Below are positions 1 to 64,000 of a DNA stretch of 64,000 nt, piece after piece. The position numbers and the translations under genes are program-made. This DNA comes from Branchiostoma lanceolatum (lineage: Eukaryota; Chordata; Leptocardii; Amphioxiformes; Branchiostomatidae). Every line of letters starts with the position of its first letter. The first letter of the stretch is position 1. Below the pieces are notes generated by a model that was not told the origin of the DNA, did not search any database, and saw only the letters and a list, made by a program, of their open reading frames with translations. The DNA lies in the NCBI RefSeq assembly GCF_035083965.1, contig NC_089724.1, positions 18,618,974-18,682,973 on the forward strand, given 5' to 3'.

Positions 1-6915
<6,915 letters not shown>

Positions 6916-7473
6916 TCTTCCTGATCAACACGTTTTATTAACCAATCATGTACCACCTTACACTTGCTGATTGCTCTCCACGAGTACCTTTAGACCAATA
7001 AACTGGAACAAACTTGGCGGGCTAATTCACCACCGAGTTCTAAATGGCCGCCATTTTGAAGTGACGTTTTACACCTTCAAATCATGTCATACGTACGAAA
7101 TAGTTTCTCCTTTTTATACGTCGTTTTCTCACTGTATCAATCTTTCAGGTGAGAAAAAAAATAATTGTCATATTTTTCATGCATGTAATGTAATTTTGGA
7201 CATTATTGGATGATGATATAATGAAATCCTGGTGAAAGATATTCTTAGCGCATTGATCTATTTCTGGTTGCTATGTAAACTATCCTCCTTGGTAACAATA
7301 ATGCCTTCCCAGAAGGCCATTCAAAAATATTGAAGGTCAGAGGTCAGCTGTATCAGCGCATGCGTCATTGGTTGGAGGGAATGGCCGAGAATAAAACAAA
7401 ACACCGCCAAGTTTTCATCATCAACTGGACGCACGAAGAAAGTTGTGAATGCAAACTCGGCTTAATCTGTAAG
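6916..7473. promoter_or_regulatory. Bidirectional promoter between CFAP46 and PBRM1
   Basis: The CFAP46 start codon (6915, minus) and the putative PBRM1 first noncoding exon (ending at 7473 before GTAAGG, plus) lie back to back. Between them, 7046-7058 reads GGCCGCCATTTTG, a good match to the YY1 site, followed by a CRE-half-site-like TGACGT at 7062-7067. An inverted CCAAT box (ATTGG) sits near 7367. No TATA box is evident. The noncoding first exon of PBRM1 is inferred from its donor and from the stop codons it contains. Transcription start sites are not visible. Confidence 0.5.
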
Positions 7474-8057
7474 GTAAGGTCAAGGCGAACATAAGCAATG
7501 TTAAGATCGTCTGTCAAAGTTTGAAATATGTATCAAAACAAGGGTCGATATTTATGAAATTATGGGGGGGGGGCGAAGCGTGTTCAGAGAAACAAAGAAC
7601 TCAGACACCTCCAGCAGTTCGCAAGCACAAGCCACCAAGAGTTAAACACCTAGAGAGACATCAGCCTCGTATGAACCAAGCGTAACACAGCACCAAGAGA
7701 CCACGTCTAGCGATATGATAGACGTTAAACAAGGACAACAACAACAAGTTTTAGCGGGTGTTTCGAAGGTGTTAACTAGAAACACTAAAGATGTACGTTT
7801 ACAAATCTATGATAGAGACTTGAAACACATGATATGATATATAATTTACTAGTACTAGTATTTAAGTTTTGTTGCCTTCTACCGATACCATCTTGTACTG
7901 CAGCTACCTTTTGTTTTCATTCATATTTTGGGCTATTCCCCAAAACATTCGTTTCTTTGTTTGCTTTTTTAGCACAAACGGTAAACCAGTAGTATCCAGC
8001 TGCTCAAGTTCACCCACCAGTCCACGTCTGATCACGTCCAAGTGCAAACTGGTAGTT

Positions 8058-11000
8058 ATGGCTAAGAGGAGGAGGTCTAGCTCTGTGGGGATGGATGGAC
8101 GGCTGGAGGAGGACATGGGTCCTTCCATGAAGACTCGCAGGAAATCTGCTCCATCTATTGATACAGGTGTGTTTGTGTCAATCACTTTGGAATTGTATTC
8201 AAATATGATAGATATAGTAAAACAGAAAGACTATATATTGTAAGTGTAGGGAGAAAGAAGGAGCATCTACTTTTGGGAAACATTGTACCTCTGTTGAACT
8301 AAAGCATGAAGGTAAAAAAAGTACCTTCGTGTAGTGTGCATTTTTCACTAGTAGCGCATGAAGCTTGTTGTATCAAAATACATAAACATATTTAATTATC
8401 ATTATTCTCTACATGTACCGGTAATGATTAATATGTCATGATGTACGTCATGCCCAGACTAGAGTACTAGTCCCATTTCTTTTCTTCAACAGCACTGATT
8501 ATTTAGAACTGATTAAGGGTGAGGCCACTGTGTGGTTTGAATATTCCTACCCTTGCTACCAGCAAGTTTGCCTGGCAATATTGAGTCCTAATCCTATGCA
8601 TATTATGCTGTTTTTCTTACTGTGGTGGCGCTATTATTGACTTCATTATTGTCCATTTATCTTTTTGCCCTAAATGATGCTTTTTTCCTTCTCTATGCCA
8701 GCCTATCCTAGGATTGGTAGGTCACTTTTAAAGCTTTCCTGTGGTGTGTAAATTAATATCTACTGGTCTTGCTTGTCTTGAAAGTCTTCTAAGAAATAAC
8801 ATCGGCATGACACTCACCAGAACTTATTCTCTCCCTAGAGTTAAAACAGTTGTTATCTACAAGCATGTTGTTTACATATTGTATGATTTACTACAGTAAA
8901 GATATAATGTGTAGGTGACTGCCAATGTCATGGCGATCATTCCTGAACTTGTTTTATTTTGTTTTGTTGCTGTCCTCCTTCCACAGGTGAGGTCATCCAA
9001 GACCTGTATGACATCATTCGCAACCATAGGGACGAAAATGGCCGCCTTCTGTGTGATCCGTTCATTCGCGCTCCCAACCGCCGCAATGCCCCAGACTTCT
9101 ACGAAGCTGTGGACACCCCCATCGACATGCTCAGGATTCAGCAGCGAATCAGAACAGACGAGTACCGCACGCTGCAGGACTTCACTGCTGATGTGGAACT
9201 TCTCGTGAACAATGCAAAGAGGTACTACCCACAGGGTAGCCAGCAGTACAACGATGCCAGCGCCCTGTGGGAAATCTATGTGGAGGCTCGAGATGAAATT
9301 CTACACGAGGTCCATGGGGGCATCAGTGGGGACACACTGGAGGCAAAGGCAAAGAGGGGAAGGGAGGAGATGGATGAAACAACAGAGGAGGAGGAGGAAG
9401 AGGAGGATGTTGAAGGGGAGGATCAGGAGGAGATAGACTTCCCTCCCTTTGCAGCAGATACAGAGAATCCCTACGAACAGCTCTTCGTAGCCATGGCCAA
9501 TTCCACTGATCCAACAGGCAGAGCTATGTCGTTCCTGTTCCAGAAGCTGCCAGTCCGTTCCGAGTTTCCTGAGTATTACAAGATCATCAAAGATCCCATG
9601 GATCTGACAATGGTTGCTCGTAAAATCAAGAGAAATGTCTACAACACACTTGCAGACATGGAGAGAGACATCAGCCTGATGGTACGGAATGCCAAAACCT
9701 TCAATGAGCCAGGATCACTTGTCTACAAAGATGCTGTGGCACTGAAGAAGATTTTCTCACTGAAGAAGGCAGAGCTTGAGGGAGAGCCTTTAGGAGTCAG
9801 GAGTTCGGACAGATCTAGTCGGAGGAGTGGTAGGTCAGGACTGAGCAGCCGGCTGTCAGCCATCACGGCTGCCCTGCAGTATTCATCAGAGGAAGAGGAC
9901 CAGAGTGAGGCCAGCGAGCGAGTGTCAATCACAGAGTATGAGGAAGAGTCCGAAGCAGACAGCTCCATGTACGAGGAGGGGAACACATTCCTGGCACTGT
10001 ATGACCACGTCAGAGGGTACTCAACTGGTCAAGGGATGTGTCTCTCCGAGCCATTTCTTAAGCTCCCGTCCAAGAAGGCATACCCTGACTATTACCAGGA
10101 GATCAAACATCCCATGTCCATGTTGAAAATCAGAAGCAACATTAAGCAGGGTTTGTACGAGAACCTTGACCACCTCGAAGCTGACTTCACCCTGATGTTT
10201 GAGAATGCCAAACAGTACAACATGACAGGGTCTCGCATTTACAAGGACGCAGTCAAGCTACAGCAAGTCATGCAGATCAAGAAAAGAGAGCTGACCAAGT
10301 CTGATAGCAACTTCGAAGACACAGAGAGCGTGCTAAGCAGTGCTTCCGGTGTCAGCAGAAAAATCAAACGTCCACAGATCATGGAAGATCTGGAGGAAAG
10401 ACGGAAGAAGAAGAAGAAAGATGAAGGAGAGAACACCATGAAGGGCCGCCTGCGGTTCCTGTATGACGCCATGATAGGATATTGTGATGCATTTGGTCGG
10501 TTTCTCATTGAGCTGTTCATGGAAAAGCCTTCCCGGAAAGACTACCCTGAGTACTACAAGATCATTCTGGAGCCTATCGACATGAAGACGATCGATTACA
10601 ACATCCGAACTGACAAGTACTCCAGTGTGGAGGCCATGTTGGAAGACTTTGATCTCATGTTCAACAATGCACGCCACTTCAATGAGGAAGGTTCACAGGT
10701 GTATATAGATGCCTGCACGCTGGAAAAGGTTTTGAAAGACAAAGTAAAACAGCTGGGGCCTCTGCCTTCAGAAGGCGGTCTTTTCTCACCAAAAGCAGGA
10801 CTGAAGGGGCCAAGAAAGAGTTCGCCAAAGAAGTCCAAGTTTTTGACACCCCTGCAGCAGAAGTTGCGGGACATGTACGATGCAGTGAAGGACTACAAAG
10901 ACTCCACCGGCCGCAAGCTCTGCTTCATGTTCCTGCAGCTTCCCTCCAAGATAGACTATCCCGACTACTACCAGGTCATCAAGAAGCCGATCGACATGCA

Positions 11001-14000
11001 GAAAATTGAAGCCAACATGCGATCCAACAAGTACAACACTGTGGAGGATTTTTTGGAGGACTTCCTCCAGCTTTTTGACAATGCTTGCAGGTACAACGAG
11101 CCAGACTCACAGATATACAAAGATGCACTGATCCTGCAACGGGCCCTCCTGGAGAAGAGAGATGAAGTCCACGGGGATGGGAGCTCAGAAGTGCCAGACA
11201 TCCGTGGATGTGTGCAGGACCTTCTGAACAGTCTCTTTGTATCCGTTCTCAACCACCAGGACGAGGAGGGGCGGTGCTACAGCGACTCGCTCTCAGAGTT
11301 ACCCGAGAAAGAAGACAAGAAGGAGAGGGAGCAGCAGCAAGAACCTCACAAGAGAGGTCCGGCAAGCTTCAAAGCCATCCGCAGAAACCTAGACAAGGGG
11401 AGGTACAGAAGGCTGGATGTGTTTCAGGAAGATGTGTTCCGGGTGTTCGAGAGAGCCAGAAGAGTCAGTCGCACTGACTCAGAGATGTATGAGGATGCAG
11501 TGGAACTCCAGCAGTTCTTCATCACCATCAGGGATGAGATCTGTAAGAATGGCGAGCTGATGCTGTCCCCAGCCCTCAGCTACACTCACAAGCACCTCCA
11601 GGTGGAGCTGGATGCTGAAAAGAAGGAGAAGATCCCAAAAGAGTTGGAGGAAGACAAGGAGAAGAAAGAGGATGATGGGAAGGTGGAAGATGAGCTTGAG
11701 GAAGAGTCCAGTGAAACGGCAATGCAGCGCAAATATAGTGAGGATGTCAGCTGGGAGGACCAGTCATTCCGTGTGGGAGACTTCGTCTACATAGAGAATC
11801 AGGACAAAAGCCAGCCCCCTCATATTGTCTGTATCGAGAAACTGTTTCAGGATGACCAAGGGGACCAGTGGCTGCATGGCTGTTGGTTCTATCGTCCAAA
11901 GGAGACCTTCCATTTGGCTACAAGGAAGTTTCTAGAGAAGGAGGTGTTTAAGAGTGACTACTACAACATCGCCCGCATTGCTAACATAAGAGGAAGATGT
12001 TTCGTGATGTCAGTGAAGGAATACTTCAAGAGTAAGCCGCTAGGTGTCAGTGATGAGGATATCTTTGTATGCGAGTCTCGTTACAGTGCAAGAGCCAAGG
12101 CCTTCAAGAAGATCAAAATCTGGCCCACTCCCCCTAGTAATGTAAAGATAATCCCACGGGAAGAACCACTGTCTAAAGTTCGAGTAGCATCAGTTTTTGC
12201 AGAAGAAGCCAAACTAGAGGAGCAAGAGGCAGAAACTGAGGATCAAGAGGAGGAGGAAGAGGAAGAAGATGTGATTGACAAAGTCAGGGAGAACATTGCA
12301 GTGGATGCATCAAGCACCACCGAGCCTGGTATTTCCCATTATGAGCAGTTCATCTATGGTGGAACCTGCTTTAAGCTCGGTGACTCTGTCTATGTGAAGT
12401 CCAACAGGGAGCAACCCCTCATGGCTCGTATAGACAAGATGTGGGTGGATGCCAACAGTGATCCATGGTTTCATGGCCAGTGGTTTATCTACCCCTCAGA
12501 GACAGATCACAACCCGACCAGGCTGTTCTACAAGAACGAGATCTTTCTGACATCCATGGAGGAGTCCAAGTCCATGAGGACCATCCTGGGGAAGTGTTGC
12601 ATCCTGGCCTATAAGGACTACCTCATCTGTCGGCCCACAGAGTTCATGGAGGATGACATCTGGGTGTGCGAGGCTCGCTATTATGAGACTGACAAGCAAA
12701 TCCGCAAGATCAAGGCCTTGAAGAAGTACAGCCTCTCCCCTAAAGTGACGGATGATGAGATCTTCTTCTTTCGTAAGCCCGTCGTCCCAGGAAAGGTCCC
12801 CTCACCAAAGTTGGCAGAGATTTCAGAGGAGCCTGTTGCTTTTGCTGTACCTCCTGATGCGGAGGAAGAACTGCAGCAACCATCAACTCCCATAAAGGCA
12901 CCAAAAGCCAAACGGCCTCCAAGCGGGTACATTCTGTTCTCCAGCGAGATGCGAGCAACGCTGAAGAAGCAGAACCCCAACTACGCCTTCGGGGAGATCA
13001 GCCGCATCGTCGGGATGGAGTGGAAGAACCTGAGCGCGGCGCAGAAAGCCGTGTACGAGGAGAGGGCGCAGCAGAGCTCCAGCCAGAACGACGAGGAGTC
13101 GCCCTACCCAGCATCCCCTGCGTCGGGTCACAGCAGCAGCCGCTCGGACCCGCTGATCCTGGTGTGGGAGTGCCTGTGGGAGGGCTGCGACTACCAGTAC
13201 GAGAGCGAGAAGGACCTGGTGGCTCACCTGCTGGAGACGTCGGGTCACCTGAAGCCAGAGGGAGAACAGCAGGAGTACTTCTGCTACTGGGCTGGCTGCC
13301 CAAGGTCAAGGGTGAAGAAGAGCCTCCCGTTCCCCAACATCTCGGGAATGAAGCGCCACGTCCGGGAGGTCCACGTGAAGACGTCGTCCCGACAGATCCC
13401 GCTCAGCCAGAGAAGTCGGAACTACATACCGTACCAGCCTGGGTACCAGGCATCACCAAGCCAGTCACCACGCCCATTCACACCACAGGTACATATTCAT
13501 CATATTAACCAAGTTGACACACCTAATTGATCATTCTGTGTTGCAAGCTGACTTGGAGCAGTCTGAATTAAATGTAGTCTGAGCCATGCCAAATCTCTGG
13601 CACCTCTGTTAGCTTTTAAATGTCTCATTGTTAATTACATCATGCCTGGAACTTAGATGTACTTGGAAACATTCTTGTTTTTGCATTAACTTGACTGTAT
13701 TTTCAAGTTCAACTTAAATATTCTTGTTCACTTGCATGTGTCTTGTGTTTTAAAAATGGTAGTAACATGCAAATGGAGGTAATAAATTAATCAAAGCCTG
13801 TTACTCCATGTACTCTGCAGGGTTCTGGAGCTGTGCTGGGTGTGGTTCCTCCACCCATGCCAGCAGGAATGCTATCACAGGCACAGATAGCAGCAAATGG
13901 TATGTCCTCCTACAGTATATGTCCTATTGATTGTACAGAAGTACATGTAGTACTAGTCCTGGCAGTATTGTATTGAATGGATAAGTTTGGTTTCGATGTA

Positions 14001-16812
14001 AAGGTTTTCTACACCAATGTACCTGTCACCACTAGCTATAGGGATTTAGAAATGAAATCATATTTAGATACATTTCTTGGATTTGATTTACAAATGAAGC
14101 AACGACTTATTCATCCTACAGGTACACCTGGCCAAAGAATGACCCCAGGTACCAGTCAAGTGCTGACCCCAGGACAGTCCATTAACATGTCTGCTAACAG
14201 TCTACAGGTACAGGTATATCTTGTATGGTGTTCACAATCCCTGTTCCACGCAAAGGTCAATTTATATTACTCTTCACGTCCTTCAAATTCCCCCATCAGC
14301 ATTTATGCCAGACTCCATGCAAACTAATCCAACTGTTTCATTGTATTATTGTTTGCTCGTGCGATGTTCGTATGTGGCGTATGTTACACTTGCATTTCAA
14401 CCGTGTTTCATGATGTGAAGACATCTGCAGTGTGCATTTTACAAACTCGTTACAGTCAAAGCTGTCAACCTTAGTACTTAGGAGTGACTGTGTGGTGTGT
14501 GGGGGTAATGATACTGCACTCAATAGTGTTCAGTACCAAATTAGGATCGGGTAGACACAGTTAGATGGAGGAGATAACTTAGGACTTGATTTGATTGATT
14601 TATCAGCACATAATAGTAACATAACAAGAATTGAAACAGGATGAATAAGAGAATATCGTGCTGGGGAGGACTAGCAGAATAACAACATCTTTCTTTCCAG
14701 TATGCCTCCTTCTCGCAGATCCCCGGTGCCTTCCCCCCTCAGAGCCCATTCCCCCAGCAGGGGGGATACTCCCAACAAACCCCCCTGTCACAAGGTGGAC
14801 CAATGCCTCAGCAGATGTTCCCCCCTCAGATGGGTCCCCTTCCTGTGGGCACTACCCCCCCTGCACCGCAGGTGAGATGGTTTCTCCCACTGTGCATGGG
14901 TTTGCTCTGTTTGGTCGCTCTCCCTTCAGGACCTCTCACTGGTTGTGGTAGACAATTGAGATGACAGTTTGATTTGGTTCTCTTCACTCTACTGCCTGTC
15001 CTATCTGCTCTTGTGGGAGGAGTTCTCTATACCCTGTTGGTGCATCTTCACTTTCGCAGGGTTCTTATACAACTGTTAGATATGACATTAAAAGATTGCC
15101 CTGAAAAGTGCATACTTAATTTGATACTAATGATACCGGTAGTATCTGAAGCAAGTCCTTAGAAAAGCAAAGTTGAAGACTGGTAGTTCTTGAATATTGT
15201 ATCTAAGTTAAACTTAGATGTTATATACTAGTATTACTCGCAAGGCACATGACATTAGGATTTTGGAATACAAAAATATGTATGAAACTGAAATTTGGAA
15301 ATTGCCCAAAAAGTGTTACTAAATAGTATTTGACAATTGATGGTGTCCAAGTAACCATCATGAAATTTGGTTTGTGAAGTAACATGAAGCTGAACCATGA
15401 CATGTTGTGGCACATTTGCATACTGGAAAAAAGTAAAAGTCAACCAGCAGCTGCCTTCTTTATGTGTGGATATTGATTGAATGTTTTGTCAAGTACGAAT
15501 TGACAGGCATTTTACTTCTCACAGGACAATGTGGTACATTGTGTGGAATGATGTCTCTCACTAGTTTTGCACTATAGCATTATTTTGGAACACTTCACAT
15601 AACCTAAGCCTCATTGCATCCTTTGATGTCCTGTTATGTATCCCAATCTTGACCTTGACCCAGATTGTTGAGGTCCCAACATATTCAAATTAAGGCATTA
15701 TAGAGAAGACAGCTGGTTGGGTTTACTTACCTGGTCACCGCAGTGGTATGGCATGATATTGGCCTGAATCTATTCTTCATGGTTGTTTCTGCCTGATTAT
15801 GATAAGCAGAATGCTGGAGCCATTTTTCTGCCCTTTAGCAGTGTTTGTAAGAGACAAGTCACTGTAGTAGGGATAACATAATTTTGAGATTTGAAGAGGA
15901 CTAGCTGTTATAGAATACTCATAGTCACTTTAAAGGGAATGGTTCGGATGGCACTGCACCAACCTAAGATCAGCACGTTGTAGCTTAGATACTGTGCACA
16001 GCTCGTCACATGCATCATCTCTCATTTCTCTGCATTTCATCTCCCACATCTCCTGTTCTTGTGTTGATGTCTCACCCTAGTATGTCAGTCCTGTCATTCC
16101 TGTTGACTGCATGAGAATGTTGTAAATGAATTGCTTTTAACGACAAAAACAAATAAATAGTGAAATTGGGTGTTTGTTCTGGTGACTGGGTTCCCTGTGC
16201 GACTGTAAGATTGATATTAACTCCCATTTTCCCCTCTTTACAATTGTGCCAAAGTATTTTTATGGACAGGGTGGTACTCAGTACGGTGTTCATCCACAGA
16301 CACAGTCACCAGCCCCCCCTCCACAGCCCCCACCCCCTCCGATGTTTGTGCCTCCCCCTCCAAAAGCGCAGAGACTGCTGCACTCCGAGGCTTACATCCG
16401 CTACATAGAAGGTCTAAAGGTGGGCTTTCAAGTACCATTGTCTTTTTTCATAATCAAATGCAACAAACTCTTTCATCTTTAGCACTTGATACACCAAATC
16501 TTAAAGACGCACTGAGAAGCTAAATACTAAGTGTTGTAGTTGTAGTCTTTGTAAAGTAAATGTGGTTAATTTCAGGGTTTAAGTAGGTATGTCCTACCCA
16601 TCCAGGTTGAGAACAGGTCAGTAAGTAACTGGGAAGAGACCCTGACCGTGAGACAGGAGGATGTACAGTTGACGGAACAGCAGCGGGCGCGACTGCCCGG
16701 ACACATCCTGAAGAACGGAAAAGGACCACACAAGAACATGGAGTCTGCGCTGTGGGCCCTGAGAGACCTCATGCTGAAGGACTCTCTCACCATCCGAAAC
16801 TTCCATAACTAA
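8058..16812 (+). CDS. PBRM1: Protein polybromo-1 (BAF180), PBAF chromatin-remodelling subunit
   Basis: Polybromo-1 targets the PBAF SWI/SNF remodeller to acetylated chromatin. Coding exons are 8058-8166, 8987-13488, 13821-13899, 14122-14207, 14701-14871, 16270-16419 and 16606-16812; the sum is 1,767 residues, against about 1,690 in human. Domains in order: bromodomains 1-5 (about residues 38-145, 194-300, 368-471, 521-623, 658-763), a diverged sixth bromodomain (774-894), BAH1 (961-1084), BAH2 (1154-1281), HMG box (1344-1399), two C2H2-type fingers (1428-1499), a Pro/Gln-rich linker, and the conserved C-terminus (LLHSEAYIRYIEGL, ALWALRDLMLKDSLTIRN). Bromodomains 2-5 keep the acetyl-lysine Asn (AKTFN, AKQYN, ARHFN, ACRYN); bromodomain 6 has Ser there. 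Start: no upstream in-frame stop lies in the exon, but MAKRRRSSS resembles the family N-terminus. The last acceptor could instead be 16576, and exon 6 could start at 16256. The 4.5-kb second exon is remarkable. Confidence 0.95.
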
Positions 16813-19800
16813 AGACCTGGTATATTGCATTCCAACAACATTGCTTGATAGTTTTGACTGCCAAACAATTTTGTACCAAAGTACGTTTGCCGCTATATTG
16901 CACTGTACGTGGAGAAAATCTTAATCCTCCTGTCATCTCAGTTTGGAAAATGGACAATTCTTCACCAACCAGCTTCTAACCTGCTTCATATTGTTGAAGC
17001 TTTATCGGCTTTCATAAACATTATAGACCTGTAATGCTACAGTTGTTTTAACACTGAGGTTGATGTCAAAGGATGATAACAAGAAATCCTTTGGTCACAC
17101 CTAGATGTTTGTAAAAAGAAGCCTTATTTGCCTACTGGGACATTGTAGGCAAGATTTTAAACAGTCCTGCATACTCATCCATACCAGTAACCTTGAGTTT
17201 GCTCGAATTTTTACCATCCAAGGTAGAATTTCATAATACGAATTTGTGGGGACTACTTGAAACACCTTAATTGTTATTTTTGGTAGATGTCAGTAGCACT
17301 TTCAGTATAATTTTGTTTTAGATTTGTGGAAATGTTAAAATCTAGAGTTAGGTTTACTGACCATAGAACATCAAAAATGAACAAGAAGTATTCAAACAGA
17401 AAATATGAAAGAATACCATCACTATGTATGTGTAGGAAGTGCTAGTCCATATACATGTACATAAGTTGCCAACTTTGTTATTTCTGCCATTGTCATATTC
17501 AGAGGTATGAAATGGTTACACACATGTACAGCAGGAAATATGGATGACAACTAGATGCGGGGCCAGAGATTATCTTGAATTTGACAAATCATGTACATGT
17601 ATCGATTTAGCATATTTTATTTAACTTCAACATTACCAGAAGGCATGGCCAGTCCAAGAGAGCAAGCAACATGATGTGTCACTACCTGAACAGAATGTCA
17701 CTGTTGATTTTGCTAGAATGGCCTTTGTTGTGTCTGTAGTAGAAATAAATGATGGAAGACCCTAAGATTTGTGTCACTGTAGCCTTGCTGCATTGGTTTG
17801 CTTTTATAATCATTTTAAAACACATATCTAGGTGCCATGTATCACACTATTTGCACTGATTGACTGGGAAGATAGCTACAGTGTAAGTTTTAACAAACTA
17901 ACTCATCACATCATTAGACCATTCCAAGTAAATCGTATGGATGACATCTATGCACAGATTGATTTTCATCTGTTTTTTATAATATAAACACTGCATAGCA
18001 TTGTGAATGTAGGAACACAGACGGATTCAGCTTACGAAGGTCTTAGTTGTTTCGCCTTATTCCCAGGACAATAAAAGACGTTATTGGTTGTTTGCAACAG
18101 AAGAAATGACGTTAAACCTTTTACCCATGTTCAATCTACAATTCTCAACTGCTAGGTACATGCATCAAAAGAGTCAATGATGAAATAGTACTAGTAACTG
18201 ATTATGAATAGGATAAATCTTCATGTCATATCATATGATCGAGGAGGTGCCTCGAGCATGTTACAACAGCCTCATTACTCAGATGAGTACCTACTGGCTG
18301 TAATGATGCAACCTGGTGAAGAATGATAATAGTGATACGAATTTTGATGGACTAGACTAGTAAATATGACTTCTGTGCAGTACTCTATCTGTTTACATGA
18401 CCTACATTGTAAATCCCCATCTGTTGGCAAGCAGCCAGTTTCCCCGAAATCAGGTCATGCACTAAAAAGCCCATTGTAGTGTTTCCTTATGAATTATGCT
18501 AATGGAGCCTTGATTTGCATGATTCATGTCTAATAATGTCCACCTCTACTTATCTCCCAAATGCCGCAATAATGAAATTCCCACCATTTACCACTATGGT
18601 ATCTTATTGTATTCTCATTAAGTATGCAAATTAGGTAACCATTTGCATAATTGTTGATATCTTTCTTTCAGATACATATGTCACATGTTTGGGAGTCCTA
18701 TCATAAAATGCAGTGGTTTTATAAACTTTCCTCGTTAATTAAAGAAATTAGCTCCTGATATGCATAATTATTATTCAATTATGTAAAGCATCAACCAAGC
18801 TATCTGTAGGCATACCATAAATCATGACCATACGTCAACGCCTTCTCTACTTATTTGCCTCCAATGAAAACAAAAACAACCACTGCAGTTCCAAACAAGC
18901 CGCTAGGGGGCCAAAACTTAAAACACTTACTCCCTGTCCCAAGAACTATCCACTACTTAAATCATCAACCTGGTGCCTCCAGAAAATTTGACCTCAAACT
19001 TTGAAGGTATATGTATCTGCTTGGATGCCCATTATCGAACTTGACCTTTTTCTTCGAGACCCTTACCCATCCATTAAATATCATGCACAACCATCAACAG
19101 CTCGGATTTTGTTGTCCACATGCAACATACATACATACATAAACAGCCCGCTGCAGTACTGTAGGAAAACGCCAGGTACACCATTTTTGAACTTGATCTC
19201 CGTTTCTACAACCGATGCTCACCTACCAAAAATCATGAAGGTCCATTCACAGTTTCTCGAGGTATGCTCTTGAGTCAATTACACCAGCTGTGAGTACGTA
19301 TGCATGTCAAGACTCTTCACATTCATACAGACCCACAGCTGGCGTAACTGAAAACATAACCTCGGTGAAGCTAATAAGGCTTATTCAGCTGTTACACCAT
19401 TGTCTAGATGAAAGTTCAATTCTTGTTTAATACGACATTTCCTTTTTTACCTCAATGAACCCCCGGCAACTTGTATACCAGGCAATCAGGGACAGCATTA
19501 TCATCTAAGTCGGTCAGAAATCTGTAAGGGACACTGGGACAAGTTTTCTCCAGGCTTGTCTTCTATCCTACCACCTATTATGTATGTATGTATGTAACTT
19601 AAAACCCCAGGCTAGCTTTGTGACTGCCTGGCATTACCCCGGCCACGCCTGCCCCTGCCTGTACCCCGCCCCTTGTACCCTCTCCCCCTCTGTCCCCGGC
19701 CTCGTGCACTGTTGGCGTCAGCTTGCCTGCCACCTCCAGCTTCAGCCCCTGTGCATAGACATCGAACAAAACGTGAAACCTCCAATTAGATATGATATCT

Positions 19801-20088
19801 TATATTTAGGAGAACTTCTTAAAATCCCTGCAATGGTATTATAGGTAATATTCATATGTACTTAGTTAACCAATTGTATAGATTTTGTTTCATTATATCT
19901 ATTTGTACAGGGACTGCAGGAAGAATAGTGCGCATTGAGTTGTATCACTAATGGAGATCCAAATAAAACAAACAAACAAACTTGTCCAAGTTACTCGCAT
20001 GGGTGTATTGAGGCATTGGTTGAATATACCGTACTCGTAAGGCCACAAGGACACAGGAAAAAAAGTCGAGAATCGATTTTTAACATTT
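16813..20088. other. PBRM1 3' UTR and intergenic DNA
   Basis: No coding exon is visible here. Candidate polyadenylation signals for PBRM1 (AATAAA) are at 17744-17749 and again near 18071. The stretch 18450-19400 is AT-rich with several ATGCAAATTAG-like words and looks like old repeat DNA. Short CATA and TATG tracts occur at about 19127-19140 and 19579-19594. PBRM1 and the minus-strand polymerase-helicase gene converge on this region. Confidence 0.5.
19584..19985 (+). mobile_element. Possible 3' end of a non-LTR retroelement
   Basis: The segment ends with ggactgcaggaagaatagtg, then atggagatccaaataaaac, then a short (AAAC)n run. This layout, with an AATAAA-bearing terminus and a simple-repeat tail, is typical of 3' ends of CR1/L2-type elements. 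No reverse-transcriptase reading frame is preserved, so the assignment is tentative. Confidence 0.35.
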
Positions 20089-23000
20089 TCAGTAGTGTGT
20101 GAAACAACACTGCAGCTTACTTAACTGCTCCAGCTTGTTCTCCCGAATCCACTGAATCCACTTCTTCCAGTCGTCACTGCCCTTCTCCAGGGTCTCCCCG
20201 GCACCCACCACGATCAGCCCCCGCCTGGCTCGGGTCAGCAACACGTTCATTCGGCGGGGATCGCTCAGGAAGCCTGCAAAACAATCAGCAACGTCATTTG
20301 AGTTTAAGGGGCAAATTGAGACTGCAAACTATGTTGCTTTAAGGAGACTAGGTTCTTTAGCTGTACCATTTTCACTCGCACTTCGTCAAAAAATGCACTA
20401 CGTTTACATTACACACTTACCAACGTATCCTCCCTCATTGGCCCGAACAGCAGAGAAAATGATGACGTCACGTTCTTGTCCTTGGAACCCATCTACTGAC
20501 CGGACGGCGATGTTCCGCTTCAAGCCCTCTTTGATCTTTTCGATCTATTCGTGTGAGGCCAAGCAAATTTAATGAACAGCAAGTAGTTTTCAAAAAAAAC
20601 ACAAGGACACAATCTAATAGACGCATGATGTTTTGCAACATTTACCGGGGAATAAGATATAACATTACACCCTTTAAACAAGGTTAATTTTTTTTGGTAA
20701 CATTTACGTACGCTGTATCACTGATTGGCATAGCTTGATACATACCTGCGCCTTGTAGGGTGACACGATCCCAATGTCATCCTCACGAATGTCACCTCCC
20801 TCAAGCAGTTGTTTTGTGACGTTGGTGACAATTTGGACCTCTTCATCATTAAACTTGGACGTCCCACGGGATGTCTCGCGAGAAGAAACGTTAACAAACG
20901 AAACTGGCATTTTCTGGTTAGGCCAGTTGAACCCCGAGGGCGGCATTCTGTCGGATGCTTCTACGCCATTTTTAATCCGACCTTCGTAGAAACGTTCTGA
21001 TGGGAAGGTCGAAATTGCCGGATGCATTCTGTACTGTGTGTCCAGAAGGTGAACCTGAACCTTCTGTCCTCTCCATCTGAAATTAAAACAGAACTTCAAT
21101 ATTTTCTTCGTCTGCGCTCTCAACAAAGATTAAACTCATGGCCTCTTTGATAAGCAAGCACGGCAACTAGTCACATGCATTTGAAACTCAGTCATTTATA
21201 ATGGACGACAATGATCATTTCTATATTCTTAGACTTTATGTTGTTGTCTTAGTAAAATGTACAATACTGAATATATTAACCTTTCGAAGAGGGAGATTTT
21301 CAACTCCTGTGCATCCTCGGTCTGTACGAGCGGTGGGAGTTGCTGGTCGTCCCCGATGAGACAGACCTGCTGACAGCCGTGAGACAGGGCACACAGCACC
21401 GCCGGCTCCGTGGCCTGCGCCGCCTCGTCAACGAGCACACGACGGAACGTCAGCTGCTGCAGAACCGGGCTGCCCGCGCCGATACACGTCGTGCAGATGA
21501 TCTGTGTTATAATGATAGAAGTTCAGTCACTGAAAAGTTTCATTGGCTTGAAGTAGAAGAAATATCCAATACGTTGTGTTGAACATCATGTTCATCTGAC
21601 TCTTGTCTGTCTATATTTGGAAGATGATAGAGCTACATGTTATACTGGACGTACCTTCCAAATAATATTCCCTTTGCACAAAACTTTCGGGCCATTATAG
21701 ATACAAAGATGCAGACATTTTTAATAAAACTCTTATCACTTACCTTTGCCTTGGACAGGATCGCTTTAATGCCCTGAGCTTTCTTTCTTCCCCTCCTGGA
21801 TTCCTCCGAGCCGTACTTCTCGTCGTACCGTTTGTCGAGCGTGAGGTGCCTGAGGCCATACCTTACCTTCTCGGGCTGACCAACGCGCAGTATCTGCTCT
21901 TGTGGAACATTTCTGCGGGGAACAAATAGGAGAGCGTCAATATCTGTGTTATGATATCACCATCTTAACCTTACACTATACGTGTCATATCAAGCCTTGC
22001 CTTGAGTAAGGCAAATAGAAGGTTACATATCTCGCATGGCACCCTGGATGATAGAAAGTGGCAATACCTTATCCAAGAACATTACTCTGAAGCAGTTGCG
22101 ACTACTATTTAGAAATGATCAGACCTTTTCCTACCTGTCTATAAGTTTCTGTATGATGTTGTCAACTCCCTCGTTTGTCTCTGCCACGGCCAGAATCTTG
22201 TTGTCACTTTGCTCCTGCCATCGGGCGATGACTTCAGCCGCGGCCCTTGTCTTCCCTGTTCCCGGCGGTCCCTGGATCAGCGTGATCTCAGACGAGGCGG
22301 TCGCTTGGACAGCTTTCTCCTGGCTTCTGTTCATCATACTCTCCGTAGACCATCGCTTCTTCGGTCGCACGTCTGTAGGAACATCAAAGCCAGAACTCTC
22401 AGTTCGTTGATGCTCGAATGGAGCATCGGTTTGGAGATCTTCACCATCTGTAGGACCAGTAGGGGGCGCTTCTGTTGTTCCTGGTACCTCGGGTTGTGCT
22501 TCCGCTTCACTTCGGGTGACGTCGGCTGCCATTCGGTCTTCGTCGATGTCCTGCTCGAAGATAGTGGTCAGTGCGCCAACGCTACCTCCGAAAGATGAGA
22601 TTACGCGTTCACAAATCAGGTTACTGGGGGTGTCCGAGTCGGCTTTCACGCAGAGGCAGTCGAGTGCCGCCATTACCCGCTTGTAGGAAATGCGATTGCC
22701 GATGTGGACGGCGGTGAACTGCCCGGGAGTGATGTACTGTAGCTGCGTCCTGCCACTGGTCCACAGAACTTTCAGCTCAACTTCTACCGAATACAAAGAA
22801 GACAGAAGTTAATCAACATCACAAGACACATTTGAAGTAACCTTAAGCGGGATGAAAAGACTTGTGATACGTTATTCTATAGCTGCGACGTTGAACGTTT
22901 GTACACATACCGGTCCTGTCGATGTTGACTTCGGTCACTATGACTGAGGGTGAAGTCTGAGACGACGGTACCGCCGTTATCTGCAGCTGGTCCCCGACAG

Positions 23001-26000
23001 ACAGCGGCAGCTCGTTCTCCTCCCAGTCAGCAATGATGCACCGACCATCATACTCTTCCACGCGTATGACCGAGATCTCGTCCTCTCTCGCGCGAAGAGC
23101 CCGGCTCCGGCAGCTACAGACCTCCTCCCGGACTTCCATGGTACAAAGCGCTGTCCAGTGTAGGTAGTAATCCAGGCGTCCGGGTACAACGTCAGATTGG
23201 TTCATGGGAAGTACACCTAAAGCGTGACAACGTAAAATATGTTACATTCGGTGTAAGAAAATGACACAGAAAAATTTGTTTAAATGGTCACGTCAAAAGT
23301 ATATAACGGCCTATACTAGATGTTCAAAAGTATATAACGGCCTATACTAGATGTTCACATGTACTTATTGTCCCCTATTATTGAGTCAAGATCTAAATGT
23401 TAACCTGTTTTGTCGTTTGGTGCTACAAAACTGTGTTTCACATACCATCTCTGATCATGTCCAGCAGACTGTTGGCGCAGTCCACGCCTGCGTACTGAAG
23501 GTAAACGAACAGTTGTCGTAACCTGTCCAGTCCAAAGACGACGCCATCTCTTTGGAGAGTTCTACAAAATCTGATGAAGAAAATGTATGGTCTTAAGATG
23601 ACATTCACAAGTATTGCAATATCATTATTTACACCAGAACACAATACAATATGACAATCGGGCCGCTTATTTTTATTGCATATATCAACAGTGCGGCTTA
23701 CCATGCTTCTTCAAAGAGATGGAAATTTGTCGATGGCTTAAATCTGTTGGACATTCGTAACCCGCCCACGGCTACGTCAAACTTGCAGCGTGACTTAACG
23801 GACCTCGACAAATGGTCCCACGATCAGCAAATGGTCCTACATCCCGGTAAATGCAAGGTCATGCACATCCAGTTCAGCAAGGTCGCATCAATCCCTCCCC
23901 CCTCTACCTTAACAACATCGAACTGAAACAGGTGCAGGTGATGAGAATTCTGGGGGTTCTCCTGCAGGCCGACCTGAAGTGGAATGCACATGTAGACCAC
24001 ATTTGTAACAGTGCCAGCCAGCGGCTGTACCTACTTCGGAGACTGAAATACTTTCATGTTCCCAAAGAGGACCTTGTCTCAGTGTATGTGTGTTATGTAC
24101 GTCCCGTCACGGAATATGCCGCCCCAGTCTGGCACTCTGGCCTCACAAGTGCATTGAGTCAGAAGATTGAGAAAATTCAAAGAAGAGCCGTCAGGATAAT
24201 CCTGGGGTCAGACTACTCCGGCTACACCGATGCCTGTACCATCCTGCACCTACCTACTCTCCAGGCGCGTCGTAGCAACCTGACTCTGAACTTTGCCACC
24301 TCTCTGCTATCATCTGAACTGTACCGCCACTTCCTGCCACCCGTAAGACAGTCAATCAGCAGCCGACGCACGCGTTCGTCGAACAAACTGCAACTTCAAC
24401 GCTGTAGAACTGACCGTTATAGAAACAGCGCCATACCTCAGATGACCCGTCTGATGAACAATACTTGACTTTACCATCTGTTTACTAGTATATGGCTTTA
24501 CTACATGTCATTCTGTCTCAAACGAAATAACGCTGATTCCCAGCCTTTAGCACTACGCCGCTCGTTTAACTTCCATTGTTTTTAATATGTATTTACCTTT
24601 TACGAATTAATGACTCGTACGTCTTGTAAAGTCAGACTGCAATTCAGTCTGTTGACTGTCACGGTCTGATTGTATTGTGTGTGCAATAAATAAACCATTC
24701 ATCAATCGAAACATTGGACTTAAGTAAAGAGGCTTCAATTCACCTGCGGATTCTCGTGAGTGTGACCTCTGTGTCCACGTGAGCTACCGGCTGCACGCAC
24801 ATATATGACGTCATGAACACAATGTTGATGAGCACGTGAAAGTATCTCTCTTCGGTCTCGGGTCGGAGGTTGACTTGATCACGATACCTCCACAACAAAG
24901 ATTCAAGCCTCAAAGCTGCCTGCAGTGTGAAGAGGAGAAACACACACTAAGCCGTTTGTTTATGTTAGCGGTTATAAGTTTGAAAAAGGCAGTAACAAAA
25001 GTGATATATATATATATATATGTCACAATTGTTTCTTCTCACACTAACAATAAGACAGCTGTAAGTGAAACGTACCTCGGGTAGTTGTCCAAAGAGTTCA
25101 ATGATATGGTTAAGCGAGTCACTTGTCAGCGTCCCGGCCTCTCCGGCCTCACAGATAGCTTCACACATGGATTCAAACTTGCGCAGGCGCTCAGCCTCCT
25201 CTGAAAGGACTTCTTCTGGTTCAACCCCCAGCTCAGGAAACTCTCGGTGACTTCCTACATCGACAGTGAACGCCGTGCCTTCCACGTGCGTCTCTCCTGT
25301 TGCGTCTTGCGACGGTTCTTCCGTGAAGGCTTCCCGCTGTCGCCGCTCGGTGTAGATGCTCGGGCCGCACTGCATATGTGTAACTTGATAAAAGATTTCA
25401 ACTGACTGGACTTCTTCCTTCTGCAGCTTGACCGAGCGGTCTCTTCGTTCTCCGGGAAACCTGTCCAGCGCCACGCTCATCTTGACGGATCCGTCGCTCA
25501 ACCGTAGCCACACGAATGTCCTCGGGCGTATGACGTTGTAGATCTGCAGGTGTTCCGAGTCCAGCTCCAACAGGTAGTCGTCGTTCCTGTGGCCATCTTG
25601 AAGGTCCACCATTTCCATCCCTCCCCCGGAGTGGTCCGAGAAGAAGACGACTGTGGGACGCCCCGAGCTCTGGTCTGTAGTGATGACGTCCTCCATCACT
25701 AGCGGCCCGGGAAGACACAGTCCCAGCACCAGGACTGTTCCAGCCAGGCAGAACTCAAAGATAAGCAGCTTCGGCGTCTCGGACGTCAGGACACTTCGGA
25801 CGGTCGGCCAAGATATGTCTTCATCGGACTGCTGGTAGAAGAGTGACCACTGGTTTGGCGACATTATGTCCATCCGCTCTATGTCGTTCTCCGTAAGAAC
25901 CCTTGATCTGTAGAAGGCATTGCTGATGTACTTCATGGGTAGTTCAGGGCAATCAATTACCACTCTTGCCTTCTGACTTGGCGTGAAACGCGTGAAATCG

Positions 26001-28849
26001 ATCCGGCTCACGTAGCTCTGAAGGTCCCCGAGGCAGCCGTTGCTCTCACACCATTTGTACAGGAAACGGAAGAGCTGATACTCGCTGACGTTGATGTCCT
26101 TGTTATTCAGAAGGTCTGTGATGTCGGGCTCTTCAAAGACTCTAACTGTCAGGTCGCTGTCTACAGCTACACTGTCGGCGAGGTAGAGATCCGCGCGTTC
26201 CAGCATCTTCTGCCACACGTATCTGGTCTCCCGTGCTTCTGGCGGCTAAAGAGTGAAATACGTCCATGTCCGTTACTGATGAAAGGCAAAGGCGAAAGAT
26301 GGTCTATCTACGTCCTCAATGAAATCAGACATCCAAACAAACACTGGACATGAAAAAAATATTCACATGATAGAAAAGGCTCGTACAGTAGATACCTTGA
26401 GCAAACGAGGTGGAATAACAACGCCTTTCCCGGTCTTTGCTGTGTCGACTGCAGTGGCGAACAGCTTCGCGATATTGCGACACTCGGACGACTTGACGCC
26501 TCTGACGTCAGCCCATCTGTTGAAGAGCTCGTTGAGTCGGCTGACCGTGCGGCTGTTGTAGTTCGCAAACACGGAAATGAGGTCGTCACTGGAGACACGT
26601 TCTTTCTTTGCAGCTTCTCCACCTGAAAAACAAAATTTCCAATGTCTATTTTGTGATCTTCTCAAAGGAAACGTTTCCCCATGAGACGTGGTCTGCAGGC
26701 CCTACTTGTGAGATTTTGCATGATCACAGTCACTATACACATGTATTTGATTATGAATACCAAAACTAGAATAGGCAACAAGGTGCATTTTAACATAAGT
26801 GCTGTATGTACATAACAAATAGCTAGCAACAAATAGTCATGAATGATTGTGATTTATATTCATAACATGCATTGTGTAGAGATCACTTGAAGAGTTACCT
26901 GGATAGGAGAGCGGTTTCTCCTCACACTCTGGAACCAGATCTGGATCCCAGCACACAAAGAACTTATCTCCATCGAGGTCGCTGCCGGCTATCTCATCGG
27001 CATGTGGCCGCTCGCCTACCAGAAACAAGGGACACATATCAATACAATGTAGACCTTTGTCAGTTATGTCAAGCATCCACCACATTGACTCCGCCACGCC
27101 ACTTCACATTCTCTTTCCTGTAGATTGAAAACTGACGTTGAAAAAAGTTTGTTTCGTCTTGTTTTGTTTTGTTTTAACGTGTAGCTGGTTTAGTGCGTTA
27201 CCTTGTACAGGAAACACTATGCAGTCCACAAGATGGCGGCACTCCTCCACATTGACACACTGCAACACGCGGAAGTCTCCGGGATGGTAACACGGACACT
27301 TCACGACAGCCACCGTCGTGTCAGCGAATACCTGTCACACAGCAGAGAAAAAGCACGTTTGATATAATGTCCTGGAATAGCATGTGCAAAATAAATGTTG
27401 GCCCTTCAGACATTTGTATCAAAACTAATATCGGAGATGCGTATCATGCATAATTATAATTAATGAGGTAAATGATTGAAGAATGGCAATGAGAAAAAGT
27501 AAATACATATGTATCTTAAGTTGTACTCATATATTTGTTCCTACCTGCGTTTTCCCTCGCACTGTGGCTTGGAAGAAGCACTGCCCAGGCTGAAGCTTGC
27601 CCGAAGGATCACAGACCCCGAAAACGTTTCTGGACTTTTCTATGGGTATTTTCAATGCTCTCGCTGGCTCAGGCTTTGTGTTGAGGAGTTTGTGGACTTT
27701 GTTAGCTTTGGGGGGACGTCGCACTCTATTACGGAACCCCCGAAGTATCTCCAGCGTCTCGTTGTCAGGTCCGTCCTCTCGCGAGAACAGACGTTCGGCG
27801 AGACCCATGTATCCCCGGGCGCAGAGGTGGCGGAATGCTACTTCTTTGTCAATCTCTAGGCGGTCAAGTTCCCGGAAATACGTATCTTGCTTTGACAGGA
27901 ACACATCGTCTTGGATGCCTAGCGCTGAGAGCATCATGATGTACTGTTTGTTGAGCTGGCCGAACGCGTAGGGCTGGGAGATGCCGTCATCACACACACC
28001 GAAGACGTGCGGCGCTGGTAACTTCCACTTGAACTTCTCTTGTGAGGGGCGAATGCACACACCGTTGGGAAGAGATGGGTCGATCATGACGATACCCTTG
28101 CATCCCTTCATGCGGAACTGGATAACGGAAGGGACCGGTGGGTCCTGGTGTCGGTAACGCTCAGAAATGTCTTTGTCGTCCGTGATTTTTCTGGCGCAGG
28201 CTACAGATATGAAACCGCAGCCGTCAGTGAACGTGAACCCGTTGGCCTCGATGTCCTTGATGTGATCTATCTCCTTCACGTGAAGTTCAAGGCACTTTGT
28301 CGCCGTCGAGAGTAAAAGACCGATTCGTGCTGCTCGCTTGGAAGGATTCTTTATGGCTTCAAACTCGCCGAATCTGTTTACCAGCCGTTCCCAAGGACCC
28401 AGGACTCCCTGATCGTACAGAATGCACGTTCTCTCTCGGAGCTGACTCGCGCTGTGACCGAAGAACACATAATGGCGCTTCTGCTGGTTTCCAACCGACA
28501 CTTTGAACCCTGACTTCAAGACTGCCGTGACGACATGACGGGGTGTACTCAGGTCAAAATGGAGGACGACAAAATGGCCGACGTCGTGTTCTCGGAACAG
28601 TGAACACATCTTAGCATCACTGAAGTCCGTCTCGACGAAAAAATCGTCTATTCTTAACTTCTTCCTTCTGACGTCTTCACGTCCCCTCTTGCGTCGTATG
28701 TAGACAACTTTGATGGGAACTTTCTGGAGTCTCTCCTGTGGTCTTGACCGTTTCTGGTTATAGATCAGTTCTTTCTGCGCAACACGTCCGTCTTCTGTGT
28801 CTGGATTCTCCAGAAAGCCCGTTAGAGTACGCGGATCTGTTGACACCAT
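20089..28849 (-). CDS. RNA-dependent RNA polymerase fused to a UPF1-like superfamily 1 helicase
   Basis: Fourteen exons in one continuous frame give 1,744 residues: 28849-27545, 27331-27202, 27015-26899, 26622-26396, 26245-25076, 24919-24744, 23570-23446, 23216-22911, 22783-22135, 21912-21744, 21501-21281, 21076-20746, 20544-20421 and 20273-20089. An in-frame TAA 33 nt upstream supports the start. Residues about 60-593 form a cellular (QDE-1/EGO-1 class) RdRP: FTDGCGFIS, FRMKGCKGIVMIDP, then RPHADEIAGSDLDGD with the catalytic Asp triad at 491, 493 and 495 (26966-26980), and the C-terminal VDTAKTGKGVVIP. Residues 594-983 are of uncertain nature; part looks BACK-like. Residues about 1050-1744 are a helicase with a barrel domain and all motifs: GPPGTGKT (about 1357), AETNEGVDN, LVDEAAQATEP, LIGDDQQLPP, LLDTQYRMHP, VDGFQGQERD, LLTRARRG. 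RdRPs make dsRNA for silencing, and partner helicases of this class unwind RNA. Alternative: two genes, with the helicase starting at Met 23203-23205. A weak donor just before the final stop could add a further exon. Confidence 0.85.
23294..23355. repeat. 31-bp tandem duplication
   Basis: Two exact adjacent copies of a 31-bp unit (beginning caaaagtatataacggccta) lie in the intron between the eighth and seventh exons of the polymerase-helicase gene. There is no sign of function. Confidence 0.9.
23640..24700 (+). mobile_element. 5'-truncated, decayed CR1-like retrotransposon, antisense in the RdRP-helicase gene
   Basis: The plus strand encodes the C-terminal part of a non-LTR reverse transcriptase, with family phrases DLDKWSHDQQMVLHPGKCK, ILGVLLQADLKWNAHVDHIC and EKIQRRAVRIILG. 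It is broken: the reading frame shifts near 23890, and the catalytic F/YxDD motif reads FVDG. The 3' end has aataaataaacc near 24685. It fills almost the whole 1.17-kb intron between exons 24919-24744 and 23570-23446 and is oriented opposite to the host gene. It cannot be active. Confidence 0.88.
25004..25021. repeat. (TA)9 microsatellite
   Basis: A pure TA dinucleotide run in the intron just downstream of the 1,170-nt exon of the polymerase-helicase gene. Confidence 0.95.
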
Positions 28850-29242
28850 TCTTACAGCTGCTGTTGATTTGTCATTGAGTTACTGTTTCTAGAGATACAC
28901 AAATACTGTTAACGGGCATGGGACATAAACGTTCCCACAGGATTGCACCTGCACATACATAAACAGACATCTGTTAAGCGGCAGCGAAAAAAAACCCAAC
29001 TTTTCACCTTCTTGGGCAAGGTTACATAGACAAAGTGCTCGTGCAGTCAGTCTGTGCTGTCGGACGAGGGAAAAGATGATCATTGAGAGCTCTATGCAAG
29101 TGAATCTACCGGAGATCAGCGCGCAAAGGCCGTCGGGAGGGATAGGTCTGTACAGGTGAAAGGGTACGCGGAAGTGACTTACGGCTAGCGGTGCTGGGAC
29201 CCGATGATATAACAGGTCCGTTTGCAATTACTTTCTAGTTTA
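28850..29242. promoter_or_regulatory. Upstream region of the RdRP-helicase gene
   Basis: A TCTCTAG acceptor-like sequence about 40 nt upstream of the start codon suggests an untranslated first exon farther to the right. No further coding exon with RdRP similarity is visible here. The transcription start has not been located. Confidence 0.3.
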
Positions 29243-30103
29243 AGCCTAGGTTACACATAGCCGAACATGGCCTCCCGACTCTCCCCCGACCATGGTTAGA
29301 GTGATTCGGCAGTGATTCGGGAGCTAGGTCGGCTGGCGTTCGGCTGAGTCTGCTGGCGTTCGGCTGAGTCGGCTGGTGTTCGGCTGTGCCAGCCGAATGT
29401 TTTGAAAATTTCAAAACATTCGGCTCTGGACGGAGGGTCTGAAATGGGTCGGCTGGTGTTCGGCGCGGTCGGCTAGTGCTCGGCTGGTATTCGGAATTGA
29501 GTCAGCAGTAAAATTAAAACCTTAACCACGCCAGAAACACTACTGACTTACTCCCAACTAGTTTCCAACCTACCCATAACTAACCCCAAGGACGTAGACA
29601 AATCTCTGCTAACTGATTCTCAACCAAGTGACTACTATATGAACGTGGGCAACTCACCCGCGACCTTCACACGACCAAAAACAAAGAAGAACACTAAAAA
29701 CAGTATTAAAGCTAGCTATGATCCGAATTCGATCTCTCGGTGATGTTAACAACATAATAGAATGGATTATCCTACTTAAAAACAAAAATGACCCCTCTTT
29801 TGTAAGTCGCTGAATATGTCCATTTTAATTCGTGAGAAGGTCTGCAATCGGTCGGGGATTAGTCAGGAAAGATTCGGCAGTCTGCGGCTAGAGGTCGGGA
29901 TGGTTGGGTGTAGGCTACAAAGTATTCGGGGCCCATTCGGAAGTAATTCGTGTACTGGTTAGGAGATGATCGGCGCATCTTCGGCGCATGTTCGGCGCCA
30001 AAGATAGGCGTGGCCCAAAAACTGGTCAGACTGCTCCCGAACTTCAGCCGACCTGAGTCGGCTAGCGTTCGGGAGCCATGTTCGGCTATGTGTAACCTAG
30101 GCT
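29243..30103. mobile_element. 861-bp non-autonomous terminal-inverted-repeat transposon
   Basis: The left end AGCCTAGGTTACACATAGCC, and the bases that follow to CGAACATGG, recur as an exact inverted copy at the right end; similarity continues imperfectly inward. TTA flanks both ends (29240-29242 and 30104-30106), giving a 3-bp target duplication compatible with the PIF/Harbinger TWA rule. The interior carries many direct copies of a TCGGCTGGTGTTCGGCTG-like motif (about 29325-29490) and TTCGGCGC motifs (about 29970-30000), and no transposase frame. It lies upstream of the polymerase-helicase gene. The superfamily assignment is an inference. Confidence 0.75.
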
Positions 30104-30106
30104 TTA

Positions 30107-31599
30107 TGCTGCTTTATATCAAGGCGGGGTATTTTTGCCTAATTTGCATAGATTTGCATAAATATACCTTAAACCACGATGTCCCACCTGGTCATACCTA
30201 AAAACGATCGAGAGACATCTAGATATACATCATTCTATAATACTGGGCTAATTGCGGACACGGTGGCCTACGCTTTTCATTTTCTAGCCTCTTCTGAGGA
30301 TCTCCTTTTATAGATCTTCCTTTCAATATGTTCAATTACTCGTCGACCATGTCCCCTCCGATCATTTTACAGACTCAGTCATGATGGTTATCGTTATCTG
30401 CGACTTGTGAACGTTTTTGGCAGGGTGCGCGTGACTGACTCAGCCACACCTAGTATTTGTACAATAGATTCTACTGCAAATGTACTATAGACTCTATTGC
30501 AAATATAAATACAATTTTGCCCTTTACAGCAAACTCTCCTTCAGGCCTTTGGCACGTATTAAGCGCAACGATCAAAAGAGCCCACATTAGTGGTTAGTAC
30601 AAGGGTAGCATGTTAAATGTAGGATAATATAAGGTCACTATAGAAGTCGTACCTGCTCACGGCCAACGTCTCGTCACAAATGAACAAGGCAATGTGAAAC
30701 ATATACACCTACTCTACAAGTCCAGACATGCACCAGGCGAAACTGGGAGCAGTATTATACCGAAGGCTATTGAGTTTCGGTAGATTGTCAAGCTTCATAT
30801 ACACTCACCGCCTACAGGACGTGTCACTCTGGCTACGAGTCTAAAAGGTTCGGGCACGCTATTCGGTCTGCGCCACACAGTTCACCTCACGGCTGCACAT
30901 AATGCCTCAAGTGAAGCCACGCAAATAGACCACTGCGTACGATACACAAAGAGCTTATGACTCATCCAGAAATGTTTTCACACCCTTGTGGTATGGAACA
31001 CGGCCAAGTTTCGGTGCGAATCAGAAGAGACTGGTTTCGGTGTCGTCAAAACATCGAAGTTTCGGTGTGTACGTGACTAGAGTGAGTTGTGCCTTTCCCC
31101 GCCCTTTGTTTCACCATGGCCGTCATGAAAATTGCATGAGGACGACACTTGTAACCGTGATGTATACCTGCTACAATATTGCTATAATATCATACATTGC
31201 TGGCTTTATGTCTCAATAATTAGATTATCATTGCCTTAAATGCGGATCGATGATATCAGAAATATTGGGAAAACCCTGAAGGGGCCCCATAGGTTTCGAA
31301 TGATCTTCCTGTTTGTTCCAGCTCTCGTCGGTACGAGCACAACAGACAGTAGATTTACTCCACCATCCAACACACGAGTTACACGCAGCACAGATCTAGA
31401 GAGTAGCTATGTGACTTTTTGTATGCACAGCTTCAGGGCACATTTAGCCTACACTTACAATTGGTGCTTGCGCTACCGGTCGTCGGGTTAAAGTTGAATC
31501 GTTCAACATTCAAATCTCAGGCAAGTATATTACGTGTTCATGCGTGTTTTTGTTCTATATCCCCATACAGACATTTCAAACCTCTGTGGAGAAAAAAAA
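30107..31599. other. Intergenic region, no gene seen
   Basis: No conserved coding exon is visible on either strand. It contains one near-duplicate pair (about 30469-30505, two copies of an act..atagattctattgcaaat phrase). It probably holds the promoters of the divergent polymerase-helicase gene and the P-loop NTPase gene. No clear promoter motif was found. Confidence 0.4.
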
Positions 31600-32619
31600 A
31601 TGAAGACTTCGCGTGATATTCTGAGAGTATTTCTGTGCGGCGCTCACAGCACCGGTAAGACCACACTTCTGACCGACCTGGGCAAGGCCGTGAGAATACA
31701 CGGAGAACCCGAGGTGGCCAGGAAGGTCATCAAAGACATGGGGCTGACACGAGAGCACCTCGACTACAAGAAAAACCCAAAGGCTTTCGAAGATCTCCAG
31801 GTATGTGTGGTTTATTTTGGCATTCTCATTAGCTTACGTAATGCCTTTCATTCTTCAAAGAGGATATCAAGTAACTATCACCATTTATGATCTAGCAAGC
31901 TTGTTGACTAGTAGTACTCGACGGAAACGACCTAATTTGGTTTCAACTGCAAGCGCCATGCAACCTACAAGAAATTCCTTTTAAACCGATGTTAAGCGAG
32001 TGACTATGATATCTACTGTCCATATAGCTGAAGATTCTGGACGCCCAGTGCGAGACGGAGCGGAGAAATGCCGAGGCGGGGAGAGACTACATCGCAGACC
32101 GGGGGATAGACCCTGTGGTGTACGCTGACGTCTGCCTGGGGGAGGACGCCAAACAACGTCTGCTGGGATCGCATCAGGCCAAGGAGTGCATTGAAAGGTC
32201 TGGGAATGTAAACATAGCATGTTGGGCATGGGGAACCTGTTGTTCATAAATTCTACATTACTTCTAAACATGTATGTATTGAATTCTACTAGTTCCGAGT
32301 AGGACAGATATGATAAGTACTAGTATATCTCTTACTTTGCCTTTTACTGTGACCCTACCGTCGTTCCAGGTACAAGACGTCGCTGGTGTTCGTCCTAACG
32401 CCACACCAGGAGTGCATCAAGGACGATGGGTTCCGGATGATGGGGACTCTGGAGGAACTGCAGCGGTACACGGTTGCCATGACAACCATCCTGCACGAGA
32501 ACGACATACCCTTTACACTCATCCGGGACCTTGATCGTCAGAAACGAGTTCAGACCGTCCGAGAGAAAATTCTAGAAATGCGGCCGGACCTTGGTGCTGA
32601 AGGCTGTGATAATAACTGA
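31600..32619 (+). CDS. Small NadR/AAA_28-type P-loop NTPase
   Basis: Three exons (31600-31800, 32028-32197, 32370-32619) join in frame to a 206-residue protein. Residues 9-20 (VFLCGAHSTGKT) are a Walker A motif of the GxxSTGK[ST]T type, as in the NadR kinase domain and the AAA_28 family. VVYADVCLG (about residues 96-104) could hold the Walker B-like acid, and LVFVLTP follows a predicted beta strand. The gene is nearly all core domain, with no signal peptide or membrane segment, so a cytosolic nucleotide-binding enzyme or kinase is likely; its substrate cannot be read from the sequence. An in-frame ATG at 31534 would add 22 residues, but the A-rich ATG at 31600 starts just before the first beta strand and is preferred. 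AATAAA lies at 32805-32810. Confidence 0.8.
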
Positions 32620-33618
32620 TTATGACAACCTCAGGTAACCAAGGACACAGGGCGGCTCTTCAATTGGCAATTCAAGAAGGAGAACTGTTTTACCTTTAGA
32701 GTAGAAGATGTGATGAAAAGTAATCGTATGCGGAAGTATTAAACGTAATGAAAGATCTGAAGTGCAATATAACTTAAAGAAAGATCTGAAGTGCAATATT
32801 GTACAATAAAATGTACAGATATGGAGTGTTGATATAGCGTTTTGTCATTTCTTCCTAAATTAAACAACATACTTTTCTGATAGATTTCTGAAAAGTGATT
32901 ATCTTCCTTGAAATTTATGATATCATTAACTTAAGTGTTCGGTAATCGACAGACCGACCCCCCCCCCCCTTCTTTATCTTCCAAAAACTCCAAACACCAT
33001 TTTTAGTAAGACAAGATAATGAGAGTCGAAATATATTTGCATATATAAACGATCTCCCTTTTTAAGGAACCCTCCTCCATTCATTTTCCATGTTAGTCAG
33101 CACTTCCACAGACAGCCTTTGGTTGGTGCATTCAGATTAGGAATAAACACAATAAGGTCTTTGCATGGACCTGTCTGGGCATGTAAACATACATACAAGT
33201 TCATTCGCAAGATAAAGTTTCGACGAAACTATGACGTCAATCCGATACATAAGCATAATGTCCGAGCAGATGGAAGCATAATACATGTATCCAAGCAGAT
33301 GTTGAGGTGGAAGATTCTAATGTTTTCTGACTGCCGACCGCCATAGTGGAGATTAAGATGAGCAGTACTTTTCTGCCCCTGACCTATAACCAGAGACCTA
33401 TAACTATGTACATGCCTGCGGGCTCCAACGGATTTCAAGCTTAGGCAGAGGGCGCTGTTTACAATTACCGCGATGACGTCTGTGAGACAACTCCCCACCA
33501 AATCATATTGCTGGTGAATTCCCGAAAAAAAGTCCCGTAGTTTCGTATACGTCAGAAGTACGTCGGGCGGAGCCCTGAGAACGCGTAAGGTAGACCTGTC
33601 AGGGAGAAGGGGACGAAC
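32620..33618. other. Intergenic region between the NTPase gene and aromatase
   Basis: Holds the NTPase 3' UTR, with a diverged tandem pair of a gaaagatctgaagtgcaata unit near 32751-32799 and the AATAAA at 32805. A poly-C tract is at about 32957-32968. The aromatase promoter should lie just before 33619; no TATA box was recognised. Confidence 0.5.
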
Positions 33619-36600
33619 ATGTACGGAGTGATCTCTCTCCTCACCGGGCAGCTCCAGGCCTGGTCGGCGGGGCTAACGTGCGTGATCGCCGCGATCGTGA
33701 CAGGCGCCGCCCTGGTTCTCACCTGGGGAGGATGGGCCTCAGGCAGGATCGTGGATGTGCCGGGTGAGCTTCTTTGTCTAACTACGGCCCCTATTCCACT
33801 AGACGGCGATCTTGCTGTGACCTACATTGGGTTTGTGTAACTCTTAATTGGAATATCGTGAAAAATGCCAGTAAATACAACAAAACGCACAAAGCATGAA
33901 AAAGATTCGTTTTTTATCTTTAATATTCGTTGAAGGCCCTGTCAAACTCTACGTCGCAGCGCAGGAATGGGGATATATAAAGTGTGTGGAAGCTGTTCTT
34001 AAATAATGTTAGTTGGACCGTTGCAGGTGTGTCTACAGAACAGGACTGTTCAGAAATGGTCTGTAACTGGGGTTACAGAATGGTAGAATGCTTTCCTTGC
34101 CAAATATTAATTTGAAATTTGTTCATTCTATTATTGTTTTGTATTATCCCACCATATTTGCTGCAAATGACTGTTTTTCATTACTTTCCAATATACAACC
34201 TTTCAGAACGATCCCTAATCATACGTTAAGGGTACCTATAATCGACCTTGTGCACACCTGGTAACAACGTATTTTTGTCGAAAGCAGTCAGCTCGTACGA
34301 TCGAGGCACGGAAATTAACTCTCAGACAATAAATTCTTGTTGAAATTGTCAAGACTTTTAGCAGAGTTTCCATATGATATAGTCAGACCCGCAAATTGTT
34401 GTGACCAACGTACTCGTTGACGAATATTTTGCATTTGCCATTGTTTCCGACACTCAGGATCAGTTTCGTTGATACACGTCTGACAGATCTTCCGACTAAT
34501 TTCTTATCATTTCAAGCAACACTCAGTTCGCCATTCTGGCTTTCCCATGTCACAAAATGGACTTTTGCCAAGTTTCGATACACCAAGAATAACATGTATA
34601 CTAAGTATATGTCATCTGTATCGACAGGACCCCCTTGGTTACTTGGTTTCGGTCCGCTGCTGAGTTTTGCCCGGTTCATCTGGATGGGCGTTCCGGTCGC
34701 GGCGGCTCATTACGGAAAGTGCTATGGGGACTTCGTTCGTGTGTGGATTGCAGGAGAGAGGACCTACGTCATAACCCGGTGGGTGCTGCCTGAGATATGT
34801 CATAACTCTGACAGGTTCTGTTATAGGAAAACTAAACGCAATCCATTATACCCCCCTCTATACACCTTACCTTATGAAATGCAGGACATGCACACAAATC
34901 TGGCTATATCAGACATTCGCCACCATTAAAACCTGGTATATATTAATGGCAATGATGGTGGGTCACCAAAGCTATTTAATGTTAGCGTATTCTAAGAGAG
35001 AAAATATGAGAGATTGTAAATGAAAAATAATCACAGAACCCCATCTAAATGCACATACACACCCGGTGCCTATGTAAGCTCTGTTGATACATGTTATTCC
35101 CTCCCCTCTCCTAGGATCTTGTAGATCTACACATTTCAATTTTAGCAAATCTGACGAGGTGCGGAAAATTCACATCAGAGCGCCGATAATTTCATTGCAA
35201 AAAGTAAACCGGTTTCCTGTCGGTACAGTACAAACACTGCGTAATGACACCAGTGTTTGCGTTTTGTTTTGAGATGTCCAGATCATTGTTATATGTTTGG
35301 ATTGTGTGAGGTAGGTTGGTGACCGCTGTGTGCATTGTAAATGTATTCATCACCAGACCGTCTGCTGCCTGGTACGTTCTGAAGTCTAACAACTACTGCC
35401 GGCGGTTCGGCAGCAGGGCCGGGCTGAGCGCCATCGGCATGTACCAGAACGGCATCATATGGAACGGGGACGACGGCTGGAGGGTGCTCAGGGGGTTCTT
35501 TCAAAAAGGTGAGGGGGTCATCTGTTTACGGAGGGGGTAGTGTGGGTATAGGATTTGTACCAAGTACGTGCGTGTTTATAATATGGAGGCAGATCTTAGT
35601 GCTTAATACATGACTGTCACAACCTTTTGTAAATTTTCCATGGTGGTTAATGAGCCATGTCTATAAGATGTATATATGATATAAGATTTGGCAAATGCCC
35701 CAGAGCCGGCGTGCTTATAATGAAACGCAGAGCCTAGTGCTAAATCAAATGTTAACTATCCGTGTCTGTAAGACACAAGATGTGGATAAAGCCTTCGTTT
35801 TTCCGTAGAGCTTGCGTGCTTATGATATAGAGGTAGAGCCTAGTGCTAGCATGCTTAATCAAAGATTGTCACAAACTCTTGTTCATATACTACGGTGATT
35901 GATCTGTGACTCCGTGTGGAAAAAGCCTTCGTTTATCTCTGTCTTTGTCTGTATGCTAAAAGCAGAAACACGTTCTGAAAAGTAGTCCATGTGTCAATTG
36001 ACCATATCGCTTAACGACCTGTGTCTGGAAGATAAGATATGTAAGATCTATACAAAAAAGCCATCTGTCTACAATTGATATCATATCCAACCTGCATATT
36101 AACCTTACTAATTAATCTAACGAAGTAATGACCTAAAACGTTTAACTCCCTTTGGTACAATTTCATTCAATGTAAGATTTTCTGTAAGATGCTAAATTTC
36201 TTTCCATGTTTGCATCCATCAGCTCTCAACGCTGACACCCTGAATCGAGCAACGTCTACAGCTGTGGACGCCACCTATCGGCAGATGGGTAACATTGCAG
36301 CTCTCCAACAGAAGACAGCTGATGGGAAAATTGAAGCTCTGGATTTCCTGCGACGGATTACACTGGAGGTCACCAACAACCTCACACTGGGCGTACATAT
36401 CGCAGATCGTAAGTTGTACTTATTGCTATTCCTATCTGATATCTGCACAGTTTGGTTTTAGAAGAAACGACGGCTATGCGAAATGCTCAGGACACAGGTG
36501 TACAGTATGTATACATTTAGACATTTGGTAATCTCTGTGGTGACATAATTTTAAAAAATCATAATCTACATTGTGCATAGACTAAATTGTATACAGAATT

Positions 36601-39600
36601 TCTAGTAGCAACACAAGAAGAGGTATTCTTGTACAATAACACTCAGCAACTGTTAAACAATTATTTCTTTTAAGCATATGCTTACACAAAAAAAGCCTTC
36701 AACTTGTAAAGTCAACATTACCGAGCCAAGTACACCACATGGGCTGGCTATCACTGTTCAACCAGTTCCTCTTTCATCACTGATCAATGTTGTTTTCACT
36801 ATGATATTTTCCAGCGGATGATCTTGTAGGAAGGATCGTTCGCTACTTCAAGGCGTGGGAATTCTTCCTACTGCGGCCTCCCATTCTGTATCTGATGACA
36901 CCCATGCTCTACTGGAAGCACTGTCGGGCTGTGTGAGTCAACAACTCCAGTACACACTCCACATACAAGTTTCCATATATACATGCTCTGTTGATTAGAA
37001 CATAGATTAAAAAGACAATCATCCAAATTGTCCTCTGCATTTCTTCGGTTGTCAGTCAGACGAAGTATGACTGTGGGTGTGGCAACCCTGACCACCACTA
37101 GTAATACTTCGTCTGACAATGAAGGATGCAGAACCAACTACTGTGCACCTGTCTTACCAAGGTTTGCACAGTTCATATTCCTGAAAACAAAGGGGACAGA
37201 CTTACAGCAAGTGCTTTACTTTTAGAATACAGTAAGTTGGTTTGCCCTAACAGCAGCATTTTGTCCTGATTTACTCCTGATCTTACTTATAATCCTTGGA
37301 CAATTTCTCAAATTGCATCCATCTCTGTTCTCCCAGGAATGACTTGAATGAAGCTATTGCTGAGCTGGTGTCAAACAAGAGGGAGGAGTTGAAAACAGCG
37401 CCATCTAGCGATAAACCTGACTTTGCCACGTGTCTGCTGCAGGCAGAGGTAATGCCCACAACTGAGCTAAACCATTTTATCATCACATTTTCTGATTATT
37501 CACTATTCATGTCTATTGAATTCTAAATCACTGACTGTGGCAGTATCAAATACATGTTTGTGTGCAGGAGAGAGGAGAGGTGAGCCCTGCACATGTGCAG
37601 CAGTGTGTACATGTACTGGAGATGCTGCTGATCTGTTAAATGTTTAGAACACTGAAGTAGCCTTGGCTACCAATTTTCTGTTGGCCACTAAGTTAGGCAG
37701 CAGGGAGAAGGTTAAAATCTAGTTGTACATGTTTGTTTACAGGAGAGAGGAGAGGTGAGTCCTGCACATGTGCAGCAGTGTGTACTGGAGATGCTGCTGG
37801 CAGGGACGGACACCTCGTCAGTCTCCATTTACTACCTGCTGGTGTCCGTCGCAGAGAACTCACAGGTCGAGCAGAAAGTCTTAGAGGAGATGAGAGACAT
37901 CCTCGGTAAGGACTGGTGTACAGGGTAGGGGGTAGGGGTAGGGGGGCATTATGCTGCTGGATGGAATATCTAAAGATCCTTTTGTTAAGGACAGGGTGAG
38001 CTATCTTCTCTACAACAGATAAAGTTCTTGTCACTTGTTAATGGAAAAGAAAAGGTTATTGTAAAATAATGTACTTTTTAACACAGATAAAGACTAACAA
38101 CAGGGTGTCACATTATCAAACACACTGTAAGGCATCATGGGATATATTCTTTGTTGTTCCCAATCTGAACACATCCCAGCATACCTTGTGAGGTGAATAA
38201 TGATGATCATCTGAGCACACATTTCTCACTGATAAAAAACACCCTGCCATATGTCTGTATGGCTGTACACCCCCTGGCCCTTAGTCTTTACATTGACTAA
38301 GGCATTATCACATCTATGATGATATCTGTCTCCAGGAGAGCGTGACCCCACAAAGGCCGATCTGCCTCAGTTAGTCTACCTGGAGCGTGTGATTAAGGAG
38401 GCCATGAGGATCAAGCCAGTGGGCCCGGTCATCATGCGCCAAGCAAAGGAGGATGACAGGTTCCTAACTTACATCATCATTTACTATGTACTCATATCAC
38501 CCGTGAAAAACAATATCAGAGTGGTAAACAACTTTTACAATATCTTCCAACTTGACATATACATGTAATGATATTTGTCTGCATTATTATCTGTAGCAAT
38601 ACTGTAGATCAACAATAGCATACAGTGTTTGATACATAGACTTTTAGTATTTCGCATTAGAATGTAGCATTTTAGTACTCAATGATCTGTATTTTACATA
38701 TTTTGATCATGTGTGGTCATAAGTACATGTACATTTCGCCCATCTGGGCATGAATATGCAATCAAGATTATCATCATCTTAGTTACTTCAAGTTTTCAAA
38801 TGTTATTAACCTTCGCCCTGCTGGGTTAGCCTTTCAGGCACAGTAGTTTATTGGTTCTAAGGTTCGGCAGCAGGGAGATGGTTAAAGGGATTCGTGTTTG
38901 TGCAGGATTGATGGGATTGAGACTCCTGCTGGGACTAACATCATCCTGAACCTGGCAGACATGCACAGGCGCCAGGAGAACTTCCCAGCACCGGACCACT
39001 TCAACCCTCAGCACTTTGACAACAAGGTACAGTATCTTTGTTTGTGTTGTCTTCTAAGCCTATCACACAGAAGGAAAATCAATTGGCTGATGAGTCTGTG
39101 AGCTAATTATAGAATATGTTCAGCATTCTCTTCATCATCTTGTGATTTCTAGGGATTGACAATGGCCATTTGAGATGAAATTGTATCACAGGAAGTAATG
39201 ATATTTTCAGCAGCTTGCATTTGCTGGAGGATATCCTTAAAAAATATGATTTGCAAACTTCCCTTTCCTTTGAGGGGCATTTCCTTTGCTGTGTAGTCCT
39301 GGCTTTATCATGTTGCCCTATGGGAATCACTAAACATTTGACTACTCAGTCTTATATGTACTGCAGATATTTATTGTTTCTTTGTGACTTATACTATCTG
39401 TTGAAATATTCTGATCTTTACCTGCACATTTCAGTGTTTGTTTTCAATTGATTTCTGAACATAGTTTACATGTACATGTATATTAAATCCGACTTACAAA
39501 ATATTGTAGTTTACACTTATTCTACAATGTACTTTGTTACACCTCTACAGGACTTCCAGGGTGAGTACGTTCCCTTTGGCACCGGTCCGAAGGGCTGCGT

Positions 39601-39769
39601 GGGCCAGTTCCTGGCCATGATTGAGATGAAGGCCATCATGTGTACGCTTCTGCGCAAATACCGCCTCCATGCAGTCTCGGGGGAGTCGCTAGAGGGCATC
39701 GAGACTCACTGGGACATTGCACAACAGCCTGTCAATGCTAGTTACATGTACTTTGAAGAGAGAAACTAG
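33619..39769 (+). CDS. CYP19A1: Cytochrome P450 19 (aromatase)
   Basis: Aromatase converts androgens to estrogens in the endoplasmic reticulum. Ten exons join in frame to 496 residues (human has 503): 33619-33763, 34628-34778, 35357-35508, 36223-36408, 36815-36932, 37337-37448, 37743-37905, 38336-38459, 38906-39026 and 39551-39769. An N-terminal hydrophobic anchor (residues about 15-38) is followed by PPWLLGFGPLLSF, GDFVRVWIAGERTYVI, the I-helix LEMLLAGTDTSSVS, the K-helix EAMR, GTNIILNLADMHRRQENFP and the heme loop FGTGPKGCVG with the Cys ligand. These follow human aromatase closely through the whole length. Two differences stand out: the I-helix has GTDT where vertebrate aromatase has APDT, and an exon-7 fragment is duplicated upstream of the real exon 7. 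AATAAA lies at 39842-39847. It converges on NOP14, 297 bp away. Confidence 0.95.
37566..37629 (+). pseudogene. Partial duplicate of aromatase exon 7
   Basis: Sequence from the acceptor CAG through ggagatgctgctg repeats the start of the real exon 7 (37741 onward) with one substitution and an extra ATGT that breaks the frame. It then runs into unrelated sequence with a stop and lacks a donor. If the splicing machinery used this acceptor, the message would be frameshifted. Confidence 0.88.
38806..38885. repeat. 80-bp hairpin (MITE-like) with TTAACC..CCCTGCTG ends
   Basis: The left arm TTAACCTTCGCCCTGCTGGG and the reverse complement of the right arm TTAACCATCTCCCTGCTGCC pair at most positions. 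A single related arm (ggcagcagggagaaggttaa) is at 37696-37715, just upstream of aromatase exon 7. Two copies in introns of one gene suggest a small mobile hairpin family. Confidence 0.6.
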
Positions 39770-40066
39770 GCTGTCAGGCTTGATTGCAAAGTTCGTAAGG
39801 TTTCAACTACATTTCAAAATCATCCAAAACTTAGACATTAGAATAAAGACAGCACACTGTTAGGAATAAAACTGAGGCATATTTATGTTTGAAAGGTTTT
39901 ACTTAAGCATAAACAGGGGCTGAGTACTGTATTTCCAGCAGACAGAAAAAGGTAGTCATCACAATGGACATACAATGCAGTTTGTACTTACATCAGCTGA
40001 TAATGATATCTGGAAAATTAAAATGAAATGAAATTCTTCTGAGATTAAATGAAATTTAAGTTTTTC
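39770..40066. other. Convergent 3' ends of aromatase and NOP14
   Basis: Contains the aromatase polyadenylation signal AATAAA (39842) and a second AATAAA about 20 bp later. No clear minus-strand signal for NOP14 was found. Confidence 0.5.
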
Positions 40067-43000
40067 CTACATAATCTTGATTTTCTTCTTGGCGATTTGT
40101 TTACACTCTCCCTCCTGGCTGGAGAGATGGTGCATGATCTCCTTCACTTTCCTCTTCCTCTCCGCATCCCTGGGGACGAACAGACATGTCCGTTATACCA
40201 ACTGTAAAAATGTGACGGTGTAGGGGATAAACAGCACAGGAAAACCTTATGTTACAAGGTTCATTCAGAATTGTAGAAGCAGCAAAACCAACTGTCTGTT
40301 CATTAAAACATTTCTTTTCTAAAAATGAGTAAAATATTTCGTTTAGTTGTTTTCAGTGATCAAGTAGCAATCAAAAACTTCTATAAGCCTGAGAACCCAA
40401 TATTTCAATCTTAAACCATGCAGAAACTTCCCAAGTAGAAATAAAGAGCACATTGGACTTAACAATGTCCCATTTCTTTTGATAAATAACCCAAGTCCTA
40501 TCAGTGACATCAGGAGAGTTGTGAGTACTGACTTTTCCATCTGTTCCTGGAGCTGCTGTCTGGCCAGGAACTGGGTATCCTTCCTGATCTCCCTCACCGC
40601 TCCCTTCATCTCTCTCTTGTGCATCTTCAGCAGGCGTTCCTTCTCTTTCTGTTTACGGCTCCCCTTTATCTTCCGCTCGGGGTTGTAGCTGGGCGGGAAA
40701 GCATGGAAAATCTTAGTCTTAGCCAGATGTAGATTAGAGGACACAGAATGGTCATAACTTACAGAATGATATTAGAAATTTGGAAGACATCCAAAGTGAC
40801 ACCACTTATATGCAACTCATAGCAATACATGTTCCCTGTTGTTCAAGTGCAAATTGTGGCTTATTCTTTCAAAGACACAATCTTAAACATCTATGCACCA
40901 AACTGCAGTGTTTGGTTCTTCTCGTAAAGGATAGCTTTAAACAATGAAGGGCAGTTATACAGACTATACAGATACAGGTAGCAGTACTTACCCCTCCTCA
41001 AACTTGGGTTCGTACAGCTTGAGTGGTTTGGGCTTGAGTTTCTCATACTGCAGGGGACAGTATGTGGTCTGACTGTGGTCGCCCTTCATGAGCTGTAGAA
41101 ACTGGGACCTACCATCCTGGAAACAGGGGTCAGCAGAGTGGTTATTCTAATGTGAGGATGGAGTTGTATAATGTTAGTAATTATACTTTACTACAAGGTG
41201 CGAGTGTATTGTAGACATCTTCTGTGACAATTTTTTTGTAGGTGAAGTCATATACACGTACACCGTACATGCAGGATTTCAGTTAGCAGGCTTTCTAAGA
41301 TGACTGACATGGTACTTAGAATGTACATGAAGCAACACTTATACTTTGTGCTAAAAACACGTAAACCATCTGATTTTACAGAATGTATTTAAAGTATTGA
41401 TCTTATTCGTGATGGATATTGATAAGTTCAACATGTTAGATTCAAGTAAGATAGCGCTGGCCTTATTTTTGAAACTATCGTCAATAGACGCTCAGAGCTT
41501 CATCGTGATAATTGTAAATTTGACCTACCTGCACTTCTCGTGGATAGGCAGGTAACAGCAGGTGTTTTGAAAGAAGGTCTCTGATTGGTGAGAAAATCTC
41601 GTGGAATGCTGGGAGATTCTGGTACATGTTGGCGAACATGTTGGTGAGGTGAAGAGTGGCATGAGTGGCACATATTCTGGAGAGGAAAAAAAACATTAGG
41701 TAACTGTTGCTTCATATAAAGAGAATTATCTTGAGAGATATTGCTGCAGTGCTATACATGCTATTAGGCATTTGGACAAACTGAGTACAAATGAAGTGCT
41801 CTTTTGCTAGTATGTTACAATCTGCTCTTTTGTGGTAATAATGCTATAAGCACATTTTCACAGCAACTGTTTGGTGACCTTATAGCAAAAATGAATACAA
41901 CTTGGCTCTTCTGACACTTAAATCATGCTGTTCTGTGCACACAGATCATTTCTTACCTGAAGTCATCAGTATCAGTGTCCTGTATGGGGCTCTTGGATAG
42001 ACAGTCCAAAGGCAAAGGCTTGATACTCATGGATCTAAGAAAAAATATCAAAATATCAATGTGATAGTTCAAGGTTATGAAGATCCTTGAATCAGAGTAT
42101 AAAGTACTGCACAAGGTAACTTCAAATTGTACAATGGGGAAAAATGAAATCACGTTTCAATAGCAAGTAACAAGTAGATGTATATGGTTATGAAAAGTTC
42201 AAATGATGTTAACACATGGTAAGTAAAAGAATAGAGAAATCTAAGTGTTGGTGTTTTATCCTGACACTTTCCTCATACAAACTGACTGTTAAGAAGACAA
42301 AAATACTCTGTACACTTTACTCACGTTGAACCGTCTTCTTCCTGTAAGACAAGTAGGTTGCCTTGTGCACTGTTGTGTTTGAATGGTGGGACAACTTCAA
42401 CATCTACTGCTGGAAAGGTACAAATGTACGATTCAGGATGCTGTATTTACATTACAGTACTGTAACTACGGGAACTTAGGAATAGCTATTTGTTATTGTG
42501 TAAGCATGTAGAGGGTGATATTCTTTCAAATGGCCCAACACATAACATCAGACATGGAAAAGGGCTTTTAAAAGGGAAACAACGTGTACATTGAAAGACA
42601 AGATGTCTCAATAATTTCTATTACTACTTTCATTTTGAATGTTTTACAATAAATAGAGCTGGGTACCAAACCTTTTCCAGATTCTTTCTTTACAGCAAGG
42701 TAGAGAAGTCCTTGTAGGTAGTTTATGACTTCAGGCACAAATCTTTTGGACAGGGACACATACTGTAACAGAAAAACAGAGTTTTACATTAATTTGGTAG
42801 ACACAAGTAGCCACAGAAGAAAAATTCAATCCTTCCATCCAAGTTTTCTATAATCTGTATCTCTTTATTCATACCAGTAGCTCAAGATGCTAAAAAGATT
42901 GTCCAGTTTTATCCCCGAAAACAATTTCATCAGGTTGGTAGAAAATAGGATATGGGAGATTTTTTATACACAACCAGGTATGATCTCCCCTGCTAACGTT

Positions 43001-46000
43001 TTGATGTCTATCAGACACCTTCTTCAGAGCTTCTGACTGGAGTACTGCTTCTCACTGCTATAAGTAGCCAATGTAGGTGGCGCTTTTGCGGTGAGAACAC
43101 TGTCCCAAATATGGCTGATCTTTGGATATGTGTATAAAGAATCTCCCATATCCTGTCCAGTTTTATGTCCTCATCTATAGCCTAGTCTTTGAAACAATGT
43201 GATCCTTGATGTCATGACAACATAAAGTTACAATAACAACCCACCTGCAGGAAGAGTGTACAAACAAACAGCCCACAGGCAATGTCTCTCCCAGAGGTCA
43301 CGGGGCACTGTGAAAGGCAGATGTCATGGTAGGAACTTTCTACAAACTTTCTCGATATAACAACTCTGGTCAGTATTGCATTGATTGATTGAACAATTGA
43401 TTTATTAATTGTAAGCATTACTGCATCTGTAATTTATGCTGGTATATACAATTTTTCACTCAATGACGACTATAATAATGTATAATCATATAATGCTACA
43501 ATTATATACTATTACTAGACCAGGGTTCGAAATACAATTATGCAATTTGCAAGTGATTTTCAAGATTTGCAAGCTAGTAAAAACAATATGAACTTGAATT
43601 TGCAAATACCAATGGATTGTGACTTTGTGTAAGCACTGCAAAACAAAATTGTAAGTGCTAACTACTAAACAATAAAGGCTACATAAATAAATCTGTATTA
43701 AGACATTTAGTCTTCTTATAATGCTATAAAAGTTGCTATGTCAGGCTGAGTATGTATGTACAGCAAAGCGGTTACATACCGACAATAATAATGCAAGTTA
43801 CTTTTTCAAATTGCAAGTAAAATTTTTGCCAACTTGAAATAACCAAAAAAAAGAATTTCAAACCCTGTAGACTAGGGCATCGGATAGAGCAAGCTATGCC
43901 GAGTGTGCATGTACACGAACTATGACTAAATTTGAAAACAAGCATCAGTTAGTATTCAAAAAAATTACATGATGCATTTGCTCAGGCCCTTACATGTATG
44001 TAAGGTAGTATCTGTATCTGTAAAGCCGGTATAACCGCCCTTCGGCATAACACACCAGCTATACATACATTGTACAAAACAAATCAGGCTGTTATCAAAC
44101 CTTGGTGAGGATCTGTGCCATGAACAACATGGCCGGGGTGACCACACTGTGTCTGAAGTCTGAGGTGGGGAACATCACGGACACCAGCTTTAGCAGCAAC
44201 AGCTGGGAACAACACCAACACTTAGGTTTGGCTTCATCATAGCTGACAGGACAGAGTTTGTATCAAGGTTTGTAAGGAAGTCAACTGGCACTGTTTCATT
44301 CAAGATATCACAGGAATATCACAGGATACAGGAGATTGTAATGTTGAATGATGTTAAACAAGAACTGTTTCAAATTTTCTAACATGTCAATACCTCAAAT
44401 GAATTAAACCAACGGAAAGACTGTTAGTGTAAGACTTACTGTGTCTACAGCTGGATACACGGCCCTCCCCTTCCTCTGACAGACAGAGTCAAACTTGTGG
44501 TATTTGTTCTTCAGTACAGTTTGTACTGTGTCAGCGGCAGGGCCAGGGGACTGCTGGGCCAGCTCATACAGGTGGCTGGAATAGGGGAAGACAACAAATG
44601 AATCACCGGTCATCATCAATAACTTCAGCTTGTAAAGTTATTTCCTCCCAAAGAATTCCTTTATGGGCCCCCATATAGTACATACATATATATCATTGTA
44701 TCAACCAACATATCAGCAGTAGTTCTATTTGCATAACACAGATTTGTGAAATCAGTAGGTACTCACATGGTTAATCCATCAATCATCTCCATGGCAACAG
44801 GGCTTTGATTGGCCAGCTTTCCAAAGTACTCCAGCAGGATAGAGAATAAATTCTGGAAAGAAAGATATTTGCTTAACTTGACTGTTACTACTGAAAATAC
44901 TGTTTCAAGAGAGATATAAACTAAGTAAGGTCGTCATCAAAACATCCCACAGTGTGAAAGGTTTGTCCCTACCTGCAGTTTTGTCCTGTTGCCCTCAGCC
45001 AGGCTAGGATGATGACATTTCCTTATCCTGTTTATGATAATCAGCTGTCTGTCATAGGACTGATCTTCCATGAGCTCCATAAGGTCTTTCAAAGACTCTG
45101 GTGCTGAGAAAGGAGAACATATTACACAAAAATTTTATACAAAAGAGCATTTCTTTAAAACAAAGGAGGTATAAACTGCTGACTTGCACAATAAAGAAGT
45201 TTTGAACATCTTGCTCTGATGCTTCAAGTATGTAGAGTAAGAGACTTGACATTCAAGCAAAACAACTTAAGGGATATGCTCACTCAAATCTTACCTTTGA
45301 AGGTATAAGGAAGTTCTGTTTGGGCTGCTTCGGCTATAGCCTTCCTTTCCTGAAACAATTTGTAGAAAACAAACTTGCTGGTCAAAATCATTCTGTGGTA
45401 ACATATATAAATACATATAATCATATTGATTTTTACAAATAACCAAATAGTATAACTTTTGACAAATATTTAAACCATGCCACACAACAAAAAAGTTTGT
45501 ACCTTTGTCTTCTCCATTGCTTTAGCTTCCTCTCCTTTCTTGTCTTCTCTCTCCTCCTCTCCATCCTCTTCACTTTCATCTTTGTCTTCTTCCTCCTCTT
45601 CTTGTTCCTCCTCCTCCCCAGAAACATCTTCTGCAGACTTCTCTGATTCTAAGTCAGAGCCATCATCATCATCATCATCTTCCTCTTCTGATTGGTCACT
45701 GCCCTCGCCTTCTGATTGGTCAGAATTATCTTCTTCAGAATGACCCTCGTCCTCATCTTCTGATTGGTCAGCTTCAGATCCATCAGCCTCACTGTGATAC
45801 TTCCTTCTGATTGGTTTATCATCTGCATCTGTCAAACAAGAATGTTTAAATCATACAGATACAAAAAAAGACTTGTTACAGACGAAGCCACTTAATTGCA
45901 CCTCGGACAAAAGCACCTTCCATTTAATTGCACCGAATCCCTATTTCCAAAACCGGTTCCCATTCACTACATTGTTAGTGACTCCGCATATCTGCACCGC

Positions 46001-49000
46001 GCATGGTCACCAATGCCGGATAACTGCACCAATTTTTTTTCAAAAATCCTCGACAAGTTAACTGAAAAGGTGCGCTAAAATCGGCAAACGCGGTACAAAT
46101 GAGCTGATACCTGCCGATGTAAAGGCGCAATACCGCCAATATGTTTATAACTGTTTTGAGTAACAAAAGAAGGGGGTCTCCATTGACAGTTACGTTGATA
46201 GGAATCGTATGGGAGGTCCTGGGCGGGTCACCAGTAATCAGTAACCAAGTTTTAGTTTCAGTTCCTAGTTTCATAGCGGTACATGATTTACGTAAATCGA
46301 CAACTGCACTCTACGTAATGTAACACAGAAACTGTCATCCCATGAGTGGCATGACGATGTTTCAGAATGCCTCCCCTGTAACATTACGTGTGTTGTAATG
46401 CGGTAGATCGCACGGAAAAATGAAAGAATGCAAAATCAAAACAGGTTCGTAGTCATGTCTTTATTTTCAGCAAAGGGTCAATAAATAAAGTTAATAACTG
46501 AATAATTTCGTCTGTTTTCTTTGTGCTAGTGTTTCTGACTAAAATGACCCCCTCGCCCATGGTGGTGCGGTCCAGCTGGGCATTTCGCATAATTGCACCA
46601 GCCGGATAATTGCACCAAAAACGCTGACAAATGGGTGGTGCAGTTAAGCGGATTCTACTGTATAACTGGAGATGACACAGACAACACTTGATGGCAAGTG
46701 TTGGTGTAGCACAATGAGAACAAAGTAACCAACATGTAAACACATTCCATGAAAGCAAAGATGAAGAACAATTTACCAGAAGTTGATGGTATCAGCTCTT
46801 TTCCTTCTGGTAGCAACAGTTTCCCATCTTTGTAGGCCAGCTGAAGTCTCTCTGGTCTGATGAAGTCAAACCTGTTGGGCCATGGCATCAAACACAGTAA
46901 CAGTGTATGAATGTCACAACCTCATACTCCCAGAACACATCATTTATCTGTGACTATGCTTTTCAAGTACGTGTATCAGAAATACTGTGTCTAGTGTACA
47001 TACAATACATTGCACAATCATGCATCGCTTACCAAAGAAAAAGCTTACCACTTTAAACTTCACTGCAACAAGATTGCAATTTTCTGTGAATAGAATGTAT
47101 ATGATGTATCCTGGCCGCTTGTTTTATCAGTATTACTTTTATTGTACATACATGTATATTAGACATACATGTACCTTGTACTTGAGAGAGGTATCATTGT
47201 ACATAGACCTACCCATCATCCAGATCATCTGCAGATACATGTCTGTTCTGCTGTTGTTCTCTGATATCTTCCTGGGTTAGACCTTTCATTCTCAACTGTC
47301 TGTCAGCCTAGGTGGGGACGTGTACATTTAGGATTACAAGTTGACACCACATTGGCAAGTGTTCAGGGTAAGTCGTCTGCTCTGATTAGTCTCTTGATAG
47401 TTTTGAAAAACCAAAGAAACTTCATTTAGTGCTGCCCATTTAAACTCACCTCCAGTTTTTGTAATCTCTCCTGTTCTTCTCTGGCCAGCTCCTCTTCTGT
47501 TTTCAGTCGGTCAGAAGCCTGAAAAAAAAACACATAGTTTTTGCCTCCTGTTATGTCACCGTTTCAGGTTAAAAAATATTAAAGTTGTATGTATGTGACA
47601 ATGGACCTGCAAGTTCATCAGGTGAGAAATATATGACACACAGAAGAAAAAAACAACTTTTGCCCATCATCTGCATTTGTTGATGTAGTGATTTTACATT
47701 TAATTTGATGTGTTGTTCCTGTTGTTCCCTTCCTATCCATAACTGTGGCAGAGGTTGTACAGACTAAATGTGGCTGACAGTTGTGATGAACTAGAGAATG
47801 AGGTGAAATAACAACTCACCTTGGCCTTGATCTCAAAGCCAAGTTCTCGCACCATGATGTCATAGTCATCCGCTTTGGGCCTTACTCTCTCCTCCTTGGG
47901 CTGTGACTGTGGAGGAAATAATCATTACTATCAACGTCACTTACAGTTGAGAACCTTCCAGCCTACATTGCTGACTCCCGCCAGAAGGACATTTTTTCTT
48001 CTTTAACATGCCACTGTTTTCGATCAGTTGTTGTGTTCTTATTACATGTTTTTCCCATCACGCTCCTCGGCAGAGAGATACATATTAGAAAAACGTAAGC
48101 ACCACATAATTGGAAAAAAGTCCTTCTGGTGGGAGCCTGCAACAAAGGCTACCGGTAATAACAATCAGCATTATCATGAATGCTGGCTGAATTACACGTA
48201 CATGTATGTCCTAATCTAAGAAAAGTGTAAACTAAGTGTGTTAACCGCAAAACATCAAAGACAACATCATCTACCTTCAAAAAATTGTTACTGCCATAAC
48301 AAATAAGATCAAACGATTATTCACTAAAAATAACATTATGTACTGATACTGTACTAGATATTTGGGGGGATTTTCTTTTTCTTAAAACAAAGACTTACCA
48401 TGCAAATAACAACAGTCTGCACTACAACTGAACTTGAAGCTTTTTGTTAAAGCCTTACACTACCATGTACTAGTTGATATTCCCCAAATGAACACAACTA
48501 TTCAAGCCAAATATTTCTGTGACCTTTTTGTTGAAGTGAAGTGAAGTCTGAAACTCTGCCCACTGTTGGTCGAGTTTCTCCCTCAGGTCCTCCGTCTGCT
48601 CCTTCTGGTGCTGACGCTCGTGCTGAGTACATCACACACGGGGGGAGGAACCATGTTAGAATCAACAGTGTTACAACACGCTCGTGCTGAGTACATTACA
48701 CACGGGGGAGGAACCATGTCAGAATCAACACTGTTACAACATGCTCGTGCTGAGTACATCACACACGGTGGGATGAACCATGTCAGAATCAACATTGTTA
48801 CAACACGCTCGTGCTGAGTACATCACACACGGGGGGATGAACCATGTCAGAATCAACAGTGTTACAACACGCTCGTGCTGAGTACATCACACACGGGGGG
48901 ATGAACCATGTCAGAATCAACAGTGTTACAACACGCTCGTGATGAGTACATCACACACGGGGGAGGAACCATGTCAGAATCTACAGTGTTACAACACGCT

Positions 49001-52000
49001 CGTGCTGAGTACATCACACACGGGGGGATGAACCATGTCAGAATCAACAGTGTTACAACACGCTCGTGCTGAGTACATCACACACGGGGGGATGAACCAT
49101 GTCAGAATCAACAGTGTTACAACACGCTCGTGCTGAGTACATCACACACGGGGGGATGAACCATGTCAGAATCAACAGTGTTACAACACGCTCGTGCTGA
49201 GTACATCACACACGGGGGATGAACCATGTTAGAATCAACAGTGTTACAACACGCTCGTGCTGAGTACATTACACACGGGGGAGGAACCATGTCAGAATCA
49301 ACACTGTTACAACATGCTCGTGCTGAGTACATCACACACGGTGGGATGAACCATGTCAGAATCAACATTGTTACAACACGCTCGTGCTGAGTACATCACA
49401 CACGGGGGGATGAACCATGTCAGAATCAACAGTGTTACAACACGCTCGTGCTGAGTACATCACACACGGGGGAGGAACCATGTCAGAATCAACAGTGTTA
49501 CAACACGCTCGTGCTGAGTACATCACACACGGGGGGATGAACCATGTCAGAATCAACAGTGTTACAACACGCTCGTGCTGAGTACATCACACACGGGGGG
49601 ATGAACCATGTCAGAATCAACAGTGTTACAACACGCTCGTGCTGAGTACATCACACACGGGGGGATGAACCATGTCAGAATCAACAGTGTTACAACACGC
49701 TCGTGCTGAGTACATCACACACGGGGGAGGAACCATGTCAGAATCAACAGTGTTACAACACACTCGTGCTGAGTACATTACACACGGGGGAGGAACCATG
49801 TCAGAATCAACATTGTTACAACACGCTCGTGCTGAGTACATCACACACGGGGGGATGAACCATGTCAGAATCAACATTGTTACAACAGCCTAGAAATACA
49901 TACAAGTTTTAACCTAGATACCTATATACGTATATCATACCTGTTGAAAGAAATATGATGCAAAATGAAATACAGAGTTTTCTGCATAACAAGCTGTTGT
50001 TTAGTTTTATCTAGTTATGTAAATCAAAATGGTACCTTTCTCTGCTTGGACTGAGCAATGATTTCTTCTATCATCTCTTGCCTTGACTTTGGCTTGTCGG
50101 ACTGGGGGGGACGCATATTATCATTAGTCAGCATGGATGATTGTACTGATCAATCAATTGATCAACTGATTGATTGATTGATTGATTGAAAACACATCAC
50201 ATAAAATGGTTACTAACAAATGGGATTAAAATACACAGTACATGTACCTTTCAGGCTATGATTTGTGGACCTCTAAAACCTGCCCTTTTATATACATATT
50301 ATTCATATACATGTATCACTATACGTCGTACATGTATCATTGTTTAAAATTTGCACAATTTGTATTTATCGGAGAATATACATCATTGTTTAAAATGTGC
50401 ACAATGTACAACAAACCTTTTCCTCCAAACTGTCCTTAGATGTCTTCTTGGTCAGAAACCCTCCAAAATGGGCCTCCTTCACATACTCACCTGTAAGCGA
50501 ACATTCACAACTCAAGTTAAAACTAATATCAAAATTGAACTTTCAGATAGTCTAAGCTTGTATTGAAAGAGTCAGTAGAAATTAACAGTGTTACTATAGG
50601 GTACAGATTACTCAAGCTGTTTTGACAACTACCGTTGATTTAGTAAATTGTGGCTCTGCTCTCCTATCCATTGCACTGAATTAGAAATACAAAGTTCAAA
50701 CATATTGCAAAACCTTATTGCAAATGAAAAATGTAAAGGTAAAATATCAAAATTGAAAATAAAGATAACAAAACGTGGTACCTGAGAGTTTTCCGGTGGC
50801 GTCATCCTCAGAGTCGCTGTCTGGTTCCTCAAACTTCTCGATCTGAGACAGGGACTGTCCAAAGTGAGTCAGCTCCTCTTCTTCATTCAGACTGAAGGCA
50901 CCTGCCTTCTCATGGTGAGTCTGCAGAGGTCAGAAATACATGGAGTCAAAAGGAATCATGGGCTGCAACTACAACCTGAATAAATGTACCCATGATGAAA
51001 AGTTACCATTCCATGTTCACTGATTAGTTCATGTGCTACATTTGTATGTATGGCGATCTGGACCAAATTCTGTGGCTCTGTGGGCCGAAGTTTGATCCTA
51101 GCTTTGATCGAAGTTTGGCCCCAGCTCGGATATGTTGTAAGGGATTGCAATATCATTTTAGATGGGGACTTAAAGCTGGCAAACCTCAAGCGTCCAACCT
51201 CTGCACAAAATTACTTAGGGGTGACCCGGGGTGACCCGGTATGCTTGGCAAAAAAAAGTGTGCCACAGCAAAGCCGCATTGCACTACCAGTGTACCACTA
51301 GCTTGGAAAAGCACTATGCTTCACCTCAATTGAGGATGACTGCTTTACCTTTACCTTTTAAGTAACGTTAAAGACTATGTTACATGTACACGTACCTTCC
51401 TCTCCATGGCAAACCTCTGCAGCATCTTGTCCTCCAGGGTCATCTCGGGGTCGTTCTCTCCGAGTCGCCGGTCCACAAACTGGTTCCGCTTGCCTCGCTG
51501 CTGGTACTCCTGAAGGAGGGTGGCTTTCCTCTGAAAAAAACAATATATGGCTCTTGTTGAGAAATGTGCAGATGTTGGCATACTGGCACACCAAATCCGT
51601 GTGTGGTCTTTGGCAGATCAGCCGAAGAGGCTTGGTGGGCCGAGGAGGTCTCATTTAAACCCCCTTGGCGGGCATCACTCCACCGTCATAGTAGGAATAT
51701 TGCCTTTCCCAAGGGCACAGCGTCAGGCATGGCGGGTATCAAACCTGAAACCTATTGGTTCTGAGCCAACACGATAACCGTTACGCCACACCGACGCCAC
51801 TACACTGAGATTGATACAAAAATATGTGGACTGAAAACGCTATTTTATCAAACAACGTACCACTTGAAAAATATAACAAATATAATAATACAAGTGTAGA
51901 AAAATCAATCATATCACATGAAGTGACTGCAGGACTGACCTTTTTGATAGCCTTTGACCTGGAGACGCCCGGCATGCCCTTGTCAAATCTGCGTAGCTTC

Positions 52001-52904
52001 TTGCCCAGGACGGTGTGCTTTTGTTTGTTGATCCGCACTTCGAAAGGGTTAGACTTAACATCGGTCTGAAAATCACACAGCAAAGCTCAAATAATTAGTC
52101 GAGGAGCATGTTTCCTTCTCAGAGAGTTTGAGTCATTGGCACTGTGCCATATGTGTGCTTGAAAGCAAACTGCTCCAAAAAAATGGGCACATCACAAACT
52201 GGTATCAGCACTACCACCCAACACCAACACCTGTACTTGTCAAATCGTGTGAATATGACAATATTTACCATGTTGGCAAATATAATGTCTCATAAAATTT
52301 TAATCTTACAAACATGCATGCTACGTCCCACATTACTGTTTTATAAGATGTCCTGAAATCTCACCTGTGCTTTCTTTTTATTCTTTCGCACAAAGTCAGC
52401 TTTAGATGTGTACTTGTGCTTCATCTTGGAGGCGTTCCTTGCCTTGGGACAGGTTCTAAGATAAAGACATGACAATCAAAGCATAATTTTCATGCACGCG
52501 TACGGTCCTTTATCCCGCAATTCCGAGTCTAGAAATTATGGCAGTTACGTTTACCTTACAAAACGTACATACATTTTTTCATATAGACATAAAGAAGTTA
52601 TGACGATGATCACAACCTCGAAGTGAGTCTAGTTGTTCGTGTCTCCTTTCTCACTCATATTTTGAGCCCCCCTCCCTCCCTCCGGCCCAACGCATGTGGG
52701 AAATCTAACGCTTCACATGCGACATAATTTCCTACGCATTTACTGCACATTGATTGTCCTTTAACTAGGACAGGTAAATGAAAAGGGTCAATCAGTAACT
52801 TACAAATGTCTGGATGATCACGATATTTGTCTGGAACCTGCACTTTTGTCAAAAAGCTTCCACGAATATCAGACAGCGTGTTCTCACATGCGATCGGCCG
52901 CCAT
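40067..52904 (-). CDS. NOP14: Nucleolar protein 14, small-subunit processome factor
   Basis: NOP14 acts in the nucleolus in 18S rRNA processing and 40S assembly. Twenty-six exons join in frame to 925 residues (human about 857): 52904-52888, 52455-52365, 52065-51940, 51530-51396, 50920-50782, 50490-50417, 50101-50036, 48622-48524, 47906-47820, 47518-47450, 47307-47213, 46871-46777, 45828-45503, 45349-45295, 45103-44973, 44852-44767, 44575-44440, 44202-44101, 43307-43245, 42762-42672, 42409-42325, 42034-41957, 41676-41529, 41116-40992, 40688-40533 and 40169-40067. Family landmarks: SNPFEVRINKQKHTVLGKK, EEELTHFGQSLSQIEKF, DYDIMVRELGFEIKAK, a long acidic tract (exon 13), ELPYTF, CHHPSLAEGNRTKLQ, MKGAVREIRKDTQFLARQQL and a basic C-terminus. 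The 17-nt first coding exon starts inside a YY1-like motif and is supported by its donor GTGAGA and exact phase. Introns hold several mobile elements and a minisatellite. Confidence 0.95.
40930..40978 (+). mobile_element. Short remnant of the same L2-like family as 6056-6260
   Basis: Reads gatagctttaa, then gggcagttatacagactata and cagatacag, matching parts of the 3' end at 6056-6260 with an internal deletion. Located in a NOP14 intron. Confidence 0.45.
42913..43154. mobile_element. Short inverted-repeat element with a Penelope/hammerhead-like motif
   Basis: GGATATGGGAGATTTTTTAT (42948 onward) is matched by an inverted copy ending at 43153, with extended similarity to TACACA. A 13-bp direct repeat TGTCCAGTTTTAT flanks the element (ends 42912; starts 43154 or next to it), as a target duplication would. 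On the minus strand the interior reads CTGAAGAAGG, a small stem GTGTC/GACAT, then CAAAACG. This resembles a degraded hammerhead core (CUGAUGA...GAAAC), which Penelope-like retroelements carry in their terminal repeats. It lies in a NOP14 intron. The family call is tentative. Confidence 0.5.
44006..44060 (-). mobile_element. Inverted L2-like tail fragment
   Basis: On the minus strand this reads agctggtgtgttatgccgaa, then gggcggttataccggcttta and cagatacaga, closely matching the tail at 6205-6255. It is a third copy of one family in the window, also intronic. Confidence 0.5.
45879..46660. mobile_element. 782-bp Tigger/pogo-like MITE
   Basis: The left end CAGACGAAGCCACTTAATTG, followed by CACC, matches the reverse complement of the right end CAGTAGAATCCGCTTAACTG, followed by CACC, at 18 of 24 bases. 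TA lies on both sides (45877-45878, 46661-46662), the target site of the Tc1/mariner superfamily. The end sequence resembles the CAGTRGAA-type termini of pogo/Tigger elements. Extra internal copies of the attgcacc word occur near both ends. No transposase frame is preserved. It occupies most of the NOP14 intron between exons 12 and 13. Confidence 0.75.
48613..49890. repeat. Minisatellite of 20 units (63-64 bp) derived from a NOP14 splice acceptor
   Basis: Twenty tandem copies start at about 48618 with gctcgtgctgagtacatcac and end in gttacaacac. Most are 64 bp; those with gaggaacc in place of gatgaacc are 63 bp. The first unit overlaps the real 3' splice site of NOP14 exon 8 (minus strand TACTCAG|CACGAGCGT at 48622). 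Every unit repeats that acceptor and the first nine exon bases, with a branch-point-like TTCTGAC about 40 nt upstream. The array fills most of intron 7. A 573-bp higher-order repeat (48655 versus 49228) shows later block duplication. Reading frames across the array are by-products. Confidence 0.93.
50152..50188. repeat. (TGAT)n microsatellite
   Basis: A run of TGAT tetranucleotides next to a small ATCAATCAATTGATCAAC inverted repeat, in the NOP14 intron between exons 6 and 7. Confidence 0.85.
51045..51360 (+). mobile_element. Possible SINE-like repeat with a (TTTACC)n tail
   Basis: Within a NOP14 intron, a roughly 300-bp segment ends in gctttacctttacctttta, a simple-repeat tail typical of retroposed elements. 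It includes a short duplication (ggggtgacccggggtgaccc). No family was recognised and no coding capacity is evident. Confidence 0.3.
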
Positions 52905-52925
52905 CTTGGGGTCACGTTTCGGGTC
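52888..52925 (-). promoter_or_regulatory. YY1-type site overlapping the NOP14 start codon
   Basis: The minus strand reads CCCCAAGATGGCGGCC across the start codon, a standard YY1 motif (AAGATGGCGGC) in which the central ATG is the proposed NOP14 initiator. Such initiator-proximal sites are frequent in animal ribosome-biogenesis and ribosomal-protein genes. The STMND1-like gene lies in the opposite direction less than 1 kb away. Confidence 0.6.
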
Positions 52926-53352
52926 AGCACAGATCTATGGCGCCACCTAGCGAGACATGTAGTAATCCACCTGCCACCCAGCTGGCACTGTTTATCATAC
53001 TCCCCTCGAGTTGCGTATTGTTATTCATATCAATTTCGTTTGTTTTTAGTATATAAATTCCATTGTTTCCTGCTTCAGCTAGGTATTGAAATGTTAGTTA
53101 AGGCTTACCATTTATCTGCTATCATTTTATCTATATTTTATTTTTACTGCCATAATATTACTTCTATGAACTTCTTTGGCTCACCAGCTAATACTGTTAT
53201 TTTATTTTTACTCTTCGATACTCTCGACTAGATTTTGTATATTGGTTAACTATGATATCTCAATCTGCGTTAAGTATGTACTTTTAGCACTCGGCGCTGC
53301 CGATGTGCCACCGCTTCAAAGGTGAATAAAGTTCAAAGTTCAAAGTTCAAAG
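52926..53352 (+). mobile_element. NOP14/STMND1 intergenic region with a retroelement 3' tail
   Basis: From about 53020 the sequence is AT-rich and ends at 53352 in gaataaagttcaaagttcaa (an AAAGTTC heptamer tail), the pattern of a non-LTR element's 3' terminus. No open reading frame of a reverse transcriptase remains. The tail points in the plus direction. Confidence 0.45.
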
Positions 53353-53647
53353 CACGCATTTTCAAGCCCAAGAGTTCTTCTGCCTGACTTTGGGATGCAC
53401 CTGCTAGGATTTGTAACGGCAAAGCCGCGTCGACCACATTAGATTTTGATACAACGAAAATATGCTCTTTTCCCATTTCTTTCCTTTGAAAGGACATGAA
53501 GCCGCAATAACTTGGCAACCATCCTTATGCATACCGCTTGTGACGTCGTTGTTCTATCTCCATGCCGCAGTGGTTATCTTTAGAACAACAAATTTCCCGG
53601 CCGCGGGGCCACTCAAGCAGGTCGCCAAGACCGGACGCTCACAAGCC

Positions 53648-55170
53648 ATGCGGGATTTCTTACTGAAGCTAGTGAGTTGTTGGAGTCTGGCCAAGGATGG
53701 AAAGGTGTCTCCAGGAGATGACAGGACAGTAGTGGGAGATGTGAACGCTTCGGAGGATAGAGAGGACAGTTCTGTACTAGATGTCATACAGCAGGATGAG
53801 ACGACCCACAGAGGTAACATCTAAGAAACGTTAGGTTGTTTTGAATTGAGTCACTCTCTGATCTTGCTGCATGGTGTCAACGCAGCCAGAGTGATGACAC
53901 TGATAACTTCATGAATGGCACTGCGAGGTTTGGTTGATGTTGCGCCATAGTTATTTTACGACACTCAGTTCAAACCTCCGAGTCGGTATCATTGTTCACA
54001 CGCTGGCACACACACACACGAACGCACGCACACCGACACGCCTTGCCGCCAGAAGTCAATGTCCGCTTTTGGTTCAGCTGCAGAACTGTTACCGGTGGAA
54101 AAGTGTCCACCTGCCCCGATGTCCCAGCCGAGGCCTGGCAAGTCATCATCAGACGTTTTAGTTCAGCTGCGAGAAGAAGGTGTGTTACCCCTCAAATGTC
54201 ATGGGGACTCCGTGGCCTTCGAGGTGCCGGCCGAGAAGCCCATCTCTTCGTCCAAGCGTCAGTCGCATCGCCCAATAAAGCTGGACAAGTTGGAGGGGAG
54301 GCTGGAGGATAGGCGGAGGAAGTTCCGGAAGAAGTCGGGAGAGTCGGAGACTGAACTGGAGAGACAGCTCAGCAACGCAGATGTCAGGAGACGGGTAAGG
54401 AAATGTTCATTTCGAAATTTTGACGGAGAGATTTCCGCTGCAACTTTTCCTGTAATGCAAGTATATCCAGACTAAGATAAGTACTCGTCTGTTCTTAGCT
54501 ATTTTTTTGTAATTTGCGCAGGAGATTCTGACTGAAAGATCCCGCAAACTTGCCAACCGGGCTGCGGAACAGGCGACCAAAGTCACTTCGAAGAAGCCGT
54601 CTGGAACAGCTTTCGTCCTCAAGTCTGTGAGCGACTCTGACGTCATCGCTACACGGGAGAGCAGGGCATTGAAGGCCCTGGAGAAGCGGCTGGCCCTGAG
54701 GAGGGCCCGAGTGGCGAAGAAGTCCTCCCAGAATGACCTACAGAAGCGCCAGGCAGACGCCGCAGAACGCCGCCAGGTGGGACACTCGGTAACGTTACAC
54801 GGAGAGCCGCAAATTCATGCATGTTTATATCAGGCTATCTGTAAAGCACGATGTATTTCATGTATAAGCTTGTAGCTAGAGGCAATCGTGTTTCTCATTG
54901 ATGAATACATGACGAGTTGACATACATGGAGATGTTTGAAAGAAAATTACATGGTTATTTGTTTGAATCATTCGTTTGAATCCTGGCCCCCCTCCCCACC
55001 CCATCCAGGTTCAGATGGAAGCTACTGTAGCCAAGGCTAAGAAGTTCGCGGCCGGGAGCAGCCTCGGCCCTGTGTCGGAGGGGGAGCCCGAGGAAGACAG
55101 CCTCTTCTGGGACCAGGAACCCCTGGAGACGTACGAGTCAGACGACTCCGACTCCGAGTATGTCTTCTAG
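53648..55170 (+). CDS. STMND1: Stathmin domain-containing protein 1-like
   Basis: Four exons (53648-53813, 54078-54394, 54522-54776, 55009-55170) join in frame to about 299 residues. RPGKSSSDVLVQLREEGVLP, then a short strand-rich segment and EKPISSSKRQSHRPIKLDKL, match the start of the stathmin domain in vertebrate STMND1 (SSDILEELIVQGI.. then a KP..P.RL+KL pattern). A long Arg/Lys/Glu/Ala-rich coiled-coil helix follows, then an acidic C-terminus ending DSDSEYVF. Stathmins bind tubulin dimers. The start is uncertain: an in-frame ATG at 53462 would add 62 residues, and a short upstream exon with the usual MGC palmitoylation start may exist but was not found. AATAAA is at 55197-55202. Confidence 0.65.
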
Positions 55171-55202
55171 GAGGGAGTGGAGCTCTGCTTAAGCTCAATA
55201 AA

Positions 55203-56618
55203 GCTTTAGAAGACTCAGCTTTGTGATTCTGATGACTCTGAAAAGTTTGTTTTCACCGACATGAAAAATGGAGTTTTGGGCCTTTCTATCTGTGTCTGTA
55301 TGTGTCTGTGTGTTTCCGCATGTTGTGGTCAGCACACTAGTAAGTCCAGAACCTCTGGATGGATTGTAATGATATTTGGTAGGTGGGTAGGTCTTGGGGA
55401 TTCGAAGACAAACGTCAATGCTGATTTTGGGCCCATGGTGTGTGACCTTGTTTAGTGTATGCTTGACCAGCTAGAAAGCTTCAGTTTCATTGTCAGCTTT
55501 TGTTAGAAAGTGCAAAACGCACGTGACGAAACATACAGAAAAATTCTATCGATCAACAGTGAAATAGTGACTCTATTGTCACTATTCTAATGCATTAGTG
55601 ATAATCATCTTGCGACAACAATGTATGACCTAGTTTAGTTCAATTTGAACAAAAGAATACCATTCACATTTGATAACACAGCTGTATTGCAATCATCATA
55701 CATAAGTGTAAGTGTATAGTAAAAAGTTGTCAACTGTAAGATGTAGTAAAGTCAGCACTATATTCTTGATACAAATATTGATAAACTGATATGTGATATG
55801 AACAGATATTCACAGAAACGAGGCAAAAGGTTCTTTATCTATCACTTCATTACAAAAATACGAGGTTACAGCAGCAGCAGTAGCTAACCCAGGTAAAAAT
55901 TACAGATTCATTTTACTTTACACTCTTGATTTATGAAATATTTCTATCCAGTATCTACTTACTGTTACCTAATACAAATCACAAATCATATCTACCATCT
56001 ACTGGACATTTCACTCTACATGATACTATACAAATTCTTAACAGCCATCTCAAACAGCATTGGATTCCTCATTTCCATCAATAGACAGCCTTATCAACAA
56101 CTAAGATCAAGAGTACGTCACCCACTTGGTCACGCATATTTCTTTCATATGTACAATACATTGGATACAATGGTACAAGTGAAATACATGCTATCAAGAT
56201 GCCTTCAGTCCTCCTAAACTACAAAACTACACAGTCACCACATCGATGTAACGTTATTACCCTCGGTCCGCGTCTCTAGCTGGTCTGTATTCAACGTTTT
56301 GAAGTAGTAAGCTCCTCGGGCTCTGGCCGTGATCAAGGTCAATGTGGAACTTCTGGAATTTTATAGAAGAAAACGCCATTGCTGTAGCTATAGCTATAGC
56401 TGGGTGGAAAGATATTTGGAATATCACATGGCTAAGATAGTGAAGCATGTCCTCTTTCGCTGTCTCCCACATGATATGGAGAACACCAGCTTATACACAT
56501 GTATATACATGTAGTAGCCGTTGATTTATAAACAAGTGTTGTTCTCTGCGTTATATGTACTGTACAAATCAGAGAATCAATTGATATTTGTTTGAGTGAA
56601 GTAATCTATTTCTTACCC
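55203..56618. other. Convergent intergenic region, no gene seen
   Basis: This lies between the 3' ends of the STMND1-like gene and the polyketide synthase gene. It contains only AT-rich sequence, a short GATTCTGATGACTCTGA phrase that echoes the acidic C-terminal codons just upstream, and a small tagctatagctatagct repeat near 56380. No conserved frame was recognised. Confidence 0.45.
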
Positions 56619-59600
56619 CTATGGATGCTCCTGATGTCTCAGATCGACACTTCCTTGGGCCTCCGTGCCGTTCTCAGGCATTGCGACTGGCTCCCGCCTC
56701 TCACCAATTCTTTTATTGAGCTGTTCAAAGACCAGATCGTTGATAGACTGGATGGTTGACTTCCTGCCTAGCAGGGCGATCCAAGGAACGTCCACGTGAA
56801 ATTCGTTCTTGAAGATGTTTTGCGCGGTGAGTGCCAGTAGTGAGTCCATGCCCATGTTGACGACGGAACTGTGCATGCCGTGCACATCTCCGTCCTCCGC
56901 GTTCAGAAGTTTGACAAATACGTTCCGAGTCAACTTTCCAATCGCCTTCCGTCTGTCCTGTTCGCTCATCTGTCTCAGACTGTCAAGATCAACAGGTGTA
57001 GTCATCGTTACGTCGTCTAAAGTACCATCATCCATGTCTCCTACAAGCTTCTCCACCCTTCGAAAGTCCGGAGACCCTTTCAGCATGGCCGCAAGCCGGC
57101 ACCGGTCCAGATCAACAACTATCAGCTGAACCGGATTCAGAACCAGACAATTTTCCAAGCACACTGAAATCTTGTCTCTTTGCAAATCTCGGATTCCCTT
57201 CTGCTCCAAGGTTTTTGCCAACCTTCTCTCTCTCTCTACGACCCCCAGCTGTAAGGCGCCCCAGTTGATACTCTGGCCGGCCATTTTCATCTGACGACGA
57301 AGGCAGGCGAAGCCGTCTAAGAAAGCATTTGCCGCCCCGTAACTTGTTTGCCCACCGTTGCCAAACACCGAGGACATTGATGAATAACACACGAAATAAT
57401 CGAGATTGAGGTGTCTTGTCGCAAAGTGTAAGTTCCAGGTTCCACTCATTTTGTCGATCATTCCCTTTTTAAATTGAGCGTGACTCTGGTTGATCAGAAT
57501 GCCGTCACTAAAGACGACAGCACTGTGGAAAACGCCTTTCAGAGGAATGTCAGGGAGACAGCCTTTGAGCTTGGCCAGTGCAGCGGTAACGCTTTTGTAA
57601 GATGTGACGTCAGCTGTAAGGCATATGATTTTTGATCCGTACTTCTCTCCAACACTCCTCAGCTCCAGCACTGTGTCCGCCTTAGGCTGAGTCCTGGACA
57701 TGGTTACGATGTTCCCCGCTCCCCGTTCAGCTAGAAATTTGACGGTGAAGAAGCCTAGGCCAGTTAGTCCACCGACGATGACGTAGGAAGCGTCACGCCT
57801 GAAGAGCGCCTTTCTCCTGCAGATGACGGGCGTACCCGGTAACCCATCATTAGACTGTGCACCAAACCCGACCACGGTGATTCCTGTCCCACTCGCTGTC
57901 CCCACGTCCTCAGAAGCGACTGAGTGAGGCGACGAGGACAAGAGGATTTCCCTTAAGGGAAGATCGATGTTTAACTTACTTTGAAACATTACCGATAGCC
58001 ATTTTAACACCTTCGGCATGATCTTGTTTAAATTCGTCTCGTGAAACACTGTGCTTGTATCAACCATCCAAACTCTGACATCCTGCCTGATTCGGAGGGA
58101 CGCGCTGGTTTGCTGGTACTGATTTGAAGTGTGACAACACGGGTACACAACCTTTCCCTTCTTGGCCATTGCATCTGCAAGCTGGGCTCTAAGAGGCGTT
58201 TGTAGCCCTCCGATCACAACAGCTACGTCCTCCATGACGCTTGGCAGACTGTTGGCGTTTTGCACTCTGTAGCATGTGGCTTTTAAAGCCAGCGCTGCGG
58301 CCTCAATGACCTTTGCCGTGACCGATGGTGCGCCGGTAGTTTCTTCTAACAACCAAACATTCTGTTTAGGCTTGATGTTGAGCAGGTGCACAAGAATTTC
58401 CCAGGCCAAAACAAAATACGACAAAAAGGGCTGGTCCTGTAAAAGTGGAAGGTCTGACAACTTCTGGACTACTGACACGGGAAGGGATACGACAGTTGAA
58501 GCTACCGCAGGGTAGACTCCGACGACGCGGTCACCAACACGAAGCTTGCACTTCGGGGGTACCTGCACTACGGTTCCCACGAAGTCCAAGCTGAGGAAAT
58601 CCCAACCGTGATTGACGTCATGTGGCCAATGTATCACATGCCCGTTTTGTGCTTCCTTAGTGACTGCATACATGTTTTCTGGTTGGACGTGACACCTTTG
58701 TACCTTGATGTCGACATGCCCAGCTCGTGCTCGTGACTCTAGATCTACACGGTTGTTGCTGTAGACTGCGTGGATATTTACTGGTTTAGTGGGATCTGTA
58801 GTCTGCATCTTCAGTCTACATCCCTCTTCAGCATTGTTGATTCGATACATGGCAGAATCGCCGCGTAGTGTGGAAGGCAAAATCTCCAGGAAATACTTCG
58901 CGCTTTGGACGCACATGATTTCCGTGTAGCTTTCCAACTCATGCGTGACAAGCTCGTGTAGTAGCGTGTATACCTCGAAATTGTCGCCGGAAGATAAGTC
59001 AACAAGCTGCAGCGATGGGTAAGCCTTTTCCCTGATTGCGCAACGGATCAAACCCCACAGGGGCGCTCCAACGAGATCTAGCAGACCGTGCCACGCGCTG
59101 TCGACGTCATTATCCAACGACTCTTGCCACATGGAGAACTGGACATTGCGCGTGATGACTTTAACAGGGATCGTTCTGCCGTTTGTGACCAGCATCTTTA
59201 TGACCTGCCGAAGGCTTGCACACGCTAAGTCAACGCGGGTATCCAGCGCTTCCGTGTCCGAGATTTCTGGATTCAGTTGAGATATACCACAACAGTGTAG
59301 AACAAAGTCAAAGTCCAGGTTCACATCCATTTCTTGCAACAACTTTGGTAACGCCCGCTCGTCGTTTCGGTAGTCAGACCTCTGAAAGTCCTCCAAGGAG
59401 ATGAAGAAGGAATCGGAGCTGACGAAAGGCTCCAGCTGGTTGGAAATCCCACAGTCATCCTTTAGTACGAGACACTTCAACTCACAGAATTCATTGCCGA
59501 GCTGTGGGTCAACCTCACCACTCCACTGAGACTGAACGGCCGTCCATGTTGTGGTGAAGATTAGGTCCTCGAAACTGCTGGCATTACCGTCCGTGCAGAC

Positions 59601-62600
59601 CCTGATCGTCAGACCCCTCAGTTCCAGGATGACCTGCCCGTCCATGCCCACCAGAACGCCGTTTGACCGAATTGTCCCTGACGTTCCGCGAGTCTGCTTC
59701 ACGTACACCCACATACGTTCTTCCACAGGTTTGACAACAACTAGACTTTCTACGGAGACAGGGAGAAATTTCAGGCGTCGACCGTTTGTTTGACGTAGAC
59801 TATCAAGTCCCAACAGAAAATTTGCCTGCATCAGACAGTCCAGTATAGCAGGGTGGATGCAGCAGCTGTGCATCTCTGCTGCTACCGTCTCGTGGACATC
59901 TATGAGGGCCATGGCTTCCTTGCCATGAGTCCCATCTCTGTAGCGACATTCCGCCAGTCTGCGCAGTGTAGGTCCGTATTGTAAGCCAATTCTTTGTATC
60001 GCTTCATACAGGTCATCGCCTGATATGGTATTATTACAGCGGTATCGCACGGCTTCCATGTCAAGCCTGCTAATGGTGGGTTGTTGCCTGTTGTCATAGG
60101 TGACAGTGCCCGTGGTATGCAGATCTCCGTCCGTACGCTGTTCAAAGTACACCTTCCTAGCAGCTTCGTCGTGACTCACCAGGACTCTGCTGACGGCTGT
60201 ACCCTCCTGGCTTGCTAGGGCGACTGGGGACAGAAATGTCACGCTTGTCCTACAGTTGGAGATAGGTTGCCGCGGGAATATCACGTCCATGCAGGCGGCG
60301 ATCCCCAGATCACAGAACTGAGCACCAAGAACGACAACCTTGTCGTCCAGGACATGGTCACACAGGTATGGCATCTTCTGCTTGCTTAGAAGACATTCGT
60401 ACAGAGGTGGATTTGTAGAAACCTGGTTGAGTAAAGGATGTGTGGAGGGTCTGGAGCCACATGAAACGTGTTGTCGTCGGATGAGAGTCTTATCGGTCTC
60501 AGACCAGAGTAACTTCCGAGCAAGGTGATAACGCGGTACCTGACATGGAGTGTATTTTCGACCTTGAAACAAAGAGTCCCATCTTGGTACTAAACCGGCC
60601 TGGTAGAGCTCGCAGAGACCTTGCATCATGGTCGGGTGTTCTTGATTCGGCTTAACGGACGCAACGTAGGTTAGCCTCGTATCCGATGCAATTTGCTTTA
60701 TGTAGTTTCTCCTTGGCGGTTTGGGTCCGATTCCGACTATCACGTTGTGTTTCTCCGGACGTAGGGCTTCTGACATCGCGCGTCTTAACATCACACGCTG
60801 CCTCACGTTTCTGCCCCAGTAGTCTCCAGTCACAAAGTCTATCGGAGTGGCTCTCTTTCCCGTCACGGTGGAATACAGCTCCACGGTCGGCGGTTGTCCT
60901 GTAAGGTTGGCCAACGACTTCTGCAACTCCTCGCGGATGGGCTCCATGTGGTGGCTGTGGTAAGCAAATTTAACTCTCTGGACCTCTCTCAGGAACAGCT
61001 GTCTATCCAGATTGTCTTCATTCATCGATTGCAAAAGCTCATGTATGTTGTTCATGGCATCGCTGTCGCCCGACAGCACGCAGCAGGTAGCGCTGTTCTC
61101 GGCAGCCACGCCCAGTTCTCCCGACACACCTTTGCACAGCTCCTCTACTTCCTCGATGGGAATGTTACCGACAACGAGCATCTTTCCAGCTCTGGTCTCA
61201 TTCTGCAGTCGTCCCCGATGATAGATAACACGCACGGCCTCGGGTAACGACAAGGCGCCCGAGCAATGTGCCGCAGCGACCTCTCCCACCGATTGGCCGA
61301 GAATGGCGTCTGGTTTGATGCCCCACGACTGCCAAAGGGCAAACTGCCCCACGTGTGTGGCAAAAATCAGGGCCTGGGCCACAATCGGTACGTCAAAATC
61401 TTCTCTCTCTGACAATTTATGGAGCAAGGACCAGTCTACGTACTGACCAAACAGGGAATCTACTTCCGTTACCTTTCTTCTGAAAACAGACTCTTTGTCC
61501 ATCAGTTCCAGACAAACACCCTCCCACAAAGTTCCCTGTCCTCCAAACACAAAAATGACATGCTTGTCTGTTTTAAAGTCATCGGTGCCACTGGCTAGTG
61601 ATAGGCGTCTGTCAGTTTTTGTAGATTGTATCTCTTCAATGTTATCTAGTGCATTTGTCAAGGAGCGTTCTATCTCTTCAACAGGGCTACCTGTTACTGC
61701 TAGTCGGTAGTTGTGGTGGGTTCTTCTCATTGTTGATGTGTAGCCAAGACTTTGTACTGATATGCCTGGGTTGCGCCGCAAGTAAACCGTAAGATCTTCC
61801 GCTGCCAATTTCAGAGATTCGTGATTCCTCGCAGATAAGGCCACAATAGTGCTCCGTACTTCATCTTCTTCACATTCACCGTCGCTCCTTGGAAGCTGCT
61901 CCAAGATGGCATGGGCGTTCGAACCGCTCAATCCAAAGGAGTTAACGCAGGCCAATCTTCTGTCCTTGCCTCGCATTGGCCAGTCTAGTGCCTCCATCGG
62001 CACGGACAGACGCAGACTGTCAAAGTCAATATTTGGGTTTGGTTTGTCGAAGTGCAAAGTTGGCACGACTTTCTCATGCTTCATCATCAGGAGGACCTTG
62101 ATGATTCCCGCCATAGCGGCTGCTGACCCCAGATGTCCAATGTTGCCTTTCACAGAACCTAATAACACGGGATGATCGCCAGGTTTCCTGGCCTTGCCTA
62201 TGGTGTTGCCCAGGCTGTTAGCTTCCACTGCGTCCCCGTCCGGAGTGCCAGTCCCATGAGCCTCGATGTAGTCGATGCCCTGTGGGTCGATTTTGTGGTG
62301 CTCGTAAACGAGGCGGAGTAACTCCTCCTGCTGGGTTTGTGATGGGGCTGTGATGGGGATGGCGGTGCGGCCATCTTGGTTCACTCCTGTTCGGATGATG
62401 GCCCAGATGTGGTTTTTGTGTTCCAACGCCTGTATGAATGAATAATATATGGATATGGATTAAATGTGCATCCCTTTGCCAATTTAGTGCATCTTATATC
62501 CATGGTGGATGGATTCAAACTCTAAATGTCACCCTCCAACTACCTCTGAACCTTGATCGTTGACAAGCTGCCATTTCCAGTAAAATTTTCACCAGAGAGA

Positions 62601-63698
62601 TAAGTAGTGGTAATTCAATGACTGCTTACAACTCACCCTGTGTAGCTTTTTCAGCACGACGACTCCGCAGCCCTCCCCTCGGGCGGGCCCGTCAGCTGCA
62701 GCCGAGAAGGGCTTACAGCGTCCGTCGGGACCAGCCAAGCCTGCCCGGCACAGCGACTCCGACATGTTCCGCTGACGAATAAAACTCGCACCTCCGCAGA
62801 TGGCCATAAAACAGTCACCTAAAAGGATTTAATTACCATTTTATCTAAGTCATTCTTATCACGAATCATCAAACAGAGTAAGGAAGGAAATGATTTTCTG
62901 TCCTTATGCACAAAAGGGCGATGGTTTAACTCTTAACATCTGCTAAGATACAGAGTTCTGAGGGAGTCACTGATTTGTTACCTGCCCTGATGGCCTGACA
63001 CCCGAGATGTACGGCGTACAGTCCCGATGAGCAGGCGGTGTCCACGGTGAGGGCGGGGCCGGTCAGGTTGAAGGTGTAGGACACCCGTGCCGCCAGGAGA
63101 GACGTGGCTGTCCCCGCGATGGAAGCGTCCGTTACCTGGGTCGTGTCGACGTCATCCTCCGATAGATGGTCGCAATGTGTCGCTCCTGTTGACAGTGATA
63201 TGAAACTGCTAGTCTCTATCAGATTAACTACGCTGGCTATATGGAGAATATTTGCCAGTGGAGTTTGGCCACCATCGGGTAACATTTGCCGGCCCGAGGA
63301 AACAATACCCATCCCGCGGACTGACTCTCTTGGCCAATTATTCACCTTTTTTTTGCCAAATTCTACTATCCTTACCCCCGTATGAATGCCTAGTGAAGGC
63401 TATGAATTTGCGTCATTATGGCTTATTGGAAAATTTTTCGTCAGGCAAATTTGTTTGATTCATCCATAACATGTCAAGGACACATTCCCAAGGGTCAGAT
63501 GACAAGTAGTGTAAGAAAGGTACAAAACTATACAGACCAACGAAGACCCCGGTGTCGCTGCCGTCCAGTTCTTCCATTGTGATGCCGGAATTTTCAAACG
63601 CCTTGTACGAACACTCCAGCATGAGGCGCTGCTGGGGGTCCAACCGTGATGCCTCTTCGTCCGTCAGGTCGAACAGGCTAGGGTCGAACTCCCTGTAC
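56619..63698 (-). CDS. Animal type I polyketide synthase (5' end beyond the window)
   Basis: Four exons are visible (63698-63538, 63185-62982, 62818-62637, 62429-56619), encoding about 2,118 residues. KS: DTACSSG with the active Cys, EAHGTGT and GNIGHL with both His. AT (about 61560-60600): GQSVGEV nucleophile and AYHSHHM. DH (about 60450-59570): [14 protein letters not shown] keeps the His but lacks the usual Gly and Pro; [10 protein letters not shown] keeps the Asp. A structural psiKR-like segment follows. The ER-like domain (about 58770-57990) has [10 protein letters not shown] and GDRVVGV but no GGVG nucleotide loop, so it is probably inactive. KR (57830-57120): [15 protein letters not shown] and SYGAAN. 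ACP (about 56960-56700): MGMDSLLAL with the carrier Ser. There is no thioesterase; the gene ends after the ACP, as in other animal PKSs. These enzymes make pigments and otolith/skeleton factors in other deuterostomes; the product here is unknown. The 5.8-kb last exon is intronless. Confidence 0.93.
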
Positions 63699-64000
63699 CT
63701 GTGATATTTACAGCGAAGACGGAAAGTTTTGTTTCATTCGCTACAAATAAATTAAAAAGACTGCGCAATCTGTAACTTTTCCATCATGAAACTGCTACAC
63801 TACAGATATAACAGGACTTTGTGTGTAATACTAGAATCTTGCCGACGACAGAAGGATTCTTTTATAGAGTGCTGATTTTTATACACAAGTCCTTCATGTC
63901 TGTCGACTTTTCAAACTGACAAGAAACTGTACGTTTCCTTTCGGATATTTCATGGTCGATTACACGCTTTACGTCCGTGTTTACCGCATGTCCTGTTCAT
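63699..64000 (-). other. PKS intron, truncated at the right edge
   Basis: No further KS-encoding exon is visible here. The conserved KS N-terminus (VGIGCRFPG-type motif) is not in the window, so the remaining upstream exons should lie to the right. Confidence 0.6.

Follow-up and report, generated by a model that had tools for sequence, protein, structure and literature searches.

An amphioxus RNA-dependent RNA polymerase joined to a UPF1-like helicase, and its relatives in animals, fungi and dinoflagellates

A single gene of Branchiostoma lanceolatum, read on the minus strand from 28849 to 19612, encodes an RNA-dependent RNA polymerase (RdRP) followed by a UPF1-like SF1 helicase. It lies in a window of 64,000 nucleotides (the whole stretch of DNA analysed here, to which all coordinates refer), head to head with a smaller gene for a P-loop NTPase; 2.75 kb separate the two start codons. 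The features are as follows.

19612..28849, minus strand: whole coding region, 15 exons; splice product identical to the NCBI protein P0001, 1779 residues
28849-27545, 27331-27202, 27015-26899, 26622-26396, 26245-25076, minus strand: exons 1 to 5
24919-24744, 23570-23446, 23216-22911, 22783-22135, 21912-21744, minus strand: exons 6 to 10
21501-21281, 21076-20746, 20544-20421, 20273-20121, 19748-19612, minus strand: exons 11 to 15
26225..28669, minus strand: RdRP domain, about residues 61-600 (exons 1-4, running just into exon 5)
26966..26980, minus strand: RdRP catalytic motif DLDGD, residues 491-495
25907..26137, minus strand: BACK-like helical part, about residues 630-706 (weak assignment)
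25382..25918, minus strand: TLDc-like beta domain, about residues 703-881, within exon 5 (predicted fold)
25076..25076, minus strand: border of exon 5 and its intron, after residue 983, a place that corals appear to share
22365..23216, minus strand: region before the helicase core, about residues 1084-1325; a profile with relatives aligns to residues 211-776 of the UPF1 chain
20131..22364, minus strand: UPF1-like SF1 helicase core, residues 1326-1731 (exons 9-14; AAA_11, AAA_12)
19612..19748, minus strand: RG-rich C-terminal tail, exon 15, from the fit to P0001
31600..32619, plus strand: AAA_28 P-loop NTPase, 206 residues (PF13521, E 1e-17, 65 bits)
31600-31800, 32028-32197, 32370-32619, plus strand: NTPase exons, in-frame with GT-AG borders

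The first-pass annotation had described fourteen exons in a single frame. Their GT-AG borders and open frame of 1744 residues held up, but a fifteenth exon had been overlooked: fitting the exons to P0001, a B. lanceolatum protein found by protein search at 100% identity, placed the end of exon 14 at 20121 and revealed exon 15 (19748-19612). The 15-exon splice reproduces P0001 letter for letter, and this identity, together with Pfam and motif checks, upholds the annotated reading of one gene making one protein with intact polymerase and helicase motifs. Protein searches returned proteins of similar length from B. floridae (LOC118414200; 87% identical) and B. belcheri (81% identical), the latter as a model without the RG tail. 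Given these two proteins, the exon structure and the fusion gene are, as far as sequence comparison goes, far beyond chance. In intron 6, an open stretch of 205 residues (23851-24468, plus strand) resembles by eye the C-terminal section of a LINE reverse transcriptase; its only Pfam match, ALKBH8_N, is below the cut-off.

The polymerase is of the eukaryotic (cellular) kind. The Pfam RdRP profile (PF05183) matches residues 65-595 (E 1.4e-106; 357.9 bits against a curated cut-off of 23.8), and the DLDGD site, of the DbDGD form, begins at residue 491, as annotated. Matches among PDB sequences are to maize RDR2 (7w84; 191 bits), Arabidopsis RDR2 (157) and QDE-1 (49-54), and the fold is of the RDR2/QDE-1 type.

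All the SF1 motifs annotated in the helicase are present, starting at residues 1357, 1483, 1508, 1546, 1658 and 1694, and the proposed Pfam check was positive for both AAA_11 (E 1.1e-44) and AAA_12 (E 9.7e-60, reaching residue 1708). A DEAD profile scores 19.4 bits, below its cut-off of 26. The best PDB scores are to UPF1 (240 bits), NAM7 (218) and SEN1 (up to 175); SMUBP-2 (141), DNA2 (132) and ZNFX1 (114) score lower. The likeness to UPF1 and NAM7 includes the region before motif I: when the profile includes relatives, the UPF1 match extends well upstream of that motif, and residues 1084-1325 presumably comprise a UPF1 1B-like part and an acidic variable loop. Unlike UPF1, the fusion protein has no zinc-binding CH domain (PF09416) among its Pfam matches up to E 1.

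Between the two enzymes, the first-pass annotation had seen a plain linker. This region carries, in addition to the weakly supported BACK-like part, a domain (residues 703-881) that is predicted to adopt a TLDc-like fold, like that of the TLDc proteins NCOA7, OXR2 and mEAK7. The fusion protein differs from these in having no sequence-profile match to them: Pfam TLD gives no match up to E 1, nor does it appear among the 25 of 99 families listed for 26 relatives.

The fusion itself is already known, to judge from the accessible text of two reports, although the first-pass annotation was unsure whether it had been described. Pinzón et al. (2019, PMC6396948) reported a B. lanceolatum RdRP, BL02069, with an added AAA_12 named in a figure legend. 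This is very probably the gene studied here (same species, full-length RdRP, preserved catalytic site), matched by its published description. The main text of that paper never uses the word "helicase", and nothing was found in its available parts on domain order, TLDc, spread or the neighbouring gene. In Fusarium graminearum, the published layout of Fgrdrp5 is alike in order and spacing: an RdRP, then DEXDc (1277-1478) and AAA (1475-1677). Fgrdrp5 differs in being fungal, with a helicase that its authors call DEAD-like (PMC11237814, as available). With RdRP, TLDc-like module and SF1 helicase in this order, the amphioxus protein belongs to the family of the Fgrdrp5 type, in the clade sense represented by F. 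proliferatum P0118; that protein shows 32% identity across 35% of the amphioxus query.

Other fusions, differently built, have been described. RDRs of Dictyostelium, oomycetes, Hydra and Nematostella are described, in the portion of PMC4791657 available, as cellular RdRPs fused to a DEAD-box helicase; in Dictyostelium and oomycetes this helicase, with its helicase-C part, is N-terminal, whereas the amphioxus helicase is C-terminal and of the SF1 AAA_11/AAA_12 type. The systems invoked as parallels by the first-pass annotation, Rdp1 with Hrr1 in Schizosaccharomyces pombe and EGO-1 with ZNFX-1 in Caenorhabditis elegans, likewise have an RdRP working with an SF1 helicase, Hrr1 being the orthologue of ZNFX-1 (PMC9276528, as available), but they are separate proteins and their helicases are remote from the fused ones. 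In the literature searched, which covers few subscription journals, no account was found that unites BL02069, Fgrdrp5 and the animal genes as one family, or that describes the TLDc-like part of the fusion; the only two papers with both TLDc and RdRP concern influenza restriction factors and firefly genomes, and neither is on the fusion by its title. The present comparison links BL02069, Fgrdrp5 and the animal genes as one conserved family.

How widespread is this family? Among the best 120 matches of a first search, 96 are RdRP then helicase, 24 are RdRP only, and 0 have the reverse order. A second search gave short helicases only; a third, started from a remote family member, brought in a further 21 proteins with both domains, including members from the dinoflagellate Effrenium, Aspergillus fumigatus and Amanita. 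The total is at least 117 (96 + 21), with the RdRP first in all. Together with the published Fgrdrp5 and BL02069, this count does not bear out the earlier statement that such polymerases and helicases are always separate proteins. On these sequences, the same design is present in amphioxus, corals, sponges, clams, fungi and dinoflagellates.

Motifs were counted over 116 of the 117 (P0269, with a partial RdRP only, was excluded). Simple patterns find DxDGD in 116/116, motifs I and III in 115/116 each, motif V in 112/116 and motif VI in 105/116. The patterns for motifs II and IV proved too narrow (43/116 and 59/116); in aligned columns, read for their commonest forms, motif II is mostly DEA[TSA]Q and motif IV mostly Q[YH]RMHP. 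The C-terminal tail contains at least four RG in 32 of the 116, and tails vary between family members: the clade B protein P0041 (clades are defined below) has CCCH zinc-finger matches past the helicase, the best stretch being residues 1987-2002.

The 24 RdRP-only relatives were considered as stand-alone enzymes and rejected. They look instead like intron-cut ORFs, because 22 of them stop matching full-length relatives at the amphioxus exon 5/6 border; P0022 also diverges there by eye, with its alignment continuing, and P0091 breaks at motif I. The 22 coincident ends suggest that this intron place is common to amphioxus and corals (Stylophora and Dendronephthya are the corals named; other cut ORFs are called coral-type by likeness to these). 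P0004 (1764 residues in a 5860-bp contig) and P0006 (1745 residues in a 5453-bp contig) are open across the exon 5/6 point and behave like spliced cDNA, an origin to which the contigs' small size points.

Some exceptions speak against a fusion that is universal in the family. Six helicase-only proteins (P0121-P0125 and P0127) fall inside clade A. P0124 and P0125 begin right after the exon 5/6 point, as expected of cut ORFs, and four or five of the six look like such ORFs. P0127, from the sea spider Nymphon striatum, bears the source name UPF1 and has a clade A helicase with no RdRP; the fusion may have split there, or the gene model may be wrong. In Alternaria P0261, likeness to the fused proteins of fungi ends near residue 1238 and the helicase core is missing: the sequence is either broken or a real loss.

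Trees were built from 36 of the 117 fused proteins, hand-picked by name and by sampling. The fused RdRPs form one clade (100/100) against an outgroup of only five non-fused RdRPs, namely two plant RDR2 and three others from outside nematodes and amphioxus. The fused helicases form one clade, with moderate support (87.2/78), against 16 helicases of UPF1, archaeal, Sen1, Hrr1 and ZNFX1 type. The same four clades appear in both trees: A, amphioxus, corals and a rotifer; B, sponges and bivalves; C, fungi (including F. proliferatum P0118) with the gnat Bradysia; and D, dinoflagellates. Across the 36 taxa, 21 of 33 splits are common to the two trees, and random relabelling gave at most 3 in 2000 trials. 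The order of the clades differs: only the RdRP tree puts A and B together (98/100).

The helicase tree also rules out a relative of Hrr1 or ZNFX1, which the earlier parallel had implied. Four Hrr1-type helicases (P0311 labelled by its source name, the other three by a PF25396 match) and one ZNFX1 form a separate, remote clade (100/100, branch 1.31), in keeping with the gap between UPF1 and ZNFX1 in the PDB scores. The fused helicases group instead with archaeal and three algal or dinoflagellate helicases (89.6/90). The named UPF1, P0267, lies outside the fused clade, together with P0270 and weakly with Sen1 (38.8/73), and is nearer to that clade than Hrr1 and ZNFX1 are; the UPF1 label of P0188 and P0265 is our own, without a source name.

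The TLDc-like module is common to these clades. Its BACK/TLDc part in clade A is related to that of bivalves, of sponges, of ascomycetes and of basidiomycetes with the gnat (99.2-99.8% in profile comparisons). Dinoflagellate linkers reach 85.9% against the profile of the BACK/TLDc part and 99.0% (E 9e-18, 285 columns) against a merged opisthokont profile, to which three single dinoflagellate sequences score 97.9-98.0% each; whole dinoflagellate linkers give no match to clade A alone. Whole-linker comparisons give 99.8-100% over 615-665 columns, but by parts only BACK/TLDc is strong: the 1B part ranges from 3.5 to 90% among opisthokonts, and the middle of the linker (residues 890-1090), taken alone, gives no relation between clades (0.1-0.5%). 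A TLDc domain belonging to every RdRP was rejected, as the tails of three non-fused RdRPs give no match (at most 0.4%); seven N-terminal control stretches likewise give no match.

Matching trees and a common TLDc-like module fit one old fusion, and the family probably arose from a single joining of RdRP, TLDc-like module and helicase; the case is weaker on the helicase side, where clade support is moderate. Unless gene transfer spread it, the family may be older than the divergence of animals, fungi and alveolates. There is a hint of such transfer: both trees place the gnat protein (P0111, Bradysia odoriphaga) among basidiomycetes (92.6/97 and 60.2/72), so that the gene may have passed into the gnat, or the sequence may be a contaminant.

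The neighbouring NTPase gene is a further link. Twelve combinations of in-frame GT-AG exons are possible, a few residues apart, and the set given above is one of them. At E 1e-5 or better, 45 of the 117 fused proteins have an N-terminal domain that the product matches, including those of the sponges Dysidea and Ephydatia and the clams Mya and Mercenaria, and Pfam finds AAA_28 at the N terminus of four of five tested. Identity to the Dysidea fused protein is 38% over 190 residues. Two Mytilus proteins and all eight clade A proteins have no such N-terminal match, and the best PDB match, NadR (17.8 bits), is insignificant. Fused in some sponges and clams and adjoining in amphioxus, the NTPase is a better Rosetta-stone hint than the RdRP-helicase pair itself, and it is likely to be a partner of the fusion protein, although it may have closer relatives among proteins without an RdRP.

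Helicases of the UPF1 family travel 5' to 3', whereas a polymerase copies its template in the 3'-to-5' direction; on one strand, therefore, this helicase cannot precede its own polymerase. The earlier suggestion that the helicase clears the template for copying therefore fails in that form, although the RNA could be stripped beforehand. We favour a different arrangement, to which we assign a probability of about 0.72: the gene makes one protein, a member of an ancient RdRP-TLDc-helicase family of animals, fungi and dinoflagellates, in which the helicase would take the polymerase to an RNA's 3' end. The helicase would load onto a target RNA and run 5' to 3', removing proteins and structure; the joined polymerase would thereby be carried to the 3' end, where it would begin the complementary strand. 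The helicase may also peel the product from the template, the RG tail may help to hold RNA, and the TLDc part may dock the machine to a partner. The domain content and order, intact motifs, family spread, common TLDc-like module and matching trees were computed directly. That the enzymes are active, that the helicase moves as described, that the TLDc part docks and that the protein serves defence or RNA quality control is inferred. Helicase direction, TLDc partners and NTPase binding are testable leads.

What the double-stranded RNA would be for is a separate matter, and amphioxus poses it sharply: it retains intact RdRPs yet shows no siRNAs. One plausible reading, which we put somewhat short of even odds, is a non-RNAi machine for innate antiviral defence or RNA quality control that turns selected single-stranded RNAs into dsRNA for other sensors. 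The available text on B. lanceolatum (PMC6396948) reports transcribed RdRP genes but neither RdRP-type siRNAs nor clear RdRP activity in small-RNA libraries, as expected if a full RdRP is kept for another purpose. The helicase's top score to UPF1 points the same way, as does the match of the TLDc-like fold to NCOA7-AS, described as regulating the V-ATPase and keeping viruses from entering (PMC8005160, as available), although a common fold is no proof of function.

It is less probable, though with a real share of the odds, that the protein amplifies RNAi in the usual way known from fungi or nematodes; it would then make dsRNA for Dicer or short secondary siRNAs, with the helicase as an accessory. 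Deletion of the like-built Fgrdrp5 lowers Dicer-dependent 21-25-nt 5'-U exonic siRNAs by about 32% and cuts ascospore discharge to 47.6% (PMC11237814), and Nematostella RdRP1-3, which may be of the fused or the non-fused kind, rise after poly(I:C) (PMC8476169); both statements come from parts of these papers. Against this proposal, the B. lanceolatum libraries contain no candidate siRNA population, and secondary siRNAs are reported absent in the accessible portion of a study on Nematostella (PMC12768352). We lean towards the view that, in animals, the protein makes dsRNA for something other than classic siRNA amplification.

A more speculative extension, which we consider doubtful, would unite RdRP, TLDc-like domain, UPF1-like helicase and AAA_28 NTPase in one ancient eukaryotic RNA-copying complex, serving antiviral defence or RNA surveillance without siRNAs; the helicase would bring it to RNA 3' ends, the TLDc part would tether it at an endomembrane or V-ATPase site, and the NTPase would act as a switch.

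That the gene is a decaying relic without function is very improbable. Losses do occur among amphioxus RdRPs, for the active site is intact in only three of six B. lanceolatum candidates (PMC6396948) and one of six B. belcheri genes is absent from half of individuals (PMC12373286), according to the available parts of these reports; but here the RdRP and helicase cores remain 83-91% identical across three Branchiostoma species while two loops of the protein drift to 60-74%. Two adjacent genes fused by the gene model, an idea suggested by the 1.2-kb intron with repeat-like sequence (24744 to 23570) and the Met at 23203, are made very unlikely by the same domain order in at least 117 proteins, several in contigs that barely exceed the coding part.

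Three other genes in the window were recognized in passing. A polybromo-like gene is marked by an ORF of 1527 residues (8947-13527, plus strand), in which six stretches match bromodomains, two match BAH and one an HMG box. A cytochrome P450 match (PF00067, E 1.7e-13) lies at 39536-39766 on the plus strand, with P450-like exons, by eye, upstream of 39536 to about 34.4 kb. An unbroken ORF of 1946 residues (56622-62459, minus strand) contains a ketoacyl-synthase C-terminal part, acyl transferase, dehydratase and KR, and resembles an animal polyketide synthase gene.
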